This document shows, piece by piece, positions 1-64,000 of a stretch of DNA of 64,000 bases; within the stretch, counting starts at the first letter, position 1, and the number at the start of each line of letters is the position of its first letter. A model generated the notes under the pieces. That model was given only the letters and a program-made list of their open reading frames with translations, was not told the origin of the DNA and searched no databases. The position numbers and the translations under genes are program-made. This stretch comes from Rubrivivax sp. (lineage in GTDB: Bacteria > Pseudomonadota > Gammaproteobacteria > Burkholderiales > Burkholderiaceae_C): the NCBI GenBank assembly GCA_027485165.1, contig JAIXRN010000075.1:186001-250000 (forward strand). The letters are read 5' to 3'.

Positions 1-813
1 ACCTTCGGCAGGTCGCAGACGACGCTGGGTTCGGGCAACCTGCACTTGCTGCTGTCGGCCTACTGCGCCAACCCCGGGGCGCGCTTTGGCGCCCGCATCG
101 CCCCGGCCCTGCCCGACATCGCCACCAAGGCCGCGCGCATCGACACCGACCTGAAGCTGCACAACGTGCTGCGCGCCAGCGCCGACGACCCGGTGATGCG
201 CGAACTGCAGGACGAATTCTTCGACCAGGTCTACTGGCAGCCGGCCGTGAAGGCCGCTGCGCGGCTGGGCATCCGCACCCCGCTGGGGCATGCCGTGGTC
301 TACGACAGCCATGTGCACGGCAGCTGGGTGCCACGGCGCGATGAAGTGCTCACCCAGACCGGCAGCGTTGCGGCCGTGGGCGAAAAGGCCTGGATCAGCG
401 CCTACGTCGCGCGCCGCCGGGCCTGGCTGGAAAGCAGCCGCCCCGACCTGCGCAAGACCGTCTACCGCATGGACAGCTTCAAGCGCCTGATCGAGCTGGG
501 CCTCTGGGGCCTGCCGCTGCCGCTGGTGGTGCGCGACATCGAAATCTCGCAGGCCGCGTTGGCGGCGGCGCCGCCCGACTGCTACGACGGCCCCGAACCG
601 GGGTCGCGCCCGCTGGCCATCCAGCAGCCGCTGGCGCGCGGCCTGGACGTGCGGCTGGTGCAGCTGGGCCTGTCTGACCGCGGCATCAACATCAAGGCCG
701 ACGGCGTGTTCGGCCCCGGTGCGCGCGACGCGCTGAAGGCCTTCCAGGCTGCCAGCGGGCTGCCGGTGAACGGCATCGCCGATGTCGGCCTGATCGCCAC
801 CCTGGTGGGCTGA
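1..813 (+). CDS. GH46-like chitosanase with C-terminal peptidoglycan-binding domain, 5' end outside window
   Basis: The frame is open from the first base, so only the C-terminal 270 residues are visible. The stretch with VYWQPAVKAAARLG, then AVVYDSHVHGSW and WISAYVARRRAWL, follows the order of the C-terminal half of GH46 chitosanases, which hydrolyse chitosan with inversion. The catalytic Glu/Asp pair of that family lies near the N-terminus and cannot be checked here. The last 60 or so residues (ADGVFGPGARDALKAFQAAS) form a PG_binding_1 repeat, a module that tethers secreted hydrolases to cell-wall polymers. A secretion signal is expected upstream but not seen. The family assignment comes from remembered motif order, so the exact substrate is less certain than the fold. 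Confidence 0.72.
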   Translation, partial: TFGRSQTTLGSGNLHLLLSAYCANPGARFGARIAPALPDIATKAARIDTDLKLHNVLRASADDPVMRELQDEFFDQVYWQPAVKAAARLGIRTPLGHAVVYDSHVHGSWVPRRDEVLTQTGSVAAVGEKAWISAYVARRRAWLESSRPDLRKTVYRMDSFKRLIELGLWGLPLPLVVRDIEISQAALAAAPPDCYDGPEPGSRPLAIQQPLARGLDVRLVQLGLSDRGINIKADGVFGPGARDALKAFQAASGLPVNGIADVGLIATLVG

Positions 814-915
814 CGGGGCGCCAGGCAGCAGCAAGCACTGCCTTCGGCCGGTTTCGGGGCGGTTCGGTCTGGCTTCACGGCAGGCCCGTGCAGGCGTCAC
901 GAGGCCGCGTTAGCA

Positions 916-930
916 TAGGGTTTAACCCTA
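916..930. promoter_or_regulatory. 15-bp dyad upstream of the CBS gene (possible operator)
   Basis: TAGGGTTTAACCCTA has 7-bp perfect arms around one central base and lies 35 bp before the CBS-domain start codon. It is AT-rich compared with its surroundings. A regulator binding site is plausible, but no regulator is linked to it. Confidence 0.3.
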
Positions 931-965
931 GACTTTGTCCTGGCTCTCGCCAGGCGTACTCGACC

Positions 966-1403
966 ATGGCCACCGTGCAGCAGTGCCTGAATGACAAGCC
1001 CAACCGGCTGGTTTCCGTCCGTTCAACCGACCCCGTGGTGCTGGCCCTGCAGCAGATGCGCGACAACCGTGTGCGCGCCGTGCTCGTCGTCGACGACGAC
1101 CGCCTGGCGGGCATCATCACCCAGGGTGATTGCGCCATCAAGGTGCTGCTGCCCGGCCGCGACGCGAAAGAGACCGTGGTGCGCGAAGTCATGACGGCGC
1201 AGCCCATGACCGTCAAGCCCAGCGACCCGCTGGAAGCCTGCATGGGCCTGATGGCCACCCGCGGCTACCGCCACCTGCCGGTGATGGACGGCGCGAAGGT
1301 CGTGGGCGTGGTGTCGGTGGGCGACGTGGTGAAGGACAGCATGCGCCGCATGGGCGAACAGATCGGCTTTCTGGAAACCTACATCAAAGGCCACGGCCGC
1401 TGA
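966..1403 (+). CDS. CBS-domain pair protein
   Basis: A 145-residue cytoplasmic protein made of two tandem CBS motifs. The first covers roughly residues 8-60 (VSVRSTDPVVLALQQM, then LAGIITQGD). The second covers 75-135 (MTVKPSDPLEACMGLM, then VVGVVSVGDVV). Stand-alone CBS pairs bind adenosyl ligands such as AMP, ATP or SAM and act as energy or redox sensors; the partner is unknown. The ATG at 966 is preferred because CBS homology begins a few codons later, while upstream in-frame codons are low-complexity. The 3' end overlaps the convergent PEP-CTERM gene by 20 bp, which is unusual but leaves both frames intact. Confidence 0.85.
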   Translation: MATVQQCLNDKPNRLVSVRSTDPVVLALQQMRDNRVRAVLVVDDDRLAGIITQGDCAIKVLLPGRDAKETVVREVMTAQPMTVKPSDPLEACMGLMATRGYRHLPVMDGAKVVGVVSVGDVVKDSMRRMGEQIGFLETYIKGHGR

Positions 1404-2685
1404 GCAGCTGCTGGCGCCGCCACCAGGCCAGGCCACCCAGCCCCGCCAGACACAGCAGGCCGGCGCCAGGCTCGGGCACCGGCGTGATGGCCAGGGCCAC
1501 GAACTGCGTGAACTGAGTGCCGGAGAAGTTGTTGTCCGACACCAGCACCAGGCTCTGGCGGCCATCGGGCAACACGGGCCCGAGCGTGATGCCTTCGATG
1601 TTGTCCAGCGCCAGCGCGCTGCCGTCGGCTTGCCGCAGGTCCGACAAATCCAGCAGCAGGGTCTTGCTGGCGGCGGTGAAGCTCTGGCCCGCCAGACTGT
1701 CCAGGCCCGACACATCGGTCGCGCCGCGGACGTCCACGTGGAACAGGCGGATCGTGTTGCCTGTGGCCTGGCCACCAGGGCCCACGCCAGGCGTGGCGGC
1801 GCCGGTGGCAAATGACCGTTCCACGGCGATGAACTGGCCCGGCGCGATGGCCAGCAGTTCCACCAGCCCGTTGGTGGCAAAGCCGCCTGCAGGGCTGGGT
1901 GCGATCGCCACGGGCGACACCGGGTAGACGTATTCGGCCTGCGCAGCGCCGGTGTTCAGGTCGAAGGCCAGGATGCGCGAATTCGACCCGTTCGAAACAC
2001 TGGCCACCGGGCCGTCCTGCGCCAGCGCGTTTTCGGTGGCGGTGTAGAGCGTGCGGCCATCGGTCGACACGGTCAGGCTTTCGAAGGCCAGGTTGTTGAC
2101 GATGCCGCGGTCGCCCGCCACGTTGCCCGCCGTGCTGCCGCTGGGGGTGTAGCGGCCGGGCACGCTGAAGTCGCGCACGTAGGTGCCGTCGGGCCGCATT
2201 TCGCGCACCGTCGGGTTCTGGAAGCCGGCAGCCGCGCGCTGGCCTTCGTTGGACCACAACAGGTTGCCGTTGCCAGGGTGGATGCGCAGGCTCTCGGGGT
2301 CGACCTGGTTGAGCGGGAAGGCCGACCCGTCCGGGCGCGCAATCGTCGTCACGGCCGTGAAGCTGACGCCCGCGTTGCCCGGGTTGGCCGAGCGCACGAA
2401 CTGCGACAGGTTGAGCTGCAGCGCGTAGTAGCGCGCCGGGTTCAGGCCGCTGCGGTCGTCGCTGATGGCCAGGTAGCGCTGGCTGGCAGCCTGGTAGTCG
2501 ATGCCAGACAGGCCACCGACGGTGGTGCCGTTGAATCCGAAGCCGGACGGAATGATTTGCTGGCCCAGGTAGTCCAGCCCGGCAATGCCGGTGCTGGCCT
2601 GCAGGGGGCCGGCTGCCAGTGAAGCGGCCAGGGCGACGGAGGCCGCCAGCAGGCGAGAGCGAGAGTCAGTGCGGGTCGGCGTCAT
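1384..2685 (-). CDS. Exported esterase-like phytase-family protein with PEP-CTERM anchor
   Basis: About 433 residues from the chosen ATG. It starts with a Sec signal (Arg-rich n-region, then LLAASVALAASLAAG, cleavage near PLQAS). The body carries the esterase-like phytase pattern: GLSGIDYQ and YLAISDDRSG early, DPESLRI, a middle part FESLTVSTDGRTLYTATENAL, and late LDNIEGITLGP with VLVSDNNF, typical of this calcium-binding beta-propeller family. The C-terminus is a PEP-CTERM sorting tail (VPEPGAGLL, hydrophobic stretch, WWRRQQ), normally processed by an exosortase/EpsH system not present here. An in-frame start 69 bp upstream would put 23 polar residues before the signal, so it is less likely. 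Enzymatic activity is not proven by sequence. Confidence 0.85.
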   Translation of the reverse strand: MTPTRTDSRSRLLAASVALAASLAAGPLQASTGIAGLDYLGQQIIPSGFGFNGTTVGGLSGIDYQAASQRYLAISDDRSGLNPARYYALQLNLSQFVRSANPGNAGVSFTAVTTIARPDGSAFPLNQVDPESLRIHPGNGNLLWSNEGQRAAAGFQNPTVREMRPDGTYVRDFSVPGRYTPSGSTAGNVAGDRGIVNNLAFESLTVSTDGRTLYTATENALAQDGPVASVSNGSNSRILAFDLNTGAAQAEYVYPVSPVAIAPSPAGGFATNGLVELLAIAPGQFIAVERSFATGAATPGVGPGGQATGNTIRLFHVDVRGATDVSGLDSLAGQSFTAASKTLLLDLSDLRQADGSALALDNIEGITLGPVLPDGRQSLVLVSDNNFSGTQFTQFVALAITPVPEPGAGLLCLAGLGGLAWWRRQQLLSGRGL

Positions 2686-2796
2686 GCGAACTTTTCCGAT
2701 CAGACAAGTGCCGTCGCAAGGCGCCGGCGGGATGGAAGCCTCAGTCTGAGGCATGGTCAGAGGTTAGGGAAGCCGGGGCGGCCAGGGCAGCGGGCT

Positions 2797-4044
2797 TCAG
2801 CCGCGCTGGCGGCGACGCGCCGCCACGCCCACCAGCCCCAGGCCGGTGAGCAACAGGGCCACCGTGCCGGGCTCGGGCACCGACGCCACCGCGGCCACGC
2901 CCGTGTCAGGGAAGTCGGTGAACACGCCGTCCACGCCCAGGTTCATGTAGTACGCCATCTCGGCCCGGGGGTCGGCGAAGCCATACCCGCTGGCGTCGTT
3001 GCGGAAGGTGTAGGCATGCACCAGCAGGCCGGCCGCGTGCGCGGCTTCGATCACGCCTGTGCTGCCGTCGACGCGGCGGTCCTTGATGGTGATGACGCCG
3101 TCGCCGTCGCGGTCGATGCCGTCGGCCACGGTCTTCACCAGGTAGGGCTTCCAGGGCCCGATGCCGTCGGCATAGGTCTTGATGAAGCCCAGGCCCGGGG
3201 CGGTGAGCATCTGCGCGAAGGTCAGCGTGCCGCCGGCTGCCACCACGTCATACGGCGCACCGTAGGGTGCCGTCGGATCGAGCGAACCATCGGGGTTGAC
3301 GTCGTTGGCGTCGACCAGCTGCACCAGGCGGATGTCGGTCAGCGTGTTCATGTACTGCAGGTTGCTGACCTCGAAGGACTGGATGAACACCGGCGCGTTG
3401 CCGCTGTTGCCATAGCTGGCGTGCAGCGTGCCGATGAGCTTGTTCTCGAACACGCGCGGGCCGAAGATGCCGTCGTGGAAGGTCGAATGCTTCACCTCGG
3501 GGTAGATGCCGACCTGGCGGCCCGTGGCGGCACTCTGGGCCTGGGCCAGGCTGATGATTTCCTCCAGCGTCGGGATCGCGTACAGGCCGTTGAATTCCTG
3601 CGGCCGGTTCGGGTTGGGCTGGATCGCGCGCAGGGTCCTGATCTCGGCCAGCGTGAAGTCGCTGGCGAAGTAGTCGGTCGTCGACACGCCGTCCACCATC
3701 TTGGTGCTCATGCGCTCGGGGCCGAACACGCTGGCGACGTTGGTGGTGCCGCCCAGCATGGGTTCGTGGCGCGCGATCAGGTGGCCGTCGCGCGTCATCA
3801 CCAGGTCGGGTTCGATGTAGTCGGCGCCCAACTGGATGGCCAGGCGATAGGCCTCCAGCGTGTGTTCCGGGCGGTAGCCGGAAGCACCGCGGTGGCCGAT
3901 GACCAGCGGCGCCGCGCCGGTCAGGGTGTTGTAGCCCTGGGCCTGTGCGGGGGCGGTCAGGCCGGCTGTCAGGGCTGCGGCCAGCGCCACCGGTGCCAGC
4001 CAGGCAAAGGCAGCGAAACGACGGACGCGTAGCGAGCTGTTCAT
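2797..4044 (-). CDS. Glycerophosphodiester phosphodiesterase with PEP-CTERM anchor
   Basis: A 415-residue exported GDPD (EC 3.1.4.46 type), which releases glycerol-3-phosphate from deacylated phospholipids. The signal peptide is residues 1-36 (ending APAQAQ). The GDPD signature follows at once: LVIGHRGASGYRPEHTLEAY, then GADYIEPDLVMTRDGHLIARHEP, giving the catalytic His pair and the metal-binding Glu/Asp. Later conserved parts are GIYPEVKH and VDGVFTDFPD. The tail VPEPGTVALLLTGLGLVGVA followed by RRR is a PEP-CTERM sorting signal. It lies just downstream of nothing in its own direction and diverges from the phosphatase gene. It shares strand and sorting signal with the preceding phytase-like protein, so the two may cooperate in phosphate scavenging. 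The same frame stays open far upstream, but only this ATG places a signal peptide at the N-terminus. Confidence 0.93.
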   Translation of the reverse strand: MNSSLRVRRFAAFAWLAPVALAAALTAGLTAPAQAQGYNTLTGAAPLVIGHRGASGYRPEHTLEAYRLAIQLGADYIEPDLVMTRDGHLIARHEPMLGGTTNVASVFGPERMSTKMVDGVSTTDYFASDFTLAEIRTLRAIQPNPNRPQEFNGLYAIPTLEEIISLAQAQSAATGRQVGIYPEVKHSTFHDGIFGPRVFENKLIGTLHASYGNSGNAPVFIQSFEVSNLQYMNTLTDIRLVQLVDANDVNPDGSLDPTAPYGAPYDVVAAGGTLTFAQMLTAPGLGFIKTYADGIGPWKPYLVKTVADGIDRDGDGVITIKDRRVDGSTGVIEAAHAAGLLVHAYTFRNDASGYGFADPRAEMAYYMNLGVDGVFTDFPDTGVAAVASVPEPGTVALLLTGLGLVGVAARRRQRG

Positions 4045-4104
4045 GGGCCTAACTCCTGGTTTGAAGGGATGCAGCGGAGTGTCTGGTGGCAACATGGCAG
4101 TTGT

Positions 4105-5385
4105 ATGAAGCACAGCCGTACCGACACCCTGTCGCGCGCCGACCTGGAAACCATCCTGGCCGTCACGCGCGCGCTGGCCGCACCTTTCGACCTGCCCACC
4201 ATGCTGGCCGAAGTGGCCGCCGCGGCGCAGCGCGTGCTGCGGGCCGAACGCAGCTCGGTCTGGCTGTACGACGCGACGGCGGGCGAACTGGTGGTGACGG
4301 TGGCCAGCGACCTGGGCACCCTGCGCATCCCGGCTGGCCGCGGCCTGGTAGGGGCCTGCGCGCGCGACCGCCAGCTCATCAACGTGCCCGACTGCCATGC
4401 CGATGCGCGCTTCGACGCCAGCGTCGACCGGCTGACGGGCTTCTACACCCGCTGCAGCCTGACCCTGCCGCTGATCGACGACCGGGGCGAACTGGTCGGC
4501 GTGCTGCAGCTGCTGAACAAGCATGGCGGCGTCTTCAGCCCCGACGATGAAGCCCTGGGTCTGGCACTGGCAGCCCAGTGCGCCGTGGCCCTGAGCCGGG
4601 TGCGCATGACCGCCGCGCTGCTGGAAGGCGAACGGCTGAAGCAGGAACTGCAGCTGGCGCGCGCCGTGCAGCAGGCCACCCTGCCCGCTGCACTGCCACG
4701 GGTGGCGGGCTATGCGATGCAGGCGCTGTTCCTGCCGGCCGACCTGACCGGGGGCGACACCTACGACCTGGCCCTGATCGACCAGGGCCTGCTGCTGGTG
4801 CTGGCCGACGCCACGGGCCACGGCATCGCGCCGGCGCTTTCCGTCACGCGCATGCAGGCCATGCTGCGCACGGCCTTCGGCCTGGGGGCCAGCCTGGAGG
4901 TGGCCTTCCGCCACACCAACGACCAGCTGGCACTGACGCTGCCAGACGGGCGCTTCGTCACCGCCTTCGTCGGCCTGTTGGACCCTGCCGGCCACTGCCT
5001 GCGCTTCCTGAGCGGCGGCCAGGGTCCGATCCTGCATTACGTGGCATCACAGGGCTGCTGCACGGTGTACCGGGCCACCAGCTTCCCGCTGGGGGCGGCG
5101 GTGATCCAGCAGCTGCGGCCTGCGGTCGAACTGGCCTTCGAGCCCGGCGACTGGCTGCTGCTGCTGTCCGACGGCGTCTACGAACAGGCCGATGCGGCGG
5201 GCGACAACTTCGGGCGCCAACGCGTGGAAGCAATGGTCGCCAGCGCCAACGCAGCCAGCCCCGCCGCGCTGGCCGACCAGCTGATGGCGGCACTGCGGGC
5301 GCATGCCGGCAGCGCGCCGCAGGAAGACGACATCACGGCCGTGCTGCTGAAGCGCCTGGCCGCAGACCCTGGGCGGGCCGACTGA
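4105..5385 (+). CDS. GAF-domain PP2C/SpoIIE-type serine phosphatase
   Basis: A 426-residue cytoplasmic regulator. An N-terminal GAF domain spans about residues 12-165 (RSSVWLYDATAGELVV, IPAGRGLVGACARD, GVLQLLNKHGG). A short coiled linker (LKQELQLARAVQQATLP) leads to a SpoIIE/PP2C-type phosphatase domain with LTGGDTYDL, LLLVLADATGHG (metal-binding Asp), LSGGQGPILHY, LLLLSDGVYEQ and EDDITAVLLK. Such enzymes dephosphorylate STAS anti-sigma-antagonists in partner switching, and the STAS and HATPase genes follow directly. The canonical GGD.YD metal motif reads GGDTYD, so activity is likely. An alternative in-frame ATG at 4069 lies only 24 bp from the divergent gene and adds 12 atypical residues; neither start has a clear ribosome site. 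Confidence 0.88.
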   Translation: MKHSRTDTLSRADLETILAVTRALAAPFDLPTMLAEVAAAAQRVLRAERSSVWLYDATAGELVVTVASDLGTLRIPAGRGLVGACARDRQLINVPDCHADARFDASVDRLTGFYTRCSLTLPLIDDRGELVGVLQLLNKHGGVFSPDDEALGLALAAQCAVALSRVRMTAALLEGERLKQELQLARAVQQATLPAALPRVAGYAMQALFLPADLTGGDTYDLALIDQGLLLVLADATGHGIAPALSVTRMQAMLRTAFGLGASLEVAFRHTNDQLALTLPDGRFVTAFVGLLDPAGHCLRFLSGGQGPILHYVASQGCCTVYRATSFPLGAAVIQQLRPAVELAFEPGDWLLLLSDGVYEQADAAGDNFGRQRVEAMVASANAASPAALADQLMAALRAHAGSAPQEDDITAVLLKRLAADPGRAD

Positions 5386-5500
5386 CACAGCACCGTCACA
5401 AATCTTCGTGTCGGCCGCCCTAGCATCGGGGCCAGCCCGCCGCGGGGCGCCTGCCGGGGGCGGGTGCCGGCGGCGGGTGTCCAGAATCGGGACTTCCGCC

Positions 5501-5863
5501 ATGATGATCAACGTCACCCAGACCTCCGGCCCCGTCACCAGGGTCGTCCTGGCAGGTCGGCTCGACGCCCCTGGCGCCGACGCCATCGACCTGCAGTTCA
5601 CGGCCGCTGTCGTCACACCGCAGCGCCACGCCGTCGTCGACCTGTCACAGGTCGAATTCATCGCGTCGATGGGGCTGAGGCTGCTGATTTCCGCCGCCCG
5701 CGCACTGCACCTGAAAGGCTGCCGCCTGGTGCTGTTCGGTGCCAGTGAACTGGTGCAGGGCGTGTTCGACGACACGGCGCTCGATCAGATCATCCCCATC
5801 GTCGCCACCGAGGCCGACGCCCTTGCCGCCATCGCTGCCATCGACGGCGAATCAGCCCGCTGA
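5501..5863 (+). CDS. STAS-domain anti-sigma factor antagonist
   Basis: 120 residues forming a single STAS domain. The pattern is VTRVVLAGRLDAPGADAID, then VVDLSQVEFIASMGLRLLIS, where the Ser of ASMGL is the position usually phosphorylated by the anti-sigma kinase, and finally GCRLVLFGAS. It sits between its predicted phosphatase (upstream) and predicted kinase (downstream, overlapping), as in bacterial partner-switching modules. The double ATG at 5501 is chosen because STAS homology begins at about residue 5. Confidence 0.88.
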   Translation: MMINVTQTSGPVTRVVLAGRLDAPGADAIDLQFTAAVVTPQRHAVVDLSQVEFIASMGLRLLISAARALHLKGCRLVLFGASELVQGVFDDTALDQIIPIVATEADALAAIAAIDGESAR

Positions 5864-6317
5864 CCAGCCGCCCACGCTGCGGCTGCAGCTGCAGGCGGAC
5901 CGTTCAGCACTGAACACCGCCCGCCAGGCCGTGCTGGCCCACCTGGCTGGCCATGCGGTTTCGGCGCGCACGCTGTTCCGGCTGGAACTGGTGCTAGAAG
6001 AGCTGCTGATGAACCTGATCGAGCACGCCCAGCCCGGCGCTGCTCCGCTGCGGATCGAATTGGGCCTGCGCCTGCTGCCGCAGGAAGTGCTGCTGGAGAT
6101 CGAGGACAACGCCGCGCCCTTCGACCCGCAGGCGGTGCCGCCGCCGGCCGCCGCCACGTCGATCGCGACCGCCACACCCGGCGGGCGTGGGCTGATGCTG
6201 ATCCGCAAGTCGGTTCAGAGCCTGCACCACGAACACCTGCCCCAGGGCGGCAACCGCGTGTGCGTCAGCTTCGGCCGCGAAGCACCGGCTGCAGCGGGCA
6301 GACCCAGTGTGGGCTAG
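5823..6317 (+). CDS. HATPase anti-sigma-type serine kinase (RsbW-like)
   Basis: About 164 residues. GHKL ATPase features are clear: N box LVLEELLMNLIEHA, G1-like IEDNAAPFDP and G2-like GGRGLMLIRK. These are the hallmarks of RsbW/SpoIIAB-family kinases that phosphorylate a STAS antagonist and hold a sigma factor or other target. No ATG lies near the domain start. A TTG at 5823 is proposed, giving an overlap of 41 bp with the STAS gene and probable translational coupling; a GTG at 5739 or a CTG near 5874 cannot be excluded. No sigma factor is encoded nearby, so the output target is unknown. Confidence 0.78.
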   Translation: MPPSLPSTANQPADQPPTLRLQLQADRSALNTARQAVLAHLAGHAVSARTLFRLELVLEELLMNLIEHAQPGAAPLRIELGLRLLPQEVLLEIEDNAAPFDPQAVPPPAAATSIATATPGGRGLMLIRKSVQSLHHEHLPQGGNRVCVSFGREAPAAAGRPSVG

Positions 6318-6394
6318 CGAACAGTCGCCGGGTGCGAGCAGTGGGAAGCTCGCGGCAAATCTCCACGGCGCGCTGGTCGATGCGCGATTTGCCG

Positions 6395-6898
6395 ATGAGC
6401 AATCTTCCAAGATCGCCATGGCCGGCTCAGGCGCAGCGGCCTGGCTTGCCAGCTTCGCCGGCTTGGAACGCTCACCCGCTGGCCCCGCCTGCGGCCAGCC
6501 GCAGCCTACTGCGCGTGCTGGTGGCCGATGACAACCCGGTGAACCTGCTGCTGGCCACGGCGCAGCTGGAACAGCTGGGCCTGGTGCCCCAGCTGGCCGC
6601 CGACGGCCGTGCCGCCCTGGCCCTGGCCTGCAGCCAGCCCTTCGACCTGATCTTGATGGACCTGTGCATGCCGGTGCCGGACGGCCTGGCCGCGACGGCG
6701 GCCTTGCGCCAGCATGAAAGCCGGGCAGCGCGGCCCGCCGCGCCCGTGATGGCCTATTCCAGCAACCTGCCGGAATGGTCGGTGCTGGCCAGACAGGGCA
6801 TCAGCGGCTGCCTGCCCAAGCCCTGTAGCCTGCCCGATCTGGCCGCCTGCCTGCAGCAGTGGTGCCCGGGCTACCGCCTGGCCAACGGCGCCAACTGA
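6395..6898 (+). CDS. Stand-alone CheY-like receiver protein
   Basis: About 167 residues: a Pro/Ala-rich N-terminal stretch of roughly 45 residues, then one receiver domain (LRVLVADDNPVN acidic pocket; phospho-acceptor Asp in DLILMDLCMPVPDG; Ser in MAYSSN; Lys in GCLPKPCS). There is no output domain. It follows the partner-switching genes on the same strand after 78 bp and may feed phosphorylation input to them, though no histidine kinase is next to it. ATGs at 6380 and 6395 are both possible. Confidence 0.75.
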   Translation: MSNLPRSPWPAQAQRPGLPASPAWNAHPLAPPAASRSLLRVLVADDNPVNLLLATAQLEQLGLVPQLAADGRAALALACSQPFDLILMDLCMPVPDGLAATAALRQHESRAARPAAPVMAYSSNLPEWSVLARQGISGCLPKPCSLPDLAACLQQWCPGYRLANGAN

Positions 6899-6958
6899 GC
6901 GGGACGGCGCGGCCCGAAGCCGCCCAAGACCTCTGCCCGCCTGCACGCCGGTGCAGCG

Positions 6959-7690
6959 CTAGACCCGGTCCAGTTCCGGGTAGCGGCGGAAGATGCCGGT
7001 CTCGTTGAAGGCGACGCGCCTGTCGCTGGCCAGGTAGGCCGCCACGCGCGGCAGCGCGGCCACGCGTTCGTGCAGGGCGCGCAGCGATGGCTTGCCGCGC
7101 AGTGCAGCCTGGGTGGCATTCGGGAAGGCGTAGCGCAGGCCTTCGACCAGCTGGAACAGCGACAGGTCGGCATAGCTGAGCTTGCCGCCCACCAGCCAGC
7201 GTGGACCGGCGGGGTTGTGCTTGACGATGTGGTCGAACCAGGCCAGGTACTTCGGGATGCGCGTGCTGCAGAAGGCCAATGCACGGCGCCGCGCTTCGGC
7301 ACGCTGGTCTTCGTAGTACAGGTTCACGTCCACCGGGTGATGGGTGTCGTGGGCTTCGGTGACGATGTCGGCGATGGTCAGCTGGATCTGCTGCGTCCAC
7401 ACCCGCGCCTGTTCGCTGCGCGCCACCAGCTTCAGCGTGGGGGCCAGGTACTGCAGGATGGCCGCCGTCTGGCCGACCACGAAACGGCCGTCGCGCAGGT
7501 ACGGCGGCGCGAAGGGACGCTGCGGGTCGGCCGGGTCGGCCAGCCCCTGCAGCAGCGCCGGCAGGCCCTGGCCGGCTTCGGCCGGGCCGCGCGCGATGTC
7601 GACATACGGCGCGCCGGCAGCTTCCAGTGCCAGGCGCACGAATTCACCGCGGCCCTGCAGGGTGGGCCAGTAATACAACGCATAGCTCAT
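6959..7690 (-). CDS. Glutathione S-transferase family protein
   Basis: 243 residues with the GST layout. The N-terminal thioredoxin-like domain begins LYYWPTLQGRGEFVRLALEAAG, where the Tyr residues near position 6-7 fit sigma/alpha-type catalytic Tyr. The glutathione-site DGRFVVGQTAAILQYLA contains a Gln-Thr pair in place of the usual Glu-Ser. The all-helical C-terminal domain contains LSYADLSLFQLVEGL (N-capping box with conserved Asp) and ends near FRRYPELD. It is cytosolic and presumed to conjugate glutathione to electrophiles; the substrate is unknown. It stands alone between convergent and same-strand genes. Confidence 0.88.
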   Translation of the reverse strand: MSYALYYWPTLQGRGEFVRLALEAAGAPYVDIARGPAEAGQGLPALLQGLADPADPQRPFAPPYLRDGRFVVGQTAAILQYLAPTLKLVARSEQARVWTQQIQLTIADIVTEAHDTHHPVDVNLYYEDQRAEARRRALAFCSTRIPKYLAWFDHIVKHNPAGPRWLVGGKLSYADLSLFQLVEGLRYAFPNATQAALRGKPSLRALHERVAALPRVAAYLASDRRVAFNETGIFRRYPELDRV

Positions 7691-7740
7691 GGGGGTGCTC
7701 CGCCTTCAGGTGGGCGCATTCTGGGCGGGGCCGTGCGGTC

Positions 7741-9294
7741 TCAGCGCCCCAGGTCCTGCAGCAGGCGCTGGAAGTCGGCCGACCGGGCCAGCGCCCGGCC
7801 GCCATGCGCCCGCAGCAGGGCCACGTCATCGGCCGGCAGCTGCAGTGTGGTGGGCACGGCCAGCAGGCGGGCCCGCAGCGCGCTGTCGGGCTCGTCGCCC
7901 AGGTTCACTTCCACCAGGTAGAAGCGCGCGTCGGCCGCGAACACTTCGAAGTCGCCGCGCGCGTGCGCCGCCGCCACTTCGGCGCGCCAGTTGTCCAGCA
8001 GGCTGCGCTTGGCGGCCAGCGCCGTGCTGCTGTTGCGGTTGATGGGGATGTCGGCCAGTGCCAGCGCAGCGCGCAGCGGGCCGGGCACGTCGGGCCGGCT
8101 GTCTTCAGGCGGGCGGGCGCTGGTTTCGGCGTTGATGACGACAAAGGCCACGCGGCGCACACCGCGGTAGCCGGCCGCGCGTGTGCCAGCAATGACGCCG
8201 CCGAACTGCGCGATGTAGTCCATGGGCCCGCGCGCGCCCACGTTGTCCGACAGCCCGCCGTCCAGCAGGTGCACATAAGGCCGCAGCAGGCCCTGCGGTG
8301 TGGTCTGGCGCAGGGTTTCCATCTCGGCCAGCTGCTGCACGGCGCCGCTGCCGGGGTTGGCGGCGCGGGTCATCGCGCGCGCAGCGGGTTCGCCGCAGCC
8401 AGGGCTGCCGTCAGCCGGCGCGTGGTTCCACAGCGTGATGGGCGCCAGCACCAGCGGCGCGGCGCTGGAAGCCGCGACGGCCCGGGCCAGGGCCACGCCG
8501 TCCAGGTTGCTGCACAGGAAGTCGAACTGTTCCTGCACGAATTCGAAGCGCGCGCCGGTGCTCATGTCCGACGCATACAGCGTGACGAAGGGTTTGCGCG
8601 GTTGGCGGGACAGGTCGGCGAAAGTGGCGCCCTTGAACAGGCGTGCGTCCAGGTATTCGGCCAGCAGGTCGCCGCGGCCGAAGCGCGGCGACTGGATGCG
8701 CCACAGGCTGCGCGGGCTGAGCGCCAGCGACACCAGGTCGGCCTGCAGCGGGGTGCGGAAGAAGTCGGCTTCGAACTGCGGCAGCCCGTCCGCGCCCTTC
8801 AGCGCGTAGTACGCCGCCAGCATGCTGCCGCCGGACACGCCCATCAGCGCGTCCATCTCGTCGATCAGGCGGCGCGGGCGGCCTTCCCACTGGATGGGCG
8901 TGTCGCGCAGCGCCTCCATCACGCCCAGGCCCAGGGCGGCAGCGCGCGCACCGCCGCCGGAGATCGACACATGCAGGAAGAAGCGGTCCTGCGGTTCGGT
9001 GGCGAAGGCCCGCGGCGCGCGGTAGCCGCTGCCGGGGTCGACCCGGGGCAGCGGCGGGTTGATGGGGTAGTGCGCGGTGGAACAAGCACTCAGCAGCACC
9101 GATGCCGACACGGCTGTCAGCAAGGATGGCAGCCGCGGTATCAGCCGCGGTATCAGCCGAGAAATCAGCCGAGACCCCAGCCCGCTGGCATGCGCCGCAG
9201 CCCGCAGTCGCGCCGCCGCCGGGCGCTGGTGGGCCAGTGGCGGCGGGCAGCGCAGGTGGCCGGGGTGCAGTTCAGGCATCGCAAGGCAGAGCAT
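7741..9294 (-). CDS. Patatin-like phospholipase, lipoprotein
   Basis: A patatin/RssA-type acyl hydrolase with a Ser-Asp dyad. The oxyanion motif is HVSISGGGARAAALGLGV, the nucleophile elbow is GVSGGS, and the catalytic Asp is in HLLDGGLSDNVG. A lipobox (VLLSACST) preceded by a hydrophobic run and Arg-containing repeats indicates a membrane-anchored lipoprotein. The start is uncertain: the ATG used here leaves a very long leader before the lipobox, and other in-frame ATGs exist at 9279 and 9360. A 12-bp repeat array just before the signal sequence encodes an xxRL repeat. Substrate is unknown; lipid acyl-ester hydrolysis is the family activity. Confidence 0.85.
   Translation of the reverse strand: MLCLAMPELHPGHLRCPPPLAHQRPAAARLRAAAHASGLGSRLISRLIPRLIPRLPSLLTAVSASVLLSACSTAHYPINPPLPRVDPGSGYRAPRAFATEPQDRFFLHVSISGGGARAAALGLGVMEALRDTPIQWEGRPRRLIDEMDALMGVSGGSMLAAYYALKGADGLPQFEADFFRTPLQADLVSLALSPRSLWRIQSPRFGRGDLLAEYLDARLFKGATFADLSRQPRKPFVTLYASDMSTGARFEFVQEQFDFLCSNLDGVALARAVAASSAAPLVLAPITLWNHAPADGSPGCGEPAARAMTRAANPGSGAVQQLAEMETLRQTTPQGLLRPYVHLLDGGLSDNVGARGPMDYIAQFGGVIAGTRAAGYRGVRRVAFVVINAETSARPPEDSRPDVPGPLRAALALADIPINRNSSTALAAKRSLLDNWRAEVAAAHARGDFEVFAADARFYLVEVNLGDEPDSALRARLLAVPTTLQLPADDVALLRAHGGRALARSADFQRLLQDLGR
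9134..9181. repeat. Four 12-bp tandem repeats inside the patatin leader
   Basis: CGCGGTATCAGC occurs twice, followed by two diverged copies (CGAGAAATCAGC, CGAGACCCCAGC). On the minus strand this reads as a four-residue xxRL repeat just before the lipoprotein signal. Since the unit is a multiple of three, copy changes would alter leader length without a frameshift. Confidence 0.85.
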
Positions 9295-9523
9295 GGCACG
9301 CCGTGGCGGCTGCCGTGGCCGCGGTAGCAGGCACCTTGCCTTTGGTCGAGGCCACCGCATGCGTACGGCGCCGAACAGACCGGCAGCCCCCGCGGCGCCG
9401 ACCATGCGCCAGGGTCAGGCGTCCAGCATCAGGGCCAAGGGCCATGCGCTGCAGGCCCGTAGCGCCCTGCGTTTCAGCCTTGCCGCTTTCGCAAGCTCCT
9501 CACTTCCCAACCAAGGTCCCGCC

Positions 9524-9850
9524 ATGAACAAGCTCTCCTTTCGGCGCCGCGTGCGCTCAGCTGCCCTGGCCGTCGTGCTGTGCAGCGCGGCCCTGGCACA
9601 GGCTGCCACCGGCTTCGTCGTCAACGCCGCGCAGCAGGCCAGCATCAAGGTCGGCATGAGCCGCACCGAAGTGCGTGCCCTGCTGGGGCGGCCCGCGCAC
9701 AACGTGAAGTACCGCGCCGAACCCGGCCGCACCTGGACCTACGGCGTGCTGGGGCTGGGCAGCGGCATGGAACGCACGGTCTTCGATGTCGACTTCTCCG
9801 CCGGCGGGCAGGTGCTGTCCACCAGCCAGCGCGAAGAAGCGATGGACTAA
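9524..9850 (+). CDS. Small exported BamE/SmpA-like protein
   Basis: 108 residues with a Sec signal peptide (KLSFRRRVRSAALAVVLCSA, cleavage near AQA). The mature part has the BamE/SmpA/OmlA fold pattern: IKVGMSRTEVRALLGRPAHN followed by a short beta region with RTWTYGVLG and VFDVDFSAGGQVLS. True BamE is a lipoprotein of the beta-barrel assembly complex. Here the signal lacks a lipobox Cys at the cleavage point, so this is a soluble periplasmic relative of unknown role. It converges on the cyclase gene with 16 bp between stops. Confidence 0.8.
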   Translation: MNKLSFRRRVRSAALAVVLCSAALAQAATGFVVNAAQQASIKVGMSRTEVRALLGRPAHNVKYRAEPGRTWTYGVLGLGSGMERTVFDVDFSAGGQVLSTSQREEAMD

Positions 9851-9866
9851 AGAGCTGCCAGCCCCT

Positions 9867-12800
9867 TCAGCGGTAGCCCGTGCCCTGAAGCAAGTGGCGG
9901 TGTTCGGGCAAGCGCTGCAGAAAGCCTTGCCTGAGCGCAGGGTCCTTCAGCCGCCCGGCCACGTTCATCAGCGCTTGCTGCGCCTGGGCCAGGACGTCCT
10001 GCGCCTGCGGGTGCGCCGTGGCCTGCAGTACGCCGTGCCACTGCGCCATCACCCAGCGTGGGCGCAGTGCGCCTTCGAAGCGCCCACCGGCCTGCCAATG
10101 GGCCAGCAGGGGTGCAGCATGGGCCAGCGCCGCGGCCCGGTCGCCCATGCCCAGGGCGGTGTGCGCCAGGCCAGCTGCGGCTTCAAAGCGGTCGGGGATC
10201 TGCTTGTCGGCGCCCTCTGCCCAGGCGCCGGCATAGGCCTGCAAGGCCGCCGCCGAGCGCCCCAGGGCGGCTTCGGCGTCGCCCAGGCGCAGCAAGGCCT
10301 TCACGATGTAGGCGCCGGCCTGCGTCGCCTGGGCCAGCTGCACGGCAGCCTGGGCATGGCGCAGGGCACTGACGTCGTCGCCCTGCATCAGCGCCAGCTG
10401 CGACAGGTCTGACAGCGCCGAGCTTTCGACTGTGCGTTCGCCCACGGCGCGCAGGCGCAGCAGGCTTTCGTCCAGCCAGCGCTGGGCCTGCGGCAGGTCG
10501 CCGAATTCAAGCCAGCATTCGCCAATGTTGCAGTGGATGACGGCCTGGGCCACCCGGTCGCCCTTCGCCTTGCAGATCGCGAGGTCGGCTTCGTTGTACT
10601 TCAGCGCGGCCTCCAGTTCGCCCTGATTGGAAGCGATTGAGTACAGCGCGTTGTAGAACTGGGCTTCCAGTTCGGGCCAGCCACCCGCGATGACGTCGGC
10701 CAGCCCGGCTTCGGCCAGCTGCCGGGCCTGGTCGATCTGGCCCTGGTCTTCCAGCGCCGAAGCCAGCATGCGCAGGGCGCGCGCGCGGTGCTGGCGGTTG
10801 CCGGTTTTGTCGGCCAGGGCGATGGCGCGGCGCGCTGCGGCTTCCTGCAGGGGCGCATCGCTCAGGCGCATGCCGAGGAAGGCTTCGCGCAGGGCGACGA
10901 TGCTGCGGCGTGTGTCGTCGTCGGCCTCCTCGGCCTGGGCCTGCATGCTGGCCAGGCTGGCGCGTTGTTCATCACGCCGACCCAGCGCGCCCCAGGCCTG
11001 TTCGCCGGTTTCGTGCAGGCGCCAGAGGATGTCGTCTGGCAGCGCTGCGCGTTCGGCAGGCTGAGAGCGACCCAGCAGTTCCAGCGCGCGCTGCACATGC
11101 AGCAGCGCGGTCTGCGGCACGTGGCGTTCGCGGGCGTGGGCAGCAGCGCGGGCATGGAATTCCACCGCGTTGGCCGTGTCGCCGGCCTTGTCGTAATGGT
11201 CGGCCGTCAGGCCCAACGTGTCGCCGGCCTGCGCGCCCGGCGCATGGCCGGCGCGTTCACGCAGCCAGGCCGCCAGCCGCGCATGCAGAGCCCGGCGCTG
11301 ACGCGCCAGCAGGCTGTCGTAGGTGACCTGGTGCAGCAGGTGATGGCGGAAGGCGTATTCGCGCAAGCCTTCCAGGCCACTGCCGGCATGGTGGCGCACC
11401 AGGTCGCGGCCAGCCAGCAGGGGCAGGGTGTCGGCCGCCTGCGTGTCCAGGGCGTGCAGCGCCTGGTCCCAGAACACGGCGCCGATGACGCTGGCATCCT
11501 GCAGCGTGCGCCGTTCACGCGCAGGCAGGCCGTCCAGCCGGGCCTGCAGCACGGCGGTCAGGCTGGGTGGCATGCGGGTGGCTTCCAGGCGCTCCTGGTG
11601 CAGCTGCCAGCGCCCGGCGCCGGGTTCGATGGCGCCCTGGTCGATCAGCATCTGTACCAGTTCTTCCATGTAGAACGGGTTGCCCTCGGCCCAGTCCACC
11701 AGCCGGTCGACCAGGCTTTGCGGCACAGCATCCAGGCGCTGCAGCAGTTCGCGTGCGAACACCCGGGCATGGCTCACGCCCAGCGCCGGCAGTTCGATGC
11801 GCTGCGTCTGGCCGCCCGCGTGCCGCGGCCAGCTGGCACGGCGTTCGAAGAGGCTGGGGCGCGCCATCGCCAGCACCAGCAGCGGGGTGTCGGCATTCAG
11901 TTCGCCCAGCAGGTCCAGGAAGTCCAGGCTGGCGTCGTCGGCCCAGTGCAAGTCTTCCAGGGCCAGCAGCACCAGCCGCTGGCCTGGCCCGGGCGGCCCG
12001 GCCAGCCGGCGCAGGGTCTGCGCCAGCGCATGGAAGGCGCGGTTGCGCAGCTGCCGCGCGTCGCCGCCCAGGGCCTTCACATGCGGGCTGTCGTCGGGCG
12101 CCAGGCCCACCAGGTGGGCCAGCAGGTGGGCGTGGCTGGTGGCCAGTTCGGCCCCGTCGTCGGGCGCGAACAGCGGCAGCAAGGCCTGTTCGACCAGCGC
12201 CCGGGCGCTGGCGGGGCTGTCGTGCTCGCCGATGCCCAATCGCCAGCTGAGCAGGTCGCGCAGCAGGCTGTAGGGCTGGCCCTGGGTGTGCGGGTGGGTG
12301 CGGCCGCGAAACACTTCCAGCGCCTGCGGCTGGCCCGCGGCCCAGGCCAGGAACTCGTCCAGCAGCCGGCTCTTGCCCACGCCGGCATCGCCCACGACCG
12401 TGACCGTGGCCCGCTGCGCGCCCCGCACCGCGTGGTCGAACGCGGCCTGCAAGGCCAGCAGTTCGGCGTCGCGACCGACCATGCGCGTGCGCAGGCTGTC
12501 GATGCCACGCGCGGCCACGCGGCTGACGCGCGGCTTGGCCGATCGCACCAGCACGCTGGCCTGGGGCTGGGGCAGGCCCTTGACGTCGATGGGCGGCTGC
12601 TCGTCGCCTTCGAACATGCCGCGCACCAGCTGCCAGGTGTCGTGGCTGACGCGCAGGCAGCCCGGCGGTGCGGCCTGTTCCATGCGCGCGGCGATGTTCA
12701 CCGCCAGGCCGCGGATGCTGCCCTCGGCGTCTACCCCGCCACCCAGCAGCACGCCGCCGGTGTGCACGCCCACGCGCACACCGGTGTCGGCCACCTGGTG

Positions 12801-13217
12801 CTGCTGGGCCATCTGGCGGCTGAAGGCGGCGCCTTCGGCGAGCAGGGCCAGGCCGCAGAGGACAGCGCTTTCGGCATCGCGTTCGCTCGACACCTTGGCG
12901 CCGAACACCGCCAGCAGGCTGTCGCCGGCGTACTGCAGCACCTTGCCGTGGTGAGCCTGCACCACCGCCGTCCAGCGCGCCAGCGCGGTGTCGATCGCGG
13001 CGTGCAGGGATTCCGGGTCCAGGTCCTGGCTCAGGCGGGTCGAACCCACGATGTCCAGGAACAGGACGCTGACCTGGCGCAGCGTCTGGGCCAGGGGGGC
13101 GTCGCCACGGCTCAGCAGTGTGGACACGGCCAGATCGACGACATCGTCGCCCAGCACGGCGCGCTGGGCGTGCAGTGCGGCGATGGCCGCTTGCAGGTTG
13201 GGGGGTGCCAGAGCCAT
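9867..13217 (-). CDS. Class III adenylate/guanylate cyclase with AAA ATPase and TPR domains
   Basis: A 1116-residue cytoplasmic regulator. Residues about 45-215 form a class III cyclase domain: first metal Asp in SVLFLDIVGST (D55), second in YAGDSLLAVFG, and the transition-state Asn/Arg in GLAVNIAARMEQ. The usual substrate-specifying Lys position appears to be Gln (VLQYAGD), so nucleotide choice is unclear. A P-loop ATPase of the STAND/LuxR-MalT type follows at about residue 280 (VVGDAGVGKS) with Walker B-like VLLALEDLHWADDASLDFL. The C-terminal 450 residues are TPR-like helical repeats (ALADKTGNRQHRARALRML). It is transcribed divergently from the SulP/cNMP transporter, 111 bp start to start. 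The ATG at 13217 leaves a short N-terminal helix before the cyclase domain. Confidence 0.9.
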   Translation of the reverse strand: MALAPPNLQAAIAALHAQRAVLGDDVVDLAVSTLLSRGDAPLAQTLRQVSVLFLDIVGSTRLSQDLDPESLHAAIDTALARWTAVVQAHHGKVLQYAGDSLLAVFGAKVSSERDAESAVLCGLALLAEGAAFSRQMAQQHQVADTGVRVGVHTGGVLLGGGVDAEGSIRGLAVNIAARMEQAAPPGCLRVSHDTWQLVRGMFEGDEQPPIDVKGLPQPQASVLVRSAKPRVSRVAARGIDSLRTRMVGRDAELLALQAAFDHAVRGAQRATVTVVGDAGVGKSRLLDEFLAWAAGQPQALEVFRGRTHPHTQGQPYSLLRDLLSWRLGIGEHDSPASARALVEQALLPLFAPDDGAELATSHAHLLAHLVGLAPDDSPHVKALGGDARQLRNRAFHALAQTLRRLAGPPGPGQRLVLLALEDLHWADDASLDFLDLLGELNADTPLLVLAMARPSLFERRASWPRHAGGQTQRIELPALGVSHARVFARELLQRLDAVPQSLVDRLVDWAEGNPFYMEELVQMLIDQGAIEPGAGRWQLHQERLEATRMPPSLTAVLQARLDGLPARERRTLQDASVIGAVFWDQALHALDTQAADTLPLLAGRDLVRHHAGSGLEGLREYAFRHHLLHQVTYDSLLARQRRALHARLAAWLRERAGHAPGAQAGDTLGLTADHYDKAGDTANAVEFHARAAAHARERHVPQTALLHVQRALELLGRSQPAERAALPDDILWRLHETGEQAWGALGRRDEQRASLASMQAQAEEADDDTRRSIVALREAFLGMRLSDAPLQEAAARRAIALADKTGNRQHRARALRMLASALEDQGQIDQARQLAEAGLADVIAGGWPELEAQFYNALYSIASNQGELEAALKYNEADLAICKAKGDRVAQAVIHCNIGECWLEFGDLPQAQRWLDESLLRLRAVGERTVESSALSDLSQLALMQGDDVSALRHAQAAVQLAQATQAGAYIVKALLRLGDAEAALGRSAAALQAYAGAWAEGADKQIPDRFEAAAGLAHTALGMGDRAAALAHAAPLLAHWQAGGRFEGALRPRWVMAQWHGVLQATAHPQAQDVLAQAQQALMNVAGRLKDPALRQGFLQRLPEHRHLLQGTGYR

Positions 13218-13328
13218 GGCCGCAGGATAAGCGGCAGCCGCACGCATCAGCCACAGCGGCCAGCGGCCCATGGCCAGCGGCCAGCTAGCATCCTGGGCTT
13301 TGCTCCAGCGCCTGACTGCACCCGCTTC

Positions 13329-15578
13329 ATGTCCACCAGCCCTGCCCGCGGCGCTGCGTCAACCCCGTCCAACGCCTGGCACGAAGTCCAGTCCGGCCTG
13401 GCCGGCACCCTGATCAGCCTGGGCCCCGCGCTGACCATGGGCCTGCTGGCCTTTGCAGCCCTGGGCCCGCGGGGCGCGGCGCTGGGCATCCCGGCGGCGC
13501 TGGTGGCCAGCGCCGTGGGCGGCATCGTGTTCGCGCTGCTGGCGCGCGGGCCCATGGCCGCAGGCGGGCCGTCGACCGCGCCTGTGCTGGTGGTCAGCGC
13601 CTTGGTGGTCAAGGTGGCGGCCGACCCGTCCTTCGATGCCAGCAACCCCGCCGCCCACGCGCTGCTGCTGGCCCTGGTGGCCACGGCCGTGGTGGTGATG
13701 GGGGCGCTGCAGGTGGTGCTGGCGCTGTCGGGGCTGGTGCGCTTTGCGAAGTTCGTGCCGCAGCCGGTGCTGGCCGGCTTCATGAACGGGGTCGCCTTGC
13801 TGGCCCTGCTGGCGCTACTGCCGCTGCTGCTGGGCGCTTCGGTCAGCCAGGTGCAGGCTGGCGGCTGGCGCGGCTGGCTGCAGGGGCAGACCGGGGTGCA
13901 GCCCGCTACCCTGGCGGTGGGCCTGTTCACGGTGCTGCTGATCCTGGGCCTGCCGCGCCTGAACCCGCGCCTGCCGGCCACGCTGATCGGGCTGCTGGCC
14001 GGCACGGCCGCCTACACCGGGCTGCAGGCACTGGCGCCGCACGTGGCGCTGGGACCGGTGGTGGGCGCGCTGCCGGCTGCCTGGCCGCGCCTGGACGTAC
14101 TGGCGCCCTGGTTCAGTAGCGCGCCGGCTGCGCTGCTGCAACAGCATGGCGGCGCGGCGCTGACGGCGGGCCTGGTGATGGGCCTGATCGGTACGCTGGA
14201 ACTGCTGCTCAGCAACCTGGCCCTGGACCAGGCCTGCCACACCCGCACCGACCCACGGCGCGAAGCGCTGGCCCTGGGTGCGGCCAACATCGCATCTGGC
14301 CTGGCCGGCGGGCTGCCGCTGCTGCTGCTGCGCCCGCGCGCGCTGCACATGCTTCGGGAAGGCGGCCGCACACGCCTGGCCCTGCTGGTGTGTTGCGTGC
14401 TGTTCGGGCTGCTGGGCCTGTTCGCCATGCCGCTGCTGGCCCTGCTGCCCCAGGCCGTGCTGGGCGGGGTGATGGTGACGATTGCATGGCTGATGGCCGA
14501 CCGCTGGTCGCTGGGGCTGCTGCGGCAGTGGTGGCGCGGCCCGCGCACGGCCGGCACCGCGCCGGCACTGGCGGTGGCCGGCCTGGTCTGCGCCACCACG
14601 GTGGTGCTGGGCTTTCCTGCCGCGGTGGCAGCCGGGGCGCTGCTGTCGGTGCTGCTGTTCATCCGCAGCATGGACCGTTCGCTGGTGCGCAGCCGCTGCA
14701 CCGCACAGGCCCTGCCGTCGCGCCGCATCTATGCGGCGACCGACGAAGCCCGGCTGCAGACCCTGCGCCAGCGCATCACCGTGCTGGAACTGGAAGGCGC
14801 GCTGTTCTTCGGCAGTGCCGACCGCATTGCCGAGATCGCCGACACGCTGGACGCCGACTGCCTGACCCTGGTGCTGGACTTCCGCCGCGTGAGCGTGGTC
14901 GACCCTTCGGGCGCGGTGGTGCTGCAGCAGGTGAGCCGGCGGCTGCAGGACCGCGGTACCCGGCTGCTGCTGGCCGGCGCCAGCCCCGACAGCCGCCATG
15001 GCCGGCTGCTGGAGCCCTACACCGACCCCGGCTTCGTGGCCCGGCATGGCGTGGCCGACCTGGACCAGGCCGTGGAAACCGCGGAACTGGCCCTGCTGGC
15101 GCAGGCCGGCAGCGCGCCGCTGAGCGAAACCGTGCCACTGGCACAAGCCGGCTTGATGGACGGCCTGGACGCCGCACAGCGCGCGCGTCTCTCGGCCTGC
15201 ATGCACGGCCAGCGCCTGGCCCCGGGCGAAGTGCTGTTCCGCCTGGGTGACCCGGGCGACCGGCTGTACGTCATCACCAGCGGGGCCATCAGCGTCTACG
15301 GCGCCACCGCCGCTGCGGGCGGCAGCCGGCCGCAGCGTTTCGTCAGCCTGTCGCCGGGCATGATGCTGGGAGAAACGGCCATGATCGACGGCGGCACGCG
15401 CAGCGGTGAAGCCGTGGCCGTGGGCGAGACCGTGGTCCACGCGCTCGAAGGCAGCACCCTGCAGGCCCTGCGCAGCACTGACCCCCTGCTGGTGGCGCAG
15501 GTGCATCGCAACATCGCGCTGCACCTGGCGCAGCGCCTGCGCGCGGCATCGGCGGCCTGGCGGGCCAGCACCAGCTGA
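13329..15578 (+). CDS. SulP-family anion transporter with STAS and cyclic-nucleotide-binding domains
   Basis: 749 residues. The first 430 or so are hydrophobic, with SulP/SLC26-like features near the start (LAGTLISLGPALTMGLLAFA, FAKFVPQPVLAGFMNG) and about 11-12 membrane segments. A STAS domain follows at about 460-555 (ITVLELEGALFFGSADRI, LVLDFRRVSVVDPSGAVVL). The end, about 605-745, is a CAP/cNMP-binding domain (LAPGEVLFRLGDPGDRLYVI) whose phosphate cassette keeps GE and the Arg (MLGETAMIDGGTRSGEA). SulP proteins carry sulfate, bicarbonate or dicarboxylates. The domain set suggests transport gated by a cyclic nucleotide, perhaps from the divergent cyclase; that link is inference. The frame stays open far upstream, but the ATG at 13329 fits the domain start. 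Confidence 0.9.
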   Translation: MSTSPARGAASTPSNAWHEVQSGLAGTLISLGPALTMGLLAFAALGPRGAALGIPAALVASAVGGIVFALLARGPMAAGGPSTAPVLVVSALVVKVAADPSFDASNPAAHALLLALVATAVVVMGALQVVLALSGLVRFAKFVPQPVLAGFMNGVALLALLALLPLLLGASVSQVQAGGWRGWLQGQTGVQPATLAVGLFTVLLILGLPRLNPRLPATLIGLLAGTAAYTGLQALAPHVALGPVVGALPAAWPRLDVLAPWFSSAPAALLQQHGGAALTAGLVMGLIGTLELLLSNLALDQACHTRTDPRREALALGAANIASGLAGGLPLLLLRPRALHMLREGGRTRLALLVCCVLFGLLGLFAMPLLALLPQAVLGGVMVTIAWLMADRWSLGLLRQWWRGPRTAGTAPALAVAGLVCATTVVLGFPAAVAAGALLSVLLFIRSMDRSLVRSRCTAQALPSRRIYAATDEARLQTLRQRITVLELEGALFFGSADRIAEIADTLDADCLTLVLDFRRVSVVDPSGAVVLQQVSRRLQDRGTRLLLAGASPDSRHGRLLEPYTDPGFVARHGVADLDQAVETAELALLAQAGSAPLSETVPLAQAGLMDGLDAAQRARLSACMHGQRLAPGEVLFRLGDPGDRLYVITSGAISVYGATAAAGGSRPQRFVSLSPGMMLGETAMIDGGTRSGEAVAVGETVVHALEGSTLQALRSTDPLLVAQVHRNIALHLAQRLRAASAAWRASTS

Positions 15579-15660
15579 CCGCGCCCGGGGGGCGGGGCAG
15601 CCAGGCGGGGCGGCATCAAGTCCCATGCCAGGCGCACGGGTGCGCCAAAGACCGCGGCCT

Positions 15661-16131
15661 TCAGTCGCGGAACTTACGCACCAGGTCGTTGATACGTGGT
15701 CCACCGGGCTGGCCGGCACTGGAGACCTTGATGATGGACAGCGTGCGCTCGGCCCCAGCGTCCAGCGTCGCCTGGTGGATGGCTTGCAGCAGCGGCCAGA
15801 TCTTTTCCGGCGGGCCTTCCACCACCGTGCCCAGCGCGTGCACTTCATAGCGCAGGCCCGAAGCCTGGATGACGGCGATGGCAGCGTCGACATGCTTGTA
15901 GCGGTTGTCGGCCGTGCCGGCAGGCCGGGGGATGACCTGGATCTCGGCCAGCATGTGCCCGCTGGGGGCTGGGCTGCCCACGGGCGCCGGCGGCAGCGCA
16001 GGTGAGGGCGTCTGCGCCCAGGGGGCGCCGCTGACCAGCAGCGCCAGCGACAACAGGCTGGCACGACGACGGCGCGAGGATGCCAACGAAGCAGTGGCAG
16101 CCGTTGAAGAAGAAGACAAAGAAGTTGCCAT
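15661..16131 (-). CDS. Exported MTH1187/YkoF-type thiamine-binding protein
   Basis: 156 residues. The C-terminal 95 match the small MTH1187-type fold (DUF77): MLAEIQVIPRP, VDAAIAVIQASGLRYEVHAL, TVVEGPPEKIWPLLQAIHQA, ERTLSIIKV. Relatives bind thiamine or its pyrimidine moiety. Unlike typical cytoplasmic relatives, this one begins with a polar Ser-rich stretch, an RRRR cluster and a hydrophobic core (ASLLSLALLVSGAPWAQ), so it is probably exported to the periplasm. A TPP riboswitch lies about 85 bp upstream, giving independent support for a thiamine role, such as scavenging when internal TPP is low. An in-frame TTG five codons upstream is a poorer start. Confidence 0.85.
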   Translation of the reverse strand: MATSLSSSSTAATASLASSRRRRASLLSLALLVSGAPWAQTPSPALPPAPVGSPAPSGHMLAEIQVIPRPAGTADNRYKHVDAAIAVIQASGLRYEVHALGTVVEGPPEKIWPLLQAIHQATLDAGAERTLSIIKVSSAGQPGGPRINDLVRKFRD

Positions 16132-16214
16132 GTGCAGTCTTGCCAATGGCAGGGTGGTCAGCGTCCCGGGCCGGGTGGCCAGCGCGAGAAAGTGCGACCG
16201 GCAAACCCCTGGAC

Positions 16215-16305
16215 GTGCTTCCCTGCGCGAGGATTACCTCAATCAGGTTCAAAGGGACTCTCTCAGCCGGCGCGGGCCTTGCGGCCGTGCCAGCACCCCC
16301 AGCGA
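16215..16305 (-). ncRNA. TPP (THI-box) riboswitch
   Basis: Read on the minus strand, the segment has all core THI-box elements in order: CTGGGGGTGC at the 5' stem, GGCTGAGAGAG, CCCTTTGAACCTGATT, GAGGTAATCCTCGC and the closing GCAGGGAAGC. This is the thiamine pyrophosphate aptamer (RFAM TPP family by recall). It precedes the thiamine-binding-type gene on the same strand, which it should repress when TPP is bound. No clear run of U residues follows, so control of translation initiation is more likely than termination. Confidence 0.95.
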
Positions 16306-16434
16306 TTGACCGCCGCCCTGGCCCGAAGGCCTGTGAAGCGGTCCCGGGCAGTGTAGCCAGGGCCAGCGGCCAAGCCCAGCGCCATCGTCCTGCAGTGCCG
16401 AGGCCGAACCCGCCCGACCCCACCCGGGGCAGGC

Positions 16435-17913
16435 TCAGCGCGGTACGGCCGCCACCACCGGGCCAGGCGCCCAGCCGCCACCCAGTGCGCTGTACACCGC
16501 CACCAGGGACGTGGCCGTGGCCACCTGGGCCTGCACGCGCTGGTCGCGGCTGTTCAGCACTTCGCGTTCGGCGTCCAGCACGGCCAGGAAGTCGGTCAGG
16601 CCGGCTTCATAGCGCAGCCGCGCCAGGCGCGAAGATTCGTTCGCACTGCGCTCGGCCGTCAGCAGCTTTTCAGCGCGCTGGGCATTGCGCGTGTAGCTGC
16701 TGAAGGCGCCTTCGGTGTCTTCCAGCGCCGTGGCCACGGTTTGTTCGAAGTTCGCCAGGCTCTGCAGGCTGCGCGCTTCGCTGGCGCGGATGCGGGCGCG
16801 AATAGCACCGCTGTCGAACGGTGTCCAGGTGAGGCCTGCGCCCAGGCTGTAGCGCAAAGCGTCGCGGGTACCGGCTGCCGACAGCGTGGCCGCGTTCAGG
16901 CCCAGCAGGCCCGAGAGCGATATGCGCGGGTATAGCTCGCTGCGCGCCAGGCCGATGCCGGCTGTGGCGGCGGCCAGCTGGCGTTCGGCCACCAGCACGT
17001 CGGGCCGGCGCTGCAGCCACTGCGCTGGTGTACCGGCCGGTAGCGCCGACAGGTCGCTCAACGGCAGGCTGGGCAAGGGCGCGGGCGTGCCCAGGCTGGC
17101 CAGCAGGGCCCGCGGCGGCTGGGCCGTCAGCGTGGCCAGGCGGAACACGCTGCGTTCGATGGCGTTCTGCAGCGCGGGCAGCGCTGCTTCGGTGCTGGCC
17201 ACCAGGCCCTGGGCGCGTTCCAGGTCGAGCTGGGTGCCGCGGCCGTTGTCCACCCGCACGCGCGTGATGCCCAGCGCGTCGCGCTGGTTCAGCAGGCTGT
17301 CCTGCGTCAGCTGCAGGCGCTGCTGCAGGCCACGCAATTCCAGGTAGTTGCGCGCCACTTCGGCGGCCACGGCCGTCTGCGCGGCGGCCACGCCGGCAAC
17401 GCCCGCCTGGGCCAGCGCAGCAGCCTGTTCGCTGCCACGGCGCAGGCGGCCGAACAGGTCGATCTCCCAGCCGGCCACCAGGCTGGCGTCCAGGGTGTTG
17501 CCGGTGCGTTCGCTGCGCGAAGCCCCGGGCTGCTGTGTCAGCGGCCGGATGGCGCGCTGCACGCTCGTGTCCACACCCACGCCCGGGCGCGACGCGGCGT
17601 CGGCCTCGTCCTGGCCGGCGCGGGCTTCCTGCAGCCGGGCCTGGGCGATGCGCACGTCGCCATTGGCCGCCAGCGCGCGGTCGATCAGGCCGGTCAGTGC
17701 GGCGTCGTTGAAGCCGCGCCAGAAGACCGCGATGTCATCGCGCACTGGGCTGCTGTTCAAAGTGGCCACACCGGCCCCGACGAAGCCGGGGTCCAGCGCC
17801 GTGGCGGGTGCCCGGTAGTCAGGGCCCACCGCGGCGCAGCCAGCAAGTGCCAGCATGGCCAGCGCAGCGCTAACGCGAAGCGGCAAGGCGGGCGTGTTCA
17901 CGCGGCGCTTCAT
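16435..17913 (-). CDS. RND efflux outer-membrane factor, NodT/OprM family lipoprotein
   Basis: 492 residues. A lipobox signal (LAMLALAGCAAVGPDYRAP) shows acylation and outer-membrane targeting. The body has the two OEP repeats typical of TolC-like trimeric channels: NGDVRIAQARLQEARAG, SLVAGWEIDLFGRLRRGSEQ, VARNYLELRGLQQRL, then QRRPDVLVAERQLAAATAGIGLA, YPRISLSGLLG and LRYEAGLTDFLAVLDAERE. It is the last gene of an adaptor-permease-channel operon and overlaps the permease by ATGA. The full set forms a MexAB-OprM-like exporter. No local TetR or two-component repressor is present. Confidence 0.95.
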   Translation of the reverse strand: MKRRVNTPALPLRVSAALAMLALAGCAAVGPDYRAPATALDPGFVGAGVATLNSSPVRDDIAVFWRGFNDAALTGLIDRALAANGDVRIAQARLQEARAGQDEADAASRPGVGVDTSVQRAIRPLTQQPGASRSERTGNTLDASLVAGWEIDLFGRLRRGSEQAAALAQAGVAGVAAAQTAVAAEVARNYLELRGLQQRLQLTQDSLLNQRDALGITRVRVDNGRGTQLDLERAQGLVASTEAALPALQNAIERSVFRLATLTAQPPRALLASLGTPAPLPSLPLSDLSALPAGTPAQWLQRRPDVLVAERQLAAATAGIGLARSELYPRISLSGLLGLNAATLSAAGTRDALRYSLGAGLTWTPFDSGAIRARIRASEARSLQSLANFEQTVATALEDTEGAFSSYTRNAQRAEKLLTAERSANESSRLARLRYEAGLTDFLAVLDAEREVLNSRDQRVQAQVATATSLVAVYSALGGGWAPGPVVAAVPR

Positions 17914-20900
17914 GGCTGCTCTCCTTCGGCCAGCGCCGCCGTGGCGCCAGGCGACTGCTGCCCCGCCAGCCCTTCGCGTTGTTCTCGCTGTTCGCGCCGC
18001 GCGCGGCGTTCGCGCAGCAGCACGTAGAACACCGGCGTCAGAAAGATGCCGAACAGCGTCACGCCCACCATGCCCGAGAACACGGCAATGCCCATCGCGC
18101 GCCGCATCTCGCTGCCAGCGCCGCTGCCCAGAATCAGCGGCACCACGCCGGCACAGAAAGCGATCGACGTCATCAGGATCGGCCGCAGCCGCATGCGGCA
18201 GGCATGGGTGATGGCCTGCAGCAGTTCTTCGCCCTTCTCTTCCAGTTCCTTGGCAAATTCGACGATCAGGATGGCGTTCTTGCACGCCAGCCCCACCAGC
18301 ACCACCAGGGCCACCTGGGTGAAGATGTTCAGGTCGCCGGGCTCGCCAAAGAAGGGCATGCTGGACAGCCACACCCCGAACAGCGCCGACAGGATGCCCA
18401 TGGGCACGATCAGCACGATCACCATCGGCAGGCTCCAGCTTTCGTACTGCGCCGCCAGCACCAGGATGACCAGCAGCACCGAAATCGCCAGCACCGCGGC
18501 CAGGATGGGCAGCTTCGTCTGCGTACCGGGCACGGTGATGTCGCGCGTCAGCCGGTCCTGGTAGCTGAGCTCGGTCCATTCGTAGCTCATGCCGCGTGGC
18601 AGGGTGCGCTGCAGCAGGGTCTCGATCTCAGCTTCGGCCACGCTGGAAGAAAAGCCCGGGTTGGGCGCGCCGTTGATGTCGGCCGACGGAAAGCCGTTGT
18701 AGCGCGTCACCCGCGTCGGCCCGAAGGTGGGTTCCACCTTCATCAGCGCGCCCAGCGGCACCATTTCGCCGGCGGCGTTGCGCGTCTTCAGGTTGGTGAT
18801 GGCCGATGCGTCGGCGCGGTACGGTGCGTCGGCCTGCACCACCACCTGGTAGGTCTTGCCGAACTTGCTGAAGTCGTTCACGTACAGCGACCCCAGGTTC
18901 ACCTGCATGGTGTCGTAGATGTCGCCCAGGCGTATGCCCATTTGCTTGGCCAGCGTGCGGTCCACGTTGGCATACAGCTGCGGCACGTTGATGTCGTAGC
19001 CCGAGAACGGCGTGCCGATGCTGGACTTGGGGTTGCCGTAGACCTGCCCCAGAGTGCCCCAGACGGCGCCGAACAGCGCCTGTTCGCCCAGCCCCGCGCG
19101 GTCCTGCACCTGCAACTTGAAGCCGCCGGCATTGCCCAGCCCGTCCACCGCGGGCGGCGGCACCACGAACATGCGCGCGCCCTGGATCTGCTGGATGGCC
19201 CCGTTCACCGCGCCCAGGATGGCGCCCTTGCTCAGGTCGGGCGTGGTGCGCTGGGCGAAGTCGGCCAGGCCGAAGAACACGATGCCTTCGTTCGGCGCGG
19301 CAGAAAAGCCGGCAATCGACAGGCCCGGAAAGGCCACGGAATCGACGATGCCGGGCACCTTCAGCGCGATGTCGCTCATCTGGCGGATGACGGCTTCGGT
19401 GCGGTCGATCGATGCCCCGGCGGGCAGCTGCGCAATGCCGATCAGGTACTGCTTGTCGGGCGCCGGCACGAAGCCGGCCGGGATGCGCGCGAACAGGAAG
19501 GCCGTGGCCCCCAACAGCACGGCATAGACGATCAGCGGCAAGGACTTGCGCCGCACCATGCCGCCCACGCCGCGCCCGTAGCTGGCGCTGGCGCGGCCGA
19601 AGACGCGGTTGAACCAGCGGAAGAAGCCGCCGAAGACGCGGTCCATGCCGCGCGTGAGCGCGTCCTTCGGCGCGTCGTGCGGGCGCAGCAGGATGGCGCT
19701 GAGCGCAGGGCTCAGCGTCAGCGAATTGAAGGCCGAGATCACGGTGCTGATGGCGATCGTCACCGCAAACTGCTTGTAGAACTGCCCCGTCAGCCCCGGC
19801 ACGAAAGCCAGCGGCACGAACACCGCGCACAGCACCAGGGCGATGGCGATGATGGGCCCGGACACTTCGCGCATGGCCTTGACGGTGGCGTCGTGCGGGT
19901 TCAGGCCTTCTTCGATGTTGCGTTCGACGTTTTCCACCACCACGATGGCGTCGTCGACCACGATGCCGATGGCCAGCACCAGGCCGAACAGCGTGAGCGT
20001 GTTGATCGAATAGCCCAGCAGCAGCAGGAACGCAAAGGTGCCGACGATGGACACCGGCACCGCCAGCAGCGGGATGATCGAAGCGCGCCAGGTCTGCAGG
20101 AACACGATGACGACCAGCACCACCAGGGCCACGGCTTCCAGCAGCGTGGCCACCACTTTCTCGATCGAGGTCTGCACGAAGCGCGTGGGGTCGTAGACGA
20201 TGCTGTAGTCCATGCCCGGCGGGAAGCCAGCCTTCAGCCTGTCCATCGTGGCGCGCACGCTGTTCGACAGCGCCAGCGCGTTCGAGCCTGGCGCCTGGAA
20301 CACCGCGATCGCCGCCGCTTCCTTGTTGTTCAGCAGGCTGCGCAGCGCGTAGGAACCGGCGGAAAGCTCCACGCGGCCGATGTCGCGCACGCGGATCATC
20401 CCGCCCGTGGCGGGGTCGGCGCGCACGATGATGTCGGCGAACTGCTCTTCGGTCGTCAGCCGGCCCTGGGTGTTCACGGCCAGCTGGAATTCGGTGCCCT
20501 TGGGCGCAGGCGGTGCGCCCACCGTGCCCGCGGCCACCTGGGCGTTCTGTTCGCGGATGGCGGCCACCACTTCGGCGGTGGTCAGGTTGCGCGCGGCCAG
20601 CTTGCCCGGGTCCAGCCAGACGCGCATGGCGTAGTCGCCCGCGCCGAACAGGATGACCGAGCCCATGCCGGGGATGCGCAGCAGGTCGTCGCGCACGTTC
20701 AGCTGGCCGTAGTTGCGCAGGTACAGCGCGTCGCGGCTGTTGTCGGGGCTGACCAGGTGCACCACCATGGTCAGGTTCGGGCTGCTCTTCTCAGTCGTGA
20801 CGCCGATCTGGCGCACGATCTCGGGCAGCCGCGGCAACGCGCGGTTGATGCGGTTCTGCACCGCGGTCTCGGCCGCTTCGGGGCTGGTGCCGATCTTGAA

Positions 20901-21185
20901 GGTGACGGTCAGCGTCATGCCGCCGTCGGACGTGGCCTGCGAATCGAAGTACAGCAGGTTCTCGATGCCACTGATCTGCTCTTCCAGCGGCGTGGCCACG
21001 GTTTCGCTGATGACGCGCGGGTTGGCGCCCGGAAACTGTGCGCGCACGACGATCTGCGGCGGCGCGACCTCGGGGTATTCCGACACCGGCAGCTGCAGGA
21101 TGGCCAGGCTGCCGAGCAGGAAGATGAAGATGGACAGTACCGCCGCGAAGCGCGGGCGGTCGATGAAGAAGCGTGAGATGTCCAT
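17910..21185 (-). CDS. RND multidrug efflux permease (HAE1/AcrB-MexB type)
   Basis: 1091 residues, a normal length for the family. The N-terminus (MDISRFFIDRPRFAAVLSIF) and GIENLLYFDSQA, LRIPGMGSVILFGAGDYAMR and PGSNALALS are typical HAE1 sequence. The proton-relay Asp pair is intact in transmembrane helix 4 (IGIVVDDAIVVVENVER, about residues 407-408). Twelve membrane segments and two large periplasmic loops are visible. Located in the inner membrane, it extrudes hydrophobic compounds using the proton gradient, with the adaptor upstream (12 bp apart) and the channel downstream. The actual substrates cannot be read from sequence. Confidence 0.97.
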   Translation of the reverse strand: MDISRFFIDRPRFAAVLSIFIFLLGSLAILQLPVSEYPEVAPPQIVVRAQFPGANPRVISETVATPLEEQISGIENLLYFDSQATSDGGMTLTVTFKIGTSPEAAETAVQNRINRALPRLPEIVRQIGVTTEKSSPNLTMVVHLVSPDNSRDALYLRNYGQLNVRDDLLRIPGMGSVILFGAGDYAMRVWLDPGKLAARNLTTAEVVAAIREQNAQVAAGTVGAPPAPKGTEFQLAVNTQGRLTTEEQFADIIVRADPATGGMIRVRDIGRVELSAGSYALRSLLNNKEAAAIAVFQAPGSNALALSNSVRATMDRLKAGFPPGMDYSIVYDPTRFVQTSIEKVVATLLEAVALVVLVVIVFLQTWRASIIPLLAVPVSIVGTFAFLLLLGYSINTLTLFGLVLAIGIVVDDAIVVVENVERNIEEGLNPHDATVKAMREVSGPIIAIALVLCAVFVPLAFVPGLTGQFYKQFAVTIAISTVISAFNSLTLSPALSAILLRPHDAPKDALTRGMDRVFGGFFRWFNRVFGRASASYGRGVGGMVRRKSLPLIVYAVLLGATAFLFARIPAGFVPAPDKQYLIGIAQLPAGASIDRTEAVIRQMSDIALKVPGIVDSVAFPGLSIAGFSAAPNEGIVFFGLADFAQRTTPDLSKGAILGAVNGAIQQIQGARMFVVPPPAVDGLGNAGGFKLQVQDRAGLGEQALFGAVWGTLGQVYGNPKSSIGTPFSGYDINVPQLYANVDRTLAKQMGIRLGDIYDTMQVNLGSLYVNDFSKFGKTYQVVVQADAPYRADASAITNLKTRNAAGEMVPLGALMKVEPTFGPTRVTRYNGFPSADINGAPNPGFSSSVAEAEIETLLQRTLPRGMSYEWTELSYQDRLTRDITVPGTQTKLPILAAVLAISVLLVILVLAAQYESWSLPMVIVLIVPMGILSALFGVWLSSMPFFGEPGDLNIFTQVALVVLVGLACKNAILIVEFAKELEEKGEELLQAITHACRMRLRPILMTSIAFCAGVVPLILGSGAGSEMRRAMGIAVFSGMVGVTLFGIFLTPVFYVLLRERRARREQREQREGLAGQQSPGATAALAEGEQP

Positions 21186-21196
21186 GGTGCGGGGGC

Positions 21197-22420
21197 TCAG
21201 CTCTTCTTTTCGGTCTGCTTCTCGGCGGGGGCCGCCGGCGCAGCACCCGGTGGCGCCGGCGGCGGCACGATGGGCATGCCCTTGTCGTCCACCTTCAGCA
21301 CCTGGGGCGCCACCGGCACGCCGGGGATGATGCGCTGCAGCCCGTCCACCACCACGTTCTCGCCCGCCTTCAGCTGGCCGCCGCCGACCACGCGCATGCC
21401 GTCTTGCAGCGCCCCCAGCTGCACGTCGCGAAACTGCGGCTGGCCGTTGGCACCCACCACCACCACGAACTTCTTGGTCTGGTCGGTGCCAATGGCACGC
21501 TCGGGCACCATCACCGCGCTGTAAGGGGCGCTGGTGGCCATCACCAGGCGCACCGCCAGGCCGGGGACGAACTGGCCCTTGGCGTTGTCGAAGCTGGCGC
21601 GCATGCGGATGGCGCCGGTCTGCGCATTCAGTCGGTTGTCGATGAAGTCCAGCTGCCCGGCGTGCGGGTAGCCGTCTTCGTTGGCCAGTGCCATGCGCAC
21701 GGCGGGCGTGGCCTGGCCCGCGGCGCGCACGCGCAGGAAGGTCTGCTCGCTGCCGTCGAAGTAGGCGTGCACGCGGCCCGTGCCGGCGATGGACGTCAGC
21801 ACCACCTGTTCGTTCACCAGGTTGCCGGCGGTGATATTGGCGCGCGAAGCACGGCCTGCAATCGGGGCGCGGACCGACGCAAACTCCACATTCAGGCGCG
21901 CGGCGCGCAACGCGGCTTCAGCCGCCTGGATGTCGGCTTCGCCCGTGCGCGAAGCCGCAGTCAGCTGGTCGAATTCCTGCTTCGACACGGCCTTGGCGTC
22001 CAGCAGCTTCTGCGCACGCGCCAGTTCGGTACCGGCCAGCGCGGCGCGGGCCCGCACGGTGGCCAGCTGTGCTTCCAGCCGCGCCGCTTCAGCCGCGAAG
22101 GGCCGCGCGTCGATGCTGAAAAGCAGCTGCCCGCGCGCCACCAGGGCGCCGTCGGTGAAGTGCACCTTTTCGATCACCCCGCCCACGCGCGGGCGCAGTT
22201 CGACGAAATCGGCCGCTTCCAGGCGGCCGCTGAATTCTTCGGTGTTGGACAGCGTGCGCTGCACGGCTGGCGCCACGCTGACAGGTGCAGGGCCTTGTGG
22301 GCCGCCCTGGGCACCGGCGGGGTCGCTGCAGCCCGCTACAGTGGCCAGCAGCAGCACGGCAGCAGCGCACGCCGCAAGCCGCCAGTGCGCGTAGGGGGTG
22401 AGGATGGGCAGCTTGTTCAT
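21197..22420 (-). CDS. RND efflux periplasmic adaptor (membrane fusion protein)
   Basis: 407 residues. A lipoprotein signal (LLLATVAGCSD) anchors it to the inner membrane. The family layout is complete: VSVAPAVQRTLSNTEEFSGR, barrel-sandwich half VELRPRVGGVIEKVHFTDG, alpha-hairpin (LDAKAVSKQEFDQL), second half FASVRAPIAGRASRANIT and a membrane-proximal domain with VPERAIG and GLQRIIPGVPV. The C-terminal 35 residues are Pro/Ala-rich. It is the first gene of the pump operon; the ATG at 22420 puts the signal at the N-terminus, whereas an upstream in-frame start would add 22 residues. Confidence 0.95.
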   Translation of the reverse strand: MNKLPILTPYAHWRLAACAAAVLLLATVAGCSDPAGAQGGPQGPAPVSVAPAVQRTLSNTEEFSGRLEAADFVELRPRVGGVIEKVHFTDGALVARGQLLFSIDARPFAAEAARLEAQLATVRARAALAGTELARAQKLLDAKAVSKQEFDQLTAASRTGEADIQAAEAALRAARLNVEFASVRAPIAGRASRANITAGNLVNEQVVLTSIAGTGRVHAYFDGSEQTFLRVRAAGQATPAVRMALANEDGYPHAGQLDFIDNRLNAQTGAIRMRASFDNAKGQFVPGLAVRLVMATSAPYSAVMVPERAIGTDQTKKFVVVVGANGQPQFRDVQLGALQDGMRVVGGGQLKAGENVVVDGLQRIIPGVPVAPQVLKVDDKGMPIVPPPAPPGAAPAAPAEKQTEKKS

Positions 22421-22692
22421 CGACAGGGTCCTTGGGGCTTGAAGCCACAAACGCAGGAAAACACAAGAAGGGGCAGGAAGAGCCAACGGGGCGCGGTACG
22501 TCAGACCTGGGCCATCCGGGGCCGGCGCCGCTCACGCCAACTCAAGCCCATTCACGAATGATGGTGCTTTTGCCGCTGCACGTCTTGGGCCAAGGCGGCG
22601 GCAGTGCCTGACCCCTTTGGGGTAGACCGGCACCGGGCTTTGGCAAGCGGCCGGGGCCGCTGTCGCGCAGCGTCGGCGGGCATCATGCCGGC

Positions 22693-23793
22693 ATGAACGC
22701 TCAAACCCATGTCGGCATTGGCGCGGCGGTGCGGCGCCTTCCTCGCCTGTTACGCCTGCTGCAGCTGATCGTCCTGCTGCCGCTGGCCGCCTGTTCCAGC
22801 CCCTGGCAGGGGCCATCCACCGACCACTTCGATGGCCAGCGCTTCTTCAACCCCGGGCCGCCCAAGACCAGCTCGGTGGCGGGCTACCTGTGGCTGCGCC
22901 TGACCACGGCCCAGGGCGAATGGCCAGACGCGGTGCCGCTGCCGACGATGCCGCCCCCGCCAGCGCGACGCGACAACGGGCGCGCCAGCGTCACCTGGCT
23001 GGGCCACGCGACGCTGCTCATCCAGGTGGCGGGCTTGAACATCCTGACCGACCCCGTCTGGTCGGAGCGCGCTTCGCCGCTGTCCTGGGCCGGCCCACGG
23101 CGCGTGACGCCGCCGGCCCTGCCCTTCGAAGCGCTGCCGCCCATCGACCTGGTGCTGATCTCGCACGACCACTACGACCATCTCGACCTGAACACCCTGC
23201 GCCGTCTGGACGCGCGCGACAAGCCCCGTGTGCTGGCGCCGCTGGGCCACCGGGCGCTGATTGCCACCGCCATGCCCGACAGCCAGGTGAGCGAACACGA
23301 CTGGGGCGAACAGGTGGCCGTGCACCCGCGGCTGCAGGTGCATGTGGAAGCCATGAAGCACGGCTCGGGCCGCAGCCCCTTCGACCAGATGCACAGGCTG
23401 TGGGCCGCCTACGTGCTGCAGGCCGATGGCCTGAAGATCCACTTCGTGGGCGACAGCGGCTATGGCGACGGCTCGCTGTTCGCCGACACCGCGCGCCGGC
23501 ACCCTGACATCGACCTGAGCATCCTGCCCATCGGCGCCTATGAGCCCGCTTCGTTCATGGCCGACAGCCACATGGCGCCCGACGAAGCGGTGGCCCTGAT
23601 GAAGCAGCTGCGCGCGCGCCGCGCCATGGCGCACCACTTCGAAAGCTTTCAGCTTGCCTTCGAGGCCTACGACGCGCCCCGCCGCGCACTGGCCGCAGCG
23701 CTGGCCGCTGCCGGCGTGGCGCCCGACCGCTTCCGCGCGCTGCGAACCGGGGAAAGCTGGGTGATCGAACCACAACCCGGCACCCCGCGCTGA
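22693..23793 (+). CDS. Metallo-beta-lactamase-fold lipoprotein hydrolase (NAPE-PLD/UlaG-like)
   Basis: 366 residues. A lipobox (VLLPLAACSS) follows an Arg/Leu-rich signal. The MBL fold shows SVTWLGHATLLIQV, ILTDPVWSERASPLSW, the metal site LISHDHYDHLD (HxHxDH), then MKHGSG, HFVGDSGYGDG and LPIGAYEP, with a late His in MAHHFESFQ. This order is that of NAPE-PLD-like and UlaG-like phosphodiesterase or lactonase families. It is divergent from the RND operon (272 bp between starts) and is probably periplasmic, acting on lipid phosphodiesters or lactones. The substrate is unproven. Confidence 0.88.
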   Translation: MNAQTHVGIGAAVRRLPRLLRLLQLIVLLPLAACSSPWQGPSTDHFDGQRFFNPGPPKTSSVAGYLWLRLTTAQGEWPDAVPLPTMPPPPARRDNGRASVTWLGHATLLIQVAGLNILTDPVWSERASPLSWAGPRRVTPPALPFEALPPIDLVLISHDHYDHLDLNTLRRLDARDKPRVLAPLGHRALIATAMPDSQVSEHDWGEQVAVHPRLQVHVEAMKHGSGRSPFDQMHRLWAAYVLQADGLKIHFVGDSGYGDGSLFADTARRHPDIDLSILPIGAYEPASFMADSHMAPDEAVALMKQLRARRAMAHHFESFQLAFEAYDAPRRALAAALAAAGVAPDRFRALRTGESWVIEPQPGTPR

Positions 23794-23900
23794 ACCCCTG
23801 GCGCCAGGCCCGGCCCGGCCCAGCCTGGCGCGCCTGCCGGGGCCCGCCGGCTCGACCTTTGACAGGGCACAGCCCGCCCTGCAGCTTCTAGAGTAGCCGC

Positions 23901-24632
23901 GTGCATGCCGCCCAGCCCGCCCTGCCACGCCACACGCCTGCGCGGGTGATGGTGGTGGACGACCACCCCGCCATCCGCGCCGGGCTGCGCGCGATGCTGG
24001 CGCCAGAGGCCGACTTGTGTGTCGTGGCCGAAGCTGGCAACGGCGCAGAAGCGCTGCAGGCCTGGCAGCAGTGCGCGCCAGACCTGGCGCTGATCGACCT
24101 GCGCATGCCGGTGATGGACGGCTTCGAGGCGCTACGGCAGATCCGCCAGCTGTCGCCCGCCGCGCGCCTGGTGGTGATGACGTCCATGACCGGCGACGAA
24201 GACGTCTACACCGCGCTGCAGGCCGGCGCCCACGGCTACCTGCTGAAGGACTGTGGGCGCGAAGAACTGCTGCTGTGCCTGCGCACCGCCTTGCGGGGCC
24301 AGCGCTACCTGCAGGCCGGCGCCGCCAGCAGCCTGGCCGCCCGCGTGACGCTGGCCGCGCTGACCGTTCGCGAAGGCGATGTCCTGCAAGGCCTGGCCGC
24401 CGGGCACAGCAACAAGGGCATCGCACGCCAGCTGGGCATGGCCGAAGGCACCGTCAAGACGCACCTGAAGGCGGTGCTCAGCAAACTGGGCGCGCGTTCA
24501 CGGACCGACGCCGTGCGGCTGGCCTTGCAGCGCGGGCTGGTGCAGCTGGCCGAAGACGCTGGCCCGCTGGACCCCCACCCCGGCACACCCGCTTATGCTG
24601 CGGCCGGCCCGGTGGTGAAGGGCCGGGAGTAA
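23901..24632 (+). CDS. NarL/LuxR-type response regulator 1
   Basis: 243 residues: a receiver domain (VMVVDDHPAIRAGLRAML, phospho-acceptor Asp in LALIDLRMPVMDG, Thr in MTSMTGDED, Lys in GYLLKDC) and a LuxR helix-turn-helix (LTVREGDVLQGLAAGHSNKGIARQ is unusually spaced but complete; AEGTVKTHLKAVLSKLGARSRTDAV). The start is GTG. It precedes a large GAF histidine kinase by 5 bp, and a second regulator of the same family follows that kinase, so the kinase may have two output proteins. A TTGACA at 23859 lacks a well-spaced -10 and is not claimed as a promoter. Confidence 0.9.
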   Translation: MHAAQPALPRHTPARVMVVDDHPAIRAGLRAMLAPEADLCVVAEAGNGAEALQAWQQCAPDLALIDLRMPVMDGFEALRQIRQLSPAARLVVMTSMTGDEDVYTALQAGAHGYLLKDCGREELLLCLRTALRGQRYLQAGAASSLAARVTLAALTVREGDVLQGLAAGHSNKGIARQLGMAEGTVKTHLKAVLSKLGARSRTDAVRLALQRGLVQLAEDAGPLDPHPGTPAYAAAGPVVKGRE

Positions 24633-24637
24633 GCCGC

Positions 24638-27600
24638 ATGGATGTCCCAACCCGGACGGGGGCTGCCGCCACACACGACTGGTTTGACACGCCCGCAGCG
24701 CCGCTGCCGGACGACCAGCTGGCCGCCGCCCGCCAGCGCGCTGCCGAAGCCGAAGCCCTGAGCGGCCTGCTGGCAGGCGTGGTGCTGGCCACCCGCGAAC
24801 TGCTGGACGCCGACGACTTCGCCGCTGGCCTGAACGCCTGGCTGGCCCGGCTGGGGCAGGCCGCAGGCGCTGACGTGGCGGTGCTGATCGAGAACTTTGA
24901 ATCCCCCGGGCAGCCCACCGTGGCGCGCTGGCGTGCGATGTGGCGGCGTCACGCCACGGCCGGCGTGGTGGGCCCGATTCCCGCGACTTCCGACTTCATC
25001 GACTGGCAGCGTCGGCTGAACGCCGGCGAAACGATCTGGGCCCACATCGACGAACTGCGGGACCCGGCGTCGGTGCAGTTCTGGCGCGACACCGACTGCC
25101 AGACCAACCTGCTCGTCCCCATCGTGCTGAACGGCCGCGCGCCCTACGTGCTGTGCTTCGACTGGCACTTGCGCCAGGCCTGGCAGCCGGCCTACGGCAC
25201 CGTGCTTCGCACTGCCGCCGACAGCCTGGCGGCCGTGCTGCAGCGCCAGGCTGCGGCACAGGCCCTGGCCAGCGAACGCGAAGCCCGCATCGAAGCCGAA
25301 CGTCGCCGTGCCGACGAGGCCGCCGCGCATGCTGCGCGGATCGAGCGCCATTCGCGGCTGCTGGCCGCGGTGGCCGAGTCTGCCGAAGAACTGCTGGCGG
25401 CCCGCGACCTGTGCGCCACGCTGGGCGCGGTGCTGCAGCGCATCGGGCAGGTCATGCAGGCCGAACGCGCCGGCATCGCGCAGGTGCACTGGACGCCCCA
25501 TGACCCTGCGCTGCGGGGCTGGCAACAGGTCACCCACGAATGGACACGCGCCGGCCGTGTGCGCCAACTGGACAGCCCCGCGGCGCGCATCGACATGTAC
25601 CGGGACGACCCGACCTGGGAACGGATGCTGGAGCAGTTCCGGACCCACGGCAGAGCGGTGCTGCAGCCGGAAGGGCTGGGCGAGCCCTGCTGCAGCGCGC
25701 GGGCACTGCTGGGCCCGGCCTGGACGGTGTGTCACCCCGTGCTGCTGGATGACGCCATCGTCGGCGTGGCCTTCTTCGACTTCCCCACCCCGTTTCAGGA
25801 CAGCGACGCGGCCGAACTGGCGGCGCTGCGCACCGTCGCTTCGGCGATGTCGGACGCCATGGGCCGCCGGGCGCTGGAGCAGCGCACGCTGCATGCCGAA
25901 CAGCAGCGCAGCGCGGCGCTGGCGCGCGTCAGCGAATCACTGCGGCGCACGGCCCAGCACGTGGCTGAAGGCGTGTCGCTGGAACGCGTGCTGGGCGCTG
26001 CGCTGCTGGAAGTGGCAGGCATCAGCGGCGCGCGCACGGCCGCCGTGCACCGGGTCGAGCGTTCCGGCCAGGTGCTGCAGCTGATGGCCTGCGTGACGGC
26101 AGGCCAGCCGCTGGACCTGGCCACCGACCTGCGCGTGCGCGCCTGGTGCCAGCCGGTACCGCTGACGCGTGCCCTGCCCTGGCTGGTGCGGCTGAGCAAC
26201 GACGAGTTCAGGGTGCAACGGCTGGCGGGCGAAGACGGCCTCAGCTTCGACCCTGCGGCCCTGGAAGCCCACCGCAGCTTTGGCCACAGCCATTTGTTGC
26301 AGGTGCCGCTGTACGCCGGCGACGAACTGGTGGGCGTGATGAGCCTGTGCTTCACGGCCGACCCGGAGCCGGCTGGTCTGCACGCCGACCACGCCCGCGC
26401 CGTGGGCCACCTGATGGCCACCGCACTGCAGATGGCGCAGCTGTCCGAAGCCGCGCGCCGCGCCCTGCTGGCGGGCGAACGCGAGCGCCTGCAGCGCGAA
26501 CGCGCGGCCGAACTGGCGCGGGCCAACGAGATGCTGCGCAGCGCCATGGCCGCATTGCCCGGCGATGCCGACGGCCACAGCTTCCTGGCCACAGCCCTGA
26601 CCGAGATCGTGGCCCAGTCCGGCGCCTGGATGGGGCACTTGTTCCGCTTCGACGAAGACAGCGGGCTGATGCGGCTGGTGGGCAGCAGCCACCAGGGCCG
26701 CTGGTCGCCCGAAGGCGAGGCCGACGACCCGCCGCACTTCCGCAGCGGCTACCGCCCGCTGGAACCCGCCATGGCCCAGCTGATGGCCAAGCGGCGCGTG
26801 CAGTGGGTGGACATTGCCGACGGCACCCGGCGCGACTTCATGCTGCCCGCCACCCACGCCTGGCACCAGCGCCAGAACCACCAGGCCGCGGCTTTCCAGG
26901 TGCTGGCCGTGGGCCCGCGCCTGGTGGGGCTGGTGGGCATGACGTTCCGCGACGCCACCCCGCCACCCGAAGTGCAGCTGGAACGCGTGCACGCCCTCGG
27001 CCAGCCGATGGCCCTGGCCCTGGAACTGGCGCGGCTGGCACAGCTGGCCCGGCGCAGCGCCGAACAGGCCGCCGTGATGGGTGAACGCAACCGGCTGGCG
27101 CGCGAGATCCACGACGGCATCGCGCAGAGCTTCCTGGCCATCGGCATGCAGCTGGAAGCCGCCACGCCGCCGGCCGACGGCGCCACCGCGGCGGCCATGC
27201 AGCAGGCGCGCGAACTGGCCGCGCACGGCCTGGCCGAAGCCCGGCGTGCCGTGGCCGCACTGCGCCCCTACGAACTGGGCAAGCGCAGCCTGCCCGCGGC
27301 GCTGCGCGAACTGCTGGCCAAGCGCCTGGCCGGCAGCGGCCTGCAGCTGGCGCTGGAGCTGCCGCCGGCCTGGCAGGCCCTGCCGCCCGAGGCCGAAGAC
27401 CACCTGTTCCGCATCGCCCAGGAAGCCGTCAACAACGTGCTGCTGCATGCCGCCGCCAGCACGCTGCGCGTGGAACTGTCCCAGGCCGCTGGCGAGACAA
27501 CGCTGCTGGTGGCCGACGACGGGCGCGGCTTTGACACCCAGAGCGTGCGCGACGGCGCCTTCGGCCTGGAAGGCATGCGCCAGCGCACGCGGCTGCTGGG

Positions 27601-27670
27601 CGCCGGGCTGACCCTGCTGAGCCAGCCCGGGCGCGGCACCGAGGTGATGGTGTCCTGGGCGCCGGCATGA
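24638..27670 (+). CDS. GAF-rich soluble sensor histidine kinase, NarX-type
   Basis: 1010 residues with no transmembrane segment seen, so probably cytoplasmic. Four GAF-like blocks appear at about 25-205, 245-410, 430-610 and 640-800 (for example ADVAVLIENFESPG, ERAGIAQVHWTPH, SGARTAAVHRVERSG, QSGAWMGHLFRFDED), joined by Ala/Arg/Glu-rich coiled coils. The HisKA_3 dimerisation helix carries the phospho-His in LAREIHDGIAQSFLAIG (about 824). The ATPase domain shows EAVNNVLLHA and LVADDGRGFD. This pairs with NarL-type regulators, which lie immediately on both sides. The ligands of the GAF domains are unknown. Confidence 0.93.
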   Translation: MDVPTRTGAAATHDWFDTPAAPLPDDQLAAARQRAAEAEALSGLLAGVVLATRELLDADDFAAGLNAWLARLGQAAGADVAVLIENFESPGQPTVARWRAMWRRHATAGVVGPIPATSDFIDWQRRLNAGETIWAHIDELRDPASVQFWRDTDCQTNLLVPIVLNGRAPYVLCFDWHLRQAWQPAYGTVLRTAADSLAAVLQRQAAAQALASEREARIEAERRRADEAAAHAARIERHSRLLAAVAESAEELLAARDLCATLGAVLQRIGQVMQAERAGIAQVHWTPHDPALRGWQQVTHEWTRAGRVRQLDSPAARIDMYRDDPTWERMLEQFRTHGRAVLQPEGLGEPCCSARALLGPAWTVCHPVLLDDAIVGVAFFDFPTPFQDSDAAELAALRTVASAMSDAMGRRALEQRTLHAEQQRSAALARVSESLRRTAQHVAEGVSLERVLGAALLEVAGISGARTAAVHRVERSGQVLQLMACVTAGQPLDLATDLRVRAWCQPVPLTRALPWLVRLSNDEFRVQRLAGEDGLSFDPAALEAHRSFGHSHLLQVPLYAGDELVGVMSLCFTADPEPAGLHADHARAVGHLMATALQMAQLSEAARRALLAGERERLQRERAAELARANEMLRSAMAALPGDADGHSFLATALTEIVAQSGAWMGHLFRFDEDSGLMRLVGSSHQGRWSPEGEADDPPHFRSGYRPLEPAMAQLMAKRRVQWVDIADGTRRDFMLPATHAWHQRQNHQAAAFQVLAVGPRLVGLVGMTFRDATPPPEVQLERVHALGQPMALALELARLAQLARRSAEQAAVMGERNRLAREIHDGIAQSFLAIGMQLEAATPPADGATAAAMQQARELAAHGLAEARRAVAALRPYELGKRSLPAALRELLAKRLAGSGLQLALELPPAWQALPPEAEDHLFRIAQEAVNNVLLHAAASTLRVELSQAAGETTLLVADDGRGFDTQSVRDGAFGLEGMRQRTRLLGAGLTLLSQPGRGTEVMVSWAPA

Positions 27671-27699
27671 AGCGCTTGGTCAGCCCCTGAGGAAGCCTG

Positions 27700-28332
27700 T
27701 TGACCCCCGACCTCATCCGCGTGCTGATTGCCGACGACCACCCCATCGTGCGCGGCGGCCTGGCGGGGCTGATCTCAGGCTGCGCCAGGCTGCAACTGGT
27801 GGGCGCGGCGGCGGACGGTGCCGAGGCGATCCGCCGCTACGCCGAACTGCGGCCCGACGTGGTGCTGATGGACCTGCGCATGCCCGGGGTGGACGGCGTG
27901 GCGGCCATCGAGGCCATCCGCGCCCACGACCCGCAGGCGCGGGTGGTGATCCTCACCACCTTCGACGGCGAGGAAGACATCTGGCGCGGCCTGCGCGCCG
28001 GTGCCCGCGGCTATCTGCTGAAGGACTCGCCACCGGCCGACATCCTGGCCGGCATCGAGACCGTCATGCGCGGGCAGCGCTGCCTGCCGGGCCCGGTGGC
28101 GGCCAAGCTGGCGTCGCGCATGGAAGGCGAAGCCCTGTCGCGGCGCGAGACCGAGGTGCTGCGCCACCTGGCCCAGGGCCTGAGCAACAAAGAGATCGCC
28201 CGCGCCACGGGCATCACCGAAGGCACGGTGAAGTTCCACGTCACCGCCGTGATGGCCAAGCTGGGCGCCAAGAGCCGCACCGAGGCCGTGACGCAGGCCG
28301 TGCGGCGCGGGCTGGTGCGGCTGGAAGGCTGA
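27700..28332 (+). CDS. NarL/LuxR-type response regulator 2
   Basis: 210 residues, the standard length: receiver (RVLIADDHPIVRGGLAGLIS, Asp in VVLMDLRMPGVDG, Thr in LTTFDGEED, Lys in GYLLKDS) and a LuxR HTH (LSRRETEVLRHLAQGLSNKE, GTVKFHVTAVMAKL). The start codon is TTG, supported by GAGGAAG seven or eight bases upstream. It is a closer match to the NarL norm than regulator 1 and probably the main output of the preceding kinase. It converges with the MetE-like gene with one base between stop codons. Confidence 0.92.
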   Translation: MTPDLIRVLIADDHPIVRGGLAGLISGCARLQLVGAAADGAEAIRRYAELRPDVVLMDLRMPGVDGVAAIEAIRAHDPQARVVILTTFDGEEDIWRGLRAGARGYLLKDSPPADILAGIETVMRGQRCLPGPVAAKLASRMEGEALSRRETEVLRHLAQGLSNKEIARATGITEGTVKFHVTAVMAKLGAKSRTEAVTQAVRRGLVRLEG

Positions 28333-28333
28333 C

Positions 28334-29470
28334 TCAGGCGCCGGCGTTCACGGCCAGCGCCGCGCCTTCGGCCATCGCAGCCAGCTTGGCGTAGACGATG
28401 TCCTCGTCGACCGCACCGAAGCCGGCGAAGGTGCCAAAGCCGCAATCGCTGCCGGCAATCACGCGGTCGACGCCCACGATGTCGACGAAGCGCTGCAGCC
28501 GCTGCGCGATGAGCTGCGGGTGTTCGATGAAGTTGGTGGTGGTGTCCAGCACGCCGGGGATCAGCAGCTTGTCGTCCGGGATCTGCCGACGCATGTCGCG
28601 CACGGTCGCCCATTCGTGGCCGTGGCGCGGGTTGGCGGTCTCGAACAGCAGGCCCCGGGGCTTGGCCTTCAGCACCGTGGGCAGGATGGTGGCCAGCGGC
28701 ACGTCGCGGTGGTGCGGGCCTTCGTAGTTGCCCCAGCACACGTGCATGCGCACGCGGTCTGCTGGAATCGCCACCAGCGCGTAGTTCAGCGCTTCCACAT
28801 GCTTTTCGATGCGCGCCAGGTAGGCCGGCTCTTCCAGTTCGCGGTACATCATGTGCCGGCCCAGGCCCAGGTCGGGCGAATCGATCTGCAGCATCAGCCC
28901 GGCGTCGACGATGGCGTGGTATTCGTGCCGCAGCGCGTGCGCCAGCGCTTCGAGATAGGCGTCGTCATCGGCGTAATGCTGGTTGGGCTGGAACAGCGCC
29001 ACCACACCGGGGGAGGCCGCGTTCATGAACATCGCACCCGCGCCGTGCCGCTGCGCGGCGGCCTTCAGGTGCGCGATGTCCTTCATCAGGGGCTCGAGCG
29101 TGCGCACCGCGATCGGCCCCACGCAACAGGGCCGGCGGTAGGTGGGCGTGCCGCCGCTGGTGCGCAGCCGTTCGCGGAAGCCGGGGTAGTCCAGCAGGTC
29201 GCCCGGCGTGCGGCGCGGGCTGTCGCCGTCGAAGCCGGTGTAGCGGTCCTTCAGGTAGGTGGCGTAGCTGATCTTGCTCATCTCGCCATCGCTGACGATG
29301 TCCACGCCCGCGGCCACCTGGCGGCGCACGCAGTCGTCGATGGCCGCGGCCATCACGGCATCGAAGGCAGCTTCGTCGACAGCTTCGCCGCGCTCACGCG
29401 CAAAGATCAGGTCGACGACCGGCTGGCTGCGCGGCAGGCTGCCAACGTGGGTGGTGGGCAGGCGCTGCAT
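28334..29470 (-). CDS. MetE C-terminal-like (cobalamin-independent methionine synthase II family) protein
   Basis: 378 residues, corresponding to the catalytic C-terminal half of MetE. The family start is THVGSLPRSQPVVDL. Zinc ligands are present: His and Cys in RVRMHVCWGNYEGPH, a Glu in LLFETANPRHG and Cys in IAGSDCGFGTFAGFG. Half-length members of this family include methyl- or alkyl-transferases that are not methionine synthases, such as epoxyalkane:coenzyme M transferase. It lies 14 bp downstream of the TonB receptor, so both are probably cotranscribed from the LacI-regulated divergent promoter. A role in demethylating or transferring a group from the imported substrate is an inference; ordinary methionine synthesis is less likely in this setting. 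Confidence 0.88.
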   Translation of the reverse strand: MQRLPTTHVGSLPRSQPVVDLIFARERGEAVDEAAFDAVMAAAIDDCVRRQVAAGVDIVSDGEMSKISYATYLKDRYTGFDGDSPRRTPGDLLDYPGFRERLRTSGGTPTYRRPCCVGPIAVRTLEPLMKDIAHLKAAAQRHGAGAMFMNAASPGVVALFQPNQHYADDDAYLEALAHALRHEYHAIVDAGLMLQIDSPDLGLGRHMMYRELEEPAYLARIEKHVEALNYALVAIPADRVRMHVCWGNYEGPHHRDVPLATILPTVLKAKPRGLLFETANPRHGHEWATVRDMRRQIPDDKLLIPGVLDTTTNFIEHPQLIAQRLQRFVDIVGVDRVIAGSDCGFGTFAGFGAVDEDIVYAKLAAMAEGAALAVNAGA

Positions 29471-29484
29471 CGCGTTGCCTGGCC

Positions 29485-32166
29485 TCAGAACGCCGAGTAC
29501 GAAGCGCGCAGGCCGAAGGTGCGCGGCATCGCCCCGCTGACCTGCAGCGCGCCACCGCCGCCCCAGACGAAGCGGTTAATGGTCTGCTTGTCGGTGAAGT
29601 TGTCGACGTAGGCCTGCAGCGCGAAGCTTTCGTTGACCTTCCAGTTGAGCTTGAAGTCGGCCTTCGCATAGGCGCCCTGCTTTTCGAGGCTGGCGTTGCT
29701 GGGTTGGCCGAAGAAGCCGCTGCTGTAGTTCACCGCCAGCAGCGGGGTCAGCACGCCCAGGGTGCCCAACGGGATGTCGACCTTGGCAAACACCGAGACC
29801 TGGCTTTCCGGGCTGTAGGGCAGCTTGTTGCCGGTCAGGTCGCAGCCGAAGGCTGCCGCTGGCTGGCCAGTGCCGCCTGTACCGGGCACCACGCCGCAGC
29901 GGTAGCCGGGCGCAAACAGGCGCCGCTGGCCAGCGGGCGCCAGGACCACGCCATTGGCATCGACCTGCGCGGCGGTGGAAGCCGGATCGGCCACCAGGAT
30001 CGACGTGCCGAAGGGCAGGGCCACGTCGGGGAAGCTGGTGTACTTCGCATCCAGCAGCGTCAGCGTGCCGCCCAGGGTCAGGGCCTTGGTGGCGCGCCAC
30101 TCGGTTTCGAGCTCGAAGCCGTTGGCCTTGGCTTTGGCGGCGTTGAAGATCGTGGAGATCGTCGTCGCGCCGACGGCAATCTGGCGCTGTTCCTGCAGGT
30201 TGGTGTAGCGGTTGGTGTACAGCGCCGCATTGACCTGCAGCTTGTTGTCGAGGAAGCGGTTCTTCGAACCCAGCTCCAGCGCCGTGACTTCCTCGGGTTT
30301 GAAGGTGCGCACCGCGGCCAGCGCCTGGCCCGAGTTGAACCCGCCCGAACGGAAGCCCGTGGACACCGATGCAAACACCAGCTGCGAAGCCGAGAGCTTG
30401 TAGTCCACCGCCAGCCGGCCGGTGGTCTTGCTGAAAGTGGCGTCGTCGTAGGTGGCGCCGGTGACGGTGTTGGTGCCCGGCAGGCAGTTGAAGCCCGGCT
30501 GCGCATTCGACCCGGTGCAGTTGGTGGCGCCCTGCGTACCGAAAGCAGCAGCACCGGGCCGCGCCGTGTCCAGCGTGATCAGGGTGCCGTCTGGCGCGCC
30601 CAGCACCAGCGGCAACACGCTGTTGGCATTGGCGAACTTGAAGGACTTCTTGTCGCGCGTGTGCCGCAGGCCCACCGTGACGGTCAAGGCATCGGTCGCG
30701 CGGAAACTCAGCTGGCCGTACAGGGCGGTGGACTGGGTTTCGGGCTGCTGCAGGTCGTAGAAACCGGCGCCGTTCTGCGGCAGCGTGAGCGCTGTCGATG
30801 TCGCCGTGGACCGGATCGTGCGCGGCAGCTGCTGGTTGATGAACAGGCCCGTGAGTTCATCCTTGAACAGGTAGACCCCGGCGACATAGCCCAGCGGGCC
30901 GCTGCCTTCGGACAGCACCTGGAATTCCTGCGTCAGCGTCTTGGCGGATGTCCGCTGGTAGTCGATGCCGATGGTGGAAGCCGAGAAATCGGTGTCCGAC
31001 GAACGGGCGGCGTCGAAATCTGCATAGCCCGTGATCGACTTCAGGGTCAGGCCCGGCAGGCGCCAGCTGATGTCGGCCGACAGGTTGCGGTCCTCCAAAT
31101 CCAGGAAGGACCGGTAGTCGTTGTTGATGCGGTCCAGTTGCCCCGGCTTGTGCAGCGGGATGCCCAGGTCCACGCTGGTACCGGTGGCATTGGCGCCGGT
31201 ACCTGCGCCTGCACCCACGGTGCGTGTGCAGTCGTTGACGCCGTCGCGGTTGCCGCCCCGCGAATTGATCGCGGTGACGGTGGCGTTGAAGAGCTGCTGG
31301 CACGAAGGGGTGTGTAAGAAGGTGCCCGCCAGCTTGTAGCCGAAGGCCGAGCCCCCATTGCCCTTCTGCTGGGTGGTGTCTGCGCGCAGCACCACGTCGA
31401 TGTCGCGCGTGGGCTTCAGGGCCAGGCTGGCACGCAGGTAGCGCAAGTCCTGGTCGAAGAGACCAGCCGCGGGGTTGAAGTCGTTCTTCACCCAGGGGTC
31501 AGCCTTTTCCACCGCGCCGGCAAAGCGCAGCGCAGCCTGGTCGCCCAGGGGCACGTTCACGGCGCCGTCGAAGCGCTTCTTGCCGAAGCTGCCCAGCGTC
31601 AGGTTGGCAGATGCTTCGCGGCTGCCGATTTCGGGCGCGTTGGTGGTGACGACGATGTTGCCGCCAAAGGTATTGCGGCCGAAGAGCGTGCCTTGCGGCC
31701 CGCGCTGGATCTCCACGCGGCTGACGTCGACGAAGCCCAGCATGGCCTGTTGCGCGCGGCTCTTGTAGATGCCATCGACGAAGAAGCCGATCGTGGTGTC
31801 GGCGTTCACGGCCACGTTCTCGGTGCGCACGCCGCGGATCGCCGGCCGGGCGTCGACACCCGACTTGCCGAAGGTAAAGCCAGGCACCAGCCCTTCGATG
31901 CTGGACAGGTCCAGCACGTTGCGCTCGGCCAGCCGTTCCGCCGGCAGGGCGGTGACGGTGACGGCCACCTTCTGCTGGTCTTCGATGCGGCGGTTGGCCG
32001 TGACCGTGACCGTGATGAGCTGGCCGCTGTCGGCTGCGGCTGCGCCTGTTCCGGCGGACGCTGGGCTGGCCTGCGCCCATGCCGTCGATACACCCGCTGC
32101 CGCGGCCCAGACCGCACACACCCACGCGATCTCGCGCACCACGAACCGCTGCTGACCGTGAACCAT
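29485..32166 (-). CDS. TonB-dependent outer-membrane receptor
   Basis: 893 residues. A signal peptide ends near STAWAQA. The plug domain shows QKVAVTVTALPAERLAERNV, the FGKSGVDARPAIRG part, VDGIYKSRAQQAMLGFVDV and VEIQRGPQGTLFGRNTFGG. The remainder is a 22-strand barrel with typical TonB-receptor endings (GLRHTRDKKSF, NAALYTNRYTNLQEQ, VGLR-type end LRASYSAF with terminal Phe). It resembles the large sphingomonad-like catabolic receptors rather than siderophore receptors. It is divergent from a SnoaL-like gene across a promoter containing a LacI-type operator, suggesting inducible uptake of the substrate of the adjacent ABC importer. The ATG at 32166 gives a normal signal; upstream in-frame codons do not. 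Confidence 0.95.
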   Translation of the reverse strand: MVHGQQRFVVREIAWVCAVWAAAAGVSTAWAQASPASAGTGAAAADSGQLITVTVTANRRIEDQQKVAVTVTALPAERLAERNVLDLSSIEGLVPGFTFGKSGVDARPAIRGVRTENVAVNADTTIGFFVDGIYKSRAQQAMLGFVDVSRVEIQRGPQGTLFGRNTFGGNIVVTTNAPEIGSREASANLTLGSFGKKRFDGAVNVPLGDQAALRFAGAVEKADPWVKNDFNPAAGLFDQDLRYLRASLALKPTRDIDVVLRADTTQQKGNGGSAFGYKLAGTFLHTPSCQQLFNATVTAINSRGGNRDGVNDCTRTVGAGAGTGANATGTSVDLGIPLHKPGQLDRINNDYRSFLDLEDRNLSADISWRLPGLTLKSITGYADFDAARSSDTDFSASTIGIDYQRTSAKTLTQEFQVLSEGSGPLGYVAGVYLFKDELTGLFINQQLPRTIRSTATSTALTLPQNGAGFYDLQQPETQSTALYGQLSFRATDALTVTVGLRHTRDKKSFKFANANSVLPLVLGAPDGTLITLDTARPGAAAFGTQGATNCTGSNAQPGFNCLPGTNTVTGATYDDATFSKTTGRLAVDYKLSASQLVFASVSTGFRSGGFNSGQALAAVRTFKPEEVTALELGSKNRFLDNKLQVNAALYTNRYTNLQEQRQIAVGATTISTIFNAAKAKANGFELETEWRATKALTLGGTLTLLDAKYTSFPDVALPFGTSILVADPASTAAQVDANGVVLAPAGQRRLFAPGYRCGVVPGTGGTGQPAAAFGCDLTGNKLPYSPESQVSVFAKVDIPLGTLGVLTPLLAVNYSSGFFGQPSNASLEKQGAYAKADFKLNWKVNESFALQAYVDNFTDKQTINRFVWGGGGALQVSGAMPRTFGLRASYSAF

Positions 32167-32259
32167 GCCGTCGCTCCGAGTTGTGGCGGGCGCATGGCCG
32201 CACCCCATGCGCGGCACTGCCCGTCGACGGCCTGCAGTGTGCATGCCGATTCCGCGGCT

Positions 32260-32273
32260 TGCAAGCGTATGCA
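32260..32273. promoter_or_regulatory. Putative LacI operator in the TonB/SnoaL divergent promoter
   Basis: TGCAAGCGTATGCA matches 12 of 14 positions of the perfect palindrome found upstream of the lacI gene. It lies 66 bp before the SnoaL start and 94 bp before the TonB receptor start, so one site could control both directions. Binding is inferred from repetition and position. Confidence 0.65.
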
Positions 32274-32338
32274 TTACGATTTCCCATCCGCTGGTGAAAA
32301 CCCCGAGCAGCCCGGCCCAGCATCATTGAGAGCGCACC

Positions 32339-33517
32339 ATGAGCATCCCACCCCCTGCTGCCACACCCCAGATGCCCGCTTCGGCCCAGCCGTCCCCGCG
32401 GGTCTCTGGCGACGGCGGGGCACCGCCCATCGCGCCCCCCCAGCCCCGGCCCGACCCGGCCTTGCTGGCGCGGTGCAAGGCCGATGTGTGGCGTCTGCTG
32501 CAGGCCACACCCGGCCCCGACACGGCGGCCGCGCTGCACGCCGCCCTGGCGCCCGATGCCCAGTGGCACGTAGCGCACCCTTTCAACAACCTGCAGGGTG
32601 CCCAGGCCATCCATCAGCGGCTCTGGGCACCGCTGCAGCGCGCACTGCCGGACCTGGAACGGCGCACCGACCTCTTCCTGGCGGGGCACTGGGCGAGCCC
32701 ACCTGAAGGCTTCGTCGGCCATTCGCCGGCCGCGGTGCGCGGCGAAGGCTGGTGGGCCAGTGCCCACGGGCATTACGTCGGCACGTTCAAGCAGCCTTGG
32801 CTGGGCATCCCGCCCACGGGCGAGCCCGTCGCGCTGCGCTTTGGCGAGTTCTACCGCTGGGAACCTGCAGATGAGCCCGGGCGCGATGGTCAGCAGGGCC
32901 GCGGCCGCATCACCGAAGCCCGCGTGTTGCTGGACGTGGTGGACCTGGCCCGCCAGGCCGGGCGCCCCCTGCTGCCGCCCAGCCGCGGCCTGGACTGGCT
33001 GGTGCCGGGCCCAGGCCCGCATGACGGGCTGCTGCTGGACGCTGTGGACCCGGCGGCCGGCGAACGCAGCATGCACCTGGTGCTGTCGATGATCGCCGGG
33101 CTGTTCGCCTTCGACGGCAAGAACCTCGACTCGATGGGCATGCCACGCTTCTGGCACCCCCAGATGATGTGGTACGGGCCGGGTGGCATCGGCACCGCGC
33201 GGGGCGTCAGCGGCTTCCAGCGCCATCACCAGGCGCCTTTCCTGCACGCCTTCCCGGACCGGCGCGGCAACGGCCACCGCGCCCGCGTGGCCGAAGGGCC
33301 GTATGTCGCGTCCACCGGCTGGCCCAGCGTGGTGGCCACGCACGCGGGCGACTACCTGGGCGTGCCCGCCACGGGCCGGCGCATCGGCATGCGCGTGATG
33401 GACTGGTGGCGCCACGACGGCCAGCTGCTGACCGAGAACTGGGTGCTCATCGACCTGCCGCACCTGATGTTGCAGATGGACGTGGACCTGCTGGCGCCGC
33501 TGCAGGCCGACGCCTGA
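32339..33517 (+). CDS. SnoaL/NTF2-like ester-cyclase-family protein 1
   Basis: 392 residues without a signal peptide, so cytoplasmic. After a Pro-rich N-terminal 40 residues it shows two consecutive SnoaL-like (NTF2 fold) halves: residues about 45-210 (WRLLQATPGPDTAAALHAAL, WHVAHPFNNLQGAQAIHQRL, ALRFGEFYRW) and 235-390 (RFWHPQMMWYGPGGIGTARG, FQRHHQAPFLHAFPD, GMRVMDWWRHDGQLLTENWV). SnoaL relatives catalyse aldol cyclisation, isomerisation or hydrolysis; this subgroup has no known reaction. It lies between the divergent TonB receptor and the lacI operon and carries a LacI-type operator upstream. A conserved Asp/His arrangement is visible, but the active site cannot be named. Confidence 0.75.
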   Translation: MSIPPPAATPQMPASAQPSPRVSGDGGAPPIAPPQPRPDPALLARCKADVWRLLQATPGPDTAAALHAALAPDAQWHVAHPFNNLQGAQAIHQRLWAPLQRALPDLERRTDLFLAGHWASPPEGFVGHSPAAVRGEGWWASAHGHYVGTFKQPWLGIPPTGEPVALRFGEFYRWEPADEPGRDGQQGRGRITEARVLLDVVDLARQAGRPLLPPSRGLDWLVPGPGPHDGLLLDAVDPAAGERSMHLVLSMIAGLFAFDGKNLDSMGMPRFWHPQMMWYGPGGIGTARGVSGFQRHHQAPFLHAFPDRRGNGHRARVAEGPYVASTGWPSVVATHAGDYLGVPATGRRIGMRVMDWWRHDGQLLTENWVLIDLPHLMLQMDVDLLAPLQADA

Positions 33518-33542
33518 GCAGACGGGTGTTTTCCCGGTCTGC
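33518..33542 (+). terminator. Hairpin immediately after the SnoaL gene
   Basis: GCAGACGGG and CCCGGTCTGC form a stem with one bulged base around a TGTTTT loop, starting at the base after the stop codon. There is no T-run afterwards, so it may be a weak terminator or an mRNA 3'-end stabiliser. Confidence 0.4.
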
Positions 33543-33597
33543 CAACGCAAGCCGGTGGGCTTGACGGCGGTGCTGGTCTCGTTCAGCATGAGCGGTG

Positions 33598-33611
33598 TGC
33601 ATACGTATGCA
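33598..33611. promoter_or_regulatory. Perfect 14-bp palindrome upstream of lacI (putative LacI operator)
   Basis: TGCATACGTATGCA is a perfect palindrome with a central CG, the symmetry typical of LacI/GalR-family operators. It is 122 bp before the lacI start and recurs in degenerate form in the TonB/SnoaL promoter. This suggests autoregulation of the lacI-ABC operon and coordinated control of the divergent genes. Confidence 0.72.
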
Positions 33612-33733
33612 GCCTCAAAAGGATGCGCCGCAAAATCCTATGACCTGCTTCCTTGAACACGGCCAGAGCATGACGAGCCAGATCGCCGCCAGCCCGCGAT
33701 GACGGCGATGACCTTGATCAGGCCGCACGGCAA

Positions 33734-34831
33734 ATGGACAGCGTCATGATGGCAACCCTGTCGCACCCGAACCGCCCTGCGCCGCCGCGCCCGGGCCCCG
33801 CCATGGCCAAGTCCACCGTGACCTCGATCGATGTAGCCCGTCTCGCCGAGGTCTCGCAGTCCGCCGTCAGCCGCACTTTCACGCCCGGCGCCAGCGTCGC
33901 CCCGGATACGCGCGCCCGCGTGCTGGAAGCCGCGCGCAAGCTGGGCTACCGGCCCAACGCCATCGCGCGCACGCTGAGCACGCGGCGCTCGCGCATGATC
34001 GCGCTGGTGATGTCCAACCTGCAGAACCAGTTCTATCCGCTGGTGGTGGAGCAGCTCTCGCAGCGCCTGCAGAAGGACGGCTACCACGTGCTGCTGTTCA
34101 TCACCGAGAACGAGGACGCCGACGAGCTGCTGGTGGAGCTGATGCGCTACCAGGTCGACGGTATCGTGATGGCGTCGACCCAGCTGTCTTCGGGCCTGGC
34201 ACAGGAGATCGCCGATGCGCGCATCCCCGTGGTGATGTTCAACCGCAGCACCCGGGCCGGGCGCGTCAGCACCGTCAGCAGCGACAACCACGGCGGCGGC
34301 CGGGCGGTGGCGCAGTTCCTGGCCGCGGGCGGCCACCAGCGCGTGGCCTACCTGGCCGGCGCCGAGGACACGTCCACCAACCAGGACCGCGAACGCGGCC
34401 TGCGCGACGGCCTGGCCGAACACGGCCTGCGCGTGGTGGCGCGTGCCGTGGGCCACTACGACTTCGAACGCGCGCGCCAGGCCACGCACGAACTCTTCGG
34501 CCCGCTGGTGGCGCCCAGCGAACGGCCCGACGCGCTGTTCGTGGCCAGCGACCACATGGCCTTCGCGGCGATGGACGTGCTGCGGCTGGAACTGGGCCTG
34601 CGCGTGCCCGAAGACGTCTCGGTGGTGGGCTATGACGACGTGCCGCAGGCGGCCTGGGGCTCGTACGCGCTGACGACCGTGGCACAGGACGCCACTTTGA
34701 TGATCGAGGCCACCGTCGGCACTCTGCTGCAGCAGCTGGAAGACGATGCCGTGTCGCGCGGACAGGTGCTGGTGCCGGCAACGCTGGTGGTGCGGCAGTC
34801 GGCACGGCGGCCGGCAGAGGACACACCATGA
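33734..34831 (+). CDS. LacI/GalR-family transcriptional regulator
   Basis: Up to 365 residues. The DNA-binding helix-turn-helix is VTSIDVARLAEVSQSAVSR followed by ARVLEAARKLGYRPNAIAR, including the minor-groove hinge helix. The periplasmic-binding-protein-like sensor domain follows (RMIALVMSNLQNQFYP, YQVDGIVMASTQLSS, AYLAGAEDTSTNQDRERG, PDALFVASDHMAFAAMDVLR, VSVVGYDDVPQA). ATGs at 33746, 33749 and 33803 are alternatives; the last fits LacI norms but has no better ribosome site. The stop overlaps the next start (ATGA). It probably represses both the ABC operon and the divergent TonB/SnoaL promoter until an unknown inducer binds. Confidence 0.94.
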   Translation: MDSVMMATLSHPNRPAPPRPGPAMAKSTVTSIDVARLAEVSQSAVSRTFTPGASVAPDTRARVLEAARKLGYRPNAIARTLSTRRSRMIALVMSNLQNQFYPLVVEQLSQRLQKDGYHVLLFITENEDADELLVELMRYQVDGIVMASTQLSSGLAQEIADARIPVVMFNRSTRAGRVSTVSSDNHGGGRAVAQFLAAGGHQRVAYLAGAEDTSTNQDRERGLRDGLAEHGLRVVARAVGHYDFERARQATHELFGPLVAPSERPDALFVASDHMAFAAMDVLRLELGLRVPEDVSVVGYDDVPQAAWGSYALTTVAQDATLMIEATVGTLLQQLEDDAVSRGQVLVPATLVVRQSARRPAEDTP

Positions 34832-35778
34832 AAGGCTTCGATCCCGCCTTCACCGACCTGGACGACTACATCCGCGTCATCACCGCGCGCATCTGGGAAG
34901 GCCGCGAGATCGACCGCATCCACGACTGGTACGCACCCGACTGCGCCGTCATCACGCCCGGCGGCACGCAACAGGGCGTGGACGCGGTGGTGCGCGGCAC
35001 GCTGGAAACGCTGCAGCAGTTCCCGGACCGGCGGCTGCTGTGCGAAGACATCGTCAGCGCGGGCGACGACGAGGCGGGCTATCTCTCATCGCACCGCATC
35101 GCGTCGACCATGACCCACCGCGGCGACGGCGCCTTCGGCCTGGCCAGCGGCCAGCGCGTGCGGGTGCGCACCGTGGCCGACTGCGTGTGCCGGGGCAACC
35201 GCATCGTGCACGAATGGCTGGTGCGCGACCAGGGTGCAATGGCGCTGCAGCTGGGCCGCAGCCCGCGTGGCCTGGCGCAAGCCTGGATGGCCACCCGCGG
35301 CGCCCCCACGCTGCCTCTGCATCAACCCCCGGCCCCCGGCGGCTGGCAGAACCCGCAGCACACCACGCCAGGCGCGGCTTTGCTGGCCGCCACCTACCGC
35401 GCGCTCTGGGCCGGCGACCTGGCCGTGCTGGCCCGCCACTGCGACGAAGCGCTGGACCTGCACGGCCCCAGTGGATTCACCGGCATGGGCCTGGCCGATG
35501 CCGAAGGCCTGTGGTTCGGCCTGACGGCAGCTTTTGCGGGCGCCACGCTGCACATCGACAGCCTGGCTGAACGCATCGACCCCGGGCGCACGCCGCGCGT
35601 GGCCATGCGCTGGCGCATCACGGGCCAGCACGTGGGCGGCGGGCGCTATGGCGCGGCCACGCAGCGGCCGGTGGAGATCCTGGGTATCACGCACGCCGAG
35701 GTGGACCACGCGCGCGGCCGCATCCTGCGCGAATGGCTGCTCATCGACGAGGTGGCGCTGTGGATGCAATTGCTGTGA
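34828..35778 (+). CDS. SnoaL/NTF2-like tandem-domain protein 2
   Basis: 316 residues, cytoplasmic. Two NTF2/SnoaL halves: about 1-135 (ITARIWEGREIDRIHDWYAP, YLSSHRIASTMTHRG, RTVADCVCRGNRIVHEW) and 165-316 (TYRALWAGDLAVLARHCD, DLHGPSGFTGMGLADAEGLW, VAMRWRITGQHVGGGRYG, ILREWLLIDEVALWMQLL). The repeated R-I-x-x-EW endings are usual for this superfamily. It is translationally coupled to lacI and followed by the ABC ATPase after 31 bp. Together with the other SnoaL-like protein it is probably catalytic in the pathway, but no reaction can be assigned. Confidence 0.75.
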   Translation: MKGFDPAFTDLDDYIRVITARIWEGREIDRIHDWYAPDCAVITPGGTQQGVDAVVRGTLETLQQFPDRRLLCEDIVSAGDDEAGYLSSHRIASTMTHRGDGAFGLASGQRVRVRTVADCVCRGNRIVHEWLVRDQGAMALQLGRSPRGLAQAWMATRGAPTLPLHQPPAPGGWQNPQHTTPGAALLAATYRALWAGDLAVLARHCDEALDLHGPSGFTGMGLADAEGLWFGLTAAFAGATLHIDSLAERIDPGRTPRVAMRWRITGQHVGGGRYGAATQRPVEILGITHAEVDHARGRILREWLLIDEVALWMQLL

Positions 35779-35809
35779 GCCCGCAGGCCCACCCGCACGA
35801 GAGGGCACG

Positions 35810-36882
<1,073 letters not shown>

Positions 36883-36886
<4 letters not shown>

Positions 36887-38193
36887 CCGCCGGCCTGCGC
36901 CGCCGCCCGCTGCTGGCCGCCGCCGCGCTGGCCACAGGCCTGGGCCCTGGCCTTGGCCTGTCTGCAGCGCGGGCACAGGCTGCCGCCTGTCCACCGGTGG
37001 CTGGCAGCGGCACCGTCAACATCGTCGGCAACAGCTTCCCGGCCCTGCAGCACATGGCGCGTATCGCCGAAAGCTGCGCCCGCCCGGGGCTGAAGGTGGT
37101 GTTCAAGCTCACGCCGCAGGCGCGCACCGAAACCGAGCAGGCCTTCGCATCGGCCGGGCGTTCGCCCTTCGATGCCGCAGCGGTGTCGATGGGTGTGTTC
37201 GCCAACCTCTACGCGCGGCGCGAACTGCAGCCGCTGGACGACCTGGTGCAGCGCCATGGCACGCGCGGGCAGCTGGAAGAACGCATGCTGGTGCGCATGG
37301 ACGGGCAGGTGATGGCGTTGGCCTTCCTGCAGAACACGCAGTGCCTGTTCTACCGCGCCGACCTGTTCGAACGCCACGGCCTGGCTGTGCCCACCACCTA
37401 CCCGCAGATGCTGCAGGCCGCAGCGGTATTGAAGGCACGCGAGCCCGGCATCGACTACCCCATCGCCCAAGGCTTTGCCAAGGGCTTTGACAGCGCGGTC
37501 GAGTTCATCAACCTGCTGGTGGCGCACGGCGGCCGGGTGTTCGAGCCTGGCAGCGCACAGCCCGCGTTCCATGGCGCCGCTGGCCAGGCCGCGGTGGCCA
37601 CGATGCGCGCGATGCTGCCCTTCATGACGCCCAATGCGCTGGCATCGAACGCCGACGACGTGGTCAACCAGTTCCAGCAGGGCAAGGCGGCAATGGGTGT
37701 GCTCTGGGCCAGCCGCGCCACCAGGCTGGACGACCCGCTGGCATCGCGCGTGGCGGGCCGCATGCAGCAGGCGCTGGCGCCCGCCGCGCGCCCGGGCGGC
37801 GCGCCGGCCGCGCATCTGTGGTGGGACGCGATGGTGCTGCCGCGCAATGCGCCGCAGCAGCGCGATGCCGCCTTTCAGGTGCTGATGGCAGCGCTGTCCC
37901 CAGACACCGTGCGCAGCGGCAACGACCTGGGCGTGTGGGTGCGCTCGACCTGGCGGCCGGGGCGCTTTGGCGACGGTGTCGCGCAGGCCCGTGCCGCCGG
38001 CGCGCCGGTGTGGCCGGGCGAGCCCTTCTTCTCCCTGGCCATTGGTGAGATCGGCAAGGTGTTGCCCGACGCCCTGGCCGGCGGGCGTGACAGCGCCGCC
38101 GTGCTGGCCAACGCCGCGGCCACCTACCGACAGGTGGCCACCGAGAAGGGCTTCCTGCCCGGCCGCCACGCGACCCGCGGCGGTGCGGCATGA
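36883..38193 (+). CDS. ABC transporter substrate-binding protein (CUT1 type)
   Basis: 436 residues. The signal peptide has an RRRPLLAAAALA n-region and is cleaved after ARAQA. The mature protein has type-1 sugar-binding features: MDGQVMALAFLQNTQCLFYR, LFERHGLAVPTTYPQMLQAA, AVEFINLLVAHGGRVFEPG, VVNQFQQGKAAMGVLWASR and a late FQVLMAALSPDTVRSG. It is thus a periplasmic receptor of family ExtBP-1. The ligand is not predictable. It is joined by 4-bp ATGA overlaps to the ATPase before and the first permease after, showing tight stoichiometric coupling. Confidence 0.93.
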
Positions 38194-39200
38194 AGCTGCG
38201 CAGCTTCACCGGCTTCGTCGCGCCTTCGGTGCTGCTGATGGCCCTGCTGCTGGCCCTGCCGCTGGCGCTGACGCTGTGGCTGTCGGTGCACAACTGCACG
38301 CTGCAGATGGAGCTGGTGACGGTGCAGCAGACCGGCCCCTTCGGCGCCCACCCGGTGACGACGCTGCGCGCCCGCACCGCGGCCGACGGCCAGGCGCTGC
38401 AGACCTGCAGCTTTGTGGGCGCCGACTACTACCGCGCCATCCTGGGGTTGGATGCAGGGGGCGACACCCGTGCGGGCCCATCCGCTGTGTCCGCTGTGCC
38501 CGCTGCCCCCGCCGCGCCAGTGGAATTCCTCGCCGCGCTGCGCTTCACGCTGCTCTACATCGCCGGCACCACGCCCTTCGTGCTGGGCGGCGGGCTGGCG
38601 CTGGCACTGGCCATGAACCAGGTCACGCAGCGGCTGAAGGGTGCCTTCATCGCCGCTTCGCTGCTGCCCTTCATCATCACGCCGGTGGTGGGTGCGCTGG
38701 CCATCAAATGGCTGTTCCGCGACGCCGGCCTGGTGCCGCACCTGCTGTCGCAGGTGGGCGTGCAGGTGTACTGGATGGCACAGCCCTGGTCGGCACAGCT
38801 GCTGGTGGTGCTGTACGGCATCTGGCACGTGCTGCCCTTTGCCTTCATCGTCTTCTATGCTGGGCTGCAGGGCGTGCCGCAGGACGCGCTGGAGGCCGCC
38901 ACGCTGGACGGCGCCAGCCGCTGGCAGAAGCTTCGCTACGTCACGCTGCCGCACCTGATGCCGCTGGTGGTGTTCGTCACGCTGATCCACCTGATGGACG
39001 CCTACCGCGTGTTCGAGCCCGTGGTGGTGCTCACACAGGGCGCCTTCACCACCAGCGTGCAATACCTCACCTACCACGTGCTGCTGCAGGAAGCCAACCC
39101 GTATAAGGCCAGCGCCGCCGCGGTGCTGACGGTGGCCGGCATCGCCGTGCTGCTGGTGCCGCTGCTGCGCAAGACCTGGAAGGAGCAACGCGGTGGCTGA
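38190..39200 (+). CDS. ABC transporter permease, MalF/UgpA-like
   Basis: 336 residues with an N-terminal membrane helix (VLLMALLLALPLALTLWLSV), a long periplasmic loop (about residues 28-125, with Ala/Pro-rich part) and five further helices. The cytoplasmic EAA loop for ATPase docking is DALEAATLDGASRWQKLRYV. It lies in the inner membrane with the second permease. The loop is longer than in many CUT1 permeases and contains two Cys. It overlaps both neighbours. Confidence 0.92.
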   Translation: MKLRSFTGFVAPSVLLMALLLALPLALTLWLSVHNCTLQMELVTVQQTGPFGAHPVTTLRARTAADGQALQTCSFVGADYYRAILGLDAGGDTRAGPSAVSAVPAAPAAPVEFLAALRFTLLYIAGTTPFVLGGGLALALAMNQVTQRLKGAFIAASLLPFIITPVVGALAIKWLFRDAGLVPHLLSQVGVQVYWMAQPWSAQLLVVLYGIWHVLPFAFIVFYAGLQGVPQDALEAATLDGASRWQKLRYVTLPHLMPLVVFVTLIHLMDAYRVFEPVVVLTQGAFTTSVQYLTYHVLLQEANPYKASAAAVLTVAGIAVLLVPLLRKTWKEQRGG

Positions 39201-40032
39201 GGCACGGCGCCGCAACCGACTCGGCCCCTGGCTGCTGTATGGCGGCCTGGCGCTGTGGCTGCTGCTGGCCAGCCTGCCGGTGGTCTGGACGCTGGTGATC
39301 TCGCTGCGCAGCTATGTCGATGCGTTCTCGTCGCCGCTGAAGTGGTGGGCCCCGATCACGCTGGAAAACTACCGCGGCCTGTGGGTGGACCGCGAATTCC
39401 ACCGCAACTTCGTCAACACCGCCGTCGTCACGGCCTGCACGGTGACAGTCTCGCTCACCGTGGGCTGCCTGGCGGGCTATGCCCTCGCGCGGTATCGCGG
39501 CTCGCTCGGCTTCTGGCTGCTGATCATCGCGCTGGTGTTCCGCGCGCTGCCGCATTCCACCCTGCTGCCCAGCTTCCACCTGATGTTCGACGCCTTGGGC
39601 ATCCGCAACACCACCTTCACGCTGGTGTTCGTGCTGGTGGCCATCAACCAACCGTTCACGATCTGGATGCTGCGCTCGTTCTTCGCCGGCATCCCGCAGG
39701 AACTGGACGAAGCCGCGATGGTGGACGGCTGCACGCGGCTGCAGGCCTTTCGCCGCGTCATCATCCCGGTGATGTGGCCGGGCGTGGTCACCACGGGCTT
39801 GTTCAGCTTCCTGCTGGCGTACAACGACTTCCTGTTGTCATCGGCACTGACGAATGCCGAACGCATGACCATGCCGGCGGCGATCGCCGGCGCCATCACC
39901 GCCGAAAGCGATGCCTTGCTGATGCAGGGCGTGGCGGGTGCCGTCAGCATCACGATCCCGCTGATCGTGCTGGTGGTGTTGTTCCAGAAGCAGATCGTTT
40001 CCGGCCTGACGCAAGGCGCTGTCAAGGGCTGA
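39193..40032 (+). CDS. ABC transporter permease, MalG/UgpE-like
   Basis: 279 residues, six predicted helices beginning LLYGGLALWLLLASLPVVWT. The EAA loop is ELDEAAMVDGCTRLQAFRRV. The start is a GTG that overlaps the first permease by 8 bp; the alternative would truncate the first helix. With the upstream genes it completes a four-gene CUT1 importer. The C-terminus QKQIVSGLTQGAVKG is the usual MalG-type tail that contacts the ATPase. Confidence 0.93.
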   Translation: MAEARRRNRLGPWLLYGGLALWLLLASLPVVWTLVISLRSYVDAFSSPLKWWAPITLENYRGLWVDREFHRNFVNTAVVTACTVTVSLTVGCLAGYALARYRGSLGFWLLIIALVFRALPHSTLLPSFHLMFDALGIRNTTFTLVFVLVAINQPFTIWMLRSFFAGIPQELDEAAMVDGCTRLQAFRRVIIPVMWPGVVTTGLFSFLLAYNDFLLSSALTNAERMTMPAAIAGAITAESDALLMQGVAGAVSITIPLIVLVVLFQKQIVSGLTQGAVKG

Positions 40033-40049
40033 ACATTGAGCGCGAACCC

Positions 40050-41177
40050 ATGATCCTGACCCCGCAAGAACTCCAGCGCCGGCACATCCGCCGCGCGCAG
40101 TACGTTTCGTGCGAAGACGCCTTCATCGACGTGCGCCTACCGGGCAGCACGCCGAAGGAAAACTATTCCATCATCGGCCCGGGCGTGACGCAGAACCCGG
40201 GCCAGGTGGTGAACCTGCGCGAACCGCATGGCTTCAACATCGGTGCGGCCGGGCTGCTGCCGGGCGTCACCAACAACCTGCACCTGCACTTCACGGCCGA
40301 GGTCTTCATCGCCTGCGAAGGCCGCTTCACGCTGCGCTGGGGCGTGCGCGGCGAAGAAGGCGAAGCCGTGCTGGACGAAGGCGACGTGATCTGCATGCCG
40401 CCGTGGATGTTCCGCGGATTCACCAGCAGCGGCACGCGCAAGGGCTTCCTGATGACGGTGCTGGGCGGGGACGACACCGGCGGCATCCTCTGGAGCCCCG
40501 ATGTCATGCGCCGCGCGCGCGAGACCGGCCTGTACCTGGGCCGCGATAACCAGATCATCGACGTGCCCGCGGGCGCCGCGCCGCCGCCCGAGAGCGAACT
40601 GCTGCCCCTGTTGCCCGACGCCGAAGTGGCGCAGCTGCGCCGATGGTCCGCAAGCGATCTGATGGCCCGCGCGCTGAAGCCCGCGCAACGCGACTACCGC
40701 GCCGCGACGCTGGACACCGCCCTGCCCGGCCACGCCTGGCAGCTGGCGCCCTTCGTCGGCTGGGGGCTGACGCAGCACCGCGACCACCGACCGGCGGTAG
40801 CCGAACCGCAAGGCTTCTCGATTGAATGGCTACGCGTGCCACCAGGCCAGGCCAGTGCGCCCTTCGCCCTGGATGAACCGGCCGTGCTGGTCCACGCCCA
40901 GGGCCCGCTGGCGGTGGACTTCAACGACGGCCCGGCGGCCTTGCGTGCCGAGCTGGGCGCCTGGGACACGCTGTCCCTGCCCGCCGGCTGTACGCGCCGC
41001 TTCGTCAACACCGGCACGCAGGACGCGCACGCGCTGCTGGTGGTGCGTGGCGACGCGCCCAAACCCCCGCGTTTTGCACCGGCCCTGGCGGCCCAGGCGC
41101 TGGCGCGCGACTGCACGCTGGACGCCGGCGGCCACCTGGCCCGGCACAGCCTGCTGCCGCCGCCCATGGCGGCTTGA
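40050..41177 (+). CDS. Bicupin protein of the LacI-regulated cluster
   Basis: 375 residues, cytoplasmic. Two cupin barrels: residues about 55-150, with the first metal motif in NNLHLHFTAEVFIACEGRF (HxH and Glu), and about 255-345 (LDEPAVLVHAQGPL, LGAWDTLSLPAGCTRRF), a second barrel lacking the full His set. The second conserved motif of barrel one reads GDVICMPPWMFRGF, where the usual late His is Arg or missing. Bicupins include dioxygenases, isomerases and decarboxylases; with only part of the metal site the activity is open. It follows the permeases by 17 bp and precedes the aldolase, so it is probably a catabolic enzyme or a binding protein of the same substrate. Confidence 0.75.
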   Translation: MILTPQELQRRHIRRAQYVSCEDAFIDVRLPGSTPKENYSIIGPGVTQNPGQVVNLREPHGFNIGAAGLLPGVTNNLHLHFTAEVFIACEGRFTLRWGVRGEEGEAVLDEGDVICMPPWMFRGFTSSGTRKGFLMTVLGGDDTGGILWSPDVMRRARETGLYLGRDNQIIDVPAGAAPPPESELLPLLPDAEVAQLRRWSASDLMARALKPAQRDYRAATLDTALPGHAWQLAPFVGWGLTQHRDHRPAVAEPQGFSIEWLRVPPGQASAPFALDEPAVLVHAQGPLAVDFNDGPAALRAELGAWDTLSLPAGCTRRFVNTGTQDAHALLVVRGDAPKPPRFAPALAAQALARDCTLDAGGHLARHSLLPPPMAA

Positions 41178-41188
41178 AAGGAACCCCC

Positions 41189-41956
41189 ATGAAAGCCAAC
41201 CGTCTGCTCGAACTTTTCGCCACGGGCAAGGGCGCCGTCGCTGGATGGATGAGCATCGATTCGGCCTATGCGGCCGAACTGGTGGGCTGCGCCGGCTTCG
41301 ATGCCGTGGTTGTCGACTGCCAGCACGGCATGGCCGGCCACGCGCAAATGCTGGCGATGCTGCAGGCCCTGACCCACACCCCGGCCGTGCCCCTGGTGCG
41401 CGTGAGTGGCAACCAGCTGGCCGAGATCAACCGCGCGCTGGACGCGGGCGCCTACGGCGTGATCTGCCCGCTGGTGAACAGTGCCGCCGAGGCGCGCGCT
41501 TTCGGTCGCGCCTGCCGCTACCCACTGGCCGGTGCCGAAGGCGACCGCAGCTTCGGCCCCGCGCGCGGGCTGCTGGTGGGCGGGCCCGACTATGCCGAAC
41601 ACGCCAATGCCCAGGTGCTGGCGCTGGCGATGATCGAGACGCGCGCCGCGCTGGACGCGCTGGACGCCATCGCGGCCGAACCCACGATCGACGGCCTGTT
41701 CATCGGCCCCAGCGACCTGGGCATCGCCCTGGGCCTGGGCCCGGCGGCAGCCTTCACCCACCCCGACCTGGCAGCGGCCATCGCGCGTATCCAGGCCGCG
41801 GCGGCAGCGCACGGGAAAGTCTGCGGCATCTGGTGCGGCAGCGCCGAGATGGCGCGCGCGATGCTGCAGCAAGGCCTGCAACTGGTGGTGCCCGGGCACG
41901 ACGCCCTGTGGCTGAAGGCCGAAATCGCGCGGCGGCTGGAAGCCATACGCCGCTGA
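41189..41956 (+). CDS. HpcH/HpaI-family class II aldolase
   Basis: 255 residues. Family landmarks: GWMSIDSAYAAELVG, the catalytic His in VVVDCQHGMAGHAQML, a conserved Arg in LVRVSGN, metal ligands Glu in LAMIETRAALD and Asp in LFIGPSDLGIALG. Members cleave 4-hydroxy-2-oxo acids to pyruvate plus an aldehyde using divalent metal. The Glu next to the catalytic His in HpaI is Gln here (DCQHG), as in some sub-branches. AAAGGAA precedes the ATG, which is better than the in-frame TTG five codons earlier. It is the last gene of the LacI operon and points to a pathway ending in a 2-keto-3-deoxy type acid. Confidence 0.92.
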   Translation: MKANRLLELFATGKGAVAGWMSIDSAYAAELVGCAGFDAVVVDCQHGMAGHAQMLAMLQALTHTPAVPLVRVSGNQLAEINRALDAGAYGVICPLVNSAAEARAFGRACRYPLAGAEGDRSFGPARGLLVGGPDYAEHANAQVLALAMIETRAALDALDAIAAEPTIDGLFIGPSDLGIALGLGPAAAFTHPDLAAAIARIQAAAAAHGKVCGIWCGSAEMARAMLQQGLQLVVPGHDALWLKAEIARRLEAIRR

Positions 41957-42275
41957 CCCGACTGGCGCGAACAGCCTGCACAGCAGGGCCGGCGATGCTG
42001 TGTTCGACCACGCACAGACTGGCGTACGGCAGGGCTCTACCGTCGTAGTGGGCAGGTCGGTGCTGCGCGAAACCATCTGGTCGCGCCACCGCACCCGCGT
42101 ACATACAGGGTGAGGGCTGGCATGAACGGTCACAGCGAGGCAACCCCATGAAGCTGGGCAACCCGCCCACGAAGGGCTGTCGGGCCCGCAGAGCCCACAA
42201 GACCCGGAACGTCACAACCCGGCGGATCAAGCCGCGGCAGGCCGCGCTGCTGCGCCAACTGCCAGTCCAGGTTCA
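41957..42275. other. 319-bp gene-free interval between the aldolase and the P-type ATPase
   Basis: No coding frame with domain content, no tRNA cloverleaf and no strong terminator was seen. It must hold the end of the LacI operon and the ATPase promoter. A short ATG frame at 42148 is not in frame with the ATPase and is not supported. Confidence 0.5.
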
Positions 42276-44936
42276 GTGCAGTCCGCCCCGGCTGCCTTAG
42301 CCGCACCGGCCGGCGCTGCCGGGCTGGGGCTGTCTGCAGCCCAGGCCGCCCAGCGCCTGGCCGAAGACGGGCCCAATGCCGTGCCCGGGGGGCGGAGCCG
42401 TTCGCTGCTGCACATCGCCTGGCAGACGCTGCGCGAGCCGATGTTCCTGCTGCTGCTGGCTGCCGGCACGGTGTACACGGTGCTGGGCAGCCTGCAAGAG
42501 GGCCTGACGCTGTTCGGCTTCGTGCTGGTCACCATGACGCTGACGCTCTACCAGGAAGGCAAGACCGAGCGCGCCATCGCAGCCCTGCGGGACTTGACCA
42601 GCCCGCGCGCGCTGGTCATCCGCGACGGACAGCCCCAGCGCATCGCCGGGCGCGACGTGGTCAGGGGCGACCTGCTCAAGCTCAGCGAAGGCGACCGCGT
42701 GCCGGCCGATGCCCTGCTGGTGTCGGCCGACGGCCTGCGGGCCGACGAGTCGCTGCTGACGGGTGAATCGGTGCCGGTCGGCAAGCGCGTGGCCCTGCCA
42801 GCCGAGCGGGCGGCTGCGGAAGACGCCCAGACCCAGGCCGACGCCCCCAACCTGACCCGGGTCGCACCGGGTGGCGACGACCTGCCTGGCGTGTATGCCG
42901 GCACCTTGATCGTGCAGGGGCATGCCTTGGCTCTGGTGACAGCCACGGGCGCCCGCAGCGAAATCGGCCGCATTGGCACGGCCCTGGGCACGGTGCAGAA
43001 CGCGCCCTCACCGCTGCAGAAGCAGACGGCCCGGCTGGTGCGCCAGCTGGCCCTGCTGGCGCTGGCGCTGAGCCTGCTGCTGGTGCTGGTGTACGGCCTG
43101 GTCAAAGGCGACTGGCTGCAGGCCGTGCTGGCCGGCATTGCGCTGGCCATGGCCATGCTGCCCGAGGAATACCCGCTGGTGCTGACCGTGTTCCCGGCGC
43201 TCGGGGCGCGTCGCTTGTCGAAAGAAGGCGTGCTGACCCGCCGCATCAATGCCATCGAGACCCTGGGCGCCACCACCGTGCTGTGCAGCGACAAGACCGG
43301 CACGCTGACCAGCAACCGCATGACCGTGACGCACCTGGCGGCTGGCGGCGCGGGCCTGGGCGATCGGCTGGCGCTGGCATCGCTGACCGACGGCAAGCTG
43401 CCCGAAGCCTTCCACGCGCTGCTGGAAGTGGCCATCCTGGCCAGCGTGGTCGACCCCTTCGACCCGATGGAGCAGGCCTTCCACCAGCTGGGCCAACGCT
43501 TCCTGCTGGGCACCGAACACCTGCACCGCGACTGGCGCCTGGTGCAGACCTATGCACTGAGCCCGTCGCTGCGTGCGATGTCCCACGTCTGGGCGGCAGC
43601 GGGCGATGGCGCCCAGACCGTAGCCGCCAAAGGCGCGCCAGAGGCGGTGATGGACCTGTGCCATCTGGGCGCGCCGCAGAAGACCCGCATCAGCGCCGTG
43701 GTCGACGAACTCGCGGCTGCAGGCCTGCGCGTGCTGGCGGTGGCGCGCGGGTCGTTCGCAGGCCACGACTGGCCAGCGAACGAGCATGGCTTCGACTTCG
43801 AATTCGTCGGTCTGCTGGGCCTGGCTGACCCCGTACGGGCTGAAGTGCCGGCCGCAGTGGCCGAATGCCGCGCAGCGGGCATCCGCGTGGTGATGATCAC
43901 GGGCGACTACCCTGCCACGGCCCGCGCCATCGCGCAGCAGGCCGGGCTGGCACCACAGGCCGCAAGTGACGGCGAGATGCTGACAGGCGAGGAGATCGCC
44001 ACGCTGGACGACGAAGGCCTGCGCCAGCGCATCGCCACGGTCAGCATCTGCGCACGCATCGCGCCCGAGCAGAAGCTGCGCATCGTGCAAGCCCTGAAGG
44101 CCAGGGGCGACATCGTGGCGATGACGGGTGACGGCGTGAACGACGCCCCGGCCCTGCGCGCCGCCGACGTGGGCGTGGCCATGGGCGCGCGCGGTACCGA
44201 TGTGGCGCGCGAATCGGCTTCGCTGGTGCTGGTGGACGACAACTTCGCGGCCATCGTGCGCGCCGTGCGCCTGGGGCGCCGCATCTTCGACAACCTGCGC
44301 AAGGCGATGTCGTACACCCTGGCGGTGCACGTGCCGATTGCCGGCATGGCGCTGCTGCCGGTGATGCTGGGCTGGCCTGCGCTGCTGTACCCGATGCACA
44401 TCGCGCTGCTGGAACTGATCATCGACCCGGCCTGCGCCATCGCCTTCGAAAACGAACCCGCCGAGCAGGACGTGATGCAGCGCCCGCCGCGCGACGCCAC
44501 GGCACCGCTGTTTGGCGGCGTCACGCTGTGGCTGGCCTTTCTGCAGGGCCTGGGTGTGCTGGCCGCCGTGCTGGGCGCTTTTGCCTGGGCCAGCCCGCGC
44601 ATGCCAGAGCCCGAGGCCCGCGCCTTCGCGTTCGCGACCCTGGTGGTCGGCAATCTCGCGCTGATCTTGTCCAACCGGTCCAGCACACGGTCGTTCTGGG
44701 CCACGCTGCGCACGCCGAACCGCATGCTGTGGGCGGTCGTCGGCCTGGCCGTCGTGCTGCTGCTGGCCGCGCTTTATGTCCCCTGGGCCGTGGGTGTGCT
44801 GCGTTTTGCGCCGTTGCCTGCCCATGAACTGGCTGCCGCCTGCGGGCTGGGCCTGCTGAGCGTCGTGTGGTTCGAGGGCGTCAAGTGGGTGCGGCGACAG
44901 ACCAGGCGGCCGGGGCCGCCCGTCACCGGCTTCTGA
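42276..44936 (+). CDS. P2-type cation-transporting ATPase
   Basis: 886 residues. All P-type landmarks are present: dephosphorylation loop LLTGESVPVGKR, phosphorylated Asp in CSDKTGTLTSNRM (about 339), RIAPEQKLRIVQ, and hinge MTGDGVNDAPALRAADVGVAMG. Membrane helix 4 reads PEEYPLVLTVF where Ca2+ pumps have PEGLP. That PEExP subtype occurs in uncharacterised bacterial P2 pumps, so the ion is unclear. The C-terminus has six helices including a charged pair ELIIDPACAIAFENEP. The start is GTG at 42276, since no ATG is near. Its stop overlaps the convergent DUF4124-like gene by 14 bp. Confidence 0.92.
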   Translation: MQSAPAALAAPAGAAGLGLSAAQAAQRLAEDGPNAVPGGRSRSLLHIAWQTLREPMFLLLLAAGTVYTVLGSLQEGLTLFGFVLVTMTLTLYQEGKTERAIAALRDLTSPRALVIRDGQPQRIAGRDVVRGDLLKLSEGDRVPADALLVSADGLRADESLLTGESVPVGKRVALPAERAAAEDAQTQADAPNLTRVAPGGDDLPGVYAGTLIVQGHALALVTATGARSEIGRIGTALGTVQNAPSPLQKQTARLVRQLALLALALSLLLVLVYGLVKGDWLQAVLAGIALAMAMLPEEYPLVLTVFPALGARRLSKEGVLTRRINAIETLGATTVLCSDKTGTLTSNRMTVTHLAAGGAGLGDRLALASLTDGKLPEAFHALLEVAILASVVDPFDPMEQAFHQLGQRFLLGTEHLHRDWRLVQTYALSPSLRAMSHVWAAAGDGAQTVAAKGAPEAVMDLCHLGAPQKTRISAVVDELAAAGLRVLAVARGSFAGHDWPANEHGFDFEFVGLLGLADPVRAEVPAAVAECRAAGIRVVMITGDYPATARAIAQQAGLAPQAASDGEMLTGEEIATLDDEGLRQRIATVSICARIAPEQKLRIVQALKARGDIVAMTGDGVNDAPALRAADVGVAMGARGTDVARESASLVLVDDNFAAIVRAVRLGRRIFDNLRKAMSYTLAVHVPIAGMALLPVMLGWPALLYPMHIALLELIIDPACAIAFENEPAEQDVMQRPPRDATAPLFGGVTLWLAFLQGLGVLAAVLGAFAWASPRMPEPEARAFAFATLVVGNLALILSNRSSTRSFWATLRTPNRMLWAVVGLAVVLLLAALYVPWAVGVLRFAPLPAHELAAACGLGLLSVVWFEGVKWVRRQTRRPGPPVTGF

Positions 44937-45477
44937 TGCCGCAGCGGGGTTGCGGGCTCGCAATGACGTTGCACACGTCGAAGGCTTCGGCCTTGGTCGC
45001 GCCGCGGGTCGTGCGGAACGGGCCGAAGCAGGCGCTGCTCTCGTCGTAGAGGCGCCACCATGTTGCGCAGTCCGTGGCGTCGGTGACGACTTCGGCAGGC
45101 CGCTTCTTCGGCGGCTTCGCCAGCTTTGCCGGCTTCGGCACAGTGGTAGCGTCGCCTTGTGCAGCGCCAGCAGGCCCGCTGGCGTTTGCCGACGCTGCAC
45201 CGGCAGCGCTGGCGGCCCTGGCGACGTCCGCTGCCACGCGCTGCTGGGCAGCCTGCCGCTGCGATGCGGGCAATTCGTAGCGGTCGGAATCGGTGCAGGT
45301 GGCCCGCGCCTTGTAGCGGTCGGGCACGACCTCGGACAGCTGGGTGTGCCCGCCGTCATCCAACCAACGGCAAATCGACGTGGCACCGGCCACGCCAGAC
45401 CACAGCCCCAGTGAAGCCACCACCAGCGCCATGCCCAGGCACCGGGCGCCGGATGACTGATGTGTCTGGCTACCCAT
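44923..45477 (-). CDS. Exported DUF4124-like protein
   Basis: 184 residues. A signal peptide (LGMALVVASLGLWSGVAGA) is followed by a short DUF4124-type segment (SICRWLDDGGHTQLSEVVPD), an Ala/Pro/Lys linker and a Cys-containing C-terminus (CATWWRLYDESSACFGPF, CNVIASPQPRCG). DUF4124 proteins are periplasmic, of unknown role. Four or five Cys in the tail suggest disulfides. It converges on the ATPase gene. Confidence 0.8.
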   Translation of the reverse strand: MGSQTHQSSGARCLGMALVVASLGLWSGVAGATSICRWLDDGGHTQLSEVVPDRYKARATCTDSDRYELPASQRQAAQQRVAADVARAASAAGAASANASGPAGAAQGDATTVPKPAKLAKPPKKRPAEVVTDATDCATWWRLYDESSACFGPFRTTRGATKAEAFDVCNVIASPQPRCGIRSR

Positions 45478-45737
45478 TCAACTGGCAGTCAGGCATGTGC
45501 TGGCCGTGCTCATGTCGTGTGCAAGTCGTGCTCCATAAGTGGGTCCAGTGTGGGGGCAGTCACCGCACGGTGGCCAAGTTCGCACCGTGACACCTTCGGG
45601 CGCACCGGTCTGTGCGATGCCGAACACCTGGGCGCGCGGCGGCCTGGCACGGTCCGATGCACGTGAAAGAATGTTCGCGCCGTGCTGACGATGACGACGC
45701 ACGCACTTCATCCATCACGCTGCACACAGGCCCGACC

Positions 45738-46898
45738 ATGACATCCGACCCACTGGCCGCGACGGCTGCCTACATCGACGGCTTAGGCGGCCCCGCCCTG
45801 GCCAAGGCCGCCGCCTACACCGCCGGCAACCACTGGCTGCTGCTGTGGGACCTGCTGGTCAGCGTACTGGTGGCCTGGGTGCTGGTGCGTTCGGGCCTGC
45901 TCGAGCAGCTGTCGGTGCGGCTGGCCCGCCGTGGGCCGGCGCTGCGCGCCTTCGCGGCGGGCCTGCTGGTCTTCGGGCTGTCGGCCCTGCTGACCCTGCC
46001 CTGGTCGATCTACAAGGACTGGTGGCGCGAGCAAAGCTACGGGCGCACCAGCCAGCCGCTGGGCGACTTCCTGCTGCAGGGCAGCATCGGCATGCTGATC
46101 TCCACCCTTGTGACGGCCTTGTTCGTGGTCGGCGTGTACGCGCTGATGCGGCGTACCGGCCAGCGCTGGTGGCTGTGGTCCGGCGGGCTGACGGCGGCGA
46201 CGGCGTCGGTGCTGCTGCTGCTGTCGCCCTTGCTGATCGAACCGATCTTCAACGACTACAAGCCCGTGCCGCCAGGCCCGGTGCGCGACGCCCTGGTGGC
46301 GATGGCGCAGCAGGCCGGCGTACCGGCCGAGCGCATCTTCGTCTACGACGGTTCACGGCAATCGAATAACTTCACGGCCAACGTGTCCGGCTTGGGAGGG
46401 TCGGCGCGCATCGCAATTTCCGACGTCGCCTTCAAGGGCGCTTCGCTGGACGAGGTGAAGGCGGTGACGGGCCACGAGATCGGCCACTATGTGCTGGGCC
46501 ATGTCTGGCGGGGTGTGCTGTTGATCTCGGCCATGGCGGTGGGCTTCTTCTTCCTGGCCCACCGCCTGTTCCCGCGCTTCGCCAGGGCATTCGGCAGCAA
46601 GGCCCGCATCGACGACCCGGCTGGCCTGCCGGTGTTGGTGTTCGTGGTCTCGCTGTTCAGCCTGCTGGCGCAGCCGCTGTTCAACACGCTCAGCCGCGTG
46701 AACGAAACGGCGGCCGACCGCTACTCGCTGGAGACGGTGAACCTGCCCGACGGCCTGGCTTCGGCCCTGGTGAAGACTGCCGAATACCGCAACCCGCGCC
46801 CGCAGCAGTTGCAGGAATGGGTCTTCTACACCCACCCGTCGGTCGAACGCCGGGTGCGCATGGCGATGATGTGGAAGGCCGGGCAAAAGCCGGACTGA
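45738..46898 (+). CDS. M48-family membrane metalloprotease (Ste24/HtpX-like)
   Basis: 386 residues with several membrane helices (LLLWDLLVSVLVAWVLV, ALFVVGVYALMRRTG). The zinc site is HEIGHYVLGH (about residue 246) with third ligand Glu in VNETAADRYSLE. YDGSRQSNNFTANVSGLGG is typical of the Ste24 branch, which degrades misfolded membrane proteins or processes CAAX-like peptides. The ATG at 45738 follows a non-coding stretch; an upstream in-frame start would precede it with 42 unlike residues. No CAAX substrate is implied in bacteria. Confidence 0.92.
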   Translation: MTSDPLAATAAYIDGLGGPALAKAAAYTAGNHWLLLWDLLVSVLVAWVLVRSGLLEQLSVRLARRGPALRAFAAGLLVFGLSALLTLPWSIYKDWWREQSYGRTSQPLGDFLLQGSIGMLISTLVTALFVVGVYALMRRTGQRWWLWSGGLTAATASVLLLLSPLLIEPIFNDYKPVPPGPVRDALVAMAQQAGVPAERIFVYDGSRQSNNFTANVSGLGGSARIAISDVAFKGASLDEVKAVTGHEIGHYVLGHVWRGVLLISAMAVGFFFLAHRLFPRFARAFGSKARIDDPAGLPVLVFVVSLFSLLAQPLFNTLSRVNETAADRYSLETVNLPDGLASALVKTAEYRNPRPQQLQEWVFYTHPSVERRVRMAMMWKAGQKPD

Positions 46899-46964
46899 GC
46901 CCACCCGCCGCGGGCAGCCCGCTGGCCGCCCGCCGGCAGCCCGAAGTGCACTGGCTGGGGCTGG

Positions 46965-49214
46965 CTAAGGCTTCAGGTGCCGCTCAAAGAAAACGTCCAT
47001 GCTGCGGTACAGGTGCAGACGCGCCCGTCGCCCAGCGATGCCATGCGCCTTGCCGGGATAGACCAGAACGTCGAAGACCTTGCCCTGGTTCTGCAGCGCT
47101 TCGATCAGGCGCAGCGAATGCTCGAACAGCACGTTGTCGTCAGCGGTGCCGTGTACCAGCATCAGCGGCTTGTCCAGCAGGGCCGCACGCGCAGGCAGGT
47201 TGGCAGCGGCATACGGCGCGGCGCGGCCACCGTCCGGCATGCCTAGAAAGCGCTCGGTGTAGGCGGTGTCGTAGAGCGTCCAGTCCGTCACCGGGGCCAC
47301 GGCCACAGCCGCGGCAAAGGGCGTGTCGGCGTCCAGTAGCGCACGCGCGCCCAGGAACCCGCCGTAGCTCCACCCGAAGAACCCGACGCGGCCCCTGTCG
47401 ATCTGCGGCAGAAGCGCCGGCAACTGGCGCACGGCGGCGAACAGGTCGGCAAGCTCGACCTGCCCGAAGGCGCGGTAATGGGCACGGGTGAAGTCGCGGT
47501 CACGTAGGCTGGAGCCGCGCGTGTCGATCATCAGCACACCGTAGCCGCGTTGCTGCCAGTAGGCGATCAGCGCGCTGTCGCCAGACCAGCGCCAGGCCAC
47601 TGTGCTGGCGTCCGGGCCGCCGTAGGCCAGCACCAGCAGCGGGCTTTTGGCAGCCGCAGCCCGCGGCGCGAAGTAGAAGGCGTTCAGCACAGACCTGCCG
47701 TCGGCCGCCAGCAGGTCCAGCGCCTGCGGCCCGCCCAGGGTGGCCAGCAGCGGGTCGGGGGCGTCGCCGCGGAGTGCCGTCACACGGTCCCCTGACACAG
47801 GCCGCAGTTCCAGCACTGGCGGCTCACCCCAGGCCGAGCGGACCACCAGAGCCTGGGTACAAGGCTGGTCGGCACTGGCCGAACGCCACTGGCGCAACGC
47901 AGCCCCCGCCAGGGGCCGCGTCGTGCCGGACAGGTCGGTGACGAAGAGTTCGCTGGCCCGGCCCCGATCCGTTGCGCCGCTGAACAGCACCCCTTGGGGG
48001 CCGGCACAGACCAGCCGCGACACCGGCTCGGGCTGGCGTGTCAACGGCGTGCGCGCGCCGGTCTGGCGATCCAGCAGCACCAGCTGCCGCCGGCCAGTGG
48101 CTTCGCTGGACCAGAGCAAACGGCCATCTGCCAGTTCAGCCAGATCGTCATGCACGTCGACCCAGGCAGGGTCTGTTTCCACCGTCACCGCGCGCGGGCC
48201 ACTGGCGCCGAACTCGGTCAGGGTGAGCCGGGTCTGGTCACGGGTCAGCCACTGCAGCCACGGCGTCCCGTCCTTGAACCAGCCAGCGCGCGCGATGTAC
48301 TCGGCCTCGTCAGGCAAGGGCAGCGGACGGATCGCGCCGCTGGCCAGCTCGATCACGTGAGCGCTGACCTTCGCGTTGTTCTCGCCGGCCGCGGGGTAGC
48401 GTTGCTCGACCATGGCGGTGCGGTCGGCAAACATCAGGGCACGGGTCTTCAGGCCCACTGCCGATTCGTCGACGCGCATAACCAGCAGGCGCTGGCCGTC
48501 AGGCGACCACCAGAAGCCGCGGTGACGCGCGAACTCCTCGGCCGCGATGAATTCGGCCTGACCCCAGTTCACCGTGGCCGAGCCGTCAGGCGTCAGCGCG
48601 CGGGCAGCAGCACCCAGGCTCAGGTCCAGGACCCAGAGCCGGCCCTCGCGCACGAAGGCCACGCGCTGTCCGTCGCTGGAGCAGCGCGGGTCCAGCCTGG
48701 GGGCGGCCGCGTCTGGCGTCAGGCGCTGTGCCTTGGGCGCGCCTTCGCCCAGCCGCACCCGATAAAGGTCGCCTGACAGCGGCATCAGCAAAGCCGAGTC
48801 GTCGTTGCCACACCACTGGTATTCGGTGATGCCGCGCTGGGTGATGCGCCGTCGCTCCAGCGCTGCCCGCTCGGCTTCGGTGATCTGCTGGTCTGCGCCG
48901 CCGAGCAGATCGACTGCCGCCACCAGCTTGCGCGGATCACCGCCAGCCGCAGGCTGCAACCAAAGTTCCAGCTCTTCACTGTCGGCCGCAGAAGGCTTCA
49001 GAAAGCTGACCCATCGCCCGCCGGGCGAGATCTGCGCCTGGCGCGGCAGCCTGCCGGCCAGCGGCGGGTCGCCCGTGATGCGCTCCAGGGACAGCAAGGC
49101 CGCATCTGCCTGCGGCGCCATGACGCTGCCGTGGCGCTGCGCAGGGCCCTGGCCCCAGGCCTGATGGCCAAGCAGACACAGGGCGAGAACGACCGAAACC
49201 GAAACGATTTTCAT
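46965..49214 (-). CDS. S9 dipeptidyl-peptidase IV-like prolyl oligopeptidase
   Basis: 749 residues with signal peptide (KIVSVSVVLALCLLGHQAWG). The N-terminal beta-propeller includes the DPP-IV double-Glu helix FIAAEEFARHRGFWWSPDG that holds the peptide N-terminus. The alpha/beta-hydrolase domain has Ser in FFGWSYGGFLG (about 614), Asp in VHGTADDNV (about 691) and His in YPGKAHGI (about 724). It is a periplasmic exopeptidase releasing X-Pro or X-Ala dipeptides. It is divergent from the cytochrome gene with 12 bp between starts, so the promoters must overlap neighbouring coding sequence. Confidence 0.95.
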   Translation of the reverse strand: MKIVSVSVVLALCLLGHQAWGQGPAQRHGSVMAPQADAALLSLERITGDPPLAGRLPRQAQISPGGRWVSFLKPSAADSEELELWLQPAAGGDPRKLVAAVDLLGGADQQITEAERAALERRRITQRGITEYQWCGNDDSALLMPLSGDLYRVRLGEGAPKAQRLTPDAAAPRLDPRCSSDGQRVAFVREGRLWVLDLSLGAAARALTPDGSATVNWGQAEFIAAEEFARHRGFWWSPDGQRLLVMRVDESAVGLKTRALMFADRTAMVEQRYPAAGENNAKVSAHVIELASGAIRPLPLPDEAEYIARAGWFKDGTPWLQWLTRDQTRLTLTEFGASGPRAVTVETDPAWVDVHDDLAELADGRLLWSSEATGRRQLVLLDRQTGARTPLTRQPEPVSRLVCAGPQGVLFSGATDRGRASELFVTDLSGTTRPLAGAALRQWRSASADQPCTQALVVRSAWGEPPVLELRPVSGDRVTALRGDAPDPLLATLGGPQALDLLAADGRSVLNAFYFAPRAAAAKSPLLVLAYGGPDASTVAWRWSGDSALIAYWQQRGYGVLMIDTRGSSLRDRDFTRAHYRAFGQVELADLFAAVRQLPALLPQIDRGRVGFFGWSYGGFLGARALLDADTPFAAAVAVAPVTDWTLYDTAYTERFLGMPDGGRAAPYAAANLPARAALLDKPLMLVHGTADDNVLFEHSLRLIEALQNQGKVFDVLVYPGKAHGIAGRRARLHLYRSMDVFFERHLKP

Positions 49215-49226
49215 GCGGAGATGCTA

Positions 49227-49877
49227 ATGAGCCGGCCGCACCGCTACCACAGGGCTTCATCAACCGGGATAGGGGTGTCGCCCCCCTGGCTGTTCTGGAT
49301 CATCGCGGCCAACTTGCTGGTGCTGGTGGGACTGGCCTTCGCCTACCCGCACCTGATGGTCAGCCCAGGGCCGGTGGTGGCGGCGCACGCCGAGGTGGGC
49401 ACCGACTGCTTCGCCTGCCACAAGCCCTGGCGCGGCGCGGCCGCCACGTTGTGCATCGAGTGCCACGCGCTGCCGGACATCGGCCTGCGCACGACGAAAG
49501 GCGTTGCCATCGTTTCGAGCTCCACGCAGCCGCGCCTGAAGACGTCGTTCCACCAGGATCTGATCGAGCAGGACTGCATGGCCTACCACACGGACCACCG
49601 CAGTCCACGGCTGGCGCAGCAGAGCCGCAAGTCCTTCTCGCACGCGCTGCTGCGCCCCGCCGTGCAGAAGCAGTGCGAGAGCTGCCACAAGGGCAGCGAC
49701 TACAGCGCCTTCACCTGCTACGGCTGCCACGAGCACACGCCAGCCAACATCCGGGCGGAGCACGAGGAGGAAGGAATCCGAGACTTCGAGAACTGCGTCG
49801 AATGCCACCGTGATCCCGGTGTGGAACCACAGAAGTCAGGCAGGAAAGGGGAAGGCGGCGGACGCAAGAAGGACTGA
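49227..49877 (+). CDS. Membrane-anchored multiheme cytochrome c with one disrupted haem motif
   Basis: 216 residues. A single N-terminal membrane segment (LFWIIAANLLVLVGLAFAY) anchors a periplasmic domain with five CXXCH motifs (CFACH, CIECH, CESCH, CYGCH, CVECH). A sixth site reads CMAYH at about residue 117-121: the second Cys is Tyr (TAC codon at 49584). Spacing and flanking TDH suggest it was CMACH, with one G-to-A change. The GGAG before 49221 gives better spacing to the ATG at 49227. It resembles class III / cytochrome c7-type proteins. The C-terminus is Lys/Gly-rich. The partner redox protein is not nearby. Confidence 0.85.
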   Translation: MSRPHRYHRASSTGIGVSPPWLFWIIAANLLVLVGLAFAYPHLMVSPGPVVAAHAEVGTDCFACHKPWRGAAATLCIECHALPDIGLRTTKGVAIVSSSTQPRLKTSFHQDLIEQDCMAYHTDHRSPRLAQQSRKSFSHALLRPAVQKQCESCHKGSDYSAFTCYGCHEHTPANIRAEHEEEGIRDFENCVECHRDPGVEPQKSGRKGEGGGRKKD

Positions 49878-50055
49878 GCGGTGCGGCAGAGCCTGCGGGG
49901 CCGTCAGAACGCTGGCCGGATCTGCTGTCGACTTCTGTCGAATAGGCCACTTCATGGGGTGGGAACAGCACTGACGATGGGTGCTGGGGGGTGCTGCGGA
50001 GACCAGCACACCGGGGCGCCATGCCAGCCGCATCAGCTGGGCGAGGCCGCTCACT

Positions 50056-52956
50056 TCAGACCGGCTGTTCAGCCAGCCAGCGTGATTCGATGCGGCATCG
50101 AACGTCCACCAGGCCGCGCGCAGCCAGCCCGGCCTGGTCGTGCCGCGCCTGCGCCACCAGGGGGGCCAGCAGACCTGCATCGGCCATCGGCGCCTGGGCC
50201 AGGCGTACCAGCAACTGCCAGGCACGTACGGCCTCGATCGCGTCCCGCGGGTCGCGCAGCGACCGCATGGCCTGCAACCGGTCCTGCGCCTGCTGCGCAG
50301 CCTGCTGCCATGCCGCGATGCGGCCCTGGGCGGCGGCCAGGTAGGCCTGCGCGATGTGCACGTTGGCTTCCAGTTCGGCGTCCAGCGCGCCCGTGTTCTG
50401 CCCCAGATCGAGCAGCGGCAGGTTGGCTTCCAGGCGCTGCACCGCGCGCGCTGCCGCTTCCAGGGTTCCCGCGCGTACCCAGGAAACGACCTGCACCGAA
50501 TCCATCCAGACGTGCTGCCACAGCCGGTGGTGCCGCTCGTCGGCCACCTGCAGCGGCGGGATCGTCTGCATCGCATGCTCGTACAGCGCGGCACCCTCGC
50601 TGGCCCGGCTGCGATGCACGCAAAGGTCCAGTGCTGTCTGCACCGAAGCAATATATTGCCCCTGCACCTGTTCGTCGCTGGCGTCTTCGCGCAAGCGCTG
50701 GCCAGCGTGGGCCAGGGCACGCTGAACTGCCACATCCGCTTCGTCGTAGCGACCCGCAGCGCGCAGGGTGACGGCTTCGCGAACGCTGGCAGGCACGCAA
50801 TCGGTGGCCCACACGGTGGCGCCGCGCGGCAGGCCGCGCAGCTGTTCCAGCACCTGGTAAGCCGCACGTTCCAGCGCCACGGACTCGTCGAGCCGGCCAG
50901 AGATGGCGACAAACCCCGCCTGCATGCGCAAGCTGTAGGCACGCATCTGCTGCGCCTTGGCCTGCCCGGGCGCCCATTGCACCAGCTGCTGGCTGCAGGC
51001 CAGGGCCGGGTCGACGTGCCGGAGCGCGGCGTCCAGGTCTTTCATGCCGTGGATGCGCACCACGGGATAGGCGTGGTCGGCGACCTGTACCAGCGTGATG
51101 GATTCCAGCACGCGCCAGCCCATGTCGTCCAGCGCCAGGGCGGCCGCCCGCATGGCGTGGTGCGCTGCGCGTTCGATGCTGTCCAGCCCCTGGGGTGCGC
51201 GCTTCAATGCGCGCATCACGGCCGCCAGCCCGTGCAGCGCGGTCGCCATCGCCCCATGCCAGGCGGCGTTGTCCTGGTGGCGTGGCGCCAGGGGCTGCAG
51301 CACCTGCAGGGCGCGCTCGTAGTTGAGCAGGGCGCGCGGCACGTTGCCCAGGTTGGGGGTGAATTGGTGCCCCTCCAGCCGCGCCAGGCGCGATAGGGCC
51401 TGCGCCAGGTCCAGCCGTTCGTCATCGCTCAGCTGGCCATAGGCGGCCTGCTGTTCCAGCGACTGCGCAGCGGTATGAACCAGCTGGCGCCGGCCTTCGG
51501 TCAAGCCGTTTTCGAGCGCGTCGTTGACGTCGAACACCATGCTGTTGGCCAGGCGACGCAGTTCGCCCAGGTGGCGCGTGGCTTCGTCGCGCGAACGCGC
51601 GGCCTCGTCACGTGCCAGCTGCGCGCGGCGCGCCTGCACCAGGGCCAGCACCAGCCCCGCACTGAGCCCCAGCGCCCCCAGGGCCAGCGCCACGCGCCCC
51701 TGGAAGATCGTGGCGGCCAGGCCTGTCAGCAGCCCCAGGCCACCCACGCCGGCCGCCAGCGCGGCCGCACGGTGGCGCCTGAGCCCCTTGACCAGCACAT
51801 AGCCGACGCTCGCCGCGCGTGCGCTGACCGGCCGCCCTTCGAGAAAGGCCGTGACGTCGGCGGCCAGCGCATCGACGCTGGCGTAGCGCTGCTCGGGCGC
51901 CTTTTCCAGCGCCTTGAGCAAGATGTTGTCGAGGTCGCCTTCGAGCTTGCGGCGCGTCTGCAGCCAGTGCGGGTCGGGCACCTCGCTGCTGGGCAGGCGG
52001 CTGGGGCGGATGGGCACATCGGAAAGCACGCTGCGCGCGGCGTCCTGCGGCGTGGTGGCCTTGCGACCGGTGGGCCGCGTACCCGTCAGCATCTGGTACA
52101 GCAGCACGCCCAGGCTGTAGATGTCGGTGGCGGTGCTGACGGGCTCGCCGCGTATCTGTTCCGGGCTGGCGTAGCGCGGGGTGTAGGGGCGCACGCCGCC
52201 CACGGTGGTGTGGCCATCGCTGCCGGTGCCTTCCAGCGGGTCGATGGCCTTGGCGATGCCGAAGTCCAGCAGCTTGACCTGGCCTTCGCCATCAACCAGC
52301 ACGTTGCCGGGCTTCAGGTCGCGGTGCACCAGCAGGTTGCGGTGGGCATAGGCCACCGCATCGGCCAGCTGCAGGAACAGGCGCAGGCGCTGCAGCAGGG
52401 GCTGGCCGCGCACGGCTTCGTCGATGGTGCGGCCATCGACGAATTCCAGCACGAAGTAAGGCAGACCTTCAGGGCTGGCGCCAGCGTCCAGCAGGCGCGC
52501 GATGTGGGGGTGGCTCAGCCGCGCCAGCGCTTGCCGTTCCAGCGCGAAGCGCTGCAACACGGCCGCGCTGTCCATGCCCCGTTTCAGCAGCTTCACCGCG
52601 GCGCGGCCTTCATAGCTGCCGTCGGCCCGGCGCGCTTCGAAGACCTCACCCATGCCCCCGGCGCCCACGGCCCGAACGATCTGCCAGGCCCCCAGCCGCT
52701 GGCCGACGCGCTGTGCCAGCGGGGCCGGCTCGGCAACCGGCGCGCCACTGGCCAGCTGCTGTGCGGCGCTGGCAGACATGAAGCTGCGGGTGGCGCTGGC
52801 GCTGTCGTAGTGCGCCAGCAAACTGCGGACTTCGGCCAGGTCGGCAGCAGCCAGTGCAGACGCCTGCAGCAAGGCTGCGCGCTGCGCCGGGGGCAAGTCG
52901 ACAGCAGCGTCGAACAGCGCCTTGATCTGGGTCCAGGGGGGCGGTCGGCTGGTCAT
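50056..52956 (-). CDS. Large Ser/Thr protein kinase with membrane segment and TPR-like C-terminus
   Basis: 966 residues. After an N-terminal 85-residue helical part typical of these kinases (WTQIKALFDAAVDLPPAQRA), the kinase domain has GAGGMGEVFEARR, catalytic Lys in AAVKLLKRG, HRDLKPGNVL (about 210) and LLDFGIAKA (about 231), so it should be active. Then two adjacent hydrophobic segments (about 395-440) and 500 residues of TPR-like helices. Such genes often sit next to an ECF sigma factor; none is present here. A membrane-associated Hanks-type signalling protein; target unknown. It converges with the cytochrome gene. Confidence 0.94.
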   Translation of the reverse strand: MTSRPPPWTQIKALFDAAVDLPPAQRAALLQASALAAADLAEVRSLLAHYDSASATRSFMSASAAQQLASGAPVAEPAPLAQRVGQRLGAWQIVRAVGAGGMGEVFEARRADGSYEGRAAVKLLKRGMDSAAVLQRFALERQALARLSHPHIARLLDAGASPEGLPYFVLEFVDGRTIDEAVRGQPLLQRLRLFLQLADAVAYAHRNLLVHRDLKPGNVLVDGEGQVKLLDFGIAKAIDPLEGTGSDGHTTVGGVRPYTPRYASPEQIRGEPVSTATDIYSLGVLLYQMLTGTRPTGRKATTPQDAARSVLSDVPIRPSRLPSSEVPDPHWLQTRRKLEGDLDNILLKALEKAPEQRYASVDALAADVTAFLEGRPVSARAASVGYVLVKGLRRHRAAALAAGVGGLGLLTGLAATIFQGRVALALGALGLSAGLVLALVQARRAQLARDEAARSRDEATRHLGELRRLANSMVFDVNDALENGLTEGRRQLVHTAAQSLEQQAAYGQLSDDERLDLAQALSRLARLEGHQFTPNLGNVPRALLNYERALQVLQPLAPRHQDNAAWHGAMATALHGLAAVMRALKRAPQGLDSIERAAHHAMRAAALALDDMGWRVLESITLVQVADHAYPVVRIHGMKDLDAALRHVDPALACSQQLVQWAPGQAKAQQMRAYSLRMQAGFVAISGRLDESVALERAAYQVLEQLRGLPRGATVWATDCVPASVREAVTLRAAGRYDEADVAVQRALAHAGQRLREDASDEQVQGQYIASVQTALDLCVHRSRASEGAALYEHAMQTIPPLQVADERHHRLWQHVWMDSVQVVSWVRAGTLEAAARAVQRLEANLPLLDLGQNTGALDAELEANVHIAQAYLAAAQGRIAAWQQAAQQAQDRLQAMRSLRDPRDAIEAVRAWQLLVRLAQAPMADAGLLAPLVAQARHDQAGLAARGLVDVRCRIESRWLAEQPV

Positions 52957-53029
52957 GCGCGTCAGGGGTCGCAGCGGGCGACTGGGCTCGTGTTGACTTC
53001 ACCCTGCCATTCGCACCGCAACAGCTGGG

Positions 53030-53383
53030 CTACATCCTGTTGTTGATCTTCCCGCAGAGATCGCACCGAGAGTTGAAACATCTGGGCTTCGCTTCGGCGC
53101 AGGGCTGCTTCAAGCCGGTGTTTTTGCAAACATGGGTGCCCGGATCCTTCGGGGGAACGATCTTGGTTCGAAACTCAAGTTCATCCAATTCGCGCTGCAT
53201 GCTTTCGATGGCTCTTTCAGCCGCCTGCAGCAGCGCCAGGTTCAACTGCGTGCCTGAATGCTCTGCGGCACTCAGCTTGGCTTGCAAGTCCGCCACCATG
53301 GCATCGAGCTTCGCCTTCTTGTCGGCGATGGCCGCCATACGGGCAGCTTCTTGTTCAGGGGTTTCCCTTCTGGTGGTGGCCAT
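53030..53383 (-). CDS. Small coiled-coil protein with Cys-rich C-terminus
   Basis: About 117 residues. The first 70 are a Lys/Ala/Glu heptad-rich helix (AARMAAIADKKAKLDAMVAD, LQAAERAIESMQRELDELEF). The last 40 have five Cys (CKNTGLKQPC, CFNSRCDLC) that could bind zinc. No family was recognised. GC is lower than in neighbours, which fits recent acquisition. ATGs at 53383 and 53389 are possible. It is followed on the same strand by the kinase after about 73 bp, yet operon membership is uncertain. Confidence 0.6.
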   Translation of the reverse strand: MATTRRETPEQEAARMAAIADKKAKLDAMVADLQAKLSAAEHSGTQLNLALLQAAERAIESMQRELDELEFRTKIVPPKDPGTHVCKNTGLKQPCAEAKPRCFNSRCDLCGKINNRM

Positions 53384-53628
53384 CGACATCCTCTGTTGCG
53401 CACCCCGGATGAAAGACAGGTCGCCCCACCATTGTCGTCACGAGCTGACGAGGGCGACTGTCGCTTTAGAGGTCAATTGTCGAAGCAAGCTGCTGTTCAC
53501 TCCAAGCCGGTCAACCCGATCGGGGGTCGAGTGTCAGCAAAGACGCGTCGATTTCGCTTACTGGACCCGCCAACGGCCCTTGGCAGTCATTCGCTGGGTT
53601 GCCTTCGGCGTGCCGACAGTGTCCCCGG

Positions 53629-53756
53629 GTCTGCGGCAGTCGGGTGGCCCCTTCCGCTCATGTCCCCCGCCAGCGCGTCGCAGGCCAACGGTCTTGCAGG
53701 CCACTGCGCTGGCTCCTCCTTGACTTCGCTCCAGGGGCCACCCGACTGCCGCAGAC
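53629..53756. mobile_element. MITE-like 128-bp element A with 24-bp terminal inverted repeats
   Basis: The ends (53629-53652 and 53733-53756) are exact 24-bp inverted repeats ending in GGGTGGCCCCT toward the centre. Inside, GCCAGCGC and GCGCTGGC form a second inner stem. It encodes no protein. Element B, 95 bp further on, is the same sequence in opposite orientation but with five changed, mutually compensated positions in the terminal repeats. Size and layout recall Correia-type or other non-autonomous MITEs. Confidence 0.75.
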
Positions 53757-53851
53757 CGGCAACATGGTGCCGCGCGACCGGCTGCACGGCGGCGTGTTTG
53801 CCTTGCCGCGAGAAGCCTGCGCGCCACCGCTGGCGTGCGGCTCTGTTGCCG

Positions 53852-53979
53852 GGCTGCGGGGCTTGGGTGGCCCCTGGAGCGAAGTCAAGGAGGAGCCAGC
53901 GCGGTGCCGAACAGAACGGTTAGCCCGCGACGCGCTGGCGGGGGACATGAGCGGAAGGGGCCACCCAAGCCCCGCAGCC
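53852..53979. mobile_element. MITE-like 128-bp element B, inverted copy of A
   Basis: Exactly 128 bp like A. Its ends (53852-53875 and 53956-53979) are exact 24-bp inverted repeats, starting GGCTGCGGGGCTTGGG against GTCTGCGGCAGTCGGG in A; the right ends carry the matching changes. The interior reverse-complements to that of A (CTCATGTCCCCCGCCAGCGC and GGCTCCTCCTTGACTTCGCT shared), with the loop more diverged. Confidence 0.75.
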
Positions 53980-54581
53980 CCAAGGACCAAGCTGACGAGC
54001 CGAAGGGTCCAAGCGAACGACCGGAAAGGGCCGTTCGCCGACCCTTACGAACGACCGCTGACCGGCATCAGTTCTTCTTTTGGTGGTTGTGAAGAGTCCA
54101 AACATCTCATGATGAGGAATCGCCCCGCCAGACTTTTTTTGTGCGGGTCAGGGCTGAAGCTCGTAATGAGGTCCGTCGAGGTGCAGTCGTGGTCCAGGGC
54201 TGCAGCATCGACCAGCGTGTGGAGGGTACCGATACGGTTCATCGAGGCGGGGAGCCGAACTCAGGTCCCCGTCCTGAACTGGGGCCCTTCTGAGCTTGCA
54301 AGGGGTACATCGGCACCCGCTGCAACCTTGCCATGTCTCGGTGACGAAGCCGCCAAACCCAAGACGTTGATTGATCCGCCACCGTCAACGCTCAGATTGA
54401 ACTGCCAAGTTGGCAGCCCACTGACAGCTCTGACAGCGAGATGCAGGCATTGTCCGCTCGCTGGCTAACCGTGGATTCCTAACTTGATGATTTAAAGGGA
54501 CTTTTTCCACGAGACCTTTTGGCACGCATCTTGAGACTTTCCGTTGACCGTGCCCTACCGGCATCGCGCAAGGACCCCAAG
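53980..54581. other. Gene-free, lower-GC interval before cydA
   Basis: No frame here has recognisable domain content. Frames of up to about 290 codons run through the MITE pair and this stretch but look like chance. It holds a short hairpin sequence, a T-run (TTTTTTT at about 54128) and the cydA upstream region, with AAGGA 14 bases before the cydA ATG. GC is visibly below that of flanking genes. Confidence 0.5.
54014..54037. repeat. Short hairpin-forming sequence near MITE element B
   Basis: CGAACGACCGG, then AAAGGGCCGTTCG, gives a stem of about six to eight bases around an A-rich loop; a further AACGACCGCT follows at about 54050. It resembles degenerate intergenic repeats seen in many environmental betaproteobacteria (recall only). 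Confidence 0.35.
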
Positions 54582-55994
54582 ATGTTCGACTTTCCCGAAG
54601 CCCTGCTGCTGGCTCGCATCCAGTTCGCGTTCACCGTCAGTTTCCACTTTCTGTTCCCAGCCATCACCATCGGCCTGGCCAGCTACCTGGCCGTGCTGGA
54701 AGGCCTGTGGCTGAAGACCGGTCGCGAGCACTACATGGACTTGTTCCGCTACTGGATCAAGATCTTTGCGCTGGTGTTCGGCATGGGCGTGGTTTCGGGC
54801 ATCGTCATGTCCTACCAGTTCGGCACCAACTGGGCGGTATTCAGCGACAAGGCTGGGCCCATCATCGGCCCGCTGATGGCCTACGAGGTGCTGACGGCTT
54901 TCTTCCTGGAAGCCGGCTTCCTGGGCGTGATGCTCTTCGGCATGAACCGCGTGGGCAAGAAGCTGCACTTCATGGCCACACTGATGGTGGCACTCGGCAC
55001 CTTCGTTTCGGCCTTCTGGATCCTGTCGGTGAACAGCTGGATGCAAACGCCCGCCGGCTACGCGATGAACGCCAACGGGCAGTTCATCTCTGCTGGTAGC
55101 TGGCTGGCCATCATCTTCAACCCGAGCTTTCCGTACCGCTTGGTGCATACCTTGTCGGCGGCCTACCTGACGACTGCCTTCATCGTGGGCGCGGTGGGCG
55201 CCTGGCACCTGTTGAAGGACAACCGCAACCCGCGTGCGCGCCTGATGTTCTCGATGGCGATGTGGATGGCTGCCATCGTGGCACCGCTGCAGATCGTGCT
55301 GGGCGACATGCACGGCCTGAACACGCTGGAACACCAGCCCGCCAAAGTCATGGCCATGGAAGGCCATTACCAAAGCCACCCGGAAGGCGCGCCGCTCATC
55401 CTGTTCGGCATCCCGAACAGCGCCGAGAACCGGGTGGACTACGCGATCCAGATCCCCAAGGCCTCGTCGCTCATCTTGAAGCACGACGCCAACGCACCGC
55501 TGGCCGGGCTGGACAGCCTGCCTGCTGCCGACCGCCCGCCCGTAGGCATCGTGTTCTGGGCTTTCCGCATCATGGTGGGCCTGGGCATGTTGATGGCGCT
55601 GCTGGGCATGCTCAGCCTGTGGGCGCGCTGGCGCGGCAACCTGCACAGCTGGCGCGGCCTGCACCGCTTTGCGCTGGTGATGGGCCCCTCGGGCCTGGTG
55701 GCCGTGCTGGCGGGCTGGATCACCACCGAAGTCGGCCGCCAGCCCTGGACCATCCACGGCCTGCTGCGCACGGCTGAATCGGCGTCGCCGCTGGCGGCAC
55801 CGGCCGTGGCCGCTTCGCTGATGGCCTTCGTGGTCATGTACTTCGCGGTTTTCGGCGCCGGGGTCATCTACATCCTGAAGCTGATGGCCAAGCCCCCGAT
55901 GCAGCACGAAGCCTCGCCGCCCAACATCCCCGAGCGCGCTGCAGGCACCACGCCCGTCGTGGCCCTGCGCCCCAGCGTCCTGACGGCAGATTGA
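54582..55994 (+). CDS. cydA: Cytochrome bd-type quinol oxidase subunit I, CIO-like
   Basis: 470 residues with about nine helices. It carries the haem b595/d ligand His in FTVSFHFLFPAITIG, the Glu-rich proton path (AYEVLTAFFLEAGFLGVMLFG), the b558 His in LVHTLSAAYLTTA and the GDMHGLNTLEHQPAK part. The quinol loop is short, as in cyanide-insensitive CioA-type enzymes, not the long Q-loop of E. coli CydA. It forms the quinol-oxidising, oxygen-reducing subunit in the inner membrane. The ATG at 54582 has AAGGA upstream. It is followed by cydB after 10 bp. Confidence 0.95.
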   Translation: MFDFPEALLLARIQFAFTVSFHFLFPAITIGLASYLAVLEGLWLKTGREHYMDLFRYWIKIFALVFGMGVVSGIVMSYQFGTNWAVFSDKAGPIIGPLMAYEVLTAFFLEAGFLGVMLFGMNRVGKKLHFMATLMVALGTFVSAFWILSVNSWMQTPAGYAMNANGQFISAGSWLAIIFNPSFPYRLVHTLSAAYLTTAFIVGAVGAWHLLKDNRNPRARLMFSMAMWMAAIVAPLQIVLGDMHGLNTLEHQPAKVMAMEGHYQSHPEGAPLILFGIPNSAENRVDYAIQIPKASSLILKHDANAPLAGLDSLPAADRPPVGIVFWAFRIMVGLGMLMALLGMLSLWARWRGNLHSWRGLHRFALVMGPSGLVAVLAGWITTEVGRQPWTIHGLLRTAESASPLAAPAVAASLMAFVVMYFAVFGAGVIYILKLMAKPPMQHEASPPNIPERAAGTTPVVALRPSVLTAD

Positions 55995-56004
55995 GGGCCA
56001 CGCC

Positions 56005-57009
56005 ATGAACATCGATCTCACCCTGGTCTGGGCCTTCATCATCGTGCTGGCCGTCTTCATCTACGTCGTGTTGGACGGTTTCGACCTCGGCATCGGCATC
56101 CTCTTTCGCCGCTTCGCCGTGGGGCATGACCGCGACACCGCGATGAACAGCATCGCCCCCGTCTGGGACGGCAACGAAACCTGGCTGGTGATGGGCGGCG
56201 GCGGCCTGCTGGCGGCCTTTCCGCTGGCGTATGGGCTGATCTTGTCGGCCCTGTACGCACCCATCGTGCTGATGCTGCTGGCGCTGGTGTTCCGCGGCGT
56301 GGCCTTCGAATTCCGCTGGCGCGACCCGGCCCACCGGGGCATTTGGGACCTGGCCTTCAGCGGCGGTTCCTTGCTCGCGGCGCTGTCGCAGGGCATCGTG
56401 CTGGGCGCCTTGCTGCAAGGCGTGGCGGTGCAAGACCGCGCCTACGCCGGCGGCTGGTGGGACTGGCTGACCCCCTTCACGCTGCTGACAGGCGTCAGCG
56501 TGGCCGTGGCCTACGCGCTGCTGGGCGCCACGTGGCTGGTGATGAAGGCCGAGGGCCGGTTGCAGCAGCAGGCCCGGCGCATGGCGCTGGGCCTGGGCGG
56601 CGCGACGCTGGTGGCGATTGCGGCCGTCAGCCTGGCCACGCCCTTTCTGAATGCAGACTATTTCGACACCTGGCTGCGCTGGCCGGGCCTGCTGGCCGTG
56701 GTACCGGTGCCCGTGCTGGTGGCGCTGGCCAGCTTCGCCTTTGTGCGCAGCCTGAAGGCGGGGCAAGAGACGGCGCCATTCCTGCTGACGCTGTTCGTCT
56801 TCCTGCTGTGCTTCGTGGGCCTGGGCATCAGCGTGTTTCCGGATGTGGTGCCCGGTGCGGTGAGCATTTGGCAAGCCGCCACCGACCACAGCAGCCAGGT
56901 CTTCATGCTCTGGGGCACGGCCCTGGTGCTGCCGATGATCCTGGGCTACACCGCCTGGTCGTACTGGGTGTTTCGCGGCAAGGTGGCTGCCGACGGGTAC
57001 CACGCATGA
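56005..57009 (+). CDS. cydB: Cytochrome bd-type quinol oxidase subunit II
   Basis: 334 residues, typical length, with eight helices. Family marks: YVVLDGFDLGIGILFRR, SIAPVWDGNETWLVMGGGGL, FRGVAFEFRW and AYALLGATWLVMKAEG. It partners CydA and lies 10 bp after it. Together they are a proton-nonpumping terminal oxidase used at low oxygen or under cyanide, sulfide or nitric oxide stress, which fits the sulfur-handling genes further on. Confidence 0.96.
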   Translation: MNIDLTLVWAFIIVLAVFIYVVLDGFDLGIGILFRRFAVGHDRDTAMNSIAPVWDGNETWLVMGGGGLLAAFPLAYGLILSALYAPIVLMLLALVFRGVAFEFRWRDPAHRGIWDLAFSGGSLLAALSQGIVLGALLQGVAVQDRAYAGGWWDWLTPFTLLTGVSVAVAYALLGATWLVMKAEGRLQQQARRMALGLGGATLVAIAAVSLATPFLNADYFDTWLRWPGLLAVVPVPVLVALASFAFVRSLKAGQETAPFLLTLFVFLLCFVGLGISVFPDVVPGAVSIWQAATDHSSQVFMLWGTALVLPMILGYTAWSYWVFRGKVAADGYHA

Positions 57010-57067
57010 GTGCGCCACGCTGTTCCCCAGCGCTCATCCCGCAGCGCGCAGCACCTAGGGTTTCCCC

Positions 57068-57232
57068 ATGAGGCCGCGTTGGCTGGGCTGGCCCCAGATC
57101 ACGGCAAGGCAGCCCGGCGGCCCACTGCCGCCGCTGTGGCAGCGGCTGGCCTGGATGGCAGGCATCTGGGCGGCCAGTGTCCTGGCCCTGCTGCTGGTGG
57201 CGCAAATACTGCGCTGGGTCTTGAAGGGCTGA
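57068..57232 (+). CDS. DUF2474-type small membrane protein of the bd oxidase
   Basis: 54 residues: a Pro-rich start (MRPRWLGWPQITARQPGG), then one membrane helix preceded by LWQRLAWMAGIWAASVLALL and a short basic end (LRWVLKG). Size, position 58 bp after cydB and the W-x-R-L-x-W plus IWAASVLAL pattern match the DUF2474 proteins that accompany CIO-type oxidases, probably as a third subunit like CydX. It is easily missed because of its length. Confidence 0.82.
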   Translation: MRPRWLGWPQITARQPGGPLPPLWQRLAWMAGIWAASVLALLLVAQILRWVLKG

Positions 57233-57270
57233 CGATGGGCCACAAGGCAAGGTGCCGTGGATCGGACGCC

Positions 57271-57762
57271 TTACAGCAGACCTGGAATGAAGCGCTTCGT
57301 AACCGCTTGGTAGGCCGCGTAGTCAATATGCTGAAGGGCCATCCAGCGCTCCTCCAGCACCGCCTTGGTCCATAGCACGGCCACCAGGCCGGCTGTCAGC
57401 AGCCAGCCCCAACCGCCCCAAGAGCCAGCTGCCGCCCACGCGCCTGCTGCGGCGCACAGGGCGACAGCGCTGTACATCGGGTGGCGAATCCACCGGTAGG
57501 GCCCGTGGCTGACCAGGCGTCCGCCCGCACGCGGCGTGGGGCGGATGTTGAAGTTGCCGCGCGGGTGCGACAGCAGCGCCCACACGCCCAGCAGCCCGCC
57601 GCCCGCGGCTGCGGCCCAGGCCCCAGCCGGGGCACTGCCGGCGATGAACGCAGGCGCCGCCAGCGCGCCGATGCCAGCGATCAGCCCGAACTGCAGACCC
57701 ACCAGCAGCGTGCCCAGCCCTTGCGGGTGGCCACGGGGGTGGTCGGCCTCGGGTGTCGTCAT
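57271..57762 (-). CDS. Isoprenylcysteine carboxyl methyltransferase (ICMT/PEMT)-like membrane protein
   Basis: 163 residues, about four to five helices. The signature GPYRWIRHPMYSAVAL, preceded by SHPRGNFNIRPTPRAGGRLV and followed by a terminal EERWMALQHIDYAAYQAVTK, is the ICMT/PEMT/NnrU-type SAM-dependent methyltransferase end. Its substrate in bacteria is unknown. It overlaps the preceding methyltransferase gene by ATGA on the minus strand, so the two are cotranslated. Confidence 0.88.
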   Translation of the reverse strand: MTTPEADHPRGHPQGLGTLLVGLQFGLIAGIGALAAPAFIAGSAPAGAWAAAAGGGLLGVWALLSHPRGNFNIRPTPRAGGRLVSHGPYRWIRHPMYSAVALCAAAGAWAAAGSWGGWGWLLTAGLVAVLWTKAVLEERWMALQHIDYAAYQAVTKRFIPGLL

Positions 57763-58406
57763 CGCTGGCCGGCCGGGCGCCGGGCCACCAGCCCCACCAA
57801 CGCCGACGGGCCGTGGTGGCCTGTGCCTTCGGTCACCATCGCTTCATAGCTTTGCAGCGTGATGATGTCGAGGTCTGCAAACGCGTCGCGCAGCAGGTCC
57901 TCGGTGTACAGGTGCGACAAGAGCGGCGGGCCGCCAGTGCGGAACGCCAGCTGCTGCGGGGTGTAGCCCTGCAGCACCAGCACCCCGCCGGGCTTGAGGC
58001 TGCGCACCATGCGCGCAAACAGGCGGTCGCGCAGCGCCGGGTCGGCGAACTGGATGAAGATCGCGGCCACGCCGTCATAAGCCGCTTCTGGCCAGCCGAA
58101 AGCATCGCAGTCGGCCACCGTGAAGTTCACGGTCACGCCCTGCTGCTCGGCCAGGCGCCGGGCCTTGGCAACGCCCACGTCAGAGATGTCGAAGGCGTCG
58201 ACCTGCAGCCCTTGCCCAGCCAGCCAGACGCTGTTGCGGCCTTCGCCGTCGGCCACACACAGCACACGCTGGCCGGGCTGCCAGACGCTGGCGTGTTCAC
58301 GCAGCCAGACGTTGGGCTCGATGCCGAAGAGGTAGCCGGTTTCGGCGAAGCGCTTGTTCCAGGTGCCGGCCGGGTCGGCGAAGGCTGCTGGGGGTGGTGT
58401 GGTCAT
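57759..58406 (-). CDS. Class I SAM-dependent methyltransferase (TehB-like)
   Basis: 215 residues. The SAM-binding motif I is VLCVADGEGRNSVWLAGQG, followed by acidic VDAFDISDVGVAKA and VADCDAFGWPEAAYDGVAAI. The N-terminus (WNKRFAETGYLFGIEPNVWL) is the TehB/thiopurine-methyltransferase-like start seen in small-molecule methyltransferases. It may methylate oxyanions or thiols such as tellurite or sulfide, which would fit nearby sulfur genes, but that is only context. The ATG at 58406 is preferred to the TTG two codons earlier. Confidence 0.88.
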   Translation of the reverse strand: MTTPPPAAFADPAGTWNKRFAETGYLFGIEPNVWLREHASVWQPGQRVLCVADGEGRNSVWLAGQGLQVDAFDISDVGVAKARRLAEQQGVTVNFTVADCDAFGWPEAAYDGVAAIFIQFADPALRDRLFARMVRSLKPGGVLVLQGYTPQQLAFRTGGPPLLSHLYTEDLLRDAFADLDIITLQSYEAMVTEGTGHHGPSALVGLVARRPAGQR

Positions 58407-58496
58407 GGCCAAGCGACTTCCTCAGGGTTGGGGCGGGCGGTACTGGACATCCAGCTGTCGGGCTCTCGATCAAGACCTCGCGCGGCGACCCATCCG

Positions 58497-59579
58497 TCAA
58501 ACTGCGCCGTCTTGAACCGGCAAAGCCTCAGCCCGCCAGCGCAGCATGCCGCCCGCCAGGTTGGCCAGCTGCTGGAAGCCGGCCTTTCGCAGCAGCACCG
58601 TGGCCTGGGCCGACCGCGCGCCGGACCGGCAGACTGTCACCACTGGTCGGTCCCGAGCAATTTCGTCGGTGCGCGACGCCAGTTGCGACAGTGGCAGCAA
58701 CCTGGCGCCTTGAATGTGACCCAGCACGTCGGTGAACTCGGCGGGTTCGCGCACATCGATGATCTGGATGTCGTCAGCCTGGTCACCGGCCGTGCGTTCT
58801 TGCAGCGCAGCGGGCTGGATCTCCCAGACGCCGCTGAAGCTGTAGTCCAGCGGTGCCCAGCCGGGCTCTGCGGGCAGCGGCGCCAATGCATCGGGCTGCC
58901 CACAGCGCAGGTTCGCCGGCACCGCGATGTCCATCAGCTTGGGGTGGGGCAGTCCAAGGTTGTTCATGTAGCCAGCGAAATCGGCCGCGTCCACGTTGCC
59001 GCCCAGCCGTGGGTTGAAGCGCTGTTCTTCGGCGACGCTGGTGACGGTAAGACCGCGGTAGTCGTGCGCTGGGTACAGAAGGCACGCCGATGGCAAGGAC
59101 AGGATCTGCGCCTTGACCGAACTGAACAGCGTGTCCGGGGAACCCTGCTGAAAATCGGTGCGGCCGCAGCCGCGGATGAGCAGGCTGTCGCCGGTGAATG
59201 CCAGGCTGTGGTCGTCCAGCACGTAGCTCAGGCATCCGCTGGTGTGCCCGGGGGTGGCGCGCACCTCCAGGCTGCGCGTGCCGAAGGTCACCCGGTCGCC
59301 ATGCTTCAGCAGGCGATCCGCGTTGGCCGCGCCCGAGTTCTCAGAGAGCAGGATCTGGCTGCCGCAGCGTTGCTTCAGCAGCCAGGCGGCGGTGACGTGG
59401 TCGGCGTGAACGTGGGTGTCCAGCGTGGCGACGAGTTGCAGCCCCAGTTCTCGCAGCAACGCCGAGTCGCGCTGTTCGTGCTCAAACACCGGGTCAATCA
59501 GCACGGCCTGCCCGCTGTCGCCCAGCAAATAGGTGTAGGTGGACGACGCGGGGTCGAAGAGTTGGCGAAAAATCAGCAT
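58497..59579 (-). CDS. Persulfide dioxygenase-rhodanese fusion (PRF type)
   Basis: 360 residues. Residues 1-235 are an ETHE1-like persulfide dioxygenase: [41 protein letters not shown] and YPAHDYRG keep the iron ligands. Residues about 255-355 are a rhodanese with active Cys in [12 protein letters not shown]. The fusion, known from Burkholderia (BpPRF), oxidises glutathione persulfide to sulfite, while the rhodanese part can make thiosulfate and glutathione. It heads the visible sulfur group at its downstream end. It ends 91 bp before the methyltransferase start. Cytoplasmic; no signal. Confidence 0.95.
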
Positions 59580-59617
59580 GGTGATGGCGTTTCCAGATGA
59601 ACTGACTGCACTTGAAC

Positions 59618-60085
59618 TTATCGCGCCGCCGGTGTTGGCGGAGCCACTTTGCTAGGGGCTACCAGGGGCCAGCGGCGCCGGGCCCATTCGCTCATGCCGC
59701 CTTGGACGTACTGCAGGTTCGTGTAGCCGCGCTGGCGCAGTGCGTTCAGGGTGGCGCGCGAGCGGTTTTGCGTGTTGCAGATCAGTAAAACCGGCCGATC
59801 ATTGGGCAGTTCCGTCAGGCGGCTGGGAAGTTGGCTCATGGGTAACAGACGCGCGCCCGCGGCGACGCCGGTGGCGTGTTCGTCAGGCTCTCGGATGTCC
59901 ACCAGCAAGGCGCGGCCAGCTTCAGCGTCAGCCCGCGCCTGGTCCAGCGTCACCACGGCCGATTGGGCCTGGCTGCGAGACGACGCGATCAGCAGGGCTG
60001 CGCCAGCGGTGCCAGAGAGAAACAGCATCATGAGCCCGCGCCTGCTGCGGCTAGACGGGTCTGAAAGCGATTGAGCGGCCATCAT
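59618..60085 (-). CDS. Exported rhodanese
   Basis: 155 residues. An N-terminal [21 protein letters not shown] signal, perhaps Tat-type from the RR pair, suggests periplasmic location. The rhodanese domain has [20 protein letters not shown] and active Cys in [13 protein letters not shown], and a C-terminal [12 protein letters not shown]. It overlaps the YeeE-like gene before it by ATGA, which suits a carrier passing sulfur to or from the importer. Confidence 0.88.
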
Positions 60086-60495
60086 GCTTTCACCATGAAC
60101 TTGTCGTGCACCACCATGCCCACCAGCATGGCCGCCACGAAGATACCCGCCTCGCCCATACCGCTGCCCAGCGCCACCAAGGCCGGACCGGGGCAGAAGC
60201 CACCGATGCCCCAGCCGGCGCCGAACAGCACGCCGCCCAGGATCAACCGGGTGTCGATGGTGCGGTTGGTGGGGATCTCGATGCGCGCGCCTGTCCACGA
60301 CAGTTCGCGCCCCTTCGCCCGCGCAAAGGCAACGACGCCGAGGGCAATGGCGCCGCCCATCACCAAGGCCAGGCTGGGGTCCCAGGCACCGGCCAAGTCG
60401 AGAAAGGCCTTCACTTTCAGCGGCTCCGTCATGCCCGCCAGGATGAGACCCAGGCCGAAGATCAGGCCGCTAAGGAGTCCGAAAAGATTGCCCAT
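60082..60495 (-). CDS. YeeE/YedE-family half transporter 1
   Basis: 137 residues, four helices. The family motif is GWGIGGFCPGPALVALGSG with conserved Cys, preceded by FGLGLILAGMTEPLKVKAFL. Full-length YeeE (TsuA) imports thiosulfate; here the protein is split into two small genes, as often in proteobacteria. The ATG at 60495 follows the stop of the partner gene by 7 bp. It is followed by the exported rhodanese. Confidence 0.92.
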   Translation of the reverse strand: MGNLFGLLSGLIFGLGLILAGMTEPLKVKAFLDLAGAWDPSLALVMGGAIALGVVAFARAKGRELSWTGARIEIPTNRTIDTRLILGGVLFGAGWGIGGFCPGPALVALGSGMGEAGIFVAAMLVGMVVHDKFMVKA

Positions 60496-60502
60496 ATTGC
60501 AC

Positions 60503-60946
60503 CTACAGCACGTGCCGAAGCACGAAAACCATGACAAAGCCGGCACCCATGAAGGCCAGCACATTCACCAGCGAGCGGCCTGAAAACCGGCTGAGACCGC
60601 AGACGCCATGGCCGCTGGTGCAGCCATTGCCCATGCGCACGCCCACCCCAACCAGCAACCCCGCCGCCACCAGCCCCACCGTACCGACATCGACGGACGC
60701 CGCTGGCATGGGTGCAAACACACGCCATACCCATGGCGCGACCAGCAAGGCCAGGATGAAGAGCAGGCGGTTGATGTCGGGCGCCAGGCTCTTGCCTGCC
60801 AGCAAGGCGCGCAAAGGACTGGCCACGATGCCTGCAATCCCGGCGACACGCCCGTTGGCCAGCAGGTAGAGGGCAGTCGCCAGGCCAATCACCAGGCCAC
60901 CGGCCAGCGATGCCCACGGCGTGAAGTTTGCAAAGGCTATGTTCAT
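60503..60946 (-). CDS. YeeE/YedE-family half transporter 2
   Basis: 147 residues, four helices, with the signature GVRMGNGCTSGHGVCGLSRF, the counterpart motif to the one in the neighbouring gene, and a second Cys for sulfur relay. Both halves presumably make a thiosulfate or sulfide-type importer in the inner membrane. It starts 52 bp after the rhodanese/hydrolase stop. Confidence 0.93.
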   Translation of the reverse strand: MNIAFANFTPWASLAGGLVIGLATALYLLANGRVAGIAGIVASPLRALLAGKSLAPDINRLLFILALLVAPWVWRVFAPMPAASVDVGTVGLVAAGLLVGVGVRMGNGCTSGHGVCGLSRFSGRSLVNVLAFMGAGFVMVFVLRHVL

Positions 60947-60998
60947 GAAGTTTCAATGGTGAGCGAGCGCGAAACACTTTTTGCCCGGTGTGACGCCA

Positions 60999-61346
60999 TC
61001 AGGTCAGTGCCCGGTAGGCCTTCAAGCCGCCAGCGATGTAGCGCGCTTGCCGGTAGCCCATGCTGCGCAGGGTGTCTGCTGACAATGCGCCCCGATTGTT
61101 GGCGTTGCAGTAGCAGAGGATGACGGTGTCCAGGTTCGGGATGACGCTTTCGATGTTCATCTCCAGCTTGCCCCTGCTGACGTGCAGTGACCCTGCTATG
61201 TGATCCTGCTCGTGTTCTTCCTTGTCGCGGATGTCCAAGGCCACGGCACCCTGAGTCAGCAGGTCGTTAACGCTGCTGGGCGCGACGCCTTCGACGCGGG
61301 TCATGGCCGCATCGGCCAGGGTCTGGAATTTCTCGGTGTAAGCCAT
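60999..61346 (-). CDS. Rhodanese-like protein with internal start
   Basis: 115 residues from an ATG with a strong AAGGAGA 8 bases upstream. Single rhodanese domain: AVALDIRDKEEHEQDHIAGS, SLHVSRGKLEMNI, active Cys in VILCYCNANNRGALSADTL and YIAGGLKAYRAL. Because the upstream hydrolase frame runs straight into it, it could also be made as a fusion. The ribosome site argues that independent translation happens. Cytoplasmic sulfur transferase by family. Confidence 0.85.
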   Translation of the reverse strand: MAYTEKFQTLADAAMTRVEGVAPSSVNDLLTQGAVALDIRDKEEHEQDHIAGSLHVSRGKLEMNIESVIPNLDTVILCYCNANNRGALSADTLRSMGYRQARYIAGGLKAYRALT

Positions 61347-62297
61347 GGTGGCGTCTCCTTGCTGGTTTATCAACGGGGGATGAATGGGGTGCGAGCGAGC
61401 GAGCGAGCCTGCACCGCAAGTCGCGAAGGCTGTGTGGAGGAATCGCGTCAAGTCTTGAGCGTGAGGCCACAGCGATGGGCGAAGGTCGTGCCCACCCTCC
61501 ACCAGCAAGAGCTGGGTTTGCGTGCCCGCGTTCAGCAGGCGTCGTGCATCTTCGACAGGAACGGTGTCGTCCTGCCGCCCATGAACCAGCAGCACAGGGC
61601 AACGAATCTGGCGCAGGGTGAACACCGGCGCGATCTCGTCGAAGCTTGCGCGGATCACGCGCTGCACATGGCGCAGGACGTACCAGCCGACCAAGAAGTA
61701 GGGCAATCGCCTTTCTGCCAGCCAGCGCCGCATCACCTCGCCCGGGTGCGCAAATGCCGACAGGCTGATGACGGCGCAAACATCGTGGCGCGCCGACGCA
61801 TGCAACAGTGCTGCCGCAGCGCCCACCGAATGCCCCAGCAGCGCCACACGATCGGAATCGATCTCGGGCTGCGACCGCAGGAAGGCCAGTCCCGCAGCGA
61901 TGTCTTCAGCGAAGCGCGGCAAGGACGTGAAAGCCTCGTCGTCACTGCGACCGTGACAGCGTGCATCGAGCAGCAGCACCGCAAAGCCGGCAGCGCACAG
62001 AGGCGCCGCGGTCGTGGCCATCATGGCGGCATTGCCGCCCCAACCGTGCATGACCAGCACCGCGGGCACCGGCAGCGTGGCGCCAGATGCCGGCACCACA
62101 AGCCAGCCGAACAGGCGCTTGCCGCCAGGGCCAGGCAGCTGCACGGCCAGCCCAGCGCGGCCGATGCCAGCCAGCGCCACCGGGGCCTCGTCGTAGCGCA
62201 CCCGCGGTGCGCGCAAGCTGCGCAAGATCGCCGCATGGACCAGGCTGCGCATGCCCCAGCTCAGAGCAACGGCCGCAACGAGCAGCCAGAGCGTCAC
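60999..62297 (-). CDS. Alpha/beta hydrolase in frame with a C-terminal rhodanese domain
   Basis: 432 residues as read through, with no stop between domains. An N-terminal membrane helix (LWLLVAAVALSWGM) precedes an alpha/beta hydrolase fold: VLVMHGWGGNAAMM, nucleophile elbow LLGHSVGAAAAL, LLVHGRQDDTVP and the late His in VEGGHDLRP. After 35 residues of poor similarity (SLARSHPIHPPLINQQ) comes a complete rhodanese that also has its own ribosome site. The GTG at 62297 overlaps an 11-codon ORF stop (GTGA). A four-copy GCGA repeat in the linker could shift the frame and end the hydrolase a few codons after it. It may therefore be one fusion or two genes. Confidence 0.8.
   Translation of the reverse strand: MTLWLLVAAVALSWGMRSLVHAAILRSLRAPRVRYDEAPVALAGIGRAGLAVQLPGPGGKRLFGWLVVPASGATLPVPAVLVMHGWGGNAAMMATTAAPLCAAGFAVLLLDARCHGRSDDEAFTSLPRFAEDIAAGLAFLRSQPEIDSDRVALLGHSVGAAAALLHASARHDVCAVISLSAFAHPGEVMRRWLAERRLPYFLVGWYVLRHVQRVIRASFDEIAPVFTLRQIRCPVLLVHGRQDDTVPVEDARRLLNAGTQTQLLLVEGGHDLRPSLWPHAQDLTRFLHTAFATCGAGSLARSHPIHPPLINQQGDATMAYTEKFQTLADAAMTRVEGVAPSSVNDLLTQGAVALDIRDKEEHEQDHIAGSLHVSRGKLEMNIESVIPNLDTVILCYCNANNRGALSADTLRSMGYRQARYIAGGLKAYRALT
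61391..61408. repeat. GCGA tetranucleotide repeat in the hydrolase-rhodanese linker
   Basis: Four full GCGA copies plus GC. On the coding (minus) strand this reads as CTCG repeats. Loss of one copy would end the hydrolase at TGA soon after (ending PFIPR), and gain of one would open another frame, so copy number decides fusion. The tract is short, so slippage may be rare. Confidence 0.85.
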
Positions 62298-62329
62298 AGC
62301 TTCTTGGTCGAGAAGTACCAGTTCAACAT
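62294..62329 (-). CDS. 11-codon leader ORF overlapping the hydrolase start
   Basis: ATG-initiated peptide MLNWYFSTKKL with a strong GGAGGA eight bases upstream. Its TGA overlaps the hydrolase GTG, and its start overlaps the stop of the truncated DUF302 gene. Either a coupling leader or the original N-terminus of the hydrolase separated by a frameshift. Confidence 0.4.
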   Translation of the reverse strand: MLNWYFSTKKL

Positions 62330-62532
62330 GTTGTAGTCCTCCCCAGCGCGGTGCCCAGCAGCTTTTGCCGCTGGCTGTCCAGGCCGAGCTTGGCCTCGAG
62401 CCTGGCATGCACATCGACTTCGCTGACGACGCCCGTCTGGTCTGCGGCAAGGGCGGCGCGCAAGGCGTCGGTGGCGGCTGACAAAGGCAGGGGCAGGGAC
62501 AGTTCGATGGCGAAGCCGTAAGGTGTGGTCAT
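62323..62532 (-). pseudogene. Truncated DUF302 protein
   Basis: 69 residues beginning MTTPYGFAIELSLPLPLSAA and continuing VVSEVDVHARLEAKLGLDSQ, the usual first half of DUF302 (about 130 residues). After the LLGTALG stretch, where the family has a LGACNP-type motif, it ends in TTTC. The second half is missing, so it is probably a remnant or a shortened variant. Its 3' end carries the ribosome site of the next reading frame. Confidence 0.6.
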
Positions 62533-62570
62533 GTCGGATTTTCGGCGTGCGAGTGAGTCAGGGTGGTTGA

Positions 62571-63218
62571 TCAAGCGTGCAGCGCGACCGGCGCTGTGCC
62601 CTCGGCCTGGAATGGCGGCAAGGTCGCCACCCGCGCCAGGAACTCATCGCGGCCGGCAGCGCCGAACCAGGGGTGCCAGCGACGCTGTTCCATCACGTTG
62701 GTCACGGTGCGTGAGCGCTGGGCGTGGCCGCAGAACAGCAGCGTTTCGGCCGGCAACGTGAACACCTGCTGCGTCACGCTGTCCCACAGCGCTTGCGGCA
62801 AGGCCGGGCGGGGCTGGAAGGGGCAGGCGTCCACCACCAGCAGGCCGCCGCAGAACAGGCGGTCGCGCCACAGAAAACTGAGGCAGCCTGCGGTGTGGCC
62901 TGGGGTGGCCAACACGCGCAGGTGTTCGTGGCCGAAGGCAAGCACGCCGTCTTCCAGCGGCGGTGCCTGGTGTTGCACGCGGGTAGCGCCCAACGCATCC
63001 AGGGCGCCCAGCGCGATGGCCTCGCCGCGCTGCTGGTCATCGTGCTCGTGCGTGCGCAGCAGCCACCTCAGGCGCAGCTGCTTCTCGTCGAGCATGGCCA
63101 GCAGCAGCGGCACATCGTTGCCGCGCGGGTCCACCAGCACCGCGTCGCCGGTGTCCAGATCGGCCAGCAGGTAGCTCACGGCCCCGGTGGCATCGTCGTG
63201 CAGCAGTCGGAAGTACAT
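62571..63218 (-). CDS. Degenerate persulfide-dioxygenase-like metallo-beta-lactamase protein
   Basis: 215 residues with an ETHE1-like fold: VSYLLADLDTGDAVLVDPRG, LRTHEHDDQQRG, LATPGHTAGCLSF, GGLLVVDACPF and FCGHAQRSRT. The normal THxHxDH motif reads THEHDDQ, so the last His is Gln, and the FTGD Asp that binds iron in persulfide dioxygenases is replaced (FCGG). First His and the GHT His remain. It may have lost dioxygenase activity or bind metal differently. It lies 38 bp before the DUF302 remnant. Confidence 0.82.
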   Translation of the reverse strand: MYFRLLHDDATGAVSYLLADLDTGDAVLVDPRGNDVPLLLAMLDEKQLRLRWLLRTHEHDDQQRGEAIALGALDALGATRVQHQAPPLEDGVLAFGHEHLRVLATPGHTAGCLSFLWRDRLFCGGLLVVDACPFQPRPALPQALWDSVTQQVFTLPAETLLFCGHAQRSRTVTNVMEQRRWHPWFGAAGRDEFLARVATLPPFQAEGTAPVALHA

Positions 63219-63245
63219 GGCGGGTCCTGTTTTCGCGGGTAGGGC

Positions 63246-63285
63246 GGTCGAGATCGGTCGAGATCGGTCGAGAGGGGTCGAGAGC
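63246..63285. repeat. Four 10-bp tandem repeats upstream of the metallo-beta-lactamase gene
   Basis: GGTCGAGATC appears twice, then GGTCGAGAGG and GGTCGAGAGC. The array lies between the Rieske stop and the MBL start on the minus strand and could affect the promoter or leader spacing. Confidence 0.8.
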
Positions 63286-63308
63286 GGATTCGGGTGCTGG
63301 TCGTGCGC

Positions 63309-63926
63309 TCAGGCCACGGGGTCTTCGCCGATGAGCAGGCGCGTGTCGCTGGCGTAGCGGTGCGGCGGAATTTCCAGATTGGTGGGTGCCGGTTTGTTCT
63401 TGTAGACACGGCCCGCGCCGTCGAAGGTGGAACCGTGGCAGGGGCAGAAGAAGCCGCCCGGCCAGTCGGCGGGCACGCTGGGGTTGGCCGTGCCCTTGGG
63501 TACATCGTTGGGTGAACAGCCCAGGTGCGTGCAGATGCCGATGGCTACGAACACTTCGGGTCGCGCGGCGCGGGCGGCATTGCGCGCGTAGGTGGGCTGC
63601 TGATCACGCGCCGATTGGGGGTCGGCCAGATCCGCTTCGCGGCCTTGCAGCGCGGCCAGCATCTCCGGCGTGCGCCGCACCACCCACACGGGTTTGCCCC
63701 GCCATTCCACGGTCTTGGACCCGCCGGGGAGGATGTCGCTGATGTCGACCTCGACCGGACCGCCTGCAGCCCGCGCCCGCTCGCTGGGCGCCAGCGTCGA
63801 GACGAAGGGCACGGCGGTGGCGATGGCGACTGCGCCGCCTGCCGCGGCGGTGGCCAAGAGCCACACCCGACGTTGCGGGTCGCCGGGCTGCGAGACAACG
63901 CTGAGAGCTTGAAGGCTGGGGTTCAT
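63309..63926 (-). CDS. petA: Rieske iron-sulfur subunit of cytochrome bc1
   Basis: 205 residues. A twin-Arg-like membrane anchor (PQRRVWLLATAAAGGAVAIA) and FVSTLAPSERARAAG, then VDISDILPGGSKTVEWRGKP. The 2Fe-2S motifs are intact: CTHLGCSPND and CPCHGSTFDGAGRV, with the flanking Cys pair for the disulfide. This is the normal length for beta-type PetA. Cytochrome b and c1 genes are not in the window; on this strand they would lie downstream, where the sulfur genes are instead, so the subunit may be a stand-alone copy. Confidence 0.94.
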   Translation of the reverse strand: MNPSLQALSVVSQPGDPQRRVWLLATAAAGGAVAIATAVPFVSTLAPSERARAAGGPVEVDISDILPGGSKTVEWRGKPVWVVRRTPEMLAALQGREADLADPQSARDQQPTYARNAARAARPEVFVAIGICTHLGCSPNDVPKGTANPSVPADWPGGFFCPCHGSTFDGAGRVYKNKPAPTNLEIPPHRYASDTRLLIGEDPVA

Positions 63927-64000
63927 GAGGGCTCCTGGCTGACGGGGTTCCCTCTCTCTGTCTCAAGACGCGTGCCATTCGCGCCGAAGTTGAAAATCCT

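What the first reader, a model, noticed from the sequence alone, without database searches (positions are those of the whole stretch)
28334..41956. Uncharacterised LacI-controlled uptake and catabolic cluster
TonB receptor, MetE-like protein, two tandem SnoaL-like proteins, LacI regulator, CUT1 ABC importer, bicupin and HpcH/HpaI aldolase lie together, with tight overlaps and shared operator sequences. All steps from outer membrane to a pyruvate-yielding aldolase seem to be present, but the substrate is not a classic sugar. No dehydrogenase or kinase is present, so the chemistry may run through SnoaL and cupin enzymes. This is the best candidate for a new pathway here.
Basis: partly seen in the sequence, partly recalled or inferred. 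Interest (0 to 1): 0.82.

Follow-up and report, generated by a model that had tools for sequence, protein, structure and literature searches.

The report
Conserved LacI-controlled uptake and breakdown cluster
This is a real, probably co-regulated set of genes for importing and breaking down a still unknown sugar-like compound; related sets, many with the same control sequence, occur in soil, plant and sea bacteria, and this genome carries a slimmed-down version that lacks three enzymes.

Summary
The cluster is real and more than chance. Eleven intact genes at 28334-41956 form two divergent arms: MetE-like + TonB receptor, and tandem-NTF2 (SnoaL) A, LacI, SnoaL B, CUT1 ABC importer, bicupin, HpcH/HpaI aldolase. 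The SnoaL genes are not adjacent; lacI lies between them. An exact palindrome, TGCATACGTATGCA, occurs once in the 4.6 Mb genome, before lacI; one of the two next-best copies lies in the divergent promoter. The motif recurs before homologous genes in part of the related loci, in Proteobacteria and Actinobacteria, and before two stand-alone metE-like genes. Most relatives add three enzymes that this genome lacks: a HisD-like dehydrogenase, an SDR and an alpha/beta hydrolase, so 'all steps present' fails. Those HisD proteins lack the histidine that defines sulfopropanediol dehydrogenase in 90 of 90, so they look like a separate subfamily. The aldolase keeps the tested catalytic residues of the crystallised hydroxyketoacid aldolase SwHKA (40% identical), which itself sits in a homologous operon, so hydroxypyruvate as well as pyruvate is a likely product. 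The substrate is unknown; sugar-acid-like is my best guess. My searches of open-licence papers found no description of this pathway. Uncharacterised, widespread and testable.

The parts
28334..29470 (-). MetE-like zinc enzyme (core domain only, 378 aa)
   Evidence: Pfam Meth_synt_2 3e-14; H243, C245, C343 invariant in 15 of 15 aligned; the 8 orthologues of 63% identity or more that were looked at lie in the same cluster
29485..32274 (-). TonB-dependent receptor; likely start near 32166
   Evidence: Pfam plug and barrel; 53-81% identical receptors beside the cluster in L026, L027, L164 and L165
32260..32273 (.). Operator copy in the divergent TonB / SnoaL-A promoter, 2 mismatches
   Evidence: sites in the same divergent gap in L164 and L165, and before TonB in L027 and probably L026
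32339..33517 (+). SnoaL-A, two NTF2-like stretches (392 aa)
   Evidence: Pfam SnoaL, 2 stretches; alignment A4
33598..33611 (.). Exact palindromic operator TGCATACGTATGCA before lacI
   Evidence: unique at 0 mismatches in the genome
33734..34831 (+). LacI-family regulator
   Evidence: Pfam LacI HTH and Peripla_BP_3; 60-82% identical regulators in L022, L025-L027 and L044-L047
34828..35778 (+). SnoaL-B, two NTF2-like domains (316 aa)
   Evidence: Pfam; model mean pLDDT 93.7 with two alpha+beta domains; nearest folds are NTF2 cyclases and epoxide hydrolases
35810..36886 (+). ABC ATPase (MalK/UgpC type) of CUT1 importer
   Evidence: Pfam ABC_tran, TOBE_2, OB_MalK; 66-78% identical in L025, L044, L047
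36883..38193 (+). Extracellular solute-binding protein
   Evidence: Pfam SBP_bac_1 and SBP_bac_8
38190..39200 (+). ABC permease 1
   Evidence: Pfam BPD_transp_1
39193..40032 (+). ABC permease 2
   Evidence: Pfam BPD_transp_1; 79-90% identical in L025, L044, L047, L048
40050..41177 (+). Bicupin (375 aa), probable isomerase or tautomerase
   Evidence: Cupin_2; H78, H80, E84 invariant in 33 of 33; bicupin fold, model mean pLDDT 94.9
41189..41956 (+). HpcH/HpaI class II aldolase, hydroxyketoacid-aldolase-like
   Evidence: Pfam; nearest PDB SwHKA series, 40% identity; catalytic E, D, H, R kept, Trp at the F210 place

Best explanation
A LacI-repressed regulon that imports and breaks down one small oxidised sugar-like compound (acid, lactone or cyclitol type). 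Shown by sequence: gene order, intact ORFs, recurring operator, recurring company. Inferred: the TonB receptor carries the compound across the outer membrane; the binding protein and CUT1 importer take it into the cell; it or a derivative frees LacI from the two operators; the MetE-like zinc enzyme, the two tandem-NTF2 proteins and the bicupin turn it into a 4-hydroxy-2-oxo acid; the class II aldolase cleaves that to pyruvate or hydroxypyruvate plus an aldehyde. In relatives a HisD-like alcohol dehydrogenase, an SDR and an alpha/beta hydrolase add oxidation and hydrolysis steps; the window's lineage lost that module and so either takes up an already oxidised form or uses general dehydrogenases. 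The compound itself is not identified.
For: Co-occurrence: in 32 hand-picked loci (about one per genus label) of the 80 fetched, HpcH 31, hydrolase 28, LacI 27, SnoaL 25, SDR 21, HisD 20, against 1, 0, 0, 0, 2, 0 of 20 arbitrary 20-kb stretches. Reciprocal test from the MetE-like protein: all 8 loci of 63% identity or more among the 20 looked at carry the cluster, as does L027 at 79%. Operator: 27 sites at <=2 mismatches in 21 loci against 0.8 expected; 48 sites at <=1 mismatch in 105 loci against 0 in shuffles, 39 of them within 450 bases upstream of a cluster gene, in 33 loci (two hits are repeats of the same DNA, L044/L164 and L047/L165). Two MetE-like genes outside the cluster have the exact operator about 40-50 bases upstream (L172, L175). 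Aldolase residues E145, D171, H44, R69 kept in 71 of 71.
Against: 72 of the 105 loci have no site at <=1 mismatch near a cluster gene; nine loci with LacI (L022, L046, L166-L171, L018) have none even at <=2, although LacI of L022 and L046 is 75-82% identical. No sigma-70-like promoter was found around either operator. HisD, SDR and the hydrolase, common elsewhere, were not found here, so the route may be broken. MetE-like and TonB genes are in a minority of loci (8 and 12 of 98). At the F210 place of the aldolase, relatives L024, L025 and L027 have Leu. No expression or ligand data.
Confidence: 0.62

Rival explanations
1. A decaying remnant: the lineage lost the oxidation and hydrolysis module and the rest is on its way out or serves only uptake.
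For: The 21-kb locus L044, the nearest gene order, has a broken SDR relic where relatives have HisD and SDR, and no HisD or hydrolase match; no close HisD, SDR or hydrolase was found in this genome.
Against: All eleven ORFs in the window are intact; the best operator in the genome is kept exactly; no relic of the lost genes was found in the window, so the loss is clean.
Confidence: 0.15
2. A tetronate or other acid-sugar pathway: the aldolase and cupin feed known OtnI, OtnK and OtnC enzymes that make dihydroxyacetone phosphate.
For: otnK and otnC stand in 14 and 13 of 98 loci, never together with the SDR in 59 long loci (0 of 7), as if they replace it; otnK of L008 and otnI of L009 pass their NCBIfam cut-offs.
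Against: No otnK or otnC match within 22-48 kb of the window (the rest of the genome was not searched for them); 0 of 43 loci with the SDR have otnK.
Confidence: 0.15
3. Sulfonate (DHPS-like) breakdown, because the relatives' HisD is closest to sulfopropanediol dehydrogenase HpsN.
For: HpsN (8v35) is the best PDB match of the HisD in L010 and L047, 398 and 393 bits, above true HisD at 261 and 252; the Asp-Lys pair is kept in 89 of 90.
Against: The HpsN signature His126 (PMC11382572) is Leu, Met or Ile in 90 of 90; no gene named as a sulfo-lyase appears in the 14 plasmid neighbourhoods that carry annotation.
Confidence: 0.03
4. Two unrelated arms that happen to be neighbours.
For: Divergent strands; TonB and MetE are missing from most of the 98 loci.
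Against: MetE, TonB and the other genes are joined in L027, L164, L165 and L167-L171, in more than one gene order; operators stand before both arms.
Confidence: 0.03

Closest known systems
SwHKA, hydroxyketoacid aldolase of Sphingomonas (Rhizorhabdus) wittichii RW1, PDB 6R62
   Same: Same family; metal ligands and H44, R69 kept; identical to Swit_5035, which stands directly before a homologue of the window's bicupin
   Different: 40% identity to the window enzyme over 241 residues; Trp in place of F210; the words physiological, natural substrate, pathway and metabolic do not occur in that paper's text
Sulfopropanediol 3-dehydrogenase HpsN (DHPS pathway)
   Same: Nearest solved relative of the HisD-like enzyme found in related clusters
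   Different: The signature His126 is missing in 90 of 90; no such gene found in the window's genome
OtnI, OtnK, OtnC erythronate/threonate pathway
   Same: Some related clusters carry these genes next to the cupin and aldolase
   Different: Not in the window's cluster
MetE, cobalamin-independent methionine synthase
   Same: Core domain and His-x-Cys plus Cys motif (that these are the MetE zinc ligands is recalled)
   Different: 378 aa, no N-terminal domain; best NCBIfam score 88.7 against a cut-off of 406

Membership tests
Hydroxyketoacid aldolase (SwHKA type) | Metal ligands E145, D171 and active-site H44, R69 | tested here: met
   71 of 71 cluster aldolases, window included (residues from passages of PMC10099721)
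Hydroxyketoacid aldolase (SwHKA type) | Aromatic residue at F210 in place of the conserved Leu | tested here: met
   Window has Trp; over 71 rows: Phe 33, Ile 15, gap 10, Leu 7, Trp 6, so it is not general in the cluster
Hydroxyketoacid aldolase (SwHKA type) | Activity with hydroxypyruvate | not testable with these tools
   needs enzyme assay
GarL / HpaI equivalogs | NCBIfam cut-off | tested here: not met
   151.2 of 393 and 147.5 of 406.75 (2-dehydro-3-deoxyglucarate aldolase), 146.6 of 368.8 bits (HpaI)
Methionine synthase MetE | NCBIfam equivalog cut-off and N-terminal domain | tested here: not met
   88.7 of 406 bits; 378 aa
Methionine synthase MetE | Zinc-ligand pattern His-x-Cys and distal Cys | tested here: met
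   H243, C245, C343 in 15 of 15; identity of the ligands recalled
HpsN sulfopropanediol dehydrogenase (HisD-like of relatives) | G-R-Y-A/S-H motif with His126 | tested here: not met
   fifth residue Leu 80, Met 6, Ile 4 of 90 (motif from PMC11382572)
LacI-family repressor | LacI HTH, sugar-binding domain and palindromic operator at the promoter | tested here: met
   DNA binding itself not tested
SnoaL polyketide cyclase | NTF2 fold | tested here: met
   (fold modelled for SnoaL-B only)
SnoaL polyketide cyclase | Cyclase activity | not testable with these tools
   two domains per protein, catabolic setting; function open
OtnK/OtnC tetronate pathway | otnK and otnC in the cluster | tested here: not met
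   no match in the window between 22 and 48 kb

The most novel reading that the evidence does not exclude
An undescribed, widespread catabolic pathway in which tandem-NTF2 proteins, a three-ligand bicupin and, in some lineages, a MetE-like zinc enzyme convert an oxidised sugar-like or cyclitol compound to a dihydroxy-oxo acid that a hydroxyketoacid aldolase cleaves; it would give SwHKA its natural role and define a third subfamily of HisD-like dehydrogenases, and the window's bacterium runs a version that needs none of those dehydrogenases.
Probability: 0.35. Interest if true: 0.72.

Novelty: new variant of a known kind. Interest (0 to 1): 0.52.

Why it matters
The kind (LacI-controlled importer plus catabolic enzymes) is known, but this enzyme set matches no pathway found in the papers searched. 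It would give a natural context to the biocatalyst SwHKA and show what tandem NTF2 proteins and MetE-like enzymes do in catabolism.

Tried and rejected
Considered and rejected: chance neighbours; sulfonate pathway; classic methionine synthesis. Led nowhere: paper searches on the gene set (no paper; one unrelated) and on mycosporines as substrate (53 papers, 12 listed, none relevant by title and abstract start). I raised that compound class only because a methyl ether, a CH2OH on a tertiary carbinol and a diketone ring would fit MetE-like, HisD and hydrolase; no evidence, under 5%. A search for further recurrent genes near the cupin returned mostly shadow ORFs, plus transporters and LysR regulators. 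Fold searches gave only superfamilies: NTF2; bicupins such as oxalate decarboxylase, quercetinase and vicilin. PMC4052901 (LacI regulons; passages only): the words SnoaL, histidinol, cupin and aldolase do not occur in its main text; it reports 54 LacI groups with unspecified sugar pathways, so this regulon might be among them. Operator scan of 9 loci without good sites found none convincing.

My own error: the ABC ATPase reference used (35806-36886) was out of frame; the right start is 35810. ABC counts of those calls are void and are not used. Redone with the right frame: ATPase match in 41 of 98 loci, 30 of them at 50% identity or more; 12 of 32 picked loci (11 at 50% or more) against 6 of 20 control stretches (0 at 50% or more). 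Neither change moved my odds.

Full report
What is there. The window lies in a 4.63 Mb, 103-contig genome. The closest cupin relatives in named records are labelled Rhizobacter, Roseateles, Rhodoferax and Rubrivivax, three of the four being MAGs. Between 28334 and 41956 there are eleven intact genes. Minus strand: MetE-like (28334-29470) and TonB receptor (29485-32274). Plus strand: SnoaL-A (32339-33517), LacI (33734-34831), SnoaL-B (34828-35778), ABC ATPase (35810-36886), binding protein (36883-38193), two permeases (38190-39200, 39193-40032), bicupin (40050-41177) and HpcH/HpaI aldolase (41189-41956). The genes outside look ordinary: response regulators and a GAF histidine kinase before it, a cation ATPase after it.

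Operator. TGCATACGTATGCA is exact once in the genome, at 33598-33611, before lacI. Two sites have 2 mismatches: 32260-32273 in the divergent promoter and 43543 inside the ATPase gene. At 3 mismatches the pattern is hardly commoner than its backward control (31 against 26 in all), so only the best sites count. In relatives the motif recurs. In 21 loci of Proteobacteria there are 27 sites at <=2 mismatches against 0.8 expected from dinucleotide shuffles (5 per locus). In 105 loci (1.94 Mb) there are 48 sites at <=1 mismatch against 0 in codon-block shuffles (3 per locus), 39 of them within 450 bases upstream of a cluster gene and not inside one, in 33 loci. Two of these hits repeat the same DNA (L044/L164, L047/L165), and L022 repeats part of L045; many loci are kin, so they are not independent. 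Eight Actinobacteria loci have it 39-58 bases before the cupin gene (L067, L068, L075, L086, L093, L096, L100, L104) and seven have it between HisD and LacI (L087, L106, L111, L116, L118, L119, L121). Against this, the other 72 of the 105 loci have no such site at <=1 mismatch, and nine loci with a LacI gene (L022, L046, L166-L171, L018) have none at <=2.

Company in other genomes. Annotating those 80 plus 18 further loci (98 in all, window included) against a reference set gave HpcH 79, hydrolase 77, LacI 76, HisD 60, SDR 59, permease 2 58, otnK 14, TonB 12, MetE 8. The reference set includes genes from some of the loci themselves. I then picked by hand 32 of the 80 loci, about one per genus label (Rubrivivax twice), and compared them with 20 arbitrary 20-kb stretches from ten genomes of the window's order: HpcH 31 against 1, hydrolase 28 against 0, LacI 27 against 0, SnoaL 25 against 0, SDR 21 against 2, HisD 20 against 0, permease 20 against 2, TonB 5 against 0, MetE 0 against 0. 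The controls come from one order, whereas the cases span several classes. In the 59 of 80 loci of at least 15 kb, 41 have both HisD and SDR, and SDR and otnK never meet (0 of 7 otnK loci; p = 3e-5 without correction for kinship).

Reciprocal test from the other arm. The MetE-like protein has matches in 16 of 300 genomes of the order at E <= 1e-60, own included. I fetched 20 loci. All 8 of 63% identity or more (L164-L171) carry the cluster. Of 6 at 56-59%, two (L172, L175) have the exact operator about 40-50 bases upstream but no cluster gene seen near, two (L173, L176) lie near otn genes (L173 also near a 29% cupin and an importer), two (L174, L177) have nothing. Of 6 at 51% or less none has the cluster (single SDR or amidase matches only). 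So this MetE-like branch belongs to the regulon. In L027, TonB and MetE (70% and 79% identical) directly follow HisD, SDR, LacI, SnoaL-B, hydrolase, cupin and HpcH on one strand.

What the window lacks. L047 (Rubrivivax MAG) has the window's order plus HisD and SDR between SnoaL-A and lacI and a hydrolase between cupin and aldolase. The window has none of the three and no relic that tblastn could see. L044 (Rhizobacter MAG) has much the window's order with a broken SDR relic. In the whole genome, 93% complete, the best HisD is 35% identical (presumably the biosynthetic one; not checked), the best SDR 46% and the best hydrolase 29%. The window is thus a reduced form.

Chemistry clues. (a) Aldolase: nearest solved structures are the SwHKA series (40% identity). 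SwHKA is identical to Swit_5035, which stands between a hydrolase and a cupin homologue in L012. Passages of PMC10099721 name E145, D171, H44, R69 and the aromatic F210 that contacts hydroxypyruvate. The first four are kept in 71 of 71 cluster aldolases. At F210 the window and five loci (L022, L044-L047; L022 and L045 are one genome) have Trp; the others Phe 33, Ile 15, Leu 7 (with L024, L025 and L027 among them), gap 10. A structure of the F210W variant of SwHKA soaked with hydroxypyruvate was solved. So hydroxypyruvate is as likely a product as pyruvate; this is inference. (b) HisD-like of relatives: closest to HpsN in the PDB, but the HpsN-defining His126 (PMC11382572, passages and section 2.8) is Leu, Met or Ile in 90 of 90; the E-H pair is kept in 90 and the D-K pair in 89 (a few rows are the same DNA twice). 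(c) Bicupin: H78, H80 and E84 invariant in 33 of 33; the usual fourth His of cupins (recalled) is not seen in the conserved P-x-W-x-F-R-G-F stretch; fold of bicupins. (d) SnoaL-B: two NTF2 domains, model mean pLDDT 93.7; nearest folds are polyether epoxide hydrolases and polyketide cyclases at 12-24% identity. (e) MetE-like: metal motif kept, N-terminal domain absent.

Mechanism and limits. The best reading is a LacI-repressed uptake and breakdown regulon for an oxidised sugar-like compound, ending in a class II retro-aldol step. Uptake, repression and the aldol step follow from well-known families; the SnoaL, cupin and MetE-like steps are guesses at reaction type only. The substrate is not identified. 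TRAP, MFS and CUT1 transporters in different clusters suggest a small, perhaps acidic, compound.

Novelty. Paper searches for the gene set found nothing relevant (open-licence papers only). The large LacI regulon study (PMC4052901, passages) leaves 54 groups with unspecified sugar pathways, and its supplement was not read, so the regulon may already be listed there without a function. Kind: new variant of a known kind.

Noticed in passing
L012:8617-12017 (CP000701.1, Rhizorhabdus wittichii RW1): The biocatalyst SwHKA (PDB 6R62) is the aldolase of an SDR - hydrolase - aldolase - cupin operon homologous to this cluster, flanked by IS4 transposases.
   Followed up: yes
L172:1506 and L175:10442: MetE-like genes with no cluster gene seen near carry the exact operator just upstream, pointing to scattered regulon members in those genomes.
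   Followed up: partly
L044:3481-3683: Relic of an SDR gene with a stop inside, between a SnoaL gene and lacI, in a Rhizobacter MAG: a snapshot of module loss.
   Followed up: partly
relatives of the cluster, e.g. L047:1610-2926: HisD-like dehydrogenases with motif G-[KR]-[YF]-P-[LMI] form a group distinct from both histidinol and sulfopropanediol dehydrogenases; many loci carry two paralogues.
   Followed up: yes
L095 (Primorskyibacter flagellatus): Two versions of the cluster side by side: cupin with otnK/otnC, and SnoaL-RraA-hydrolase-MetE-cupin-SnoaL-LacI; RraA stands where the aldolase would be in the second.
   Followed up: no
window 23901-28332: GAF-domain histidine kinase flanked by two LuxR-type response regulators directly upstream; no sign that it belongs to the regulon.
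   Followed up: no
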